Source: Rhodothermales bacterium (lineage in GTDB: Bacteria > Bacteroidota > Rhodothermia > Rhodothermales > JAHQVL01). From it: a stretch of DNA of 52,013 nucleotides. The DNA lies in the NCBI GenBank assembly GCA_034439735.1, contig JAWXAX010000118.1:1-52013 (forward strand), given 5' to 3'. The notes under the pieces were generated by a model that was not told the origin of the DNA, did not search any database, and saw only the letters and a list, made by a program, of their open reading frames with translations. The translations under genes were made by a program, and so were the position numbers. This document shows positions 1 to 52,013 of the stretch, piece by piece; the first letter of the stretch is position 1, and each line of letters begins with the position of its first letter.

Positions 1-733
1 GGGGTGGGGACGGTCGGAACGGAGACACCTTCGGCCGCAGGGCCATCTCGCCCGGCGGCATGGTCAGCAGCGGGTTCGCCGGCGGCATCCGCCATCCGGA
101 ATCGTCGCCAAGGTCCCTATGATGCGTGTGTCCATCGGAGGCCCCAACCGGTCGATACAGCGCCAGCGGCGCCGTGGTCGCCAGGTCGTGCGGCTCCATT
201 CGGAGGCTGGGCGACCAGCCCCGGAGGACCAATCTGCCAGAGCGAGTCGTCCCTTCCGCGTCGGCCTCGGCGGAGATCAGCAGGACGAATTTATTCAGGG
301 CGATCTCGGCCAGCATGGTCGTGCCGTTGCGGACGACCCCGAGCAGGACCGGCTCGGCGAACTCGGGCGTGGTGAGCCACGCTTTATACAGCGAGTAGGG
401 CCCCAGCGCCGCCGGCTCGGGCAGGCCGTCGATGTGGACCACGGGGGTGTACCGGTGGATGCCGGCGGCCGTGACGCTGGCGCCGAAGGGACTCGATACC
501 GGCACGAGTTCGACATATCCCGACGCGCCGCGCAGCGCCGGGACGGGGACGAGGGTCGTGCAATACAGGTCTGAAACGCGAAGCGTATCCGCAAACGTGG
601 GGTCCAGGCAATACTCCTTTTCAACGTCCTGTGCGTGGGCGGGCGGTGCGGCAAACGCCATCCCCACGGCGACGAGTAGCCACCAGAAGTAGTTAAGGGG
701 AAGAGCCAGGGGTGGGGAAATCGTCAATCGCAT
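1..733 (-). CDS. Exported multicopper-oxidase-like protein, N-terminal part (cut by window edge)
   Basis: The frame is open from an ATG at 733 to the left edge, about 244 residues, so the C-terminus lies outside the window. The N-terminus is a good Sec signal peptide: a hydrophobic stretch with WWLLVAVG, then an alanine-rich cleavage region ending AHAQ. The mature part has patterns such as GPYSLYKAW, VRNGTTMLAEIALNKF and EMALRPKVSPF. I recall these from the long N-terminal extension of some bacterial multicopper oxidases, but the copper-binding cupredoxin domains are not visible here, so the family call is inference. The ATG overlaps the end of the upstream adenosine deaminase gene by 41 bp, which suggests translational coupling. 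A later ATG at 661 would lose most of the signal peptide. Confidence 0.55.
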   Translation of the reverse strand, partial: MRLTISPPLALPLNYFWWLLVAVGMAFAAPPAHAQDVEKEYCLDPTFADTLRVSDLYCTTLVPVPALRGASGYVELVPVSSPFGASVTAAGIHRYTPVVHIDGLPEPAALGPYSLYKAWLTTPEFAEPVLLGVVRNGTTMLAEIALNKFVLLISAEADAEGTTRSGRLVLRGWSPSLRMEPHDLATTAPLALYRPVGASDGHTHHRDLGDDSGWRMPPANPLLTMPPGEMALRPKVSPFRPSPP

Positions 734-1739
734 GCTGGAGCATGTCCTGTTTTTCTTGCCAAGATAGGAAACTGAAGCGGAATCCATTTAGCGCGATTTC
801 GCGCAACTGGTCGGCCGTCAGGCCGCTATGGCGGTAGACGTGCCACAGCTCATCGGTGACGGTCGTCCGGCTAAAGAGGCGGTTGTCCGTGTTGATCGTC
901 ACCGGGATGCCGGCGTCGACATACTGGCGCAGCGGATGTTCGGCGTAGCCGGGCACGACGTGAGTCTGGACGTTGCTCGTCGGGCAGATCTCCAGGGGGA
1001 TCTGATGGTCCACTACGAACTGCAACAGGCGAGGGTCTTTGTAAAGCGATGTGCCGTGTCCGATCCGGTGCGCACCGCCGTAGAACAGCGCCTGGTGGAT
1101 TGATTCCGGACCCCAGGATTCTCCGGCGTGGATCGTCAGGTTCAAGAGGTGGTTGCGGGCGTAATCGAAGGCGTGGAGGTGGTTCTTGGAGGGGTTGCCG
1201 GCCTCGCCGCCGGCGAGGTCGAACGCCGTCACGCCGCGGTCTCGGTACGCCACGGCCAACTCGGCCTGACGGAGCGACGCGCTCTCGAACCGATCCCGCA
1301 AACCACACAGGATCAGGTTCGTCCGCACCCCGAAATCGCGCTGGGCGTTCCGCAGTCCGTCCAGCACCGCCTCCACGATTTGCTCGAGCGTCAGCCCTTC
1401 TTCACGGTGCAGGATCGGGGCGAAGCGTACCTCCAGGTAGCGCACGTTTTCACGAGCGTTGTCCTCCGCCAATTCATACGCCGCACGCGCCAGGCACTCA
1501 CGGGATTGCAGGATCGGAATCGTGTATCGGAACCAGGCGAGGTAGGCTTCGAGGGACTCCGAGTGGTCGATTAGCCGCAGCGCATCGTCCAGGCCGGCGA
1601 GGCTGTCCGCCGGCAATACGCTCAGTTTTCCCTGTTTTTGCGCCTCATCCAGCAACGTCGACAGCCGCAGCGAGCCATCGAGATGACAATGCAACTCGGC
1701 CTTGGGCCACGTTAGGATATCAAGACGAGTCAGGGACAC
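693..1739 (-). CDS. add: Adenosine deaminase
   Basis: This 348-residue protein should deaminate adenosine and deoxyadenosine to inosine forms in cytosolic purine salvage. The metal-dependent family motifs appear in order: AELHCHLDGSL near the N-terminus (zinc-binding HxH), TIHAGES in the middle (zinc His and catalytic region), RIGHGTSL, ICPTSNVQT, and TINTDNRLF near the C-terminus (zinc and catalytic Asp). Length is normal for the family. The start is a GTG at 1739, since no in-frame ATG precedes the conserved HCHLDG block; the region just upstream is AT-rich. The next gene on this strand begins inside its last codons. Adenine deaminase and adenosine deaminase-like enzymes share these motifs, so exact substrate preference is inferred. 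Confidence 0.93.
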   Translation of the reverse strand: MSLTRLDILTWPKAELHCHLDGSLRLSTLLDEAQKQGKLSVLPADSLAGLDDALRLIDHSESLEAYLAWFRYTIPILQSRECLARAAYELAEDNARENVRYLEVRFAPILHREEGLTLEQIVEAVLDGLRNAQRDFGVRTNLILCGLRDRFESASLRQAELAVAYRDRGVTAFDLAGGEAGNPSKNHLHAFDYARNHLLNLTIHAGESWGPESIHQALFYGGAHRIGHGTSLYKDPRLLQFVVDHQIPLEICPTSNVQTHVVPGYAEHPLRQYVDAGIPVTINTDNRLFSRTTVTDELWHVYRHSGLTADQLREIALNGFRFSFLSWQEKQDMLQHAIDDFPTPGSSP

Positions 1740-1810
1740 AGTATTCTATTGTGAGTTTATAATTGACGGTACGCGCCAAGCCTGAACATGTCCTCCTGAG
1801 ACCCATAGCC

Positions 1811-1884
1811 CGAAGTCATCCCGAGCCTGTCGAGGGACCCCCCGGACGATCGAGAGGTCCCTCGACAGGCTCGGGATGACTTCG
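1811..1884. repeat. Perfect 29-bp inverted repeat, REP-like
   Basis: Left arm 1811-1839 and right arm 1856-1884 are exact reverse complements separated by 16 bp. The arms contain CCCGAGCCTGTCGAGGGACC and its complement. There is no T-tract on either side, so this looks more like a dispersed palindromic element than a simple terminator, although it could end transcription of either neighbour. Confidence 0.85.
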
Positions 1885-2045
1885 GATAAGGGTATGAACC
1901 GCCCTTCACTACGTCTGCTAATGAACACACCGTTCCAGACTGGTCGTAAATTCCTGTAAAACAGCATCTTATGGGAATTAGCGATTTGGTCCTTTAACCT
2001 TGCGTTCATGCCCGAGCAGAAAACCCCCGAAGCTGGGCTTTGGGT

Positions 2046-2081
2046 CTCAGCAGGACAAGATCGAGAGACGTACGTCAGATC
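2046..2081 (+). repeat. Dispersed repeat, copy 1
   Basis: A stretch containing CTCAGCAGGACAAGATCG matches, in reverse orientation, positions 9151-9187 with a handful of mismatches over about 36 bp. Both copies lie in non-coding DNA. Confidence 0.7.
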
Positions 2082-2355
2082 CGTTTGTATGAAGGTGAAT
2101 GAAGGTACGCATCGGGCCGCCTTCCTTAAACCATTATCCTTGAACCTTAAACACAGAAAGGAACACCCACCCCCTCGTTTCGTTTTCTAGAGGCAGCCGG
2201 GTTAGTGCTCCGTGTGCAAATTTTGGAGCAGTTTCGCGGGCCGGCTTGCTTTTTGCCGCCCGTTTTCACGAAACTTCCGGTTCCGGCACAGTACGTCAGG
2301 CACGCGGCCTGGGGCGCTTTCCGGACGCTGATACATCATATTTGAGGTATTCGAC

Positions 2356-2643
2356 ATGGGTAATCTGGGACCCTTCGAGATTTTATTGATCTTTCTCGTC
2401 ATCCTGCTTGTATTCGGAGCCAAACGCATTCCGGAGATCGCTCGCGGGCTTGGTAAAGGCATTCGCGAATTCAAGGCGGCGACGTCGGAGCTGAAAAACG
2501 AGCTCACGGTGGATTCGTCGCCCCACCGCATCCAACCTCCTCAGCAGGGCTCCACCGCACCGCGCGCCGATACGTTTACGCCTCCCGCGTCGCAGCCCTC
2601 CCCGGTTGACCGCGGCGCTTCGGCCGGCTCTTCGGAGCAGTAG
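2356..2643 (+). CDS. tatA: Sec-independent protein translocase TatA/E family protein
   Basis: This 95-residue protein is the pore-forming component of the twin-arginine translocase, which exports folded proteins across the inner membrane. It begins MGNLGPFEILLIFLVILLVFG, a single N-terminal transmembrane helix, followed by the hinge GAKRIPEIARGLGKGIREFK and an amphipathic helix, the standard TatA layout. The tail is proline- and serine-rich and low in complexity, as usual. It lies 2 bp upstream of gatA, so the two are almost certainly co-transcribed. No tatB or tatC is in the window. TatA and TatE cannot be separated from sequence alone. Confidence 0.92.
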   Translation: MGNLGPFEILLIFLVILLVFGAKRIPEIARGLGKGIREFKAATSELKNELTVDSSPHRIQPPQQGSTAPRADTFTPPASQPSPVDRGASAGSSEQ

Positions 2644-2645
2644 TC

Positions 2646-4193
2646 ATGAGCGTTCACGAGGCCCGTGCGGCTATTGTGAGAAAAGAGACCAGTGCGTTGG
2701 AACTGGTCTCTTCTTTTTTGTCGAAGATCGAACGCGACAATACACGTTACAATGCCTTTCTATCGGTAGATGAGGCTGGCGCGCGTGTGGCTGCGGCCGC
2801 CGTGGACCGAGCCGTCGCCGCCGGCGACGCCCCTCCGCTCGCGGGGCTCGTGCTGGGCGTGAAAGACGTGATCTGCATCCAGAACGGTCCCGTCACCTGC
2901 GGCTCCCGCATCCTGGAAGGGTTTACCTCGCTGTTCGACGCTACGGTCATCCGACGCCTCAAGGACGCCGGCGCCGTCGTCGTGGGCAAGACGAACTGCG
3001 ACCAGTTCGCGATGGGGTCGTCCAACGAGTCGTCCTACTTCGGCCCGGTGCGCAACCCTCTCAATCGAGACCTCGTGCCCGGCGGCTCGTCGGGTGGGTC
3101 GGCGGCGGCGGTCGCAGCCGGCTTCTGCAGCGCGGCGCTGGGGAGCGACACCGGCGGCTCGATCCGCCAGCCGGCGGCCTTCTGTGGCGTCGTGGGTCTC
3201 AAACCGACATACGGACGCGTGAGCCGCTACGGGCTCGTCGCCTACGCCTCGTCGTTTGACACCATCGGTCCGCTCACCACCTCGGTCCACGACGCGGCCC
3301 TGATCCTGAACGTCATCGCCGGCCAGGACCCCAGCGACGCCACCAGCGCCCCCGTGCCGGTGCCCGATTATACGGCCAATCTCGACGCCGGCGTGCGCGG
3401 GCTCCGCATCGGCCTCCCCTCCGAGTACTTCGCCGAAGGGTTGGAAGAGGGGATACGCGCCGTCATCATGGATCAGGTGGCCCGCCTCGAGCGCGCCGGC
3501 GCCTCGATTGTCCCCGTCAAGCTGCCGACCACGGCCTACGGCATCGCCACGTATTATATCCTCACCATGGCCGAGGCGTCGAGCAACCTCGCCCGGTTCG
3601 ACGGCGTCCGTTACGGCTATCGGGCCGACATGCGCGACATACGCCGCCGGGCGGACCAGGAGCGCAAGGCCCTCGACGCCGCCATCGCCGGCGCCGAGCG
3701 GGCCGGCGACCCCGCGGAGGTCGCCGCCCTACGCTCGCGCCGCGACGAGCAACGGTCCCTCCTCCAGGAACTCTACACCCGCACCCGCTCCGAGGGCTTC
3801 GGCGAAGAAGTAAAACGCCGCATCATGCTCGGGACGTACGTCCTGTCGTCGGGGTATTACGACGCGTATTACGCCAAAGCGCAGCAGGTGCGAACACTGA
3901 TCCGGCGCGACTTCGACGCCGCGTTCGAGCAGGTGGACGCCCTGCTCACCCCGGCCACTCCGACGCTCCCTTTCCCCCTTGGCAGCAAGACCGACGACCC
4001 GCTGGCCATGTACCTGCAGGACGTCTACACCGTCACCGCCAACCTGGCCGGCATCCCCGGCCTCGTCGTCCCCCTCGCGGGCCACCCCTCGGGGCTGCCT
4101 GTTGGCCTTCAGCTCCTCGGCCGGCACTTCGAAGAATCCACGCTGCTACGAGTAGGCCAGGCCGTGTCCCATTCTTCCACAGATTTCCATTGA
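2646..4193 (+). CDS. gatA: Asp-tRNA(Asn)/Glu-tRNA(Gln) amidotransferase subunit A
   Basis: This 515-residue amidase-signature enzyme releases ammonia from glutamine for GatB, which amidates mischarged Glu-tRNA(Gln) or Asp-tRNA(Asn). The Ser-cisSer-Lys triad is visible: Lys73 in GVKD, Ser148 in PGGSSGGSAAA and the nucleophile Ser172 in GSDTGGSIRQPA. About 45 charged residues around positions 335-380 (RRRADQERKALDAAIAGAE and beyond) form a helical insertion not found in the textbook enzyme. The start is 2 bp after tatA's stop, with GGAGCAG as a plausible ribosome-binding site inside the tatA end. GatB and GatC are not in the window. A stand-alone amidase is the alternative, but similarity to GatA is strong throughout. 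Confidence 0.92.
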   Translation: MSVHEARAAIVRKETSALELVSSFLSKIERDNTRYNAFLSVDEAGARVAAAAVDRAVAAGDAPPLAGLVLGVKDVICIQNGPVTCGSRILEGFTSLFDATVIRRLKDAGAVVVGKTNCDQFAMGSSNESSYFGPVRNPLNRDLVPGGSSGGSAAAVAAGFCSAALGSDTGGSIRQPAAFCGVVGLKPTYGRVSRYGLVAYASSFDTIGPLTTSVHDAALILNVIAGQDPSDATSAPVPVPDYTANLDAGVRGLRIGLPSEYFAEGLEEGIRAVIMDQVARLERAGASIVPVKLPTTAYGIATYYILTMAEASSNLARFDGVRYGYRADMRDIRRRADQERKALDAAIAGAERAGDPAEVAALRSRRDEQRSLLQELYTRTRSEGFGEEVKRRIMLGTYVLSSGYYDAYYAKAQQVRTLIRRDFDAAFEQVDALLTPATPTLPFPLGSKTDDPLAMYLQDVYTVTANLAGIPGLVVPLAGHPSGLPVGLQLLGRHFEESTLLRVGQAVSHSSTDFH

Positions 4194-4288
4194 TAAATTC
4201 CGGCTTAGACGGAGCGAAACCAGCGGCTTCGTGTTAGAGCAACCAATCTTGATTTTTGCGCGCATCCAGAGTAGACCGAACCGAACGC

Positions 4289-5164
4289 ATGAGCATCCTA
4301 GTCGATAAGAATACCCGCCTCATCGTGCAGGGCTTTACCGGCCGCGAGGGCACGTTTCACGCCGAGCAGATGCTGGCGTACGGCACAAACGTGGTAGGCG
4401 GCATCACGCCGGGCAAAGGGGGGCAGCAGCACCTCGGCCGGCCCGTGTTCAACACTGTCGCGGAAGCGGTTGAAAAGGAAGGCGCCAATACGACTGTCAT
4501 CTTCGTACCCCCGCCCTTCGCGGCGGACGCGATCATGGAAGCGGCCGACGCCGGCATCAAGGTGATCATCTGTATCACCGAAGGCATCCCGGTCCGCCAG
4601 ATGATCCCGGTGTATCCCTACGTCAAATCGAAAGGCGCGCACCTCATCGGCCCGAACTGTCCCGGCGTCATCACCCCGGGCCAGGCCAAGGTGGGCATCA
4701 TGCCGGCGATGATTTTTAAACCCGGCCCCATTGGCGTGATCTCCCGTTCCGGCACGCTCACCTATGAAGCGGTCGACCAGCTCAGCCGCGAAGGCCTCGG
4801 GCAAAGCACGGCCGTCGGCATCGGTGGGGACCCGATCATCGGCACCCGCCACGTGGACGCCCTGGTGCTGTTCCAGGCGGATCCGCAGACGGAGGCGGTT
4901 GTGCTGATCGGTGAGATCGGCGGCACGGCGGAAGAAGAGGCGGCAGACTACATCAAGGCGCACATGACCAAACCGGTGTTTGCGTTTATCGCCGGTCGGA
5001 CCGCCCCTGCCGGGCGCCGCATGGGCCACGCCGGCGCGATCATCTCGGGCGGCAAAGGCACGGCGGCCGATAAGTTCGCGGCGCTGGAAAGCGCCGGCGC
5101 CGTCATCGTTCTCAATCCCGCGCTCATCGGCGAGACCGTCAAAGCCCACATGAAGGCGGCCTGA
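4289..5164 (+). CDS. sucD: Succinate--CoA ligase, alpha subunit
   Basis: This 291-residue subunit carries the phosphohistidine of the TCA-cycle enzyme that converts succinyl-CoA to succinate with ATP or GTP formation. The N-terminal CoA-binding domain has [16 protein letters not shown] and GITPGKGG; the ligase domain has [11 protein letters not shown] and, at His247, [10 protein letters not shown], the phosphorylated histidine. Length matches the family (about 290). I chose ATG 4289, giving the canonical start [15 protein letters not shown], over an in-frame start 33 bp upstream. No strong ribosome-binding site precedes it. The beta subunit (sucC) is not adjacent, which is common in this group. 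It is followed after 20 bp by engB. Confidence 0.95.
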
Positions 5165-5184
5165 CCCCCCTACCCCCGGTACCC

Positions 5185-5775
5185 ATGACCATACGAGACG
5201 TCCGCTTCACACGGGGCGCTGCGCGCTGGGAGCACCTGGCCGACGACGGCCTCCCGGAGGTGGCGTTTATCGGGCGCTCGAACGTGGGCAAAAGCTCCCT
5301 GTTGAATATGCTGACCGGCCGGCGCGCGCTGGCGCGTACGAGCGGCACACCGGGAAAAACGCAGGAATTTAACTACTACCTGGTCGATGAAACCCTGTAT
5401 TTCGTCGACTTGCCCGGGCTCGGGTATGCCAAAATCTCGCAGGCGGAGCGCGCCCGGTGGGAACGCTTTATCGTCCGATACATCACCGAACGCGAGCCAC
5501 TCCGGCTGGTGGTGCAACTCATCGATTGCCGACACCCGCCGACGTCGATCGACCGGGACCTCATGCACCTGCTGAAGGAGCACGAGATCCCCACGGTCAT
5601 CGCGCTCACGAAGGCGGACAAGCTGTCCTCCAACCAGAAGGCGGCCAGCCTGCGCGGCCTCAAAGAAGTATTTACCGCCATCGACTACGAACTCCCCGCC
5701 GTCTTTACCTCCGCCACCCAACCCGCCGGCCGCGACGAATTGCTCCGCTGGATCGGCGACCTGGCGGGCGTCTGA
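5185..5775 (+). CDS. engB: Ribosome biogenesis GTP-binding protein EngB/YsxC
   Basis: This 196-residue TRAFAC-class GTPase is needed for late assembly of the large ribosomal subunit. The G-motifs appear in order: G1 GRSNVGKSS (residues 30-38), G2 region GTPGKTQ, G3 DLPGLGYAK and G4 TKADKL. Total length is typical for EngB. It sits 20 bp after sucD and 26 bp before serA on the same strand, so co-transcription is likely. No purine-rich ribosome-binding site is visible upstream, as for several neighbours. Confidence 0.95.
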   Translation: MTIRDVRFTRGAARWEHLADDGLPEVAFIGRSNVGKSSLLNMLTGRRALARTSGTPGKTQEFNYYLVDETLYFVDLPGLGYAKISQAERARWERFIVRYITEREPLRLVVQLIDCRHPPTSIDRDLMHLLKEHEIPTVIALTKADKLSSNQKAASLRGLKEVFTAIDYELPAVFTSATQPAGRDELLRWIGDLAGV

Positions 5776-5801
5776 CGGTCCATCCGCCTACCCTCACCCT
5801 C

Positions 5802-7394
5802 ATGGCCATGAACGTGATTATCACCGATGCCGTCGCTCAGGCGTGCATCGATCTGCTTGACGCTGCCGAAATTCGCGCGGATATCCAGCTCAAAAAATCC
5901 CCCAAGGAACTCAAAACGCTCCTCGCGCATGCCGATGGGTGGATTATCCGCAGCGGAACGACGATCACGGCCGACCTCATCGAAGCCGCCCACAACCTGA
6001 AAGTGATCGGCCGGGCCGGCGTGGGGGTGGACAATATCGACCTCGACGCGGCCACCCGGCGCGGGATATTGGTCATCAATGCGCCCGACGGCAACACGAT
6101 TTCCACGGCCGAGCATACCTGCGCCATGCTCCTCTCGCTCGCCCGGCACATCCCTCAGGCCAACGCTTCGCTAACGAGCGGCAAGTGGGAACGCAAGGCA
6201 TTTACAGGGTCCGAACTGGAGGAGAAAACGCTTGGCATCCTCGGCCTCGGGAAGATCGGCCGGACCGTCGCTGCGCGCATGCTGGCGTTTGGGATGCGCG
6301 TCATCGGATACGACCCCGTCATGTCCCGCGAAGCGGCCGAGCGGATGGGGATCATCCTGGTGTCCATCGATGAGGTCATCGAGCAAAGCGACTTCATCAC
6401 GGTCCACACGCCGCTGAACGACATGACCCGCGGGCTGCTCAATGCAAAATCGCTCGCGCGGTGCAAGCCGGGCGTCCGGATCGTGAACTGTGCGCGCGGC
6501 GGTATCGTGGACGAGATGGCGCTGCTGGAAGCACTGGAAAGCGGCCAGGTGGGCGGCGCGGCGCTCGACGTCTACTCGCAGGAACCCCCGCCGGCCGCGC
6601 TCGAACGCCTCGTGCAACACCCCAACGTGGTCGCCACGCCCCACATCTCCGCTTCCACGGAAGAGGCGCAGGAAAAGGTCGCCCGCCAGGTCACCGAGCA
6701 GGTTGTGCTTGCCCTCCAGGGCAAACCGGTGAACTCGCCCGTGAACGGCGCCGCCATCCGCCTCGCCGCGCAGCCCGAAGTCCAGCCCTTCCTGGTGCTG
6801 GCGACGAAGCTGGGTCGGATTGCCGGCCAGCTCATGGAAGGCAACATCGAGTCCCTCATGGTCCGCTGCTACGGCGATGTGCCCCATCGCTACGCCGAGG
6901 TTATTTCCGTGGCGGCCCTCAGCGGCCTTCTGGGTTCGTTGCTCACGCAGCCGGTAAACCTCATCAACGCCCCCGTCCTGGCCGAGTCGATGGGCCTCCG
7001 GGTCGAAGAACAGCGCGCGGCCTTGCACGACAGCTTTACCAATCTCATTGAGGTCGTCGTAGGATCCGGCAAACGCACACGCCTCGTTGGCGGGACGGTG
7101 TTCGATCGGAACGACCCGCGCCTCGCGCGCGTGGATGATTATGATGTGGAGGTCCGCCTCGAAGGCCGGCTCCTGTTCTACACAAACGAAGACCGCCCCG
7201 GCATGCTCGCCGCCGTCGGTGGGATCCTGGCGGACGCCAATATCAACATCGGGGTGCTCCAACTGGGCCGGAAGGGCGGTCGCGGCACGATGGCCCTCAC
7301 GGCGATGAGTGTGGACGACGATATCCCGAAATCCGTGCTCGACAAGATCGCCGGCCTCAAAGGGGTGCTGGGCGTGAGGTTGGTGCACGTCTAA
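5802..7394 (+). CDS. serA: D-3-phosphoglycerate dehydrogenase
   Basis: This 530-residue enzyme oxidises 3-phosphoglycerate to 3-phosphohydroxypyruvate, the first step of serine synthesis. It is the long form: an N-terminal substrate/NAD domain with VIGRAGVGVDNID, the Rossmann signature LGILGLGKIGRTVA, the catalytic block NCARGGIVDE and HISASTEE (catalytic His), then an intervening domain and a C-terminal ACT domain (FYTNEDRPGMLAAVGGIL), where serine feedback would act. The frame is open about 345 bp further upstream over engB, but homology starts at MAMNVIITDAVA, so ATG 5802 (or 5808) is the start. Confidence 0.95.
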   Translation: MAMNVIITDAVAQACIDLLDAAEIRADIQLKKSPKELKTLLAHADGWIIRSGTTITADLIEAAHNLKVIGRAGVGVDNIDLDAATRRGILVINAPDGNTISTAEHTCAMLLSLARHIPQANASLTSGKWERKAFTGSELEEKTLGILGLGKIGRTVAARMLAFGMRVIGYDPVMSREAAERMGIILVSIDEVIEQSDFITVHTPLNDMTRGLLNAKSLARCKPGVRIVNCARGGIVDEMALLEALESGQVGGAALDVYSQEPPPAALERLVQHPNVVATPHISASTEEAQEKVARQVTEQVVLALQGKPVNSPVNGAAIRLAAQPEVQPFLVLATKLGRIAGQLMEGNIESLMVRCYGDVPHRYAEVISVAALSGLLGSLLTQPVNLINAPVLAESMGLRVEEQRAALHDSFTNLIEVVVGSGKRTRLVGGTVFDRNDPRLARVDDYDVEVRLEGRLLFYTNEDRPGMLAAVGGILADANINIGVLQLGRKGGRGTMALTAMSVDDDIPKSVLDKIAGLKGVLGVRLVHV

Positions 7395-7468
7395 CCGGCC
7401 GGCCGCGTCTTGGAGGCCGGTACCCTGCGTCGTATCCTGGATCCCACATCCACGGAACGCGAGGTCCC

Positions 7469-9001
7469 ATGCACATCGACGCGAGAACGCTTGAACCGGG
7501 GTCCCTGATCGAAGGGGATTTGTGTATCGTAGGCGCCGGTGCCGCCGGCATCAGCCTGGCGCTGGAATGGGCGAATCGCGCCCACCGCGTCATCCTGCTT
7601 GAAGGGGGCGGGTTCGACTACCACCCGGCCTTGCAGGACCTCTACCGGGGCGAAATCGCCGGCGAGCCCTACCTCCCGATGGAAACCGTTCGCCTTCATT
7701 ATTTCGGTGGGACGACGGGGCACTGGGCCGGCTGGTGCTCGCCGATGGAGCGGTCGGACTTCGAGGCACGGGACTGGGTGCCGAACAGCGGATGGCCCAT
7801 CACGCGCTCCGATCTGGATCCCTACTACGCCCGCGCTCATCCGTACCTCGAACTCGGGCCTTACGCCTACGATACGGCCCACTACGAGGCCGAAGACCCC
7901 GCCCGTCGCCGGCTTCCGTTTGACCCTGGCATGATCTGGAGCAAGATGTGGCAGTTCAGTCCGCCGACCCGCTTCGGGACGACGTACCGTGACGCCATCG
8001 TGGCCTCGCCGAACATCCATCTCTATACCTATGCCAACGCCACGGAAATCGTCGCCAACGACCCTGTTCGCGCGGTAGACTTCCTCCGGGTAAAAACGAT
8101 CGATGGGGTCGAGCACCGGGTGCGGGCGCGGCAGTACGTACTCGCCTGCAGCTCGACCCAGAATGCCAGGCTGTTGCTGGCGTCCAATGCTCAGGCCTCC
8201 GCCGGCCTGGGGAACGACAGCGATGCCGTGGGGCGGTACTTCATGGAGCACATCGAGATGCCCGGCGCGCAGCTCGTTCTGAATAACGCGGATCCGCTCC
8301 CGCTATACGGGATGGATTATACGGTTCGCCGGCCTCGCGCCGAACTGGCCATCGGGGAGGAGGCGCAGCGCCGGCACGGGGTGCTCGCCGGCACCTGCTC
8401 GCTGAACCCTGGCGTCTTCGGGAAGGAGATCACCAGTTATTTCACCCGTTTCCGCGAGCGGCTCCGCCGCGAGGCCGGCGGCGAGCAGGTAGAAGCCACG
8501 TCCGTCCCTCCCCCTCCGCCACCGCCCTCGGAGGAGGGCCGCACGTACATGCTCCTGTCGCGCGCCGAACAGGCCGCCAACCCGAACTCCCGCATCGTGC
8601 TCAGCCGGGAGGTTGACGCCCTGGGGATGCCGCGTGCGGACCTCCACTGGCGGTTTACCGAGCAGGATAAACGCTCCATCCGCGTCTTTTACGAGACCCT
8701 CGGCCACGAATTCGGCCGGCTGGGACTCGGGCGCGTGCAGCTGCTCGACTGGCTCACCGAGGGTAGCGATACGGATTGGCCCGACTTCCTGAGCGCCGGC
8801 CGGCACCACATGGGCACCACACGCATGAGTGACGACCCCAAACGCGGCGTCGTCGATGCGCGGTGCGCGGTCCACGGCGTCGCCAATCTCCACGTCGCCG
8901 GCGCCTCCGTCTTCGTCACCTGCGGCGCCCCGAACCCGACCCTGACGCTCGTCGCCCTCACCCTCCGCCTGTCCGATCGCCTGAAGACCCTCCTGGCGTG
9001 A
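7469..9001 (+). CDS. GMC family FAD-dependent oxidoreductase
   Basis: This 510-residue flavoprotein oxidises an alcohol or sugar hydroxyl. It shows the FAD-binding dinucleotide fold CIVGAGAAGISLALEWA, followed by VILLEGG, and the GMC patterns FGGTTGHWAGWC and GWPITRSDLDPYY. Near the C-terminus, AGRHHMGTTRM and GAPNPTLTLVAL carry the conserved catalytic His and Asn. A proline run (PPPPPPP) lies near residue 350. No signal peptide is seen. GAGG lies about 8 bp upstream of the ATG. The substrate (glucose, gluconate, fructose, sterol) cannot be told. Its last 16 codons recur in diverged form at 12103-12150, and its stop codon abuts the 21-bp repeat that marks the left edge of an inserted region. 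Confidence 0.88.
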   Translation: MHIDARTLEPGSLIEGDLCIVGAGAAGISLALEWANRAHRVILLEGGGFDYHPALQDLYRGEIAGEPYLPMETVRLHYFGGTTGHWAGWCSPMERSDFEARDWVPNSGWPITRSDLDPYYARAHPYLELGPYAYDTAHYEAEDPARRRLPFDPGMIWSKMWQFSPPTRFGTTYRDAIVASPNIHLYTYANATEIVANDPVRAVDFLRVKTIDGVEHRVRARQYVLACSSTQNARLLLASNAQASAGLGNDSDAVGRYFMEHIEMPGAQLVLNNADPLPLYGMDYTVRRPRAELAIGEEAQRRHGVLAGTCSLNPGVFGKEITSYFTRFRERLRREAGGEQVEATSVPPPPPPPSEEGRTYMLLSRAEQAANPNSRIVLSREVDALGMPRADLHWRFTEQDKRSIRVFYETLGHEFGRLGLGRVQLLDWLTEGSDTDWPDFLSAGRHHMGTTRMSDDPKRGVVDARCAVHGVANLHVAGASVFVTCGAPNPTLTLVALTLRLSDRLKTLLA

Positions 9002-9022
9002 GGCCGGCTACTGGACGTTTTC
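9002..9022. repeat. 21-bp direct repeat, left copy (candidate attL)
   Basis: These 21 bp, starting GGCCGGCTACTGGACG, are identical to 14904-14924. In the right copy they are the last four codons and the stop of ypdA plus 6 bp downstream. The left copy begins one base after the GMC stop codon. The pair brackets 5.9 kb holding a recombinase remnant, as expected for integration into the 3' end of a gene. Confidence 0.75.
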
Positions 9023-9150
9023 GCGCAGCGAGCACAAACTTCATTCTACCTCGCTTGATACGCAACCGATCGACGTCTCGGCGAACCGGACGCCGCGAAA
9101 GGACTGTCGAGTACGACACCACAGCGTCCCTCCACTCCCGCTTCCTGACT

Positions 9151-9187
9151 GATCAGATGCAGGTCTCGCGATCTTGTCCTGCTGAGC
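9151..9187 (-). repeat. Dispersed repeat, copy 2
   Basis: Reverse-orientation match to 2046-2081 with a few mismatches (core CGATCTTGTCCTGCTGAG). It lies in the non-coding middle of long repeat copy A. Confidence 0.65.
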
Positions 9188-9244
9188 CTGGTTGTCTGAC
9201 ACGTTGAATCTGCGGCGTATCCGTTCCGGGTTCCGGGTTCAATC

Positions 9245-9283
9245 TTCCGGGCAAGCATGCCCGTATCGCCCGATTGCCCGGAA
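9245..9283. repeat. Hairpin with perfect 10-bp arms
   Basis: Arms 9245-9254 (TTCCGGGCAA) and 9274-9283 (TTGCCCGGAA) are exact reverse complements with a 19-bp loop. No T-tract follows. It is one of several palindromes in this non-coding stretch. Confidence 0.6.
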
Positions 9284-9297
9284 CCCCGAACATCCAT

Positions 9298-9634
9298 ACT
9301 TCGGACAGTTTCCGCGGCTTAGCCGCGCCGGGCGACCAGGCCCATCCTCGCCGCGAGGAGGGGCAAATCCCGTCGGCGCGAAGCGGTGACGGGATGGGGA
9401 GGAGCGAACGGATCCCGGGCGGATGGGCCAAAGGCATCCCCAGTCTCTTCTGCCTTAATTTTCGCAAACTCGGCCGTCAGGTCGAGTGGCAAAAAAATGA
9501 TCCGTGTTGACGCTGGGTAGCACGTTTCCCCGTTTCGATATCGATAAATCGGCATGAAACTCACTCCTCCTCGATCCGAGAATGAGGCCTGATTTGTCAC
9601 GCAGCAGCGCCCTGCTTTGTAAACTGTCCGAAGT
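9298..9634. repeat. 337-bp segment bounded by 14-bp perfect inverted repeats
   Basis: ACTTCGGACAGTTT at 9298-9311 is the exact reverse complement of 9621-9634. The segment between them holds a small ORF with a strong ribosome-binding site. Terminal inverted repeats around a few hundred bp resemble a miniature inverted-repeat element, but I see no clear target-site duplication. Confidence 0.5.
9319..9555 (-). CDS. Possible small protein of unknown function
   Basis: A 78-residue frame begins MPIYRYRNGETCYPAST at ATG 9555. It is preceded at the right distance by a strong ribosome-binding site (GAGGAGGAG), which is unusual in this window. The middle part (DLTAEFAKIKAEETG) could form a helix. The C-terminal third is arginine-rich and runs through the dispersed repeat at 9332-9372, so the original gene may have been cut by the repeat. 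I do not recognise a family. It could be the start of a broken gene rather than a working one. Confidence 0.3.
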   Translation of the reverse strand: MPIYRYRNGETCYPASTRIIFLPLDLTAEFAKIKAEETGDAFGPSARDPFAPPHPVTASRRRDLPLLAARMGLVARRG

Positions 9635-9671
9635 ATTAACTATCAAAGAACAATCAACGGAAAACTCCGAT

Positions 9672-10037
9672 TCACGCTGAGCCAGTACGCATCCCGATGA
9701 CGGCCGACACGCGGGCAAAGGTGTAGAGCATGACGCCGAGCAGGGCCCGGTCGCGCAGCCCGCTTATTTTTGCTACGTCGATCGCGCCGAACAGGTCGCG
9801 CACCTGGGCGGGGGAGAGGACGGGCGTTTTGCCTTCCCGGGCGGCGTGGCTTGGCCCCTTAACAACGGTGGTCGGGTTCGAGGAGACGATCTGCCTCATG
9901 ACAAGATAATCGAAAAGCATCCGGAGCGCGGCCAGGTGCTGTTTGATGGTTGGCGCGACCCCGTGCGTATGGTGCAGCCTGATTCCGGCTTTCAGGCCCG
10001 TTAGAAGGGAGCCGGCGACAATATTTGGGGATGAGCG
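9672..10037 (-). pseudogene. Tyrosine recombinase/integrase remnant
   Basis: The frame contains the end of an N-terminal SAM-like DNA-binding domain (VAPTIKQHLAALRMLFDYL, SSNPTTVVKGPSH) followed by the start of the catalytic domain (LSPAQVRDLFGAID, GLRDRALLGVMLYTFARVSAV). It stops just after the first catalytic block, so the downstream His-x-x-Arg and the nucleophilic Tyr are missing. At the 5' side an in-frame TGA (10038-10040) precedes the preserved part, so the first 50 or so residues are also lost. The truncation point coincides with the end of long repeat A. It is evidently non-functional, but it marks the region as once mobile. Confidence 0.8.
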
Positions 10038-10119
10038 TCACTGGGCTGGCTTATTTTCTTGTAAACGCCTATTTTCTTAACCAAGAAAACAAAAGATTCC
10101 AGGAAAACTTTTCAGGCGT

Positions 10120-11172
10120 ATGCTGAGCGAGAGAGAGGCCGCGGAACGGCTAAAACGAGGCGAACTCGATGTGTGGCCCCTGAAGGTGTTGGCGGCAGAG
10201 GACACCGCGCCCAGGCAAGCCTCCGGCGCGGACTTTCTGATCGACCTAACATGGGAAGGGACGGAGATGAAGCGCGGTTTTGTGGCGGAATACAAATCGG
10301 TTGCTACCCCGAAAAACGTGGAGGTGGCCATCCAACAAGCTAAAAAACAGGCTCGCTCAAGCATGGGCCGGCTGCCGATGATTCTCGTTCCCTACATATC
10401 GAAGGAAACCGAGAAGCGGCTGATCGAGGAGCAGGTAAGCGGGCTCGATTTTTCGGGAAACGCACTCGTCGTCGTGCCCGGCGAGCTCATCATCCGCCAA
10501 ACGGGGAATCCCAACCGTTTCCCGTCAAGCCAGACGATCAAGAACGTCTACGAAGGAAAAAGCGCGCTAGTCGGCCGGGTGCTCTTTTGTCGTCCACAAT
10601 TCAGCAAGGTACAGGACGTCCGCGACGAGATCATCCGCCGCGGCGGAGAAATCAGCCTGGCCACCGTATCTAAAGTGCTCTCCTCCCTGGAAGACGACCT
10701 GATCATCACAAAGAAGGAGGGCGTTCAACTGATACAGCCGGAGCGCCTTCTCGATCTCCTGGTACAAGAATACAAAGGGCCGAGGATTAAACGACGCCTG
10801 TTGGGAAAATCGCCGGATAACAAGGCCTTCCTGGAAAGCATTGTCGCGGCGGCGCCGGAGGGTGTTCGGTTTACAGGGCTTTCGGAAGCACTTTATGTGC
10901 TCTCGCCGCAGAGCGATGAGGTGACCCGAGTGTATGTTTCGACCATGGGGGACTGGGTTGGGCGTGTATCTATCCAGGAGGTAAGCCGTTTCGCCAACGT
11001 GGAGCTGGTGGAGGTGGAAAGGGGGGAGGTGTTTTTCGACACCACGCCTCATGGGGGATTCCCCTGGTGCTCGAAGCTGCAGATTTATTTGGAGCTGATG
11101 CAGGGGGGAAAGCGGGAGCGGGAGGTGGCGGCCCAGCTGCGCCGAGAAATACTCGCCGTATCCATGGCGTGA
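10120..11172 (+). CDS. AbiEi-family antitoxin with nuclease-like N-terminal domain
   Basis: This 350-residue protein is the first gene of a two-gene unit with an AbiEii-like nucleotidyltransferase 18 bp downstream. The N-terminal 120 residues look like a PD-(D/E)XK fold: Asp38/Asp42 in GADFLIDL, then Glu57-x-Lys59 in VAEYKS and a helix with QQAKKQ. Next come GLDFSGNALVVV, a winged helix (residues about 160-200, LATVSKVLSSLEDD), and a C-terminal block SKLQIYLELMQGGKREREVA that I associate with AbiEi-type antitoxins. By family, it should repress its own operon and counter the downstream toxin. Whether the nuclease-like domain is active is unknown. AAGAAAACAAAAG-type AT-rich DNA upstream may hold the promoter. 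Confidence 0.72.
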   Translation: MLSEREAAERLKRGELDVWPLKVLAAEDTAPRQASGADFLIDLTWEGTEMKRGFVAEYKSVATPKNVEVAIQQAKKQARSSMGRLPMILVPYISKETEKRLIEEQVSGLDFSGNALVVVPGELIIRQTGNPNRFPSSQTIKNVYEGKSALVGRVLFCRPQFSKVQDVRDEIIRRGGEISLATVSKVLSSLEDDLIITKKEGVQLIQPERLLDLLVQEYKGPRIKRRLLGKSPDNKAFLESIVAAAPEGVRFTGLSEALYVLSPQSDEVTRVYVSTMGDWVGRVSIQEVSRFANVELVEVERGEVFFDTTPHGGFPWCSKLQIYLELMQGGKREREVAAQLRREILAVSMA

Positions 11173-11190
11173 CACCAACCGAACGAGGGC

Positions 11191-12075
11191 TTGACGATGG
11201 GCTTTCCTGCAGGGGAAACCGATGTGCTGCGAGACGAACTGCACGCGCTGAGCATCCGGCTCAAAGGCCGCGACGTGCGCCTTATCATCGGGGGAGGATA
11301 TGGTCTATTGCTGCGTCAACAACACGTAGCGAAACAGGGAGCGCCCACGCTTCGGCCGATCCCCGCCGCACGATCGACGGAGGACATCGATCTGTTTTTG
11401 TCGACAGAGCTGATCGTTGACGAAGAGCGCTTCAGCGTATTGCGAGATGCGTTGGCGGAGCAGGGATACCGTCCCGTCGAGAGGGCAAAATATTATCAGT
11501 TTGACCGGACGGTTGATTACTTTGGGCAGAGCCGTACCGTAAAAATTGATCTGCTGGCTCCGCTACCCTTAACGGAGGATTCTCGGATAAAGAAGGATTC
11601 TCGCCGTATTAGCCATCGCGCCGTGAAGGGAATCCACGCACATACTGCACCGGAGGCATTGACGCTGGAGGAGCACCTGCTCCCCGTGGAAATATCTCGG
11701 GGCCAGGAGCCGGCGACCGTCTTTTTGCCACATCCGTATACGTTTCTGGTGCTCAAGCTCCACGCCTACAAGGATCGCCGAGAGGACGAGGCGAAAGATT
11801 TTGGTCGCCACCACGCCTTTGATCTTTATCGAATCCTGGCCATGACAACGGAGTCGGAATGGGAAGAAGCAACGGGAATTCGAGACCGATATCGGCACCT
11901 GGCACCCATACAAGAAGCGTGTCGCATCGTCGGAGAGTTTTTTGGGGGCGAGATAACACCGGGGACGATTGCCTTGCGGGGCGGAGCGCAAAGAGGTGGG
12001 GCCGAGTTACTTGGAAGGGACCTGGTGGAGTTCTTGCGAGATTTGCAGGAACTCTTCCCGCCAGTTGGTGAATAG
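11191..12075 (+). CDS. Nucleotidyltransferase AbiEii/AbiGii-family toxin
   Basis: This 294-residue protein has the polymerase-beta-like nucleotidyltransferase signature: GGGYG (residues 34-38), then RSTEDIDLF with Asp65 and Asp67 as metal ligands and VKIDLLAP as the third acidic strand. A later Lys-rich block (VLKLHAYKDRREDE) and helical C-terminus match the AbiEii layout. Type IV toxins of this family transfer nucleotides to cellular RNA and arrest growth until relieved by AbiEi; some protect against phage. TTG 11191 and ATG 11197 are both possible starts, and GAGGG at 11185-11189 suits the ATG better. It lies directly after the antitoxin gene, in one operon. Confidence 0.82.
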   Translation: MTMGFPAGETDVLRDELHALSIRLKGRDVRLIIGGGYGLLLRQQHVAKQGAPTLRPIPAARSTEDIDLFLSTELIVDEERFSVLRDALAEQGYRPVERAKYYQFDRTVDYFGQSRTVKIDLLAPLPLTEDSRIKKDSRRISHRAVKGIHAHTAPEALTLEEHLLPVEISRGQEPATVFLPHPYTFLVLKLHAYKDRREDEAKDFGRHHAFDLYRILAMTTESEWEEATGIRDRYRHLAPIQEACRIVGEFFGGEITPGTIALRGGAQRGGAELLGRDLVEFLRDLQELFPPVGE

Positions 12076-12102
12076 CAGGATACCGTCAAAAGAGGGTGGA
12101 AT

Positions 12103-12475
12103 GCCCTCACCCTCCGCTTGTCCAATCGACTCAAGACGCTGGTGGGGTGACGCGCTGCCGCTTCAGCGAGCGAGCAGCATCTCCGTGTTATCACGCACGT
12201 TGTGCAACCAATCAACTTCTCAGCGAACCGGACGCCGCGAAAGGATTGTGGAGTACGGCACCATAACGCGGCTGCGTGGATGAGCAGCGCGCCAGGCGAC
12301 CAGGCCCATCCTGGTTCTCGGGGGCAAATCCCGTGGGCTGGAAGCGGTAACTAGACGGCAGGGTGGAGTTTGATTTCTTACGCTGCTCCGCCCTGTTCTG
12401 AATTCGGTACGGAGCATCAGATAGGAAAGAACAAGCAACGGAAACTCCGATTCACGCTGGGCCAGTATACAATGA
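12103..12475. repeat. Long diverged repeat, copy B, with remnant of a second GMC gene end
   Basis: Begins with 48 bp that align without gaps to the last 48 bp of the GMC gene (40 of 48 identical by my count), still in frame: ALTLRLSNRLKTLVG and a TGA. It continues with the same blocks, in the same order, as copy A (8954-9697), but shorter. This fills most of the 460-bp gap between the AbiEii gene and the next one; I see no gene here. Confidence 0.75.
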
Positions 12476-12566
12476 CCTTGGAGACCCATAGTCCACAAAC
12501 ATCAAACGAACATTATCACATATATTTCTATCCATAATGCCAAATATAACATCGGAGTCGATGAAG

Positions 12567-14360
12567 ATGAACTTTTTTTCAACAAAACACGTTGCCGTGT
12601 TTATTATTCTATCTTTTCTTGGAATGGATACGCTTGCGCAGTGTCAAGATGCTGATCCGCAGATTTATCAGATGGTTTATAATAAAAACGGAGAATGTAT
12701 AGGATATGATAGTGTTAGGCATGCATATGGGATATTGTATTGGGACAGTGGTAGGGACTCTCTGTTGGAATCTGCTCTGTATCCAGGCAACGATATCGAC
12801 CCTGCGATATTCGGCACGGCAATTAGTTATTCAATGAATGAAAACAAATACGAGTATTCAGTTTCAAACGGAACCGCAAGATTCAATAGTATTTATTCCA
12901 TTGTGATTGAAACAGATATGACTCATTATGATGTTGTTGTACCAGGGTTCGGTTGGAATACATCGGCGTCTTTAGATCTAATGTGGTTCTATTCGGTGCC
13001 TACACTCGCCGGTTTAGGTCGCGATCATCGTGGCATTCGACGAGATTCAACAGTTAATGGGTTTTCCTATTTTAGTTCAAAACTTCCGGGCATCGTAAAT
13101 AGTTACTTCAGAACCGCTGGGGGGTATGGTGGCTGGGATGATGAAGGGCCTACTAGCAAGATAGGAGACGTTGCTGATTCACTCTATCAAGCTACGCGTT
13201 CTGTGCGCATGGAGACCGTCGGCCCTGTAGTCGACACAGATACCTGGGGTGCCACCCAGATAGTCGACACGCTCATAACCTACGTACCCAGAAGCGAGAA
13301 TCTGGATTGGATCCTCATTTCGGCCCTGGCGACCGATATCGAAGCCCACCTGCAATCTACACGGACTGCCCTGATCGCTGCCGACGAAGGGGCCGCGGCA
13401 ACTGAACTCGCCGCGCTACTCGCCCTGGTCGAAGCTGAAAAAGACGCGAACCTCACCAGCGAAGCCTACGCCATCTTCCGGTACAACGCCGAATACTTGC
13501 TCGATCAGCTGGAGAACGTCTCCGCTCAGTCCCTCGCGGCCGGCTGGCAGTTGGGCGGTCTGCCGCTCGACGTGCCGGATTCCAACTACGAGCAAGTCTA
13601 CAGCACAGTCCCGCTTACGCAGGCCCCCTTCGCCTGGGGCGGGACGAGCTACGTCTTCGAGGAAGACATGGCGCTCGAACGGGGCTACTGGATCAACACC
13701 GACAGCGCCGGTACACAGATCGTTATGGGCACCCCGGTTGCGTCTTCTGTGCTCGATCTCATGGCCGGTTGGCATCTCATAGCCGGCCCGAGCTGTGACC
13801 TGGACGTAACCGCCATCGACGACCCGGGCAGCATTCTCGTGCCCGGCTCCATCTTTGGCTACAACGGCGGCTATGTTGCAGCTGCCACCCTTGATGAGGG
13901 CGAAGGATACTGGCTCCAGACCTCAGCCGCAGGCCAACTCACGCTCGACTGCGCCGCCTCGGCCGGCAAGACCGCGCTCCCGGCCGTCATCCAGGACCCG
14001 ACCGTGGCCGCCGCCTTCCGCCGGCTCATCGTCCGTGGCAACGGGGGCAGCCAGACCCTCTACTTCGGCGCGGCCTTCCCGCAGCCGCAGGCCGTTTCTT
14101 TTGCGCTTCCGCCGCCTCCACCCGCCGGCTCGTTTGATGCCCGCTTCGAGGGCGATAGCCGGCTCGTCGAAGCGGGAGAAGGGGTTGTCCAGATCCAGTC
14201 GGGCCAGTACCCGGTCACGGTCGAACTGGGTGCCGGATCGAGCATGATACTCGAAGAACTGGCGGACGGCGACGTCGTCGCTACCCGGCCCATCGCGGCC
14301 GGCGAACCCCTGCCCATCACCAATCCCGCGGTTACGGCGTTCCGCATCAGACCTTCCTGA
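12567..14360 (+). CDS. Exported surface protein with AT-rich 5' half (apparent mosaic)
   Basis: About 597 residues from ATG 12567 (MNFFSTKHVAVFIILSFLGM, a signal peptide ending near TLAQC). GGAG lies about 9 bp upstream. Earlier in-frame ATGs at 12537 and 12561 exist but would bury the signal peptide. Residues up to about 215 are encoded by visibly AT-rich DNA and match nothing I know. From about 13200 the DNA turns GC-rich like the rest of the genome. This half has a helical stretch (AATELAALLALVEAEKDANL) and repeated units of the type GYWINTDSAGT and GYWLQTSAAG found in surface proteins of this phylum, then a PPPPP linker and a beta-rich end. Function is unknown; cell-surface location is inferred. 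Confidence 0.7.
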   Translation: MNFFSTKHVAVFIILSFLGMDTLAQCQDADPQIYQMVYNKNGECIGYDSVRHAYGILYWDSGRDSLLESALYPGNDIDPAIFGTAISYSMNENKYEYSVSNGTARFNSIYSIVIETDMTHYDVVVPGFGWNTSASLDLMWFYSVPTLAGLGRDHRGIRRDSTVNGFSYFSSKLPGIVNSYFRTAGGYGGWDDEGPTSKIGDVADSLYQATRSVRMETVGPVVDTDTWGATQIVDTLITYVPRSENLDWILISALATDIEAHLQSTRTALIAADEGAAATELAALLALVEAEKDANLTSEAYAIFRYNAEYLLDQLENVSAQSLAAGWQLGGLPLDVPDSNYEQVYSTVPLTQAPFAWGGTSYVFEEDMALERGYWINTDSAGTQIVMGTPVASSVLDLMAGWHLIAGPSCDLDVTAIDDPGSILVPGSIFGYNGGYVAAATLDEGEGYWLQTSAAGQLTLDCAASAGKTALPAVIQDPTVAAAFRRLIVRGNGGSQTLYFGAAFPQPQAVSFALPPPPPAGSFDARFEGDSRLVEAGEGVVQIQSGQYPVTVELGAGSSMILEELADGDVVATRPIAAGEPLPITNPAVTAFRIRPS

Positions 14361-14362
14361 TT

Positions 14363-14396
14363 AGCGAGTAGCGAATAACCAGTAGCGATTAGCGAT
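14363..14396. repeat. Degenerate short repeats of a TTAGCGA-type unit
   Basis: Variants of (GA)TTAGCGA and GTAGCGAATA follow one another. The same unit, in reverse complement and better preserved, occurs at 48332-48372. Confidence 0.5.
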
Positions 14397-14524
14397 GAGG
14401 CCGGGAGTCTGTCGCCGAGTGGTGTGAGAACCAAAATCGCCCTGTCATCGCGATCGGACGCAGCGGCGCCAGCCGATGTGGGAGCAGAGCGACCTCCATG
14501 ATAGTACCGAGGAGTGAGTAGCGG

Positions 14525-14640
14525 ATCAGGTATTCGTTCGGGCGACGAACGTGCCGGCGTGGCTCGTGCTCGACCACAACGAACTTCCACTCGGTACACT
14601 GGCCGAAGGCGAGGAGCGCCTGAACGTGATTCTGTTGACA
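14525..14640 (+). pseudogene. Possible remnant of a surface-protein gene
   Basis: The frame reads VFVRATNVPAWLVLDHN and then LPLGTLAEGEERLNVIL, which looks like a piece of a beta-sandwich repeat in a secreted protein (an N-x-PxWL start followed by a G-x-LA-x-G turn). There is no start codon context or RBS. The sequence is cut at the right by the inverted-repeat element at 14647. The call rests on pattern only. Confidence 0.3.
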
Positions 14641-14646
14641 TTTTAT

Positions 14647-14746
14647 GTAGAAACGCCCCGGTGGGGCGTCTCAGCGAGGTATCCGGCTTTCGTAGGGCTC
14701 GGGAAAATCGTTGCCGTCAGGAGACGCCCCACCGGGGCGTCTCTAC
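14647..14746. repeat. 26-bp inverted repeat pair (palindromic element)
   Basis: Arms 14647-14672 and 14721-14746 are reverse complements with one mismatch and 48 bp between them. Each arm also contains its own palindrome (CGCCCCGGTGGGGCG). No T-tract follows. It resembles REP/BIME-type elements. Confidence 0.8.
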
Positions 14747-14903
14747 GACCAAAATATTTAAGAGGGGTGCGATCGTCGTCGGACACCGTTTGTCATGCCC
14801 GATAAGAAAGCCCCGTGAGCCGGCCGGTTGCGGCCAAAATCAATCAATCGAGGGGGAGGAACGACACGATTATCAAGCGACTCCAGAATGACAGCGACGG
14901 CGC

Positions 14904-14924
14904 GGCCGGCTACTGGACGTTTTC
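14904..14924. repeat. 21-bp direct repeat, right copy (candidate attR)
   Basis: Identical in sequence and orientation to 9002-9022. It comprises the last four sense codons (E-N-V-Q) and stop codon of ypdA plus 6 bp beyond. Flanking bases differ on both sides of the two copies. Confidence 0.75.
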
Positions 14925-15917
14925 CGCCACCGGCCCCGGGATCTGGCTTGCATCCCCCACGACCCCTCGGGCGATAAACTGCATGATCAGCTTCGCGTGG
15001 TAGCGGCCGTTTTCGATGAACCAGCGGCTAGTCCGCAGCCCGCCGCAGACGGTGCCGGCCATGAACAGCCCCGGCCGCTCGGTCTCGAACGTATTGGGGT
15101 CGTGGATGGGGGAAAGGTATTCGTCGCCGGCGATCGTCACGCCCAGCCGCTCCAGGAAGGTGTAGTCCGGCCTGTACCCCGTCAGCGCGAGTACCCGGTC
15201 GTTCGGGATGGTCGTGCGTACGTCGGGTCCTTCGAAGGTGAGGCGGCCGGGCTCGATGGACACCACCCGGCTGTTGAAGTGCGCCTTGATCGCACCTTCT
15301 TTGATCCGGTTCTCGATGTCGGGCTTGATCCAGTATTTGATCTTATCCGATAGCTCCGCGGCGCGGACAATCATCGTCACGTGGGCGCCGGCGCGGTGGC
15401 ACTGCAGCGCAGCCTTCGCGGCCGAGTTTTTGGCCCCGATGACGGCGACCTGGAGCCGGGAATAGGCGTAGGGCTCCCGAAAATAGTGGGTCACGTGGGG
15501 AAGATCCTCCCCGGGCGCCCCGATGGGATTGGGGATGTCATAAAACCCGGTTACGACGACCACCTTTCGGCACGCATACGCATCCTTGTCCGTCACGACC
15601 GTGAACGCCTGGTCCTGGCCTTCGAGGTCGACCACCGATTCATACAGACGGATGTCGAGCCCCTCCACGTCCGCTATACGGCGGTAGTAGTCGATCCCTT
15701 CCTCGCGCGTGGGTTTGACGCCCCGTGTTGTAAACGGGTGGTCGCCGATCTCGAGCAGCTCCGGCGTCGAGAAAAACTCCATGTTGGTGGGATAATCCAG
15801 CAGGGAGTTGACCAGCGCTCCTTTTTCGATGATCAGCGCCGAGAGTCCCTCGCGCTTCGCGCTGATGCCGCAGGCGAGGCCGACAGGGCCGGCGCCGATG
15901 ATGATGACGTCGTGCAT
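14910..15917 (-). CDS. ypdA: YpdA-type NADPH-dependent thiol/disulfide reductase
   Basis: This 335-residue flavoprotein resembles YpdA, the bacillithiol disulfide reductase that restores reduced bacillithiol in the cytosol. The FAD motif GAGPVGLACG is at residues 8-17. The family hallmarks NMEFFSTPELLEIG, VTGFYDIPNP and VTHYFREPY follow, and the second nucleotide motif is VIGAKNSAAKAAL. It lacks the CxxC of thioredoxin reductases. The C-terminus MAGTVCGGLRTSRWFIENGR is typical. It suggests that this organism makes bacillithiol, but no bshA/B/C is in the window. Its stop codon lies in the 21-bp repeat. It is followed on the same strand, upstream, by tadA with a 6-bp gap. Confidence 0.85.
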   Translation of the reverse strand: MHDVIIIGAGPVGLACGISAKREGLSALIIEKGALVNSLLDYPTNMEFFSTPELLEIGDHPFTTRGVKPTREEGIDYYRRIADVEGLDIRLYESVVDLEGQDQAFTVVTDKDAYACRKVVVVTGFYDIPNPIGAPGEDLPHVTHYFREPYAYSRLQVAVIGAKNSAAKAALQCHRAGAHVTMIVRAAELSDKIKYWIKPDIENRIKEGAIKAHFNSRVVSIEPGRLTFEGPDVRTTIPNDRVLALTGYRPDYTFLERLGVTIAGDEYLSPIHDPNTFETERPGLFMAGTVCGGLRTSRWFIENGRYHAKLIMQFIARGVVGDASQIPGPVAENVQ

Positions 15918-15923
15918 GGGGAT

Positions 15924-16400
15924 CTAGCGGACGAGGCGCTTTTTGCGGAAGAAGTCGCGCATCAGGCCGGCCGCGGCGTCCTGTTCAACGCCCGAGACGA
16001 TATCCACCTGATGATTCAGCCGACGATCCTGTAGGATATTGTAGAGGGTGGAGGCGGCGCCGGCTTTTTCGTCGAACGCACCGAACACGACGCGGGCGAC
16101 TTTGGCCCACACAATCGCGCCGGCGCACATCGGGCAGGGCTCCAGCGTCACATACAACGTACACCCCTCCAGGTATTTCTGCCCGATCGTCTCGCACGCG
16201 GCCGTCACGGCGATCATCTCGGCATGGGCGGTGGGGTCCTTCAGCTGCTCCACCATATTCCGACCCCGGCCGATCACCATTCCCTGGCGCACAACGACCG
16301 CGCCGACGGGCACTTCGTTCGCGTCGAAGGCACGCTGTGCTTCGGCGAGGGCCATCTTCATCCAGCGCTTGTCGGGCTCGAGGAGCAATGAAAGACTCAT
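15924..16400 (-). CDS. tadA: tRNA-specific adenosine(34) deaminase
   Basis: This enzyme deaminates adenosine-34 to inosine at the wobble position of tRNA(Arg). The zinc cytidine-deaminase signature is complete: HAEM (zinc His and proton-shuttling Glu) and PCPMCAGAI (two zinc Cys). I place the start at ATG 16400 (MSLSLLLEPDKRWMKMALAEA), just outside the arcA stop. An in-frame ATG at 16442 would overlap arcA and add 14 unconserved residues. About 158 residues, normal length. The guanine-deaminase-like members of the family are an alternative, but the tRNA-type surroundings of the motifs favour TadA. Confidence 0.88.
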   Translation of the reverse strand: MSLSLLLEPDKRWMKMALAEAQRAFDANEVPVGAVVVRQGMVIGRGRNMVEQLKDPTAHAEMIAVTAACETIGQKYLEGCTLYVTLEPCPMCAGAIVWAKVARVVFGAFDEKAGAASTLYNILQDRRLNHQVDIVSGVEQDAAAGLMRDFFRKKRLVR

Positions 16401-16405
16401 GGGCG

Positions 16406-17689
16406 CTACAGGGTCTTGCGTGAGAGCGGGAGCGTCATGCAACGGGGCCCGCCCCGGCCGCGCGACAACTCGTTGCCTTCCAGCTTGATCACCATCTTTT
16501 CGCCCGGCACAAAATCACTTTCGTCGTGATAGGACAGGAAACCGCGCGCCGTCACGATCCGGTAGCCGCGCTCGCGCATCTCCTCCATCGTACGCACGTT
16601 GCGCTCGTAGCCAATCACCAGCCCGGGGGCCAGGGCGAAGAAGTTGGCGCCGTCCGTCCACTGCTCCCGCTTCTGCGCGAGCGGGTCATCTCCGCCGCAG
16701 GGAATAAACGAGAGGGTGCGCCCAAGCACGGACTCGAGCGCCGTCTTGAGGCCGACCCCGGTCTCGGCATAAAACCGGCTCGGGCTATCGCCACGGCTGT
16801 ACAGTGCCACGTTGCCGGGCCGAGTCTGCTCGATCAGCGGGGGGAAGATCACGCATTCGTCGGGCGACACGAAGGTGAACACGGTGTCCAGATGCATGCA
16901 CGCCCGTTGCTTGGGCAGATTGGCCATCACCACATGCTCGATAGGCGTCCGGGCAAACAGCTCGCGCACGACATTCATGACGCCGCCAAACGACGTGCGT
17001 TCGGAATGCCCGATCAGGATGGCCGACTCGTTCAGGACCAGCAGATCTCCCCCTTCAAACGTAACGCCCTCCGGCAGCTTAACGATGTGGTCCTTGAGTG
17101 CTACGAACCGGGGATGATAGTGGAGGACGACACTCAGGATGATGCTTTCTCGGGCGCGGGCGGCATTGGCGGGGTGACTCAAGATGATCGTGTTGCCGAC
17201 GGTCGCCCCGAGATCGCGGGTAAAGAGCAGGTTGGGCACCGGCTGGGCATGAATCGGGAGACGCGACACGCCTGTGAGTGCGAAACGGTGCAGTTCGTTC
17301 GGGGAGAGGGCCTTGAGCTGCTTTTCAAACGCCTGCAGGTTCTGCGCCTGGGACACCTGGCAGAGTTGCTCGACAAAATCGAATCGGGCGGATTCCTGGT
17401 CGAATGCTTCCCGGAGCAAGGTCGCGATCTGGAGCACGGCGTCGTTCTCACCGATCACCTTCTCGAACACCGCACACATGAGCTGGTGTTCGTTATGGGC
17501 GTCCTCGACATGTAGGATATCCTCAAAGAGCAGCTCTTCCCTGTTTTCGGGCGAAACCATCGACATTTCTTCGCCCGGCGTATGGACGATGACACGGGTC
17601 AGATATCCTGTTTCGGACGTGACGTCGAGAGGACTGGCAACCAGATCCGGCTGTGGGGAGGGCGACACCGGCGGTGAAGTTGGAGGCAC
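16406..17689 (-). CDS. arcA: Arginine deiminase
   Basis: This 427-residue enzyme hydrolyses arginine to citrulline and ammonia. Guanidino-modifying-enzyme motifs appear in order: NLLFTRD, FEGGDLLVLNE (catalytic Glu/Asp region), GHSERT, HLDTVFTFV (catalytic His) and the C-terminal GRGGPRCMTLPL with the nucleophile Cys417. Length is typical (about 410). It has a proline-rich leader of about 20 residues; a later start is possible. No ornithine carbamoyltransferase, carbamate kinase or arginine/ornithine antiporter is nearby, so the role may be arginine breakdown or pH defence rather than the full ATP-yielding pathway. Confidence 0.92.
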   Translation of the reverse strand: MPPTSPPVSPSPQPDLVASPLDVTSETGYLTRVIVHTPGEEMSMVSPENREELLFEDILHVEDAHNEHQLMCAVFEKVIGENDAVLQIATLLREAFDQESARFDFVEQLCQVSQAQNLQAFEKQLKALSPNELHRFALTGVSRLPIHAQPVPNLLFTRDLGATVGNTIILSHPANAARARESIILSVVLHYHPRFVALKDHIVKLPEGVTFEGGDLLVLNESAILIGHSERTSFGGVMNVVRELFARTPIEHVVMANLPKQRACMHLDTVFTFVSPDECVIFPPLIEQTRPGNVALYSRGDSPSRFYAETGVGLKTALESVLGRTLSFIPCGGDDPLAQKREQWTDGANFFALAPGLVIGYERNVRTMEEMRERGYRIVTARGFLSYHDESDFVPGEKMVIKLEGNELSRGRGGPRCMTLPLSRKTL

Positions 17690-17782
17690 GGAGATGCAGC
17701 GGCTTGAGTGGCGTAACGGGATTCGTGTGCCTCTAAACGCGTGATCCAGTGGAAAGAGCCCGGGGGGAGACGATTGACGCGT

Positions 17783-17971
17783 TCAGCCGCGCCGTTCTTG
17801 TAGGACGCCGATAAAGCGTAGTATGACGGCGATGACGAAGAGCAGTAAGAGCGCCTTGAGTGCGTAATGGAGCAGGAAGCCGGCAATCTGCAGGATCACG
17901 CCCAGAATCATGATCGCGACGAGCAGAACGATCGCGATAAAGATCCATCGGATGATGTGTTGGAGGTCCAT
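17783..17971 (-). CDS. Small membrane protein of unknown function
   Basis: A 62-residue protein starting MDLQHIIRWIFIAIVLL. Two hydrophobic segments (about residues 8-30 and 34-52) fill most of it, and a short basic tail ends LQERRG. The frame extends upstream to 18070, but that part is not membrane-like and overlaps the stop of the kelch lipoprotein gene. I chose ATG 17971. It lies between arcA and the kelch gene on the same strand. No family recognised. Confidence 0.6.
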   Translation of the reverse strand: MDLQHIIRWIFIAIVLLVAIMILGVILQIAGFLLHYALKALLLLFVIAVILRFIGVLQERRG

Positions 17972-18017
17972 GGGCGCGTGTGGTGTGAGGCGGCGTGTAG
18001 AGCTTACGGTATACCGG

Positions 18018-19367
18018 TCAAAAACCAAACCCCGGATTAAAATACTCGGTGCTCGAGAGGGCGTCACCATTTCCTATGAAGCCGCCCACCAGCAGTATTC
18101 GTCCCGAAGGCAGTTTGGTTGCGGTATGACCGTGCCGGCGCTGCGAGGGCGACTCGTTCTCAAACAGAAAAAATTGGTCCAAGGATTCCACGTAGACCTC
18201 GGAGTTCTGAAGCACAGGTCCCCCCAGGAAGATCCGCCCGCCGAACGAGAAGATGATGCCAGGTTGCAGCGTGGCGGTGGCGTGCCGGAATCGCCCCTGA
18301 ACGAACGGGGTGGAGCCTATGATCTGCAGCGGGGAGGAGTCGAAGTCGATCGTGAAGTTCATCTTCTCTTCCGAGGTCTCCGTGTAATACGTCCCGGCGA
18401 CCAGGTAGCGGCCGTTGCTGCTTGCCCCTTCCGGATCCAGAGGGGCTACGGTATGGCTGTAGATTTCTCCGATGCCATCCACGGCAACCCCGCCGTCGCC
18501 TACGGCGAACAGGGTGTCGCGAGCGAAACGGAACGTCTGGAAATCCCGAAGCGGTTTGATCTCGCTGCGCGTGTCCGTCTCATTTTCGCCGATTCCCCCC
18601 TGAACGTCGATCACCGTGCCCCGGGAATCCGTCGTGATAAACATGACGTGGTAGGCGCGAGCGATCGGGGGCCCGACATACGGCACTCGAATAAAACGAT
18701 TTGTGGCCGGGTCAAACAGTTCGACTTCGGGCACCAGGTGGGATAGCTGCACGGGGGTGCCTCGCGAGGCGCCGCCGAGGACGAGCAGCCGGCCATCGGG
18801 CAGGCGCGCGGTGGCGTGGCCAGTCCGGCCGCGGATCATACGGTTGGGGAGTAACTCAAAAGAAGGCGCTTCGGGGTCGAGCGAAAAAGCCGTGTTGAGC
18901 GCCGGATCGACCATGCCCGGGGCGCCACCGATCAGGATGAGCCGGCCATCCGGCAGCAGCGTCGCCGTGTGTTCGCCGATTCGGAAAGGGGGCGGAAGTG
19001 TGGGGCTTTCGTTCGAAAACTGGAACTGCATCCGGATGAGGGAGACTTCCTCAACACCTTCCACGCCGGCCACATCGATGGCCTCCACCCGAAAGTCGTT
19101 GACCCCAAGCGCCAGGGTTACCGTGTCCACCCAGGTATCGTCGATCGGGTCAAACGCCATCTCCCGGCCATCGATCTCGATATGATCGATGAGACGAAAC
19201 GAAGAGGCGCGTACTTTTATCGTGACGACCGAGTCCTCGAAAATCTGATTCACCGAAGGGGCCAGGAGCTCGAGCTCGGGCGGTCTGGGGTCGACAAACG
19301 GGCGGTCGCAGGCCGCGAAGATGAAGGTGACCGCCAGGAAAAGCGCCGGCCCGAATAGACGCGGCAT
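18018..19367 (-). CDS. Kelch-repeat lipoprotein
   Basis: About 449 residues from ATG 19367 (MPRLFGPALFLAVTFIFAAC). The lipobox FAAC marks a lipoprotein signal; an upstream in-frame ATG at 19436 is less likely. After an Ig-like region (about residues 30-115, with LELLAPSVNQ and GVNDFRVEAID) come repeated kelch-type blades: GEHTATLLPDGRLILIGG, TGHATARLPDGRLLVLGG, FRHATATLQPGIIFSFGG and RHGHTATKLPSGRILLVGG. The repeats should form a beta-propeller as in the galactose-oxidase fold; oxidase residues are not evident, so a binding or structural role is more likely. Anchored outside the inner membrane, possibly on the surface. Confidence 0.8.
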   Translation of the reverse strand: MPRLFGPALFLAVTFIFAACDRPFVDPRPPELELLAPSVNQIFEDSVVTIKVRASSFRLIDHIEIDGREMAFDPIDDTWVDTVTLALGVNDFRVEAIDVAGVEGVEEVSLIRMQFQFSNESPTLPPPFRIGEHTATLLPDGRLILIGGAPGMVDPALNTAFSLDPEAPSFELLPNRMIRGRTGHATARLPDGRLLVLGGASRGTPVQLSHLVPEVELFDPATNRFIRVPYVGPPIARAYHVMFITTDSRGTVIDVQGGIGENETDTRSEIKPLRDFQTFRFARDTLFAVGDGGVAVDGIGEIYSHTVAPLDPEGASSNGRYLVAGTYYTETSEEKMNFTIDFDSSPLQIIGSTPFVQGRFRHATATLQPGIIFSFGGRIFLGGPVLQNSEVYVESLDQFFLFENESPSQRRHGHTATKLPSGRILLVGGFIGNGDALSSTEYFNPGFGF

Positions 19368-19489
19368 GGCCGGGACGCGTTGACCAACGGCCGTGGCGGC
19401 ATCAAGTGGGGCAGTACCGGCGCGAAGCATAAGCAAGGTGGCGTAACAGCGATTCGACGCTGAGTATAACCGTCAGCAAGATTCAACAC

Positions 19490-20251
19490 CTAATCGATCG
19501 GCGAAGTTCGCGGCTCATCGAGGTAGCGGACGGCCTCCAGTGTGAGGCCGTGGGCCGGCGCGGCCGGCCCCGCCTCCCGCCGGTCGCGGGCCTTCAACAC
19601 CCGCCCGATGTCGTCCGCCGGCCGCTTGCTTTGGCCGATTTCGACCAGGGTGCCCACGATGGCGCGGACCATCCCGTGGAGGAAGCGGTCCGCCGCAATA
19701 CAGAACAGCCAGTCTCCCGCGCGCTGTTCGGGGCGCCACACGGCGTCCCGGACGGTGCAGACCCGGTTCTGCGTCTCGGAGGCGGTGAGGCAAAACGAGT
19801 CGTAGTCGTGCTCGCCCAAGAGCGCATGGCAGGCAGCGTTCATCCGGTCAACATCCGGCGAGGGCACGACCAGCGCGCGGAAACGCCGCTCAAGCGCGAT
19901 GGGCGTCGTGCTCACGCGGTAGTGATAGAGGCGTTCGACGGCGTCGTAGCGGGCGTGAAAGGAGTCGGGCGCCGGCGCGACATCCCGCACCGCGATGGCG
20001 TGGGGCAATAATCCATTCAGCGAGGCGCGCAGCCGGAACGGGTCGATCGGTTCCGCCGTTTCGAAGTGGCCGACCTGTCCGCGCGCATGCACGCCGGCGT
20101 CCGTCCGCCCTGATCCAACCACCGCAGTCGGACGGCGCAGGGCCACGCTCAGGGCGTCCTCCAGGGCTTCCTGGATGGTTGCGACGCCGGATTGGCGCTG
20201 CCATCCGGAAAATTCCGTCCCATCGTATTCGATCAACAGGCGATATTTCAT
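19490..20251 (-). CDS. truA: tRNA pseudouridine(38-40) synthase
   Basis: This 253-residue enzyme converts uridines 38-40 in the tRNA anticodon arm to pseudouridine. It opens with RLLIEYDGTEFSGWQRQ and has the catalytic Asp51 in GSGRTDAGVHARGQ. Further motifs are FHARYDAVERLYHYRV and RFLHGMVRAIVGTLVEIG. Length and order are typical. Its start is 43 bp from aroK, which is transcribed in the opposite direction, so the two probably share a short promoter region. Confidence 0.94.
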   Translation of the reverse strand: MKYRLLIEYDGTEFSGWQRQSGVATIQEALEDALSVALRRPTAVVGSGRTDAGVHARGQVGHFETAEPIDPFRLRASLNGLLPHAIAVRDVAPAPDSFHARYDAVERLYHYRVSTTPIALERRFRALVVPSPDVDRMNAACHALLGEHDYDSFCLTASETQNRVCTVRDAVWRPEQRAGDWLFCIAADRFLHGMVRAIVGTLVEIGQSKRPADDIGRVLKARDRREAGPAAPAHGLTLEAVRYLDEPRTSPID

Positions 20252-20294
20252 GGGCAGGCGTGGTGGAAACGCGTCGAATTAACGATCATCCAGG

Positions 20295-20876
20295 ATGTCC
20301 GAGCCGAAAATACTCCGCGACGCGCTGCCGCGCATCTACCTGACGGGATTCATGGGGAGCGGGAAAAGCACCCTCGGCGCCGCGCTGGCCACGCGGCTCG
20401 GCTATGATTTTGTCGATCTCGATGAGCGGATCGTGGAGCGGATCGGGATGCCGATCGCCCCTTTCTTTAAACAGTTCGGCGAGGCGGCTTTCCGCTGGCA
20501 CGAGACGGAAGCCTTATACGAAACAGCTGAACGGGCGCCACTGGTTGTGGCCGTCGGCGGCGGGGCATTGGTTTCGGAAGACAATCTGGCTTTTGCCCTG
20601 GCCCATGGGCTCGTGGTTTACCTGCACGTGGAGCCGGCCGAGATCGTACGACGCCTCCGAGCGGAACCGAACACCCGGCCCATGCTGCTGGATCCGGAAG
20701 GGCATCCGATGCCCGAGGCGCTGGTGTCCGAACGAATCACGCGCCTCATGACTTTCCGGGATCCCATCTATCGCCGCGCTCATCTAACCGTGGATGTTGG
20801 CCCGTATTCGGTGGATGAAGGATGCCGGCAGCTCGACGCGCAGATAAACGGGTACGTGTCTTCTCCTTCGCCATAA
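20295..20876 (+). CDS. aroK: Shikimate kinase
   Basis: This 193-residue kinase phosphorylates shikimate in the chorismate (aromatic amino acid) pathway. The P-loop GFMGSGKST is at residues 18-26; next are DLDERI (substrate/metal Asp), FKQFGEAAFRWHETEAL (shikimate-binding) and VVAVGGGALV. The lid region contains RPMLL. It is slightly longer than the classic 173 residues. Convergent with rnhB: the stop codons are only 3 bp apart. Confidence 0.93.
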   Translation: MSEPKILRDALPRIYLTGFMGSGKSTLGAALATRLGYDFVDLDERIVERIGMPIAPFFKQFGEAAFRWHETEALYETAERAPLVVAVGGGALVSEDNLAFALAHGLVVYLHVEPAEIVRRLRAEPNTRPMLLDPEGHPMPEALVSERITRLMTFRDPIYRRAHLTVDVGPYSVDEGCRQLDAQINGYVSSPSP

Positions 20877-20879
20877 TCT

Positions 20880-21539
20880 TCAGGGGATACGCACCGGCGT
20901 GAGACGGAACGTACGGCGATGGTACGTCGTCGGGCCGTGTGTGGCCAGAGCCCGGTAGTGCGCGGGGGTCGGGTAGCCGGCGTTGCGGGCCCAGCCGTAC
21001 TCGGGATGCGTCGCGTCCAGATCGCGCATCAGGCCATCGCGGACCGTCTTCGCGATGATCGACGCTGCCGCGATGCTGTGGGAGAGGGCGTCGCCCTTCA
21101 CGATGGTGCGTGTGGGCCATGCCGGGTTCGGAAACGAACGGTTGCCGTCGATCAGGACAATATCCGGGTCGATCATCAGGTTGACCGTTGCCCTCCGCAT
21201 GGCTTCGAGTGAAGCCCACAGGATGTTGAGGTGGTCGATTTCTTCCGGCGAACAGATGCCGATGCCCACCGCGACCGCCTCCCGTCGGATGTCGATCGCC
21301 ATCCGTTCCCGTTGTTCGGCCGGCATCGTCTTGCTATCTCGTACGCCCTGAAGATACACGTCCGGAGGAAAAACAACCGCCGCCGCCACGACCGGGCCGG
21401 CCAGGCAGCCTCGTCCGGCCTCGTCCGCGCCGGCCACCCGAGACCAACCCTGCCGCCAGTAGATCTTTTCTATGTCGAGTGATGGACTAATCGCTTCCCG
21501 TTCCTTTCTTTGCTGTGCATCAGAAGCCCTTTCAGGCAT
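20880..21539 (-). CDS. rnhB: Ribonuclease HII
   Basis: This 220-residue nuclease cleaves the RNA strand of RNA-DNA hybrids and removes single ribonucleotides from DNA. The active-site set is present: the Asp-Glu pair in GADEAGRGCLAGPV, an Asp in VLIDGNRSF and an Asp in the KGDALSHSIAAASIIAK block. I start it at ATG 21539 (MPERASDAQQRK). The frame stays open for another 1.1 kb across the divergent oxidoreductase gene, but that part is antisense to it. The 21-bp gap to the oxidoreductase start means each promoter probably lies within the other gene. Confidence 0.92.
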   Translation of the reverse strand: MPERASDAQQRKEREAISPSLDIEKIYWRQGWSRVAGADEAGRGCLAGPVVAAAVVFPPDVYLQGVRDSKTMPAEQRERMAIDIRREAVAVGIGICSPEEIDHLNILWASLEAMRRATVNLMIDPDIVLIDGNRSFPNPAWPTRTIVKGDALSHSIAAASIIAKTVRDGLMRDLDATHPEYGWARNAGYPTPAHYRALATHGPTTYHRRTFRLTPVRIP

Positions 21540-21560
21540 CAAACCACAAGGAGTGAGTAT

Positions 21561-22670
21561 ATGGCGAAAAAAGTCAACGTCGCAATCATCGGGCTCGGCT
21601 TCGGGGCCGAGTTCATCCCCATCTACCAGCGCCACCCGGACGCCGTCTGCTACGCCGTCTGCCAGCGCAATGAAGACAAGCTGCACGAGATCGGCGATGC
21701 GTTTGGCATCGAGGTGCGGTATACCGACTACCAGTCGGTCCTGGACGACCCGAACATCGATGCCGTGCACATCAATACGCCCATCGCCGTGCATGGCATC
21801 ATGAGCTTGCAGGCGCTGCAGGCCGGCAAACACACGGCCTGCACGGTACCCATGGCCACCACCGTGGAGGAGTGCCTGCGGATCGCCGAGGCGCAGCGCG
21901 CCAGTGGGAAGAACTATATGATGATGGAGACGGCGGTCTACACACGCGAGTTTTTGTATGCGAAGGAGTTGCTCGATAGTGGGAAACTGGGCAAGATCCA
22001 GTTCCTGCGCGGCTCGCATCAGCAGAATATGGGGTTGCCTGGATGGCCGGCCTACTGGTATGGCTTCCCACCGATGCATTACGCCACCCACGCCGTCAGT
22101 CCGCTCCTGGCGCTTGCCGGCACCACGGTCGATGAGGTCGTCTGTTTTGGGTCCGGCCGGATCCAGGAGGAATACGTTCCGCTGTACGGCTCGCCGTTCG
22201 CCGTGGAATCGGCCCTGATGAAGCTGCGCGATTCGGAGCTCGCCTGCGAGGTCACGCGTTCGCTCTTCCACACCATCCGCCAGTACCGCGAGAGCTTCGA
22301 TGTCTACGGCACCCAGCGCTCGTTCGAATGGGAGCAGCTGTTCGAGGAAGGGATGGTGCTGTTTTCCGGTTTTGAGGACGCGGAGCGGGTTAAAGTGCCC
22401 GACTACGGTCATCGCCTCCCGCGCGAGATTCAGTCCTTCACTCAGGCAGGCGTATACGACGAAGAACACGAGCACACCTCCTTCATCCAGGGCAGTGGCC
22501 ACGGCGGATCCCATCCCCACCTCGCCAACGAGTTCATCGAGTCCATCGTCCAGGGCCGGGCACCGATGCCCGACGCGGCCACTTCCGCGAACTGGACCAT
22601 GGCCGGCCTCTGCGCGCACGACTCGGCCATGAAAGGCGGCGTAGCGATCACGGTACCCCGGGTCGACTGA
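21561..22670 (+). CDS. Gfo/Idh/MocA family oxidoreductase
   Basis: A 369-residue NAD(P)-dependent dehydrogenase. The N-terminal Rossmann motif is VAIIGLGFGAEFI; the typical second block is DAVHINTPIAVHGIMSLQAL with AGKHTACTVPMA, where the usual catalytic EKP is replaced by TVP. The C-terminal domain contains MMMETAVYTREF and HYATHAVSPLLAL. The missing EKP lysine suggests altered chemistry or an unusual substrate. The start has a clear ribosome-binding site (AAGGAG). Substrates in this family are mostly sugars or inositols; none can be assigned. A terminator follows at 22703. Confidence 0.88.
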   Translation: MAKKVNVAIIGLGFGAEFIPIYQRHPDAVCYAVCQRNEDKLHEIGDAFGIEVRYTDYQSVLDDPNIDAVHINTPIAVHGIMSLQALQAGKHTACTVPMATTVEECLRIAEAQRASGKNYMMMETAVYTREFLYAKELLDSGKLGKIQFLRGSHQQNMGLPGWPAYWYGFPPMHYATHAVSPLLALAGTTVDEVVCFGSGRIQEEYVPLYGSPFAVESALMKLRDSELACEVTRSLFHTIRQYRESFDVYGTQRSFEWEQLFEEGMVLFSGFEDAERVKVPDYGHRLPREIQSFTQAGVYDEEHEHTSFIQGSGHGGSHPHLANEFIESIVQGRAPMPDAATSANWTMAGLCAHDSAMKGGVAITVPRVD

Positions 22671-22702
22671 TCTCGCCGGCTGCTCGTTTAACCCATAAAA
22701 TT

Positions 22703-22738
22703 GAAGCCCGGAGGCAACACCTTCGGGCTTCTTTCATT
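22703..22738 (+). terminator. Intrinsic terminator after the oxidoreductase gene
   Basis: GAAGCCCGGAGG at 22703-22714 pairs with CCTTCGGGCTTC (22720-22731) with one mismatch, followed by TTTCATTTCT. It sits 33 bp after the stop codon. Confidence 0.75.
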
Positions 22739-22997
22739 TCTCGAAAGCCCCTTTTATTTCTCGACAAGTCGGCAATAGATAGCCCGGATACGAAAACTGT
22801 CCTCCGTAATAAATTCCTGACTTTCTGCGCATCCGAGGTGACTTTTTCCTCATTTTTGGATGTTTTGTTTGAAGAAATAGAAGAGAAAGCGCTTTTATTA
22901 TTTCGGCATACTGGCTTGTCGCCTTAAAAAATTATATATATCGATCCACCGACTAAGCCTTCCGTCGAATCAACCCCCAACCAAACGAATATCCTAC
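22739..22997. promoter_or_regulatory. AT-rich upstream region of the porin gene
   Basis: About 260 bp without a gene and markedly AT-rich compared with surrounding DNA, including TTAAAAAATTATATATATCG at 22924-22943. TTGTCG at 22916-22921 could be a -35 element, but the spacing to any TATA-like hexamer is not convincing. It most likely holds the porin promoter. Confidence 0.4.
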
Positions 22998-23702
22998 ATG
23001 AAAGCCATGCGACCTGTACTCCTTCTGCTAGCCGTTCTAATTTTAGGAAACATTCGCCCCGCGGCGGCTCAGTCGTTTAGCCTGGGCGCCGATGTCGTCA
23101 GCCGGTACATCTGGCGCGGGGTCGACTTTGGCGAGTCGATGAGTGTTCAGCCCGCGCTTGAATTCAGTGCGGGCGCTTTGACGGTCGGTTCATGGGCCTC
23201 CTACTCGATCTCGGCTTCGGGAGCGTATGCCAACGAGCATGACCTGTATGCAAGCGTGGCGCTTGGGCCCATCACGGTGGGTATCACGGATTATCACTTC
23301 CCGGCGCCGGGTAACGACTCGCTCGGCCTCGACTACTTCAACTACGAGGATGGCGGTTCGCACTTTCTGGAACTGAACGTGGGCGCCGGCGGGACGGAGA
23401 CCTTTCCCCTCTCGATTTCGGCGAACATTTTCTTCCACAACGACGACGACAACTCGGTCTACATCCAGCTGGATTACCCCTTCACGGTGGAGGATGTGGA
23501 TCTGGGCGTGACAGTCGCGTTTGTGCCTCAGGAAAGCGCGTTTTACCGCACGTCGGCCTTCGGATTCGTGAATCTCGGTCTGTCGGCGTCCCGCGAACTC
23601 AAGATCACCGACTCCTTCTCGTTGCCGGTTTCGGTAGCCTACATGATCAACCCAACGCCGAATGCGGCGCGGAGCTTTCTGGTGTTCGGCGTCAGCCTGT
23701 AG
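22998..23702 (+). CDS. TorF family putative porin
   Basis: A 234-residue exported protein. The signal peptide (PVLLLLAVLILGNIRPAAAQ) is followed by SLGADVVSRYIWRGVDFGE, the start typical of the TorF/Gcw_chp outer-membrane family, and by alternating beta-strand segments ending with an aromatic-hydrophobic terminal strand (ARSFLVFGVSL). It should form an outer-membrane beta-barrel; the cargo is unknown. It has its own AT-rich promoter region and is convergent with the Mur ligase gene, with a long hairpin between them. Confidence 0.82.
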   Translation: MKAMRPVLLLLAVLILGNIRPAAAQSFSLGADVVSRYIWRGVDFGESMSVQPALEFSAGALTVGSWASYSISASGAYANEHDLYASVALGPITVGITDYHFPAPGNDSLGLDYFNYEDGGSHFLELNVGAGGTETFPLSISANIFFHNDDDNSVYIQLDYPFTVEDVDLGVTVAFVPQESAFYRTSAFGFVNLGLSASRELKITDSFSLPVSVAYMINPTPNAARSFLVFGVSL

Positions 23703-23749
23703 CGTCTTGTCCGTCTCGTAACTTTCTTGCCGGGCCAGCAAGGATACGT

Positions 23750-23794
23750 CATGCGCGGCGTGTTGCCGGATTTCTCCGGGGCACGTCGCGCATG
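23750..23794. terminator. Hairpin between convergent genes
   Basis: CATGCGCGGCGTG (23750-23762) pairs with CACGTCGCGCATG (23782-23794) with one mismatch; an inner CCGGA/TCCGG stem tops it. No T-tract follows on either strand, so a role as bidirectional terminator is inferred from location between the converging porin and Mur ligase genes. Confidence 0.5.
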
Positions 23795-23798
23795 TTCG

Positions 23799-25427
23799 TC
23801 AGGAACGGGCGTTGTAGGTGTCGGGCAGGTCGTTTTCGAAGAGCACGGTGTCGCCGGCCTGGAGATGGCAGTCGAGGTAGGCGCGGGCATCGGAAAAGGA
23901 GGGGTAGATGAGGATGTGGTCCTCCGGGAAAGCTCTCCGGCGGAGGCCTTCCTGGATGGGACGCGTCTGTTCGTCGCCGATGAGGATGGCGAGGTCGACC
24001 TGGCCGGCCATGTGTTCGCCGAAGAGGCGGTTTTCTTCCTCCTGGCGGGCGCCGAGTTCGACCATCCCGGGCGTGACGACGACGCGCTGCCCGCCGGTGA
24101 ACGCTCCCAGCACGTCCAGCGCATGCCGTGCGCCCACCGGGTTTGCGTTGAATGCGTCGTCAATGATCGTGTACGTTCCCTGTCGTCGTAGCTGGAGGCG
24201 GTGTTCGATCGGTTCGATCCGGGCGACGGCATGGGCAATCTGTCGGAGGCGCATGCCATAGTGCCGGCCGACGGCCACGCCCAGCAAGATATTGACGACA
24301 TTGTGCTGCCCGAGCAACTGCGACCGGAAAGGATGTTCGGCGCCCGTGTCATCCCGCACGATAAAAGACAGGCCTTCCGGACCGTAGACGAGATCGCGGG
24401 CCACGATGTCGGCGTCCGGCACGGCGCCTGCGGATACGCGCCACACCTTGCCCGGTGCGCGGGCCGCCATCGCCTCGACATTCGGGTCATCGGCGTTTAG
24501 CACCGCGACTCCGCCGGGTTTGAGCCCTCCGAGCAGGTCGCTTTTTTCGGCCGCGATCGCTTCGATAGAGCCCATCGTTTCGAGGTGCGCCGGCCCGACG
24601 GACGTGACGATGCCCAGGTCGGGCGCGGCGATGGCGCACAACTCCCGAAGATCGCCCCGATACCGCATGCCCATCTCGAGGACGAGTAGCTGGTGTTCCG
24701 GCTTGAGCTGTTCGTTAATAACGAGACAGATACCCATGGGAGTGTTATAGGAGCCCGGAGTAGCGAGCACGTTCCCCCGCTGACGCAGGATTTCGGCCAC
24801 GATGAACTTGACGCTTGTCTTGCCATAGGAGCCCGTGACCCCGATCACCTGCAGGTCGGTTCGCCGGCGCAGCGTCTCGGTGGCCTGTCGTTTGAACCCA
24901 TTCTGGAGCCAACGTTCATAGGGCGCCATGAGGTAGGCAGCCAGGAGCACCCAGAGCGGAGCGAGGAGGTCCGCCGCGAGCCACCCGAGCAGGTATCCTG
25001 CGGCGCCCTGGAGGGGGCCCGCGGAAAAAGCCAGCAGCGCGCCGCCGGCGACCGGGGCCGTTGCGCATACGAAGGCGGCGCCAGCGAGGCGCTTCATCCG
25101 GCCCGTGAAGGCAATCGGCTTCTTGATCTGAAATCCGAGGTAATGCCGGGATGAAGCGAAGGCAATCGTCCACAACAGGGCTGCCGCGACGGCGCCGTAC
25201 CGGTGAAAGGCGGCTGTCGCAACGAGGAGCAGGCCGAGGATATGGGATATACGTACGATCTGGCTACGCCCGCGGGAGCGTAGCCAGGACCGAAACCGGG
25301 GTGGTTTATAAGACTCCAACTGCAGCATGTGCAGGTAGAATCGCAGGCGTTGCCAGCATCGCCATAACGCGCTCAACGTAGCGGCGGCGATGCCCAGGCT
25401 GTAGAGGATCTGAAACAATGCGTCCAT
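23799..25427 (-). CDS. Mur ligase family protein (MurF-like) with N-terminal membrane domain
   Basis: A 542-residue protein with two parts. The first 170 residues hold about four to five hydrophobic segments (ILYSLGIAAATLSALWRC, ILGLLLVATAAFH, the GAAFVCATAPVAGGALLAF region and GYLLGWLAADLLAPLWVLLA). The rest is a Mur ligase: P-loop VIGVTGSYGKTSVK, NTPMGICLVIN, LEMGMRYRGDL, GQHNVVNILLGVAV and DDAFNANPVGA. The ligase part is closest to MurF, which adds D-Ala-D-Ala to the UDP-MurNAc-tripeptide, but soluble MurF has no such membrane part, so a different envelope substrate is possible. It lies 25 bp downstream of an alpha/beta hydrolase gene, in one operon. Confidence 0.8.
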   Translation of the reverse strand: MDALFQILYSLGIAAATLSALWRCWQRLRFYLHMLQLESYKPPRFRSWLRSRGRSQIVRISHILGLLLVATAAFHRYGAVAAALLWTIAFASSRHYLGFQIKKPIAFTGRMKRLAGAAFVCATAPVAGGALLAFSAGPLQGAAGYLLGWLAADLLAPLWVLLAAYLMAPYERWLQNGFKRQATETLRRRTDLQVIGVTGSYGKTSVKFIVAEILRQRGNVLATPGSYNTPMGICLVINEQLKPEHQLLVLEMGMRYRGDLRELCAIAAPDLGIVTSVGPAHLETMGSIEAIAAEKSDLLGGLKPGGVAVLNADDPNVEAMAARAPGKVWRVSAGAVPDADIVARDLVYGPEGLSFIVRDDTGAEHPFRSQLLGQHNVVNILLGVAVGRHYGMRLRQIAHAVARIEPIEHRLQLRRQGTYTIIDDAFNANPVGARHALDVLGAFTGGQRVVVTPGMVELGARQEEENRLFGEHMAGQVDLAILIGDEQTRPIQEGLRRRAFPEDHILIYPSFSDARAYLDCHLQAGDTVLFENDLPDTYNARS

Positions 25428-25452
25428 GCAGGGGATGATCCGGGTGGAGCGA

Positions 25453-26253
25453 TCAGGCGGCGGGCGTGGGTTCGAGAAAGCGGGTGATGGCCTCGCTCGT
25501 CAGAGCCGGCTGGTCGAGGTACCCGTAGTGTCCGGCGTCCTGTAACGGGACTAACGTGGCGTTTGGCAGGCCGGATACCAGCGTCGTCATCTGGGTATGG
25601 GAAATGGCATCGTCCCGGGTGCCCCAGAGGATTAGAACCGGAGCGGTTATCCGGTCGAGCCGATCTTCCAGATAACAGGTTACTGTTTTTACGAAGGTCT
25701 CGCGCATGACCCCCTGTAACTGCCGGAAATCTGAGGACCCCAGCATGGGCCAGATCCACGTGTGTCTGAGCCAGTCCATCCCGATGGCGCGCAGGCGAGG
25801 AGGGAGGAGGGTCATGGGCGCTTTCAACGTGCGGGCGAGGCCGCTGCGCAGGTAGTAGCCGGCGGAGCGCGACGGCCGAATGCCCGAGGGGCTGATCAGG
25901 ACGAGGCGTTCGATCAGCGGGGCGAATTCCGGTTCGCTGGCCATATAAAGGGCGATTCGACCGCCATTCGAATGCCCGATGATGGGAGCGCGTCGCAGGC
26001 CTTCCGAAGCCATGAAAGCCGCGATGAGGCGCGCGTATTCCGGCACGCCCCAGGGCTCGGGGGGCGGCGGGGTCGTGCCGTGCCCGGGGAGATCCGGCGC
26101 CAGCACCCGGTACGTAGCGGCTAGCGGCAACGCCAGGGCATGCATGAGCGAGGCGTTACTACCCCATCCATGCAACAGGATCACGGTGTCTGCATCCGGT
26201 GGTCCGCTTCGTTCCACCTGGAGGCGGGATACCCACGTGCTCGGGTCAGTCAT
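25453..26253 (-). CDS. Alpha/beta hydrolase
   Basis: A 266-residue alpha/beta-hydrolase-fold protein from ATG 26253 (MTDPSTWVSRL); the frame continues 60 bp upstream. Oxyanion region ILLHGWGSNASLM, nucleophile elbow GHSNGGRIA (Ser), acid in LWGTRDDAIS (Asp) and catalytic His in DAGHYGYLDQP are all in order, so an active esterase, lipase or peptidase is expected. No signal peptide. It is the first gene of a pair with the membrane Mur ligase, which suggests a cell-envelope substrate; this is inference. It is divergent from rho. Confidence 0.85.
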   Translation of the reverse strand: MTDPSTWVSRLQVERSGPPDADTVILLHGWGSNASLMHALALPLAATYRVLAPDLPGHGTTPPPPEPWGVPEYARLIAAFMASEGLRRAPIIGHSNGGRIALYMASEPEFAPLIERLVLISPSGIRPSRSAGYYLRSGLARTLKAPMTLLPPRLRAIGMDWLRHTWIWPMLGSSDFRQLQGVMRETFVKTVTCYLEDRLDRITAPVLILWGTRDDAISHTQMTTLVSGLPNATLVPLQDAGHYGYLDQPALTSEAITRFLEPTPAA

Positions 26254-26464
26254 CGCTGTCGCTTCGTTTATATGCGGCTCATCAAGCGTCCGGAAACCAT
26301 CGGCGTGAAGCAACGTTCCATAACGGAGTTTTTGTAGCTATTCCTTGTTGGTTGGAAGTTGGGAGCTTGCGAGACGCGCCACCTGCGCGTCCAGAACGTG
26401 TCCGGATAGCATGGCCCGGCGGCGGTGGATGCCGTGAGAGAGGTCCATGCGTGTGGAAATCCGA

Positions 26465-26486
26465 CGCCGTGAGTGGCCTCACGGCG
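26465..26486. promoter_or_regulatory. Perfect hairpin in the rho upstream region
   Basis: CGCCGTGAG (26465-26473) and CTCACGGCG (26478-26486) are exact reverse complements around a 4-bp loop, about 117 bp upstream of the rho start and in the 350-bp gap between the divergent hydrolase and rho genes. AGAAAAAAGCG follows. No gene ends here, so it is more likely a leader or regulator site than a terminator. Confidence 0.4.
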
Positions 26487-26603
26487 ATGTCAGAAAAAAG
26501 CGGGACGTGTTTCCTGTTTTAGATTGGTATGTAATTGGCCTTTCCGTGTTTTGTGGAATAGAAGGTCAACGTTAACCCAGAGACTAGATCCTTTTAACAT
26601 TGT

Positions 26604-27713
26604 ATGGGAGAGATACCTTTCCGTGGTATACTCGAGCTGATTGGCGACAAGAAGTTTGGGTTTATTCGTGAGTTGCGGCCTGAATTGCCGAAGGGAGAGA
26701 ACGACGCATTTGCCCCTCCACCGCTGATACGTAAGCTGAATCTGCGCGACGGCGTGATCCTGGAAGGGACGTTACGTCCCGGTCGCAAGGGCGATCTGCA
26801 GGTGGAAAAAGTGACCACGATCATGGGTGTTAGCCCGGACGAGTGGGTGCGGACGCGGGACTACGAGACCGGTTCGATCATCTACCCCGAAGAGAAGCTG
26901 AATCTCGTGACGGGGCCGACGGATTTTTCGATGCGCGCCGTGGACCTCGCCGCACCGATCGGGAAAGGGCAGCGTGCCCTCATTGTGGCGCCGCCCCGGA
27001 CCGGCAAGACCATTCTTTTGAAGCAGATTGCGGCGGCAATTACCCGAAACCACCCGGAGGTTGCCCTCGTGGCGCTGCTCGTGGATGAGCGGCCCGAGGA
27101 AGTGACGGATTTCCGCCGATCCACCTCTGCCATGGTCTTTGCATCCTCTAACGATCGGGAAGCGGATAACCACGTCCGCGTTTCCACGTTATCCCTGGAA
27201 TACGCCAAGCGGCTTGTGGAGCTCAAGCGGGATGTCGTGCTGTTATTGGACTCGTTGACGCGCCTCGGCCGCAACTTCAACCTGTGGACGGAAGGCAGTG
27301 GGCGAACGTTGTCCGGCGGTCTGGATTCTCGGGCCATGACGATCCCTCGAAAGATATTTGGCGCCGCGAGGAATATCGAAAACGGCGGCTCGCTGACCAT
27401 CATTGCCACGGCCCTGATCGAGACGGGCAGCCGCATGGACGAAGTGATTTTTGAGGAATTCAAGGGGACGGGCAATTCCGAAATTGTGCTGGACCGCCAG
27501 ATGGCCGATAAACGCATCTACCCGGCGATCAATCTACGGAAGAGCGGCACCCGAAACGAGGAGTTGCTCCTGGGCGATATGGTGGCACAGCATCACAAGC
27601 TTTTCCGGGCGCTGAACAGCCGGCCGCCGATCGAGGCCATGCAGGCATTGCTGCGCCATTTCCAGCAGATCCCGACGAACGAACGTCTGCTCAATGAGCT
27701 GATCCCGAATTAG
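26604..27713 (+). CDS. rho: Transcription termination factor Rho (short form)
   Basis: A 369-residue hexameric RNA helicase that ends transcription. It begins directly at the RNA-binding cold-shock-like domain (FRGILELIGDKKFGFIRELR, with the RNP1-like KFGFIR). The ATPase domain follows: P-loop APPRTGKTILLK (about 129-140), DERPEEVTDF, Walker B VVLLLDSLTRLGR, Q-loop region GGLDSRAMTIPRK and R-loop FEEFKGTGNSE. The usual N-terminal helical Rho_N domain (about 50 residues in E. coli Rho) is absent. An in-frame TAA lies 6-8 bp upstream of the ATG, so no longer start exists. No clear ribosome-binding site. Confidence 0.94.
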   Translation: MGEIPFRGILELIGDKKFGFIRELRPELPKGENDAFAPPPLIRKLNLRDGVILEGTLRPGRKGDLQVEKVTTIMGVSPDEWVRTRDYETGSIIYPEEKLNLVTGPTDFSMRAVDLAAPIGKGQRALIVAPPRTGKTILLKQIAAAITRNHPEVALVALLVDERPEEVTDFRRSTSAMVFASSNDREADNHVRVSTLSLEYAKRLVELKRDVVLLLDSLTRLGRNFNLWTEGSGRTLSGGLDSRAMTIPRKIFGAARNIENGGSLTIIATALIETGSRMDEVIFEEFKGTGNSEIVLDRQMADKRIYPAINLRKSGTRNEELLLGDMVAQHHKLFRALNSRPPIEAMQALLRHFQQIPTNERLLNELIPN

Positions 27714-27848
27714 CCGACCGGCCGATCCGGTGTAGCGAACCGCCTGCCTGTTTTTTTTGATGTCAGGGGCACTCCATACGGTGCTTTTAAATTGCCTCAG
27801 TGTCAGGGAGGATTATTTTAGGTAGTATGACGAATGCCTAAAAAAGTA

Positions 27849-27877
27849 TTGACATAGAGTCAATAGGTTCCTATTAT
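27849..27877 (+). promoter_or_regulatory. Strong sigma70-type promoter
   Basis: TTGACA at 27849-27854, a spacer of exactly 17 bp, and TATTAT at 27872-27877. Transcription would start near 27884. The next coding start is about 200 bp downstream, but an intrinsic terminator intervenes. Confidence 0.65.
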
Positions 27878-27883
27878 TCAGGG

Positions 27884-27950
27884 CGTTTGGTTGCATCTCC
27901 TCTGGTTTCAATGGCGCCTGGCTCACTCCCTGAGTCGGGCGCCTTTTTTA
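27884..27950 (+). ncRNA. Candidate small RNA or attenuated leader
   Basis: A transcript from the promoter at 27849-27877 would run about 67 nt and end in the strong terminator at 27913-27950. No open reading frame with a ribosome-binding site fits inside. It could be a free-standing small RNA, or a leader of the tetR-tolC-RND operon with a conditional terminator. The sequence before the hairpin (GGGCGTTTGGTTGCATCTCC) is unstructured and pyrimidine-rich in part. I recognise no known RNA family. Confidence 0.45.
27913..27950 (+). terminator. Intrinsic terminator
   Basis: GGCGCCTGGCTCA (27913-27925) pairs with TGAGTCGGGCGCC (27931-27943) around CTCCC; the two mismatches can form G-U or wobble-like pairs. 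It is followed directly by TTTTTTATA. Confidence 0.85.
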
Positions 27951-28045
27951 TACGACTCTTTTTTGTAGGACTCTTTGAGGGCATCCTGGCAAATCTTGAC
28001 ACCTTCTTAATGGGTGGGGTGAATCTTGTTCAGCAACGTGACGTA

Positions 28046-28065
28046 GTGGTCAAAAACTGACTCAC
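28046..28065. promoter_or_regulatory. Possible TetR operator
   Basis: GTGGTCA-AAAAC-TGACTCAC forms an imperfect inverted repeat 23 bp upstream of the tetR start. TetR-type repressors commonly bind such palindromes before their own gene. The match is weak, so this is only a candidate. Confidence 0.3.
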
Positions 28066-28088
28066 GCGTCACCTTTCCTGAACCGAGC

Positions 28089-28730
28089 ATGGAGGTACCA
28101 ACGTCCCGAAGAGCACGCGAACGCCAGTTGCGGCGAGATGCCATCCTGTCGGCCGCGCGGGTGGAGTTTGCGGAGAAAGGATTCGAGCATGCCAAGCTCG
28201 ATGACATTGCGCGTAGGGCGGAGTTCGGCAAAGGGACCCTGTACAACTACTTCAGGGAGGGCAAGGAGGCCATGTTGTTTGCCCTCTTTGATGGGTTTTA
28301 CGACGACATGGAGCGGCTGGTGCGGGTCTCGTTTTTACCCGTCGAAGAGAAGAAAATAACGTTCCGTCAGGCGCTCTATGACTATACGTTGTCATGCCTC
28401 TCGTTCTATTTACACGACAAGGAGCTTTTTCTCATTCTCGTAAAAGAGGCACATCGGATGTGTTTTGGAGAGAACGAAGGGCATGCGTCGTATTTCCGGG
28501 CGCAACAGGAGCGCATTGTACACGCGTTTACCGTACCGATAGAGGCGGCCATGGGCGCCGGCACGATCCGTACCATGGACGTGCATGCGACGGCGCACAT
28601 CATCCTGGGCAATATTCAGGGGCTACAGGTGCACCTGTTGTTGGCCGGCGACACCGCCTGCTCGCCGCTGGCTCCGGAGTCGGCAGCCGGGTTTCTGACC
28701 CATCTTTTAATGGATGGACTGAGTGTCTGA
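28089..28730 (+). CDS. TetR family transcriptional regulator
   Basis: A 213-residue repressor. The N-terminal helix-turn-helix reads RDAILSAARVEFAEKGFEHAKLDDIARRAEFGKGTLYNYF (two overlapping blocks, residues about 17-56). The C-terminal ligand domain is helical and unassigned. It lies 36 bp upstream of tolC and the RND genes in the same direction, so it is very likely the local regulator of this efflux system, binding its inducer among the pump substrates. A candidate operator lies just upstream. Confidence 0.9.
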   Translation: MEVPTSRRARERQLRRDAILSAARVEFAEKGFEHAKLDDIARRAEFGKGTLYNYFREGKEAMLFALFDGFYDDMERLVRVSFLPVEEKKITFRQALYDYTLSCLSFYLHDKELFLILVKEAHRMCFGENEGHASYFRAQQERIVHAFTVPIEAAMGAGTIRTMDVHATAHIILGNIQGLQVHLLLAGDTACSPLAPESAAGFLTHLLMDGLSV

Positions 28731-28766
28731 TCGGTCCCATCCGCTCCCAAAGACCAGTATAACTGT

Positions 28767-30407
28767 ATGCTGTATCGTTGTCCATTAAGGTTGTTGAAGG
28801 CGTTCGGCCTGGTCTTCGTGGTGCTGGTGATCGCCGCCCCTCGGGTGGGCTACGGGCAGTTCGCCTCGATTTCACCCCTGTCGCCTCGAGAGCCGATCAC
28901 GCTTACACTCGAAGAGGCGCTGCAAATCGCTTATATCCAGAATTATGCGATGAAAGATGCGCGGCTGGGGGTAGAGGAAGCGGATGCCCAGGTAAAGGAG
29001 GGGTATGGCCAGTTGTATCCTCAGATCGAGGCATCGAGCAGCTATACGCGTAACTTGAAGAGCGCCAACCCGTTCTCGGGCAGTTCGGCCGGCAATCTCT
29101 TCTCCTCGCTGGGGTTTATAGACTGGCTGGCGTACAACGAGCGTTCCCGTACAGACGAAGACCCCGGCACGGACCCTCTTACGTTTGACGATTTCATCGA
29201 TCGGCAACAAGAGGGTATCGACCGCGCCGGCATCATTCTGGACGCGCAGGACAACCCGTTCGCCGTGCCGAACCAGTTTCAGTCCGGCATTACCATCACT
29301 CAGAAGATCTTCGACTTCAGCGCGTTCATTGCGGTGAAAGGCGCATCGCGCTACCTGACGACTGGCCGGGAGTACGGGCTCAAACGGCAGGAACAGGTCA
29401 TGATCGACGAGGTTCGCGCCGCCTTCTACCAGGCGCTCCTGGCTCAGGAATCGATTGAAGTCGCGCGTCAGAGTGTGGGACGCACCGGCGCCACGCTCAG
29501 TGAAATCTCACGCCAGGTGACGCAAGGAGTGACGCCCAAATTTCAGCGCTTGAGCATGGAGGTGGAGCTGGCGAACCTCGAGACGGCTTTGTTGCAAACC
29601 TCCAACCGCGCCGAGCAGGCGTTCGATCAGCTCAAGGTAGTCGTTGGCATCCCGGTCGATCAGCCCCTCCATCTGGTGGGGCAACTCGCCGTGGATTCCA
29701 TTGGAGAGTTTCAGACCATCTCGATGGAAGACGCCGTGGGCGTGGCCATCGACCAACGGCCCGACCTCGACCAGTTGCGCGAGAGCATCAAACTGCAGCA
29801 GTTGAATGCGCGTGTGACACGAAGCAGTTATCTGCCCACGCTGAACGCGTTCGCCAACTTCAGCTATGTCGGTAACGTACCGGGCAATCGGACCTTCCTG
29901 ATCGCCGACGCGGATGATCCGTTTACGTTCAGCCAGGGGTCGAATTCCTTCTTCAGCTCCAGTTACTGGAATCCGGCGATTAATGTGGGCTTCCAACTGC
30001 GTTGGCGGCTGTTTGATGGATTCCAGAGCCGTTACCGGGCTCAACAGGCGACCATCGCCGCGGACCGCCTCGAGGTGCAATTCGATCAGCAACTGCAAGG
30101 CGTCCGGCAGGAGGTGGCGCTGGCGCTTCGTAACCTGGAGGCCGCCCGCATGCAGATTGCCAGCCAGGAACGGAATAGCGAGCGGGCCGCATTGAATTAT
30201 GCCTACGCCGGCAAACGGCTCGAGGAGGGCGTCGCCACGCCGCTGGAAGTGCGGAATGTATCCGACCAGCTGGATCAGAGCCGGCTGAACCACCTCCAGG
30301 CCATCCACGACTACCTGCGCGCTCGGAGCGCGTTCGAAACGGCTGTCGGCATGCCGCTCGCCAATTCGGAGGAACTGAATCTTGCCCTTGCCCGCTGGCG
30401 CGAATAA
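28767..30407 (+). CDS. TolC family outer membrane efflux protein
   Basis: A 546-residue outer-membrane channel of a tripartite exporter. The signal peptide (AFGLVFVVLVIAAPRVGYG) is followed by LTLEEALQIAYIQNYAMKDARL, the usual first helix of the outer-membrane efflux protein fold; the second internal repeat begins with SMEDAVGVAIDQRPDLDQLRESI. The long coiled-coil helices are evident (AALNYAYAGKRLEEGVATPLEV). It has an extra loop near residues 90-150 (SGSSAGNLFSSLGF and on). Its last codons overlap an upstream start frame of the next gene, so the operon is tight. Confidence 0.9.
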   Translation: MLYRCPLRLLKAFGLVFVVLVIAAPRVGYGQFASISPLSPREPITLTLEEALQIAYIQNYAMKDARLGVEEADAQVKEGYGQLYPQIEASSSYTRNLKSANPFSGSSAGNLFSSLGFIDWLAYNERSRTDEDPGTDPLTFDDFIDRQQEGIDRAGIILDAQDNPFAVPNQFQSGITITQKIFDFSAFIAVKGASRYLTTGREYGLKRQEQVMIDEVRAAFYQALLAQESIEVARQSVGRTGATLSEISRQVTQGVTPKFQRLSMEVELANLETALLQTSNRAEQAFDQLKVVVGIPVDQPLHLVGQLAVDSIGEFQTISMEDAVGVAIDQRPDLDQLRESIKLQQLNARVTRSSYLPTLNAFANFSYVGNVPGNRTFLIADADDPFTFSQGSNSFFSSSYWNPAINVGFQLRWRLFDGFQSRYRAQQATIAADRLEVQFDQQLQGVRQEVALALRNLEAARMQIASQERNSERAALNYAYAGKRLEEGVATPLEVRNVSDQLDQSRLNHLQAIHDYLRARSAFETAVGMPLANSEELNLALARWRE

Positions 30408-30438
30408 CGCTGACATAAGCTTACGACGCTGTATCATC

Positions 30439-31620
30439 ATGACTTCTATGAGCCCTATGAATCGTCTTTCCTTACTACATTTTTATGCGTTCGCCGTGTT
30501 CGTCCTGATGCCGTTTGCAGGGATGGGATGTGGCGGCGCGCAGAACGATGACGCTACCGGTGCGGCGGCGGTGCCCGTGGCCACGGTGGGTCGCAGCGTG
30601 CGTATCGAGACGCTGGTCGTGTCGCCTACAGCCTTTGTCGACGTCATCGAACTGACCGGTTCGGTGGAAGCCAGTAACGATGCGGCGTTGTCGGCCGAGT
30701 CGAGTGGCACCTTGCTGTACCGCGCCGCGCGTGGGGCCTATGTAGGTAAGGGGGGTGTCGTGGCGCAGATTGACTCGACGATGTTATACGCCGGCTATCG
30801 TCAGTCGGAGGCGATGTTCGACGCCGCTCAGGCGCAGTTTAATCTGGCGCAAGACACGTACGATCGGCAAACGCCGCTGTATCAGGATTCGATCATCAGC
30901 GCGACCGAATACGAACGCGTTAGGGCCGAGTTGAACCAGAGCGCGGCCCAGCTGCGCCAGTCCGAGGCTGCGCTCGCCCAGTTGCGCGAGCAGCTTGACA
31001 ATACGCGAGTAACGGCGCCCTTTGGCGGGTACGTAGAAGAACACATGGCGGAAGTAGGGGAGCAGGTGGTGATGGGTACCCCCGTGGCGCGCCTGGTTAA
31101 CAGCGCAGCCGTCAAAGTCGCCGCCGGCGTGCCTGAGCGGTACGCCAGCACGATTCGCAAAGGGACACCGGTCGAGATCGAGTTCGGTCCAAACGGCGAC
31201 GGCCGCATTTCGGCGGAGATCGAGTTCGTGGGCGGTGCGATCGACGCCGCAAGCCGGACGTTTCCGATTGAAGTGCGCGTCGAGAATCGCGAGGGCATCC
31301 TCAAGCCCGAGATGACCGCGCGGTTGTTCGTGACGCGTGACCGATTGGCTGACGTGCTGGTTGTGCCTCAAACGGCCGTATTGCTCGATGAGGCCGGCTA
31401 CGGCGTTTTTGTGGTCGGATCCGAGGACGGCAAACGTGTCGCCCATGCCCGCACGGTCGAAACCGGTGCTTCGTATGGCGGCTATGTCGTGATTACTGAC
31501 GGCATCGAAGCCGGCGAAGAAGTGGTCATCCTCGGTCAGCAAAATCTTACTGAAGGCGACGTCGTCGAGGTCGTATCGACTACTGAGAGCGCCTCGTTGC
31601 GTCTCGTGTCTACCGAATAA
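30439..31620 (+). CDS. RND efflux periplasmic adaptor (membrane fusion lipoprotein)
   Basis: About 393 residues from ATG 30439 (MTSMSPMNRLSLLHF); a longer frame starts at 30382 inside tolC. The signal ends in a lipobox-like AGMGC, so it is probably lipid-anchored. Domains in order: barrel-sandwich half motif (VIELTGSVEASNDAALSAE), alpha-helical hairpin (AQAQFNLAQDTYDRQTPLYQ, ELNQSAAQLRQSEAALAQL), second half lipoyl motif (TRVTAPFGGYVEE), beta-barrel and a C-terminal membrane-proximal domain. It bridges the RND pump and TolC. Same operon, 29 bp before the pump gene. Confidence 0.9.
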   Translation: MTSMSPMNRLSLLHFYAFAVFVLMPFAGMGCGGAQNDDATGAAAVPVATVGRSVRIETLVVSPTAFVDVIELTGSVEASNDAALSAESSGTLLYRAARGAYVGKGGVVAQIDSTMLYAGYRQSEAMFDAAQAQFNLAQDTYDRQTPLYQDSIISATEYERVRAELNQSAAQLRQSEAALAQLREQLDNTRVTAPFGGYVEEHMAEVGEQVVMGTPVARLVNSAAVKVAAGVPERYASTIRKGTPVEIEFGPNGDGRISAEIEFVGGAIDAASRTFPIEVRVENREGILKPEMTARLFVTRDRLADVLVVPQTAVLLDEAGYGVFVVGSEDGKRVAHARTVETGASYGGYVVITDGIEAGEEVVILGQQNLTEGDVVEVVSTTESASLRLVSTE

Positions 31621-31648
31621 TCATCGTCAACCGTTCGGCATCCGCGTT

Positions 31649-34600
31649 ATGAGAATCACCGATATCTCGATCCAGTATCGCACCAGCGTCCTGGTGTTGA
31701 CCGCCATTCTTACGATTGGTGGCCTGCTGAGCTACCTGACGATCCCGAAGGAAGCCAACCCGTCCATCGAAATCCCGCAGATCGTCGTCACGACCATCTA
31801 CCCGGGAGCGAGCCCGGACGACATCGAGTCGCTCGTGACCCAGCACATCGAACAGGAGGTGCAGGGACTGAGTGGGATCAAGGAAATCCGATCGACCTCG
31901 ACGGAGGGGGTGTCGACGGTGATTGTGGAATTCGATCCCGACGTGTCGATCGACGACGCACTGCAGAAGGTGCGCGATAAGGTGGGCATCGCCAAGTCGG
32001 AAATACCGCCTGAAGCCGAGGAGCCTCTCGTGAGCGAGATCGACCTCCAGGAGTTTCCGATCATGACGATCAACCTGGCCGCTGGCTACTCGCTCGCGCG
32101 GTTGAAGGATGTAGCCGAGGATCTCGAGGAGCAACTCGAGGGCATCCCGTCGGTGCTGAAGGTAGATGTGATCGGGGCACTCGAGCGGGAGGTGCAGGTG
32201 GATGTCGACCTGAACGCGCTCAAGTCGTATAACCTGGCGTTTGAAGACGTCATTGCTACGATTCGTGAGGAAAATACCAACATTCCCGGGGGGTCGATCG
32301 ACGTCGATCGGGCCAATTATCTTGTGCGGGTGAACGGTGAGATCGAAGCGCCGGCCGAACTGGAGAATCTGGTGGTCGAAGCCCCGGGAGGGGTGCCCGT
32401 CTACATTCGAGATATCGCTACCGTCGTCTTCGGATTCAAAGAACGTGCGACCTATTCGCGGCTGGAGATGATCCAGGAAGAGGACGAGGAAGGCGCGCTC
32501 CGCATGTTGTCCGACGAAGAGTTGGCCACGCTCCAGGTGGTCAGTCTGAACATCGTGAAACGTTCAGGCGCCAACATACTCGATACGGTAAAAGAGATCG
32601 ACGAGAAGATGGCCGCGTTTACCTTTCCGGCCGGCACGAGGCATGTCATCACGGGCGATATGAGCGTGTACGTTGAGGCCATGTTGAAAGACCTGGAGAA
32701 CAACGTCATCAGCGGTCTCATTTTCGTTGTGGCCGTGTTGCTGTTTTTCCTGGGCGTGCGGAATGCCTTCCTGGTGGGCATCGCCATTCCGCTTTCGATG
32801 TTTATAGCCTTCATCCTCTTTCAAACGCTCGGATACACGCTCAACTTCATCATCCTATTCAGCCTGATTATCGCGCTTGGGATGCTGGTTGATAATGCGA
32901 TCGTGATCATTGAGAATATCTACCGATTCCGAGAGCAGGGGTACTCCCGGTTCGAGTCGGCGCGGCTGGGTACCAGCGAGGTCGGTCCCGCCGTGATTGC
33001 TTCGACGGCCACCACCGTGGCGGCATTCGCTCCCATGTTGTTCTGGCCGGGCATCATCGGGGAGTTCATGAGTTATATGCCGCTGACGCTCATCGTGACC
33101 CTGATTTGCTCGCTGTTCGTGGCGCTTGTGATCAACCCTGTGTTCATGGGGATCTATGCCCGGATGGACAACGAAGAATCACCTCCCATGCGGCGCGCGG
33201 CGCGGATCGGGGCGACCGTGCTTGTGGCACTGACCGGTGTCGTGATCGGCATCGCCAACTGGAAGTCGCTGGTCGTACTCATCGTCGCCATTCCGGTGTT
33301 GATCTGGATGCACAAACACGTATTCAAGCCCATGGGCGACCGATTCGTGCAGACTGGATTTCCAAGGATTGTCACGCGATACAGGACGTTTCTGAACTGG
33401 ATGCTTGAGCGGGACTACAGCGCGAAGCGTGCCTTGCTACGAAATACGTTTTCGTTGGGCGCCTTCACGCTGGGGGCGGTGGCGCTTGTCCTTGGCGGCA
33501 TCATCAGCCGCATAGCCGGCCAGTATGCCGGCATGATTCTGCTCGTACCGGGCGGGATTCTGGCGGCCCTCGGGCTCATCGGTATCTTCGTGCACATTGC
33601 AGAAATCCTGTACATCGGTGGAAAGACGACCGTAAAAGGGGGCGTATACCTTGCCCTTGGTATCGGGGCGTTACTGGGGATCATCCAGATAAGCCCTCGC
33701 CATCTGGAGCCGAGCGCCGCCGTTGTGTTGATGGCCGTGCCTGTGCTGGTAGTGCTAATCGGCGCGCTGGGCTGGGTGTTTAAAGCCCCCCGGCAACTCA
33801 TCCTGACGGACAACCGCTCGCGGTTGCTGAACGGGGTCATTGGGTCACTTTTTGGCATAGTGGGTCTCTTCGTGCTCGCACCGACGGGCGTCGAGTTTTT
33901 CCCGACAACAGATCCGAACCAGGTGGCCATTGAATTTGAGGCGCCGCTTGGGACGAACCTGGAGACGAGTAATGGCGTGGCTCTGGAGGCGCACTCCCGG
34001 ATCGATGCGCTGTTACATGACAACCCAAACCTCCGCGCGAACGTCAAGAATATGTTGACGAATGTCGGCGTCGGGGGCGACGTCATGTTTGGCGGCAGTG
34101 CGGCCGGCCCCGAGCGGGCGCGCCTGACCTTGAATCTGGTGGACTACGAGGACCGCGCCGAGCCTAGCCCCATCACCATGGCGGCACTCCGGAATCAGCT
34201 CAAGGGCATCCCGGGAACGGAGGTTACGTTCAGCCAGGATCAATCCGGCCCCCCCGTTGGCAACCCGGTCAACATCGAGATTTCCGGAGCGGACTTCGAG
34301 GTGATCAGCCGTGTGGCAACGGAGGTCAAGACGCGATTGAGCGAAGCATCGGAAACGGGCGCCATACCCGGGCTGGTGGATGTGAATGACAACCTGAACT
34401 CGGGCCGTCCCGAACTCCAGGTCGATATCGATCGCGAGCGCGCGGCCCAATACGGGTTGTCGACGAGCCTCATCGCCTCTACGATCCGTTCGGCCATCAA
34501 CGGCTCCGAAGCCGGCACGTACCGCACCGGTAAAAACGAGTACGACATCATTGTACGCCTCGCGGAGTCCGACCGGTCCAGCCTCGAAAGCCTCCGCAAT

Positions 34601-35545
34601 CTTACCATCGTGCACGAAGGGCAGCAAGTGCCCCTCGTAGCCGTCGCCGACATGCAACTGCGTGGCGGTTTAGGGTCGGTGACGCGGCTTGACCTGTACC
34701 GGGTAGCGACGGTGACCGGAAAGGCAGCCGATGGCTTCACTGGCCCTGAGGTGCTGGCCTCCACAAGGGCGCACCTGGCGGATTACGAGACCACCGTGCC
34801 CGAGGGATATACCCTTACCTATACAGGCGAAAACGAGGAGCAGCAGGAGAGTTTTGGCTTCCTCAGCTATGTGTTACTGATTGGCGTGGCCCTGATCTTC
34901 ATGATCATGGTCGCCCAGTTCAACAGCGTAAGCACGCCGTTTATCATCATGGTGGCCGTTGGCCTGAGTCTGATCGGGGTTCTGTTGGGGCTGATTCTGA
35001 CCCGCACGCCATTTGGCCTGATGACATTTATTGGCGTCATCAGTCTTGCCGGCATTGTGGTGAACAACAACATCGTGTTGATCGACTTCACGATGAAGTT
35101 GCGCGAGCGTGGTATGGATAAACGTGCGGCCATTATCGAAGCCGGTGCTACTCGACTCCGCCCCGTGATTCTGACCGCATTAACCACCGTGATCGGCCTG
35201 GTGCCGTTGACCGTCGGGTTAAACATCGACTTCGTGGGCCTGCTGACGGATTTTGCGCCGAACTTCCAGTTGGGATCTCAGAACACGCAGTTCTGGGGGC
35301 CGATGGGCATCTCGATCATCAGCGGATTGACGTTCGCGACCTTCCTGACGCTGGTCATCGTGCCGGTCATGTACTCGGTCTTTGATTCTATCTCGCAGCG
35401 GTTCTCGCAGACATTCGCGGTGGAGAATGACGAAGAAGTGGACGCGATCGCCGGCGACGGGACGCCCGACGGCCTCATGCCCCAACTGGGCGGAAATGGG
35501 AGCGCTTATGCACTGAAGGATGGCGGCGCCCAGCGGCCGGCGTGA
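31649..35545 (+). CDS. RND efflux transporter with extra membrane segment block
   Basis: At 1298 residues this proton-driven exporter is about 250 longer than AcrB-like pumps. The N-terminus (ITDISIQYRTSVLVLTAIL), the first periplasmic part (EANPSIEIPQIVVTTIYPGA) and the proton-relay helix (LIIALGMLVDNAIVIIENI, with the Asp) are standard, as is the second half (GVISLAGIVVNNNIVLIDF). Between TM6 and the second periplasmic domain, residues about 510-720 hold roughly five to six additional hydrophobic stretches (for example GATVLVALTGVVIGIANW, FTLGAVALVLGGIIS, LLVPGGILAALGLIGIFV). I do not know their function. Substrate unknown; heavy-metal-type specificity is not suggested. Confidence 0.9.
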   Translation: MRITDISIQYRTSVLVLTAILTIGGLLSYLTIPKEANPSIEIPQIVVTTIYPGASPDDIESLVTQHIEQEVQGLSGIKEIRSTSTEGVSTVIVEFDPDVSIDDALQKVRDKVGIAKSEIPPEAEEPLVSEIDLQEFPIMTINLAAGYSLARLKDVAEDLEEQLEGIPSVLKVDVIGALEREVQVDVDLNALKSYNLAFEDVIATIREENTNIPGGSIDVDRANYLVRVNGEIEAPAELENLVVEAPGGVPVYIRDIATVVFGFKERATYSRLEMIQEEDEEGALRMLSDEELATLQVVSLNIVKRSGANILDTVKEIDEKMAAFTFPAGTRHVITGDMSVYVEAMLKDLENNVISGLIFVVAVLLFFLGVRNAFLVGIAIPLSMFIAFILFQTLGYTLNFIILFSLIIALGMLVDNAIVIIENIYRFREQGYSRFESARLGTSEVGPAVIASTATTVAAFAPMLFWPGIIGEFMSYMPLTLIVTLICSLFVALVINPVFMGIYARMDNEESPPMRRAARIGATVLVALTGVVIGIANWKSLVVLIVAIPVLIWMHKHVFKPMGDRFVQTGFPRIVTRYRTFLNWMLERDYSAKRALLRNTFSLGAFTLGAVALVLGGIISRIAGQYAGMILLVPGGILAALGLIGIFVHIAEILYIGGKTTVKGGVYLALGIGALLGIIQISPRHLEPSAAVVLMAVPVLVVLIGALGWVFKAPRQLILTDNRSRLLNGVIGSLFGIVGLFVLAPTGVEFFPTTDPNQVAIEFEAPLGTNLETSNGVALEAHSRIDALLHDNPNLRANVKNMLTNVGVGGDVMFGGSAAGPERARLTLNLVDYEDRAEPSPITMAALRNQLKGIPGTEVTFSQDQSGPPVGNPVNIEISGADFEVISRVATEVKTRLSEASETGAIPGLVDVNDNLNSGRPELQVDIDRERAAQYGLSTSLIASTIRSAINGSEAGTYRTGKNEYDIIVRLAESDRSSLESLRNLTIVHEGQQVPLVAVADMQLRGGLGSVTRLDLYRVATVTGKAADGFTGPEVLASTRAHLADYETTVPEGYTLTYTGENEEQQESFGFLSYVLLIGVALIFMIMVAQFNSVSTPFIIMVAVGLSLIGVLLGLILTRTPFGLMTFIGVISLAGIVVNNNIVLIDFTMKLRERGMDKRAAIIEAGATRLRPVILTALTTVIGLVPLTVGLNIDFVGLLTDFAPNFQLGSQNTQFWGPMGISIISGLTFATFLTLVIVPVMYSVFDSISQRFSQTFAVENDEEVDAIAGDGTPDGLMPQLGGNGSAYALKDGGAQRPA

Positions 35546-35582
35546 GGGGCGTGAATCGCAGACGTTAAGGATACAACGAACG

Positions 35583-35643
35583 AGCAGCGGCCTGGAGTGC
35601 CGGGACGCATGAGCGCTCCCGGGCTGCTCCAGCCGCTGCTTAT
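35583..35643 (+). terminator. Large hairpin after the RND operon
   Basis: AGCAGCGGCCTGGAG at the left pairs with CTCCAGCCGCTGCTT at the right, with an inner GCCGGGA/TCCCGGGC stem. It lies about 37 bp after the RND stop codon and is followed by ATTGTGTCG, a weak T-tract. It probably ends the efflux operon. The remainder of the gap to 35840 holds nothing I recognise apart from a presumed promoter for the next gene. Confidence 0.6.
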
Positions 35644-35840
35644 TGTGTCGAGTCGATCTATGGCCGGCTCGTATTTGCGTTACGACAGCCGTCTTATGGG
35701 CTAAATCAGGATTGCGGAAATACCCTGAAAGTAGTAAGCTGTAGAATGGACCTGTCGGCGCGGTAAACCTGTCGCTGTTGTTTCCACGTTAAGAGCCCGC
35801 CAGCACGCATCCAAACGGCCGATACGATGTTGAAGCCCGC

Positions 35841-36965
35841 ATGACACTTCTCGCGATTTACATCATTCTGGCCATAGGCGTCTCCTTTTTGTGTTCGATC
35901 ATGGAGGCTGTGCTCCTAAGTATCACCCCATCATACATTGCGGGGCTCGAACAGGAGGGGCGTAGTCTAGGGAGTAAGATTCGGATGTTGAAGGCACAGA
36001 TCGACCGTCCGCTTGCGGCAATTCTGAGTCTGAATACCATTGCAAACACCATGGGGGCCGCCGCGGCCGGCGCGCAGGCCGCCGCGCTTTTTGGCAGTCA
36101 TGTCGTAGGGGCATTTTCGGCAGGGATGACGCTGATGATCCTGATCTTCTCCGAGATCATCCCGAAAACCGTCGGCGCTATCTTCTGGCGCCAGCTCGCG
36201 CCGATTGTGGTCCGAGTGTTGATGCCCGTGATGTGGGTCATGTGGCCGCTCGTTCGACTGGCGCAGTCGGTCACACGGTTGTTGACGCGCCATCGCAGCA
36301 AGATATCGTTCAGCCGCGAGGAGTTTTCGGCTCTCGCAGAAATTGGCCATCAGGAAGGCGTTTTCCATGAGAACGAGTCGCGCATCCTGAAAAACTTGTT
36401 TCGCTTTACGTCGATCCGAGTGAAGGATATCATGACGCCTCGCATCGTTGTGTTCTCGCTGGCAAACGCGATGACAATCGATGAAGTGATGGAATCGCAC
36501 GAGGAGTTTCGGTTTTCGCGGATTCTGGTGTATCGCGAAAGCCGAGATGTCGTGGCGGGCTATGTATTAAAAGACGACCTCCTACTCAAGGCGGCGCAGG
36601 GGCGGGGGGATCTTACGCTGGAGGCGTTGACACGGGAGATTATGGTCGTGCCGGATGCTCTGTCCATCTCGGCCTTATTGGATCGGTTGTTGGACCGTCT
36701 GGATCATATCGCTATGGTCGTAGACGAATACGGCGGGTTCGCGGGCATCGTTACGATGGAGGATGTGGTGGAGACGTTGCTCGGGATGGAAATCGTCGAC
36801 GAGGCGGATACGATCCAGGATTTGCAGGAGTGGGCGCGCCAACAGTGGACGAGGCGCGCGCGCCGGCTGGGGTTGCTCACCGAAGCGGGAGAGGCCGTGG
36901 CGACGGCACCTGCACAAATGATGACTGGTCGTCCGATCGAAACAGGTAATTCGCCGGCCGAATGA
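35841..36965 (+). CDS. CNNM/CorC-type transporter with CBS domains
   Basis: A 374-residue membrane protein. The N-terminal CNNM domain has three to four membrane segments (IYIILAIGVSFLCSIMEAVLL, then IANTMGAAAAGAQAAALFG and MTLMILIFSEIIPKTVGAIF). The paired CBS domains follow (MTPRIVVFSLANAMTI to VVAGYVLKDDLLL; DRLDHIAMVVDEYGGFAGIV). This family moves or senses Mg2+ or Co2+; the C-terminal CorC_HlyC domain is missing, the protein ending soon after the CBS pair. The annotation 'hemolysin' in databases is historical. It overlaps mpl by 4 bp (ATGA), so translation is coupled. Confidence 0.88.
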   Translation: MTLLAIYIILAIGVSFLCSIMEAVLLSITPSYIAGLEQEGRSLGSKIRMLKAQIDRPLAAILSLNTIANTMGAAAAGAQAAALFGSHVVGAFSAGMTLMILIFSEIIPKTVGAIFWRQLAPIVVRVLMPVMWVMWPLVRLAQSVTRLLTRHRSKISFSREEFSALAEIGHQEGVFHENESRILKNLFRFTSIRVKDIMTPRIVVFSLANAMTIDEVMESHEEFRFSRILVYRESRDVVAGYVLKDDLLLKAAQGRGDLTLEALTREIMVVPDALSISALLDRLLDRLDHIAMVVDEYGGFAGIVTMEDVVETLLGMEIVDEADTIQDLQEWARQQWTRRARRLGLLTEAGEAVATAPAQMMTGRPIETGNSPAE

Positions 36966-38446
36966 GTATCTCGTCCCTGCCTGATGCCCAGCTGCGGGTC
37001 TTTGCGCGGCCGGCCGCGCCGGCGCTTGAGGCCATCCGCACGGTCTATCTCGTCGGCATCTGCGGCACGGGGATGGGCTCGCTCGCCGGATTGCTTCAGG
37101 AGGCCGGCTATGCGGTATCGGGGGCGGACCAGGCGGTGTATCCGCCCATGAGCGACCGACTTGCCGAGGCCGGTATTACGGTGTTTCAGGGGTACGACCC
37201 GGCGCATCTCGAGCCCGCGCCAGACCTCGTCATCATCGGCAACGCCTGTACGCCGACCCATCCGGAAGCCGCCGCCGCGCGCGATCGCTGCCTCGTGCAA
37301 CTGTCGTTTCCCGAGGCACTCGCTCACTTATTTCTTGCGAATCGGCGTTCGCTAGTGGTAGCCGGCACCCACGGAAAAACGACTACGACGGGCTTGCTGG
37401 TCCACCTGCTCCGCTCGGCCGGCCGCGACCCGGGGTTCCTGGTAGGTGGGGTGATGCAGAATGTCGGCGTAAGCTGCGCTGTTGGAACGGGGCCGCATTT
37501 CGTCGTCGAGGGCGATGAATACGATAGTGCGTATTTCGACAAACGCCCCAAGTTCGTCCACTATCGCCCGACCAGCGCCATCGTGACGTCCATGGAACTC
37601 GATCACACGGACATCTATCCGACCTGGGAAGCCTATCGCGCCGCCTTCGAGGAATTGACGCGGCTGGTGCCTCCGGAAGGACTGCTTGCTCTTTGTGGAG
37701 ACCACGAGCCGGTGCGAGATCTGGCAGTGATGGCGAGGAGCCGGGTCGTGTTATATGGTCTGGACCCCGTCAATACGATCTCATGCCGCGACCGTCAGGT
37801 GGACGCCGATGGCCAATCGTTTACGCTCGTATCCGGAGGCCGCGCCCTGGGCCGGCTCCATCTCCCGATGCATGGCTTGCATAACCTCAGTAACACGCTG
37901 GGGGCGGTGGCTATCGCGCTCGACGAGGGGTTGAACTTCGATGAAATTCACGCCGGCCTGGGGTCGTTTCCCGGCATGATGCGCCGGCAGGAAGTGCTTG
38001 GCGAGGTGCGCGGCATCCGAGTGCTGGACGATTTTGCACACCATCCTACGGCCGTGCGCGTCACGATCGACGCTGTGCGCGACGCCAACCCCGGGCGCCG
38101 GCTCGTGGCCGTGTTCGAACCGCGGTCCAATACCAGCCGGCGAAAGGCCTTTGAGCTGGCCTATGTGGATGCCCTGGCTCTCGCCGACGTAGCCTGTCTG
38201 ACGACGCCGCCGTTCCGGCACAACGACCGGGTGGAGGATTTCCTGGATCCGGACGTCATCGTGCGGTTGCTGGAACAACTAGGCATAACGGCCCACCGCA
38301 CCGCCGACGCCGATGACATGCTGGCGATCTTGCTACATCTCCTCGTCCCGGGCGATGTTGTGCTCATCATGAGCAACGGGGGTTTTGGGGGGTTGCATCG
38401 CCGGCTGCTGGATGGATTAAAGATGGGAGATTCAAGATTAAAGTAA
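36962..38446 (+). CDS. mpl: UDP-N-acetylmuramate:L-alanyl-gamma-D-glutamyl-meso-diaminopimelate ligase
   Basis: A 494-residue Mur ligase that attaches recycled murein tripeptide to UDP-MurNAc. The N-terminal nucleotide motif VYLVGICGTGMGSLAGLL is the Mpl hallmark, followed by P-loop VVAGTHGKTTTTGLL, VEGDEYDSAYFDKRPKF, SMELDHTDIY, HGLHNLSNTLGAV and DDFAHHPTAV. MurC is shorter and has different N-terminal detail. It suggests a DAP-type peptidoglycan with recycling. The start overlaps the preceding CNNM gene by 4 bp. Palindromic repeats just downstream may end transcription. Confidence 0.93.
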   Translation: MSISSLPDAQLRVFARPAAPALEAIRTVYLVGICGTGMGSLAGLLQEAGYAVSGADQAVYPPMSDRLAEAGITVFQGYDPAHLEPAPDLVIIGNACTPTHPEAAAARDRCLVQLSFPEALAHLFLANRRSLVVAGTHGKTTTTGLLVHLLRSAGRDPGFLVGGVMQNVGVSCAVGTGPHFVVEGDEYDSAYFDKRPKFVHYRPTSAIVTSMELDHTDIYPTWEAYRAAFEELTRLVPPEGLLALCGDHEPVRDLAVMARSRVVLYGLDPVNTISCRDRQVDADGQSFTLVSGGRALGRLHLPMHGLHNLSNTLGAVAIALDEGLNFDEIHAGLGSFPGMMRRQEVLGEVRGIRVLDDFAHHPTAVRVTIDAVRDANPGRRLVAVFEPRSNTSRRKAFELAYVDALALADVACLTTPPFRHNDRVEDFLDPDVIVRLLEQLGITAHRTADADDMLAILLHLLVPGDVVLIMSNGGFGGLHRRLLDGLKMGDSRLK

Positions 38447-38475
38447 CCGTGCGCCGGGCACCTCCCAGGGACACC

Positions 38476-38541
38476 TGCCCATCCCGACAACGCAGGCATT
38501 GTCGGGATTTGCCCCTCCTCCGGGGCGAGGAGGGGCCTGTG
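38476..38541. repeat. Two palindromes; third copy of a dispersed repeat
   Basis: CCCGACAA/TTGTCGGG forms one hairpin (about 38477-38499) and GCCCCTCCTC/GAGGAGGGGC another (38511-38537). The stretch GGGATTTGCCCCTCCTC with flanks is, in reverse complement, also found in long repeats A (9332-9372) and B (12297-12345). As the gap follows mpl and precedes the convergent DUF937 gene, it could also act as a terminator. Confidence 0.6.
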
Positions 38542-38560
38542 TCCCGAGCGCGGTGCGCAA

Positions 38561-39205
38561 TTAGAAGAGCTTCTTCGCCATCCCGAGGAGGTCGTCCATG
38601 ACGGAGCCGTCCTTGTCGGCGTCCAGGAAGCTGCCGAGCATGTCGAGCGCCGGGTTACCGGCCGCTTTCTGCTGGGGCTGACCGCCGCCGGTGAGGCCTT
38701 TGAGGAGGCCGCCGAGGAGACCGCCGCCGCCACTATTACCACCACTGTTGCCACCGCCCATGGCGGCGCCAGCGAGGCCTTCGAGCAGGCCGGCGTTGGA
38801 GGTCTGCTTGCTGAGTGCACCCATCACGACCGTCGCCAGCATCGGGAGCATCTTCTTGAGGATGCCGGCGTCGAGGCCGGTTTGTTGCGCGGCGTGGCCG
38901 GCGACGTTGCGGCTCACATCCTTGCTACCCAGGATGTGCCCGAGGATGGCGTTGCCATCATTAATCGTTTCGGCCTGGCCGAGAAGATTCGGTTTTTCGA
39001 CATACTGCGAGTGGCTCCCTTTCTGAAGCGCGCCGAGGAGCCCTTCCAGGCCACCGGGCGACGAAGCGTTTTTCTGGATGCCGCGGGTGAGGGCAGGGAT
39101 CATGTGCGTCACGGCGCTCTGCACCTGGTTCGGGTCCAGGTTTAGCTGCTTGGCCATCTGCTGGAGTACGGCTCCGTTCTGGAGCACACTGGAAAGAAGA
39201 TTCAT
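38561..39205 (-). CDS. DUF937 domain protein
   Basis: A 214-residue protein with the DUF937 pattern: NLLSSVLQNGAVLQQMAKQL, LNLDPNQVQSAVTHMIPALT, GHILGSKDVSRNVAGHAAQ and ILKKMLPMLATVVMGALSKQ, a helical fold repeated twice. A glycine- and asparagine-rich linker (GGGNSGGNSGGGG) leads to a C-terminal block with SFLDADKDGSVMDDLLGMA, which resembles an EF-hand-like or dockerin-type loop (DADKDGS). Function unknown. No signal peptide. Convergent with mpl. Confidence 0.85.
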   Translation of the reverse strand: MNLLSSVLQNGAVLQQMAKQLNLDPNQVQSAVTHMIPALTRGIQKNASSPGGLEGLLGALQKGSHSQYVEKPNLLGQAETINDGNAILGHILGSKDVSRNVAGHAAQQTGLDAGILKKMLPMLATVVMGALSKQTSNAGLLEGLAGAAMGGGNSGGNSGGGGLLGGLLKGLTGGGQPQQKAAGNPALDMLGSFLDADKDGSVMDDLLGMAKKLF

Positions 39206-39421
39206 GGGTAGGTGTTAGGCAATGGGTAGGAAGAAAAAGCGCGATAACGCGTGGTCCGCGTAACGTTGCGCGCGATCAAACGCCGGTCCATCGACCGCGT
39301 GGGTCCGAAGACGGTCGAAAATGGGGGATTCGCGGGGATGAAACGTCTGAATTGTACACAATAACTGTATAAAAATGCACCTCCATGCCGGCTTCGCCTC
39401 GCTTTTTACACAGCATGTAGA

Positions 39422-41143
39422 TCACGGCGTACGGTACGCCACCCGGCCGCCGATGATGGTCATAACCACCTCGGTGGCGGGGATCTCCTCCTCGGGAATG
39501 GAGAGGATGTCGCGAGATAAAACGGTGATGTCGGCGAGTTTGCCGGGCGTCAGCGTCCCCTTGATCGTTTCCTCGAACGCGGCGTAGGCGTTGTTGATGG
39601 TATAGGAGGCCAGCGCCTGCTCGCGGGTGAGGCGCTGTTCGGGGTAAAATACCGAGCCGTCGTTCAAGCGTCGGCTCACGGTGGCGTAGTAGCTGGCCAG
39701 GGCGGAGACGTCCTCCACCGGGGCGTCGGTGCCATTGCCGACGACCACGCCGGCGTCCCAGAGGCTCTGCCATACGTACGCTCCTTCACGCGAGCGCTGT
39801 TCACCGAGGCGTTTGGGCACCCATGGGCCGTCGGATGTGGCGTGGACGCCCTGCATGGCGGCGATGACGCCAAGGTCGGCCATGCGCGGGATATCGTCTG
39901 GATGGAGATGTTGCGCGTGTTCGATGCGCCAGCGGAGGTCGGTCTTGTCCGGATGGGCGGCAAACAGGCGCTCGTAGATGTCGAGCACCTCGCGGTTGGC
40001 CCGGTCGCCGATGGCGTGGATGTTGACCTGGTAGTTGTGGGCGATGGCCACGAGAGCGGCCGCCTCGAGCGCCTCGATCGATTCCAGGTTCAACCCGGCG
40101 CTGGAGGGCATGTCCTCGTACGGCTCCAGTAGCCACGCCCCGTGTGGGCCGAGGGCGCCATCGATAGCGAGTTTGATGGATCGGACGTTCAGGAAGTGGT
40201 TGCCGTAATCCGGTAAGAAGTAGGCATCCATCCGCGCGTCCAGTTCCTCGGGGGACTCGCCGCGGAGCATGACGTAGAGGCGGACGGGCAACGCGCCTTC
40301 GTCGGCCATGCGTTTGAGGAAGTCAATCTCCTCGAACGACGACCCGGCGTCGTGGAACGAGGTGATGCCGGCCATCAGGGCGGCCGCGCCAGCGAGTTCG
40401 ACCTGCTTGCGGAGGTCGGCCTCGATCTGCTCGGGGCTCCGCTGTGCGAGGTAGCTTTCCAGGGCGCGGCCGACGAGTCCCTGGGCGGTTTCGCGCAACA
40501 GCCCGGTGGGCTCGCCCTGCGCGTCGTGGACGATTTCGCCGCCGGCGGGGTCGGGGGTCTCAGGACTCACGCGGCCCAGTTCGAGGGCGAGGGCGTTGGC
40601 GAAGGAGGCGTGTCCGCTGGCGTGCGTGAGGTAGACGGGGTTTTCGGGGGAGGCGGCGCTCATCGTGTGGTGGGTGGGGACGCCGTCGGCACTGCCGGCG
40701 GGCGTTTCGTCCCACTTCTCCTGGTGCCACCCGCGGCCAAGAATCCACGCGCCGGGTTCGGCCTGTTGCACGGCTTCGGCCACCATATCGACCATTTCCT
40801 GCCAGGTGCGGGCCTTTGTGAGGTCGAGGATCATCTTCGCCTCGCCGATCCCCAGGAAGTGGCCGTGGCCCTCAATAAGGCCGGGGATGGCGAGCCGGCC
40901 GGCGAGGTCGATCACCTGGGTGCTATCCCCGATGTACGACGCGATCTCCTCTTCCGTACCGAGAGCCACGATCCGGTCGCCGCGGACAGCCAGGGCGCGG
41001 GCCTCAGGGACGAGGGAATCTACCGAGACGATGCGGCCGTTGGTGAGCACGAGGTCGGCCGCCGGCTCGGCGGGGGCGCCGCACCCAATGAGCCATACGA
41101 AGCCCGCCAGCACAAGTAAGAAACGAAAGGGGAGCGATTTCAT
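39422..41143 (-). CDS. Amidohydrolase lipoprotein (YtcJ-like)
   Basis: About 573 residues from ATG 41143 (MKSLPFRFLLVLAGFVWL). The lipobox LIGC marks a lipoprotein. The amidohydrolase fold follows: DLVLTNGRIVSVDS, LAIPGLIEGHGHFLG (metal-binding HxH), FHDAGSSFEE, AIDGALGPHGAWLL, INIHAIGDRANREVL... (His-metal ligand), RIEHAQHL and GNGTDAPVEDVSAL (Asp). The C-terminus (TPGKLADITVLSRD) matches YtcJ-type amidohydrolases of unknown substrate. An in-frame ATG at 41278 lies inside glyS and is rejected. It is 29 bp downstream of glyS on the same strand (overlapping start and end regions), so the two are probably co-transcribed. Confidence 0.86.
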   Translation of the reverse strand: MKSLPFRFLLVLAGFVWLIGCGAPAEPAADLVLTNGRIVSVDSLVPEARALAVRGDRIVALGTEEEIASYIGDSTQVIDLAGRLAIPGLIEGHGHFLGIGEAKMILDLTKARTWQEMVDMVAEAVQQAEPGAWILGRGWHQEKWDETPAGSADGVPTHHTMSAASPENPVYLTHASGHASFANALALELGRVSPETPDPAGGEIVHDAQGEPTGLLRETAQGLVGRALESYLAQRSPEQIEADLRKQVELAGAAALMAGITSFHDAGSSFEEIDFLKRMADEGALPVRLYVMLRGESPEELDARMDAYFLPDYGNHFLNVRSIKLAIDGALGPHGAWLLEPYEDMPSSAGLNLESIEALEAAALVAIAHNYQVNIHAIGDRANREVLDIYERLFAAHPDKTDLRWRIEHAQHLHPDDIPRMADLGVIAAMQGVHATSDGPWVPKRLGEQRSREGAYVWQSLWDAGVVVGNGTDAPVEDVSALASYYATVSRRLNDGSVFYPEQRLTREQALASYTINNAYAAFEETIKGTLTPGKLADITVLSRDILSIPEEEIPATEVVMTIIGGRVAYRTP

Positions 41144-41171
41144 GAGGCCGTACGGGAGTTTGGAGGATGGA

Positions 41172-42626
41172 TCACATTCCGCGCTTCGATCTCTCCTTCC
41201 AGGCGCGCATCTGATCGAACAGGTAGGCGGCGACGTTGTCTTTCGGTATACGAACCTGAGCCATCGAGTCGCGCTCACGGACCGTCACGGTGCCGTCCTC
41301 GGTCGTTTGGCCGTCAACCGTGATGCAGAACGGGGTGCCGATCTCATCCATTCGGCGGTAGCGCCGGCCGACGGCGCCCTTCTCGTCGTAAAACGTGTTG
41401 AAGTGCTGGCGGAGGTCCTGGTCGATGGCCTCTGCGATTTCCGGCATCCCGTCCTTCTTGACGAGGGGGAAGATGGCGACTTTGATCGGGGCGATTTTGG
41501 GGTGGAATTTGAGGACGACGCGTTCTTCCTCACCGTTGACGGCCTCTTCGTGGTAGGCTTCGCTGAGGAGCATGAGGATGGTGCGGTCCATGCCGGCGGA
41601 GGTCTCGACGACGTAGGGAATATACCGCTCCTGCGTCTGGGTGTCGAAGTACTCCATCTTTTTGCCCGAGAATTCCTGGTGCCGCCTGAGGTCGAAGTCC
41701 GTGCGCGAGTGGATGCCTTCGATTTCCTGCCAGCCGAACGGGAATTCGTACTGGATGTCGACGGCGGCGTCGGCGTAGTGGGCGAGTTTTTCGTGGACGT
41801 GGTACTGGAGTTTGTTGGCCGGGATGCCGTTCGCCAGGTGCCACTGGAGCCGTTTTTCCTTCCAGGCCTCGAAGGCCTCCATCTGGCTGCCGGGCTTGAC
41901 GAAGTACTGCATCTCCATCTGCTCGAACTCGCGCATCCGGAAGATAAACTGGCGGGCGACGATCTCGTTGCGGAACGCCTTGCCCACCTGCGCGATGCCG
42001 AAGGGCACGGCCAGGCGGGAGGTCTCTCGGACGTTGTGGAAGTTGACGAAGATGCCCTGGGCCGTTTCGGGGCGGAGGTAGATCTTGCTGTCGGCATCGG
42101 CGATGGGGCCGATGTGGGTGGAGAACATGAGGTTAAACTGGCGCACCTCCGTCCAGTCGAACGCGCCGGAGTCCGGCCCTTTGATCTCCTCGCCCATGAT
42201 GATGTCGTAGAGCGCCTTCGGCATATCCTCGGCGTTGAGGGCGGCTACAAGCTTTTCGTACACCCGGTCCGCGTCGGTATCCTTCCCCTTGTTGCGCAGC
42301 TTCGCGATGTGGCCTTCGATGAGCTGGTCGGCGCGGTAGCGCATCTTGGAGGCTTTGTCGTCGATGAGCGGGTCGTTAAACGCGTCGACGTGCCCGGACG
42401 CCTTCCAGGTCGTCGGGTGCATGAGGATGGCCGCGTCGAGGCCGGCGATGTTGTCATGCCGGTAGACCATCGCCTGCCACCACGCGTCGCGCACGTTCCG
42501 CTTGAGTTCGACGCCGAGCGGGCCATAGTCGTACGTGGCGCTCAGTCCGCCGTAGATCTCGGACGACGGGAAGATGAATCCACGGCGTTTGCAGAGGGAA
42601 ACGAGCTTTTCGAACAGGTCGGACAT
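41172..42626 (-). CDS. glyS: Glycyl-tRNA synthetase (homodimeric type)
   Basis: A 484-residue class II synthetase that charges tRNA(Gly). Visible family features are the start LFEKLVSLCKRRGFIFPSSE, GGLSATYDYGPLGVELKRN (motif 1 region), the RPETAQGIFVNF block, VGKAFRNEIVARQFIFRMREF (motif 2) and a late YIPYVVETSAGMDRTILM (motif 3). The anticodon-binding domain at the C-terminus follows (IAPIKVAIFPLVK). It is the alpha2 (eukaryote-like/bacterial homodimer) form rather than alpha2beta2, in keeping with Bacteroidota-type bacteria. A plus-strand frame opposite it is an antisense shadow. Confidence 0.95.
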   Translation of the reverse strand: MSDLFEKLVSLCKRRGFIFPSSEIYGGLSATYDYGPLGVELKRNVRDAWWQAMVYRHDNIAGLDAAILMHPTTWKASGHVDAFNDPLIDDKASKMRYRADQLIEGHIAKLRNKGKDTDADRVYEKLVAALNAEDMPKALYDIIMGEEIKGPDSGAFDWTEVRQFNLMFSTHIGPIADADSKIYLRPETAQGIFVNFHNVRETSRLAVPFGIAQVGKAFRNEIVARQFIFRMREFEQMEMQYFVKPGSQMEAFEAWKEKRLQWHLANGIPANKLQYHVHEKLAHYADAAVDIQYEFPFGWQEIEGIHSRTDFDLRRHQEFSGKKMEYFDTQTQERYIPYVVETSAGMDRTILMLLSEAYHEEAVNGEEERVVLKFHPKIAPIKVAIFPLVKKDGMPEIAEAIDQDLRQHFNTFYDEKGAVGRRYRRMDEIGTPFCITVDGQTTEDGTVTVRERDSMAQVRIPKDNVAAYLFDQMRAWKERSKRGM

Positions 42627-42715
42627 GGAAGCGGCCGGGCTACTACAGGGTGCGTCGGGAAAGAGCGCATACTACCAGTCTGACAGGGGTGGGGTTTCTG
42701 GAGGATTGGAGGCGA

Positions 42716-43048
42716 TCACGCGGCGTAGCCTATTTCTTCGCGCGGCTCGCCCTCCAGCCGCGGTCGGATCTGAATGATCACTTTCTGATCGAGCAGGCTC
42801 AGAAAATCGAGCAGCTTATCTGTTGTGAACCGGCTGAAGTGGCCATTCATGAGGTGGGAGACATCCGGTTGTGCAATCTTCAGCAACTGAGCTGTCTCCC
42901 GCTGTTTCAGGCCGCGGTCCTTGAGAATCCGAAAGACGTAGAAGCCGATTCTGGCACGCCGGTGCAATTCAGTTGCGTCGGCCAGCCCGAGATCCGCGAA
43001 GACGTTGTCGGTGCCGTGTTCATGGGGTCTAGCCATTGTCGCGTTCAT
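42716..43048 (-). CDS. HTH_37-type XRE regulator (antitoxin-like)
   Basis: A 110-residue protein with a helix-turn-helix: LKQRETAQLLKIAQPDVSHL and the following NGHFSRFTTDKLLDFLS. The layout (helix 1 ARIGFYVFRILKDRGLKQ, then a hydrophobic tail KVIIQIRPR) matches the HTH_37/HigA2-type regulators that serve as antitoxins for RelE-like or phage Gp49-like toxins. No intact toxin is beside it. Upstream DNA contains a short frame reading TPREDLEVIRK, interrupted by TGA, that could be a toxin's decayed C-terminus. It may now act as an orphan repressor. Confidence 0.7.
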   Translation of the reverse strand: MNATMARPHEHGTDNVFADLGLADATELHRRARIGFYVFRILKDRGLKQRETAQLLKIAQPDVSHLMNGHFSRFTTDKLLDFLSLLDQKVIIQIRPRLEGEPREEIGYAA

Positions 43049-43355
43049 TTATTGCTAACTCCTGAGCATCTTTGAGTCACTTTCGAATGACTTCCAGGTC
43101 TTCCCGAGGCGTTTGGCCCCCTCTCCCTCCCATCCATACCATCGATCGTCGTATCGGGGGATTGAAGCCCTCGTCTAGCGGGTGAGTCATTTATAGTGAA
43201 TTTTCTATGTCTGGTTCCGGGCGAGTACAGGTACCATAGAAGACTATCACCTGGCCACTCTCTTCCCAGACACATTTCACCAGTCAAACGTAACGTCCTC
43301 TGCACTTTTTTAATTTGATTGCGAAACACAATCAGCGGTCAGACGAAGGAGATCT
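43049..43355. other. Gap with no convincing gene; possible decayed toxin
   Basis: On the minus strand a short frame ending QTPREDLEVIRK is followed by TGA and then LKDAQELAINERDNG, whose end overlaps the HTH_37 gene start. This arrangement resembles the end of a RelE-like toxin gene with an internal stop. A 94-codon frame in another phase has no recognisable content. Confidence 0.3.
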
Positions 43356-44021
43356 TTAGCCGTTATTGATCCCGTTGGGGCGACTCGTAGGTGGTTTCAT
43401 CACTGCATAGATGCATATTCCCGCCGCGAAACCCATGCGCTCAAGAACCAGGCGGAGGGGGAACGTGAGAAGATCCGCCATACCGGTTATAAGGCTCCGG
43501 AGCTCGCGGTTGGAGATGGCCTTCCCCAGATCGCGGAGCCGCGTGAGTGGCATATTGGGCCAGTAGATGGGGTGCCCGAGGCGGTAGCTCCTGCTTACGA
43601 AGGGTATGATGCCCTTCTTTTTCAGGAGATGGGACAGATTGGAAAGGCGATAGGCAAACAGGTGCCGGGGCGGGTCCACCGCAAAGGGACGACGACGGAG
43701 GAGCGACAGATAGGAGACGTTGTCGTAGTGGGCCTTGTACAGATCGAGGTAAAACCGGGCGGTGCGGGGTCTGAAAAGGAGTTCGACGCCGGCGTTGTTG
43801 TCCGTCTCGATGATCAATACGCCGTTTTCCTTGAGTACACTGTCCACACTGCGCATGAGCGCGTTAGGATCGGCGTAATGTTCGATGACGTGGCGTAGGA
43901 AAAAGACATCATACGTCTGCTTGCTGGAGCGTTCAAACGTCTCGATACTGACTTCTGCTATCGACGTCAACCCGAGTTTTTCGCGTGCAAAGGCCGCAGA
44001 GACGGGGTCGGGCTCGACTGA
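43356..44021 (-). pseudogene. 5'-truncated SAM-dependent methyltransferase
   Basis: The open frame (222 codons) begins VEPDPVSAAFAREKLGLTS, which is the second strand and acidic residue after the SAM-binding glycine motif, and continues with FFLRHVIEHYADPNALM (motif II/post-motif region) and NGVLIIETDN. The preceding GxGxG motif and N-terminus are missing: an in-frame TGA (44022-44024) stands directly before. The C-terminal part (FPLRLVLERMGFAAGICIY) looks like that of class I methyltransferases near cell-surface sugar genes. It was probably cut when the toxin-antitoxin genes arrived. Start within it at ATG 43970 would lack SAM binding. Confidence 0.7.
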
Positions 44022-44039
44022 TCAGCGTGACGGATAATT

Positions 44040-44426
44040 TTATGGATCCTCCGTCAGTAGGTCATTCAACGGGCGTGTCTCACCGCGTTCGTAGGCGGCT
44101 ATGGCTTCATCGGCCATGTCCGACAGGAGGTCGGAGTTCTTTACATAGGCCGTGCTAAATTTCTCCACGTGGATGTCCTCCGCACATGCACTCGCGTGTG
44201 CGAGATCGTAGTTCATCTGCATCCGAAGCCACGTCTCCGGGGTCGAGCCAAAGGCTTTCGACAGCCGCACGGCCATTCCGGGCGTGATGCTGGCGTGTCC
44301 ATTGATCAGTCGGGACAATGCGGAACGGCTTACGCCGAGGCCCCGCGCCGCTTCCTCAATGGTTAATCCCAGTGCCTTGATGCACTCTTCGCGAACGATC
44401 TCGCCGGGGTGTAGGGGATTTTTCAT
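44040..44426 (-). CDS. HigA-family XRE antitoxin-like protein
   Basis: About 128 residues from ATG 44426 (MKNPLHPGEIVREECIKAL), the classic HigA start; a longer frame opens at 44501. The helix-turn-helix reads LTIEEAARGLGVSRSALSRL, NGHASITPGMAVRLSKAFG. A C-terminal extension of about 50 residues (VEKFSTAYVKNSDLLSDMAD and onward) goes beyond normal HigA. No higB toxin lies upstream; the upstream gene is a PemK-like toxin with its own antitoxin. It may be an orphan, or part of a hybrid module. Confidence 0.75.
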   Translation of the reverse strand: MKNPLHPGEIVREECIKALGLTIEEAARGLGVSRSALSRLINGHASITPGMAVRLSKAFGSTPETWLRMQMNYDLAHASACAEDIHVEKFSTAYVKNSDLLSDMADEAIAAYERGETRPLNDLLTEDP

Positions 44427-44506
44427 CGTTTCGAAAAAGCTCGCAACAGGTAAATTTTCATAGGGTGCTGAAATAAGGTTCTCACTGTTCGGCAAATGCA
44501 CCGGAG

Positions 44507-44872
44507 TTAGATGACATGCCTGCGTATCGCCAGCCCCGCATCCAGTTGCTCCTTGAGTCGAGAGGAGATGGATTCGATGGTAAGTATATTCAAACGACCT
44601 ACTTCCCTGATGAGAACACGTCCGTCCGCCGTAAAGACGTGGGCAGGCAAAGCATAACTCGTTTTGCGAAGTCCGCCCAAATCGAAATCGACCTCTTCGA
44701 TCAAAACTGAGTTTCGATGATAACTCTGGCTCGTGACCTGACAGAGTACATAGGCTCCATTTTCCAGCGGAGTCAGAACGATAGCCGGGCGGATCTTGCT
44801 GCCCGAAAGATCCGCGAATGGCCAGTTGATCAATACAACCGAGCCGGTCACAAGCTCTTCAGGTGCTCCCAT
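44507..44872 (-). CDS. PemK/MazF-like toxin
   Basis: A 121-residue protein of the MazF/PemK/CcdB-type fold, a probable sequence-specific mRNA endonuclease. The start GSVVLINWPFADLSGSKIRP has the family's conserved R-P and V-V-x-I/L-x-F/W pattern, followed by AIVLTP and CQVTSQ. Its start overlaps the antitoxin gene by 25 bp. The next gene on this strand, HigA-like, starts 80 bp downstream. With antitoxin at 44848-45090 it forms a normal type II unit. Confidence 0.82.
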   Translation of the reverse strand: MGAPEELVTGSVVLINWPFADLSGSKIRPAIVLTPLENGAYVLCQVTSQSYHRNSVLIEEVDFDLGGLRKTSYALPAHVFTADGRVLIREVGRLNILTIESISSRLKEQLDAGLAIRRHVI

Positions 44873-45090
44873 GCTTCGTCTTCTTCAGGTCGATCCCAAA
44901 AGGTGGCAAGTACGGGTTCACTGAGAAGCGCCGAAGCCCGAGCCAGCGAGACGGTATCTTCGGCCTCTTTCCCATCACCCACTTCTGGCAAGATTGTGAT
45001 GAGCACGCTTTTTCCTTTGAGATCGAAAGGCTCTTCCAGGATAAGCTGGCCGGCCAGATCAATCGTTGCTTTAAGTGTGACTAGTTTCAT
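44848..45090 (-). CDS. Probable antitoxin of the PemK-like toxin
   Basis: An 80-residue protein: the N-terminal half is a beta-strand-rich DNA-binding-type region (KLVTLKATIDLAGQLILEE), and the C-terminal half is acidic and helical with FWDRPEEDEAWEHLKSL, which would cover the toxin. Gene order (antitoxin first, overlapping the toxin by 25 bp) is typical. A palindrome lies 19 bp upstream. The family resembles small antitoxins such as DUF2281-type proteins, but I am not certain. Confidence 0.7.
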   Translation of the reverse strand: MKLVTLKATIDLAGQLILEEPFDLKGKSVLITILPEVGDGKEAEDTVSLARASALLSEPVLATFWDRPEEDEAWEHLKSL

Positions 45091-45108
45091 GTGTGGTGCC
45101 TTTTCAGT

Positions 45109-45127
45109 CTGCCGTAGTCCACGGCAG
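45109..45127. promoter_or_regulatory. Palindrome upstream of the PemK-like module
   Basis: CTGCCGT and ACGGCAG (45109-45115 and 45121-45127) are perfect reverse complements around 5 bp, 19 bp upstream of the antitoxin start. It is a candidate operator for self-repression of the unit. Confidence 0.4.
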
Positions 45128-45180
45128 GTAACGATGCTGGTCCGCCGTCGGATCCAGACCGGAAGCGAACGGGCGATCCA

Positions 45181-45924
45181 TCACCCACTCAACAGCCCCC
45201 GCTCGGCGAACGACGTGTAGCTCTTCCCAGCGATAATCAGGTGGTCGTGGATCGGTATCCCCATCAGCTTGCCGGCTTCCACGAGTTGCCGCGTGATGCG
45301 GATGTCCTCGCGGCTGGGCTCGAGGTTGCCAGAGGGGTGGTTGTGGAGGCAGACGATGCCGGCGGCGTTTTCCAGGATGGCCTTCTGGAACACCGCCCGG
45401 GGCTCGACGATGCTGGCGGCCAGGCCGCCCTCGCTGATCGTGAAGTCTCCCACGATGACGTTGGCGGTATTGAGCAGGACGATCTTGAAGATCTCCCGGG
45501 GAAGATCCCGCATCAGGGGCCCGTAGACGCCGGCGACGTCCTCTGGCGCCCGCACCTGAATACGCGGGCCGGCCTGCTGCGATTCCACCCGCCGGCCCAG
45601 CTCGAACGCGGCCACCAGCTGCGCCGCCTTCGCCGCGCCGATGCCGGCGAGGCGGGTGAGTGCATTGTGATCTCGTCGCGACAAGGCGTGCAGCGAACCG
45701 TACGCCTGCACCAGCGCCTGCCCGAGTTGGACGGCCGAGAGGCGCTCGTCGCGGGTGCGCGTGCCAGTGCCGAGCAGCAGGGCGATGAGTTCGGCGTCCG
45801 ACAATACCGCCGGCCCGAGTTTGCGGAGCTTCTCCCGGGGCCGGTCCGATTCGGCCCAGCGGTGGATGGGGGTGTGATACTGTAGCTCCGGCTCGCCGGA
45901 GGTGCCGTTGGAGGGGTCGGGCAT
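45181..45924 (-). CDS. radC: RadC family JAB-domain protein
   Basis: A 247-residue protein. The N-terminal helix-hairpin-helix-like region (RREKLRKLGPAVLSD-type pattern, LTRLAGIGAAKAAQLVAAFEL) is followed by a JAB/MPN domain with the complete metal motif HNHPSGNLEPSREDIRIT (HxHx-Ser-Asp). The historical DNA-repair role of RadC is doubtful; family members are linked to mobile DNA or repair, but the activity is unproven. It lies between the toxin-antitoxin cluster and manC on the same strand. Confidence 0.9.
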   Translation of the reverse strand: MPDPSNGTSGEPELQYHTPIHRWAESDRPREKLRKLGPAVLSDAELIALLLGTGTRTRDERLSAVQLGQALVQAYGSLHALSRRDHNALTRLAGIGAAKAAQLVAAFELGRRVESQQAGPRIQVRAPEDVAGVYGPLMRDLPREIFKIVLLNTANVIVGDFTISEGGLAASIVEPRAVFQKAILENAAGIVCLHNHPSGNLEPSREDIRITRQLVEAGKLMGIPIHDHLIIAGKSYTSFAERGLLSG

Positions 45925-45993
45925 GGCGTCGAGGCTTTATCTACCTAGACGTAATGCGAGGTCGGAACGTACCGTGTGCTGGTGAAAAGAGGT

Positions 45994-46071
45994 GTCGGGT
46001 TACGCTTCGCTAACCAATCAACGGCCGCTCATATGGCGTAATGGAAAATGTCGGGTTACGCTTCGCTAACC
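45994..46071. repeat. Direct repeat with palindromic ends
   Basis: GTCGGGTTACGCTTCGCTAA occurs at 45994-46013 and 46050-46069, both in the 186-bp gap between radC and manC. The second copy extends to GTCGGGTTA...TAACCCGAC, a palindrome, and to CCTACGG. This resembles a dispersed palindromic repeat family. Confidence 0.7.
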
Positions 46072-46109
46072 CGACCTACGGGGGCTCCACGCCATAAGAA
46101 GCCACACGA

Positions 46110-47183
46110 TCAAATGTACTGGTTGAGCTGGTGCACGTTGAGGTAGTCGACGACGTTTTTGACCTGTTGGGCGCTTTCCTGGTTGCAGACGAGGACGGCG
46201 TCTTCGGTGTCGACGACGACGGCGTCGTGGATGCCGACGAGTACGATGAGGCGTTCGCCGCCCTGGACGAGGCAGCGGCTGGAGTCGTGCACGATCACGT
46301 TGCCCTGGATGGCGTTGCCATGGTCGTTTTTATCGCTCAGGGCATAGACCGCGCGCCAGTCGCCGACATCGTTCCAGCCGAAGGAGCCGGGGACGACAAA
46401 CACGGTGTGCGCGCGCTCCATGACGCCGTAGTCGATGGAGATCTTCGGGCACTTCATGAAGGCGGCCGTGATGACCTCGCGCTCCCGGTCGGTCCCGACC
46501 GCGTCGAAATAAGGCGTGAAGGCGTCGTGCGCCTCGGGGAGGTGCTCCTTGAACTGGGCCATGATCGTATCCGCCCGCCAGATGAACATCCCGCTGTTCC
46601 AGAGGAAATCCCCGGAGTCGATGAAGCTCTCGGCCGTGGGGAGGTCGGGCTTTTCGGCGAACGTCTTGACCGCATACGAGCGCGCCGCCTCGTTCATGTT
46701 GATCGTCCCGTCGAACTGGATGTAGCCGTAGCCCGTTTCGGGGTGGGTAGGGGTGATGCCGATCGTCACCAGGGCCTCCGGCTGCTGGGCCTGCTCGATG
46801 GCTACTTCGAGTACTTTGTGGAATTGTTTGACGTTCTGGATGAGGTGGTCCGCCGGCAGCACCACCATCGTCGCGTCCGGGTCGCGGGCGAGCAGCTGCG
46901 CGGCCGCGTAGGCGATACACGGCGCGGTATTACGGCTCATCGGCTCGGCGAGGATGTTCTCGAGCGGGACGGCCGGGAGTTGTTCGTGGGTCTGCTGGAC
47001 GTACCGTTCGTGCGTGACGATCAGGCACCGTTCCGGCGGGATGAGCCCCTGCAGACGCGCCACGGTGTTCTGGATCAGCGTGGCCTGGCCGAATACGTTG
47101 ATGAATTGTTTTGGCCGGTCCTGCCGGCTCCGGGGCCAGAAACGGCTTCCTACGCCGCCGGCCATGATGACTGCATATACCAT
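46110..47183 (-). CDS. manC: Mannose-1-phosphate guanylyltransferase
   Basis: A 357-residue enzyme that makes GDP-mannose from mannose-1-phosphate and GTP, for polysaccharide or glycoprotein synthesis. The pyrophosphorylase signature is AVIMAGGVGSRFWPRSR with the following RPKQF; the later AEPMSRNTAPCIAYAA, VVLPADHLI, ETGYGYIQFDG, FAEKPD and WNSGMFIW blocks match. It lacks the C-terminal phosphomannose isomerase domain of bifunctional enzymes. It is downstream of a GT2 glycosyltransferase on the same strand (145-bp gap). Confidence 0.94.
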   Translation of the reverse strand: MVYAVIMAGGVGSRFWPRSRQDRPKQFINVFGQATLIQNTVARLQGLIPPERCLIVTHERYVQQTHEQLPAVPLENILAEPMSRNTAPCIAYAAAQLLARDPDATMVVLPADHLIQNVKQFHKVLEVAIEQAQQPEALVTIGITPTHPETGYGYIQFDGTINMNEAARSYAVKTFAEKPDLPTAESFIDSGDFLWNSGMFIWRADTIMAQFKEHLPEAHDAFTPYFDAVGTDREREVITAAFMKCPKISIDYGVMERAHTVFVVPGSFGWNDVGDWRAVYALSDKNDHGNAIQGNVIVHDSSRCLVQGGERLIVLVGIHDAVVVDTEDAVLVCNQESAQQVKNVVDYLNVHQLNQYI

Positions 47184-47328
47184 GAGAAATAGTCTTTATG
47201 TAGGGGGATGATACGGATCGAACGATAGCGTAGGCCGGGGTTGAAAAACTTCATGAGGCGCCTCCCTCTTTCGTAGCCGCGGTGCGGCGGTGCGGAAGCG
47301 CTTGTCCCGGTTCAGGACGCGGAATCTC

Positions 47329-48234
47329 TCATATCCACAATCGGCCAAAATGATCGCGAAGGTAAGCGATTGCCGCTGGCCCGATCGGCCGGCGCGGGGT
47401 CGACTTCGCCTCCCGCCAGGCGTCGCGGACGCCCCGCAGAAACGCCCTCACTTCGCGACGCCGGAGGGCCCGGAGGCCATAAATTCCCACCCAGCCCAGG
47501 CTGTACACGACGGCCGGCACGGCCGGAAGATGCGTGTGCGCCAGCAAGAGTCGGCTCCGGGTGTGATGATACAGCCGGTGACGCGCCTCGTCGGCCCCGG
47601 TCGAGCCGGCCGCGGCCGGCGGAATGTGGTGCACCACGACATCGGGCACGAACTGGATGGCAAACCCCCGATCGATGGCTCGGTAGGCGAGGTCGAGTTC
47701 CTCGTTCCCGTACACATACGACTCCGGGTACATCCCGCATGCTTCTACGACGGAGCGTCGGATGACATGCGCGCCGCCGAGGAAATAGGCGACACGATGG
47801 GGCGTGGCGAGGCGCTCTTCCGTCCCGGCGCCGCGGGGATGGGGCGTAAGCCAGCGCTCTGTATCTCCCCGGAAATCCCGGATTTTGAGGGCCAGGATGC
47901 CGGCCTCGGGATACCGCGCCAGCGCGGCCTCGATGCGTAGCAGGGCCTCGTCGTCCACAAAAAAAGCGTCATCGTCCAGCACCACGAACGCATCGCCCTT
48001 TGCCTCCCGCATGAGCCAATTCCGCCCTGCGCCGACACCCAGCCGAATCTCGGAGCGGAGGAGGCGCAGTGGGAACGGGCCGGCCTCCAGCGCCTCCCCG
48101 TCGATGGGCCGAGCCGACGCGTCGTCGAGCACGATCACCTCGGCCTCGGCGCCCTGTTGCGAGGCGACGCTGGCGAGACAGCGGCTGAGTTCATCGGGGC
48201 GATCGCGGGAAGCGATCAGGATTGCAAATTGCAA
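47329..48234 (-). CDS. Family 2 glycosyltransferase
   Basis: A 301-residue GT-A fold enzyme. It begins FAILIASRDRPDELSRCLAS (UDP/GDP-sugar-binding strand) with VIVLDDAS, and has the metal-binding DDD-type motif in FVVLDDDAFF. A GNEELDLAYR block and a C-terminal basic helix follow. Donor and acceptor are unknown; proximity to manC suggests a mannose-containing surface glycan, which is inference. Two hydrophobic stretches near the end may tie it to the membrane. Confidence 0.86.
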   Translation of the reverse strand: MQFAILIASRDRPDELSRCLASVASQQGAEAEVIVLDDASARPIDGEALEAGPFPLRLLRSEIRLGVGAGRNWLMREAKGDAFVVLDDDAFFVDDEALLRIEAALARYPEAGILALKIRDFRGDTERWLTPHPRGAGTEERLATPHRVAYFLGGAHVIRRSVVEACGMYPESYVYGNEELDLAYRAIDRGFAIQFVPDVVVHHIPPAAAGSTGADEARHRLYHHTRSRLLLAHTHLPAVPAVVYSLGWVGIYGLRALRRREVRAFLRGVRDAWREAKSTPRRPIGPAAIAYLRDHFGRLWI

Positions 48235-48331
48235 ATTAAAAATTGAAAAGTGAATGGTGAAAAGTGAATGGTGAAATGGTGGAAGTGAATCGTGAAGTAT
48301 ACAAAGTGATAGGTATCGCGATCACATCACC

Positions 48332-48372
48332 AATCGCTTATTCGCTAATCGCTAATCGCTAATCGCTAATCC
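48332..48372. repeat. Short tandem heptamer repeat
   Basis: AATCGCT repeats at least three times exactly, with degenerate copies on the left. It is the reverse complement of the unit found at 14363-14396. Just upstream (48242-48298), GTGAATGGTG-like units recur in degenerate form. The 146-bp gap between the two coding regions has no gene. Confidence 0.75.
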
Positions 48373-48380
48373 CAATTCCT

Positions 48381-51300
48381 TCACCGAATAACCACCAGCT
48401 TCTCGATCCCCGATTCATTGTTCACCTCCAGGTTGCGGCCTTCGGCGCGGGCGAAGACCTTGTAGAGGTAGACCCCGGTGGCGATGAGGTCGCCGTCGGC
48501 GTCGCGGCCGTCCCATGGGAGCTTGTTCCAGCCGATGCGGAGGCCGCCGGCTTCGAGAGTGGCGGGGTCCTCGAGGAGGTCGAACTCGCGGATGAGCCGG
48601 CCGGTGAGAGTATAGATGCGGATCCGGAACGACTCGGCCAGCGCCGCGTCGGCCCCGCGGAGGCGGAAGGCGAACGTAGTGGCCGTGTGCATCGGGTTCG
48701 GGTACGGGTAGAGGCTTTCGATCTCGACGGCGGCCTGGACGCGGAAGTGGACCTGGTACGGGCTGTCGTCGGATTCATTACCGGAGGCGTCGAAGACGCG
48801 GACGACGAGGGTGTGCGTAGTGTCGGCGCCGGAGAGGTCGGGCGTGAAGAAGACCTGTGCCTCGGGGGCTCCGGCGGTGGCCGGCTGGAAGTCGACCTCA
48901 GGACTGGAGAACGGTACCGACCGGCCGTCGAACTGGAGGCGGACAAAGCTGGTGTCGTCGATCGGCAGGAAGGTGTTTTCGTCCTCGATAGTGATCTGGA
49001 TCGTCGGCTGGCCGGAGACAAACGGGATCGCCGGGTCCTGCAGATTCTGGACGGGGTTGGGGTCGTGCGGCAGCGCCTCGTCGTCCACCAGCACCTCGAA
49101 AGTCGGCGCGGCGTTGTCGCTCTGCACCAGGAAGGTGCTGTTGAGCAGGTTGTTGAGGGGGACGGGGTCCGGGTATTCCTGCTCGACGCGGACGGTGACG
49201 CGATTGGCGCCGGCGAGCGGGTCGGTGTCGATGACGAGGCGCGAGATCAGCGGTACGTCCGGTTCGAGGCTGCGCAGGGTGTCGACGCCGGCGACGGACT
49301 CCCGGTTGGCGCTGTCGGTGATCGTATACGTGACCCACGCCTTCGCCGCGGTCGCGGGCCCTAGGTTGAGGACCGGCACCTCGACGGTGAGGGCCTCGGC
49401 GCGGGCAAGAGTGTCGGCGGATAGTATGCTTTCCGTCGGGGCGATGGCGAGCTCGGGCGCCGGCGTGTGCAATAGCCGCCATGCGGCGAGCTGCGGCGTC
49501 GCCTGCCGGCTGGCGTCGGACAGGGTGGCGCGGAGGCGGAGGTAGGGGTGGACGCGGGCGTCGATCGACCCGAGCGCAAACGGGGCGTCGCCGACATCCG
49601 CCGCGAGGACGGATTCATCCTCGGCGAGGACATCTACCCGAACCTCGCCCGTCGGCGTGGCGACGGCATCCACCTCCAGCATTTCCCAGCGGGACGCCGG
49701 CCCGATCGGCGGCGACGTGACGACACCCTCGGGCTGGAGGAAGGTGAGCACGGTATCCTGCACGATCTCGTTGGTCCCGCCCACGGGCACGACCCATTCG
49801 ACGGTTTCATCCGGGAAGCCGGCCCGGGCGAAGCCGATCCATAGATCGTTGTAGGTGAGGGTGTCGATGGCGGCGCTGCCGAGGCCCGCGAAGAGCGCCT
49901 TGAGTTCCGGCTGGAGGGTCGGCCCGCTGAGGTTGCCCAGGTGGCGGGTGCGGAGGAAGACGTAGTCGCCGGCTTCGAGAGTCGTCAGCACCTCCTCGAT
50001 CCGTTGCATGGCGCGGGTCGAGTCCGTGTCGAACCGATCTTCCAACTCCTGGGGCATGCGGTAGGTGGGGAAGGAGTTGTGGTAGTCGATGGCCCCCGTT
50101 TCACCGTCCAGGACGAGTACGCCGTAGCCGAGCGTAACCGACTCGAAACGTTCGCCGTTGACGACGTATTGCCCTTTTTCGATGCCGTTGCCCCGTTCGG
50201 CCGAGGCGCTGACCGAGACGTCGAACGCGCTGATGGCCCACGCGCCGGCCTCGGCGTCCCATTGCAGGAAGGGGTCCGTCTCGTTATCTGCAAACAGGTT
50301 ACTTTCCTGGGCCCAGACAAAGCCGGTGGCGGTAGTCTTTACCGTGAAGGCGGCCGTCTGCCAGGCGGCGGCGTCGGACTCGAGGGTGGCGCGCCAGTAG
50401 TAGGCGACGCCGTCGGCCAGCAGGTTCGCCGGCACCCAATCGGCGACGATACCGGTTGTTGTCACGGTGGTCGATTGGATCGCCGGAGAGTCGAACGATG
50501 GCAGGGAGTCCAGCTCAATCCGGATCGTCCGCGACTCGCGGTCCGTCCGCGCGAGCGCCACGCGGAGCCGGGGTTGCCGAGCGGGAACAACGGCGAAGGG
50601 GAAGGGGGATAGGAGCGTGATGCCGGTCGAAAACACCGTGTGCGATTTCTCCGCCCGGTTGTTGGTTTCGTCTTCCTCGGGGTACCGGCCGTCGGGGTCG
50701 ACGACAGCGGCGAAGCGGTGTTGCCCGACGTCCGCGTCGTCGATGGGGACGCGGAAGTCGATGCGTTCGGCGAGGGCGATGGGGGCGACGCGCTGCCGGC
50801 GGTCGGCCTGCCCGCCGTCGGGTCGGAACTGGGTGAGGAGGATGTCGACCGAGTCCGCCGGCATGAGGCCGAAGTTCAAGATGTCGATGGCGACCGTCAT
50901 CGCCGAGTCCGCCGGGACGGGGCTGATGGGAGAGATGGCGACCGCGTCCGCCGTGACGACGAGATCCGGTTGGGCCGCGATCCGGATGTGCGTGGCGGGG
51001 TCGCCGATGAGGCCGTACTGGAGGAGGACGTCCATCACCGAGACGGTGCCCGGCGAGCCGGCGTCGAACCGGCGCTTGGCCTCCATGAGGGCGGTGCCGA
51101 GGACACGGACGGTGTCCTGAAAAACGACCTCGTGGACCTGGTTCGTGAGCAGGGCCGGGAGGGTGATGGTGGAGGCGCTCGACGAGCCCCAGTGGGCGAT
51201 CGCGCCGTTCATCGACGCCAGGACGAGGCGTTCGCCAAAGACGAGGCGGTCGGTGACTTCAAAACGTCCGCCGGCGAAGTTGCCCGTGTTGCACCCCATG

Positions 51301-52013
51301 GAGAGAACGACCGGCAGGCGGTCCGCATTGTCGAAGTTCTCGGGGTCGTCGGTGACGATTTCCCAGGTGTCGGCGGCGGAGTGGCCAAAGTAGCTGAGCC
51401 AGGCCGCGCCGTTTTTGAAGGCCTGGCTGAGGGAGTCCTGAAACGAGGGGTCGAGGGGTGTCGAGGCGTTTTTGAAGAAGCGGAGGGTATCCATGGCGGC
51501 CGGGTTGCCGGCCGTGATCTCGCCCCAGCGCTGAGCGCGGGTTTGGAGCAGGTTCTGCTCGGACGTGCTCTGCCCGCCGACGAGCACCATGTGGCGTTTC
51601 TGCCAGAGTCCGGCAGGCGCGCCTTCGTACCGGGCCAGCTTCTGGACGAAAAACGCGCCAGTGGCGTTGTCACGTATGGGCAGGCGACCGATGGCAACCG
51701 ACTCCCATCGCCGGTCCTCGGCCATGGCGTACCAGCCGTCGCTCGGCGAGTACCCGAACGGGATGACTTCCCAGGATTCGAGCGGCCGGCGGGCGCGGTC
51801 GTCCTCGGGCCGGAGCGCATCTCCCCAGAACACCACAAAACGAGGCGGCGTGGCCCAGGTCTGGGTCGCCTGGATAAACCGGCGGATGGCGATAGGCGTG
51901 GGCCGGCCATAATCGAACTGATCGAAGAGATCACCCTGAAACACGATCTGCGTGCTGTACCCGTCCTGGGCCTGTCGGTAGGCGGCGAGGGCCTGCGCCG
52001 AAGCTTCGAGGGA
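48381..52013 (-). CDS. C25-family (gingipain-like) surface peptidase, cut by window edge
   Basis: The frame is open to the right edge, giving 1210 visible residues; the N-terminus lies outside. Catalytic residues of family C25 are evident: His in YFGHSAADTWE (codon near 51383) and Cys in LSMGCNTGNF (near 51293). The preceding stretch (YRQAQDGYSTQIVFQGD, PTPIAIRRFI) matches the family. After the peptidase come CARDB-type repeats (for example DSVDILLTQF, EDETNNRAEKSH), sandwich-like domains, and a C-terminal FlgD-like/type IX sorting-type domain (YPYPNPMHTATTFAFRL, WDGRDADGDLIATGVYLYKV). It should be exported and placed on or beyond the cell surface by type IX secretion. It could be a sortase-like PorU2-type protein rather than a digestive protease. 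Confidence 0.88.
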   Translation of the reverse strand, partial: SLEASAQALAAYRQAQDGYSTQIVFQGDLFDQFDYGRPTPIAIRRFIQATQTWATPPRFVVFWGDALRPEDDRARRPLESWEVIPFGYSPSDGWYAMAEDRRWESVAIGRLPIRDNATGAFFVQKLARYEGAPAGLWQKRHMVLVGGQSTSEQNLLQTRAQRWGEITAGNPAAMDTLRFFKNASTPLDPSFQDSLSQAFKNGAAWLSYFGHSAADTWEIVTDDPENFDNADRLPVVLSMGCNTGNFAGGRFEVTDRLVFGERLVLASMNGAIAHWGSSSASTITLPALLTNQVHEVVFQDTVRVLGTALMEAKRRFDAGSPGTVSVMDVLLQYGLIGDPATHIRIAAQPDLVVTADAVAISPISPVPADSAMTVAIDILNFGLMPADSVDILLTQFRPDGGQADRRQRVAPIALAERIDFRVPIDDADVGQHRFAAVVDPDGRYPEEDETNNRAEKSHTVFSTGITLLSPFPFAVVPARQPRLRVALARTDRESRTIRIELDSLPSFDSPAIQSTTVTTTGIVADWVPANLLADGVAYYWRATLESDAAAWQTAAFTVKTTATGFVWAQESNLFADNETDPFLQWDAEAGAWAISAFDVSVSASAERGNGIEKGQYVVNGERFESVTLGYGVLVLDGETGAIDYHNSFPTYRMPQELEDRFDTDSTRAMQRIEEVLTTLEAGDYVFLRTRHLGNLSGPTLQPELKALFAGLGSAAIDTLTYNDLWIGFARAGFPDETVEWVVPVGGTNEIVQDTVLTFLQPEGVVTSPPIGPASRWEMLEVDAVATPTGEVRVDVLAEDESVLAADVGDAPFALGSIDARVHPYLRLRATLSDASRQATPQLAAWRLLHTPAPELAIAPTESILSADTLARAEALTVEVPVLNLGPATAAKAWVTYTITDSANRESVAGVDTLRSLEPDVPLISRLVIDTDPLAGANRVTVRVEQEYPDPVPLNNLLNSTFLVQSDNAAPTFEVLVDDEALPHDPNPVQNLQDPAIPFVSGQPTIQITIEDENTFLPIDDTSFVRLQFDGRSVPFSSPEVDFQPATAGAPEAQVFFTPDLSGADTTHTLVVRVFDASGNESDDSPYQVHFRVQAAVEIESLYPYPNPMHTATTFAFRLRGADAALAESFRIRIYTLTGRLIREFDLLEDPATLEAGGLRIGWNKLPWDGRDADGDLIATGVYLYKVFARAEGRNLEVNNESGIEKLVVIR

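Follow-up and report, generated by a model that had tools for sequence, protein, structure and literature searches.

A predicted 65-nt transcription unit at a probable inversion junction beside an RND efflux operon in a Rhodothermales bacterium

Here we describe a small promoter-terminator unit that lies between rho and the efflux operon tetR-tolC-mfp-rnd in a Rhodothermales bacterium and that is, on balance, probably a by-product of a chromosomal inversion of about 18 kb in this lineage. The unit is real and compact, probably under repressor control and, as far as is visible, unique to this genome. The window, by which we mean the whole stretch of DNA analysed (52,013 nucleotides; contig JAWXAX010000118.1 of assembly GCA_034439735.1), belongs to a draft genome of 304 contigs. 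The features discussed are collected in Table 1.

According to the proposed course of events, one breakpoint of the inversion would lie between rho and radC and the other between manC and tetR. The former manC terminator would have stayed with the tetR operon, and a promoter on the rho side would now read straight into that terminator, giving an RNA of about 65 nt. The -35 box appears to be covered by a TetR-family operator, which is most likely read by a distant TetR encoded on contig C44 (the C44 TetR); the promoter would stay off until this protein, the controller of another RND efflux system, binds its ligand. The terminator would shield tetR-tolC-mfp-rnd, which would be driven and autoregulated from its own conserved region, and the RNA itself would have no function.

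Table 1. Features of the promoter-terminator unit, its surroundings in the window and the second efflux locus.
Feature	Position	Strand	Basis
rho (369 aa, short form), last gene left of the inversion breakpoint	26604..27713	+	followed by radC in 8/11 relatives checked
Left breakpoint interval, if the terminator came with tetR	27714..27912	.	gene order in relatives
Palindrome TATTGAC-ATAGA-GTCAATA over the -35 box, probable C44-type TetR-family operator	27847..27865	.	sequence, genome searches, shuffles
Sigma-70 type promoter TTGACA-N17-TATTAT	27849..27877	+	sequence, genome-wide motif counts, shuffles
Predicted transcript, about 65 nt	27884..27949	+	inferred from promoter and terminator; fold
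Intrinsic terminator, 13-bp stem and T6, probably the former manC terminator	27913..27949	+	terminators at a similar place in relatives
Conserved upstream element of the tetR promoter (CTTCTTAA ... GAATC)	28003..28025	+	alignment of relatives
Tandem TGAC-N6-GTCA operators, 19 bp apart, conserved across the order; predicted operator of the window's own TetR	28039..28071	.	alignment of relatives
tetR, first gene of the efflux operon	28089..28730	+	
tolC (OEP), membrane fusion protein, RND pump	28767..35545	+	
radC, after rho in most relatives checked	45181..45924	-	gene order in relatives
Second breakpoint (manC/radC), two REP-like repeats, no strong terminator	45925..46109	.	repeat and terminator scans
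manC (mannose-1-phosphate guanylyltransferase by visual inspection), directly before tetR in most relatives	46110..47183	-	gene order
TTGAC-N5-GTCAA operators either side of the C44 TetR gene, second RND efflux locus	L092 1506-1520, 2210-2224 (G000 contig C44)		genome search

Results

The promoter (TTGACA at 27849-27854, a spacer of 17 bp and TATTAT at 27872-27877) matches the consensus at 11 of 12 positions, and 36 bases after its -10 box begins a hairpin (27913-27943) of 13 pairs, nine of them G-C, with a loop of 5 and six T residues behind it (27944-27949). Both elements had been pointed out in a first-pass annotation of the sequence and were borne out here. The RNA from 27884, a start placed by inference 7 nt past the -10 box, to 27951 (68 nt) has a folding energy of -26.9 kcal/mol (z = -4.6 against shuffles). 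A promoter matching at least 10 of 12 positions with a strong terminator 20-110 nt downstream occurs once in the 52-kb window, namely at this unit, and such a pair appeared in 0 of 100 local dinucleotide shuffles. The unit shares with intergenic small-RNA genes an own promoter and an intrinsic terminator without a coding sequence; promoter and terminator together predict well a self-contained unit of about 65 nt, close to the 67 nt estimated earlier, and we infer that it is transcribed. That nothing codes between the two elements was a fair statement: a frame of 49 aa (27911-28060), hydrophobic in its translation, crosses the terminator, but a small protein was rejected as probably due to chance because the frame has no Shine-Dalgarno sequence and overlaps the tetR operators.

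The strict pattern TTGACA-N16-18-TATNAT has five copies in the 5.13-Mb genome, against 0 in the backward control. The remaining four lie directly upstream of genes in the correct orientation, namely those of two BlaI-type regulators, a Phd-type antitoxin and a CspA-type protein (named by eye from their sequences), so that this type of promoter looks real and appears to be used in this organism.

In 60 genomes of the order nothing resembling 27714-28088 turned up beyond short chance matches, which leaves the first-pass proposal of a free small RNA, if a conserved one is meant, unsupported; no Rfam family reached the gathering score and no Hfq gene was found in the genome. Poor conservation in close relatives, named at the outset as the result that would speak against the proposal, is what we observed at the level of the family, the genomes compared, among them G001 and G002 of the same family, all lying outside the genus. 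Evalue-mode matches in Rfam (SNORA35, Spot 42, mraW) were weak and at chance level, and a riboswitch or known small RNA was rejected. Complements of the 5' part of the RNA, with 2 mismatches, were no commoner than in the backward control.

Not mentioned in the first-pass annotation is a perfect palindrome of 19 bp that includes the -35 box. Inverted TTGAC half-sites 5 bp apart (27849-27863; TTGACATAGAGTCAA) carry arms that extend to 7 bp; in shuffles, a palindrome as good as this falls on the promoter in 1.3% of cases. With up to three mismatches allowed, the genome yielded one exact copy, the window site itself, and three next-best places at two mismatches each, two of which flank the C44 tetR. 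The 5.1-Mb genome has exactly three TTGAC-N5-GTCAA cores, one in the window and one on either side of the C44 tetR, which stands between two efflux gene sets and is followed by genes for a TolC-type protein, a membrane fusion protein and an RND pump. Relatives of this tetR in the five genomes checked also carry the sites, one on each side in G001, G002, G008 and G023, and in G031 an exact site upstream and one with a single mismatch downstream (3'), a pattern that traces an operator footprint for this TetR family. The two sites are identical in the genome studied here (G000) and in G001, and the upstream site of G031, TTGACATTATGTCAA, overlaps TTGACA-N17-TATACT in a geometry that matches the window promoter.

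Since the C44 tetR and its relatives carry these sites, the promoter at 27849 is probably repressed by the C44 TetR, and not by the neighbouring one, and the former is the best candidate regulator; the assignment is not certain, because the operator half-site coincides with the -35 hexamer and in this order chance alone would give about one TTGAC-N5-GTCAA core per genome. An operator of the neighbouring TetR was rejected for the site at 27847, which is single and has an N5 spacer, as against the conserved tandem TGAC-N6-GTCA sites at 28039-28071. Other TTGAC-N5-GTCAA sites in G001 and G002 are mostly inside genes, and one in G001 immediately precedes a tRNA-like stretch. The G002 site at C342:10801 (spacer GTAGA) has a UmuC-type gene on one side and a lipoprotein gene on the other, and was rejected as the same locus; the intergenic sequence between these two genes (L147 1502-1516, G002 contig C342), TTGACGTAGAGTCAA, is one base off the window core and adjoins a hairpin.

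The gene order, likewise absent from the first-pass annotation, is rho-tetR and manC-radC in the window, and rho-radC and manC-tetR in relatives, which corresponds to an inversion of about 18 kb (27714-46109). radC follows rho in eight of the 11 relatives checked, and manC precedes tetR in most. In G009 the ancestral order is contained within about 25 kb, to which the window from 28 to 45.9 kb maps inverted between matching flanks; G001 and G002, of the same family, have the ancestral neighbours, the former with an additional gene that separates manC from tetR. That a conserved unit follows rho was rejected, since in most relatives checked radC comes next and no such unit is there. Two copies (46050-46075 and 45994-46019) of a REP-like repeat, GGGTTAGCGAAGCGTAACCC, lie at the manC-radC breakpoint, and none was found at the rho-tetR side; the repeat has 12 genome copies within two mismatches (control 0). 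Repeats of at least 8 bp common to both breakpoints were not found. Two rho-like genes are found in most genomes of the order, the short form and a longer form with about 50% identity to it (at C56:40327-41400 in the genome studied here); this genome also has a second RadC-type gene (L165; G000 contig C99:857-1216).

A strict scan of the interval from manC to the tetR operators found an intrinsic terminator in five of 21 relatives, with 55-83 bp from its end to the operators, compared with 90 bp in the window; in G001, G002 and L030, hairpins with T runs were seen by eye between manC and the operators. No strong terminator is present at manC/radC in the window, where a weak REP-like hairpin is all that now comes after manC. 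The terminator of the unit is probably the old manC terminator, matched by position and not by sequence. A promoter of the 27849 type was not found in the rho-radC or manC-tetR intervals of relatives; it may be an old one from the rho-radC interval, or a new one that arose after the inversion or was selected as a new gene.

Alignment of 30 loci upstream of tetR revealed tandem TGAC-N6-GTCA palindromes with a pitch of 19 bp and, 18 bp ahead of them, a box of the GAATC/GCATC type. Of 27 aligned rows, 16 were scored as having the box, mostly in fixed register; several of the remaining rows show the same box-palindrome design, shifted by one 19-bp step in the alignment. A third TGAC-N6-GTCA unit before tetR seems to be present in some relatives. 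The window carries the whole design at 28003-28071, past the terminator and directly before tetR. The earlier suggestion that a second TTGACA, at 27996, gives tetR its own promoter was right in that such a promoter is predicted nearby, but the hexamer itself, although present, is not conserved and lacks a good -10 box at a distance of 16-18 bp. A conserved control region of its own is predicted for the pump operon, which does not need the upstream promoter.

Discussion

With a conserved promoter and operators of the pump operon downstream of the terminator, the role of an attenuator-type leader, which had also been proposed for the unit, becomes unlikely. In such a leader the operon's only promoter would stand upstream of the terminator; here the conserved control region lies downstream. 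It is true that tetR is the next gene after the unit and shares its strand, and that the operon on C44, like that of the window, encodes an RND efflux system, so that the ligand of the C44 TetR might raise the second pump through partial read-through. The terminator is strong, however, and is kept in the folds of both a 68-nt and a 205-nt transcript; the 36 nt between the -10 box and the hairpin leave no room for an aptamer, neither a leader peptide with a Shine-Dalgarno sequence nor an alternative antiterminator was found, no Rfam family matched at gathering score, and relatives have no such unit upstream of tetR. We therefore regard a leader as very improbable. More weight is due to a functional small RNA of about 65 nt specific to this lineage, induced when the C44 TetR leaves its operator and base-pairing with mRNAs through a single-stranded 5' part of 29 nt, which contains UCUCCUCU (complementary to Shine-Dalgarno sequences) and precedes the terminator. 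Promoter, operator and terminator are all present at sensible spacing, regulated promoters are usually selected, and small RNAs of Bacteroides act without obvious Hfq and can be narrowly conserved, as is MasB (PMC7366714, PMC10994844). Against it stand the lack of conservation in the 60 genomes, the chance level of the Rfam matches and of the 5'-part complements, the Hfq gene not found and a location at a rearrangement breakpoint, which offers the unit a simpler origin; we hold this role to be possible but unlikely.

It is improbable that the promoter is inactive or a chance match and that the hairpin merely terminates rho. The gene rho is immediately upstream and has no other terminator, and the consensus in Bacteroidetes such as Bacteroides is -7 TAnnTTTG and -33 TTTG, not a -10/-35 pair (PMC7366714), which would bear on the case if the host is close enough to them; yet all four other strict matches in the genome lie directly upstream of genes, with none in the control, and both the promoter-terminator pair and the palindrome exceed shuffles. 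Nor do we give much credit to the inversion having made a new small RNA gene from a promoter controlled by a drug repressor and the terminator of another gene, by which the regulator of one RND pump would make an RNA of about 65 nt beside the operon of a second pump and so coordinate both; this, too, seems doubtful at best. A by-product of the inversion is the explanation that we prefer.

If the inversion did join these parts, a rearrangement can yield a ready-made, regulated small transcription unit without gene duplication, and new small RNAs might be born in this way. The case also advises caution, because a perfect promoter-terminator pair adjoining an operon need not regulate that operon. 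For two TetR families that belong to efflux systems in this order, footprints now define predicted operators, which are useful in themselves.

Attenuators and terminated leaders of resistance and efflux genes have a terminator between promoter and operon. The window resembles them in having a terminator between a promoter and the pump operon, but differs in the lack of a leader peptide, an aptamer and an antiterminator fold, and in the conserved promoter that the operon has past the terminator. With the small RNAs GibS and MasB of Bacteroides (PMC7366714, PMC10994844) the unit shares a promoter and an intrinsic terminator without coding sequence in a genome without Hfq; its predicted transcript is shorter (about 65 nt, compared with about 100 nt for MasB), and it has no relative that we could find. 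In Pseudomonas aeruginosa, the operators of TetR-family repressors overlap the promoters of efflux pumps (PMC10609311). The unit differs from these in that no gene follows its promoter and that the gene of the presumed repressor is on another contig, but is like them in the perfect inverted repeat that covers the -35 box of a sigma-70 promoter; the half-sites and spacing of the palindrome at 27847 equal those of the sites that flank the TetR gene of an RND operon in the same genome.
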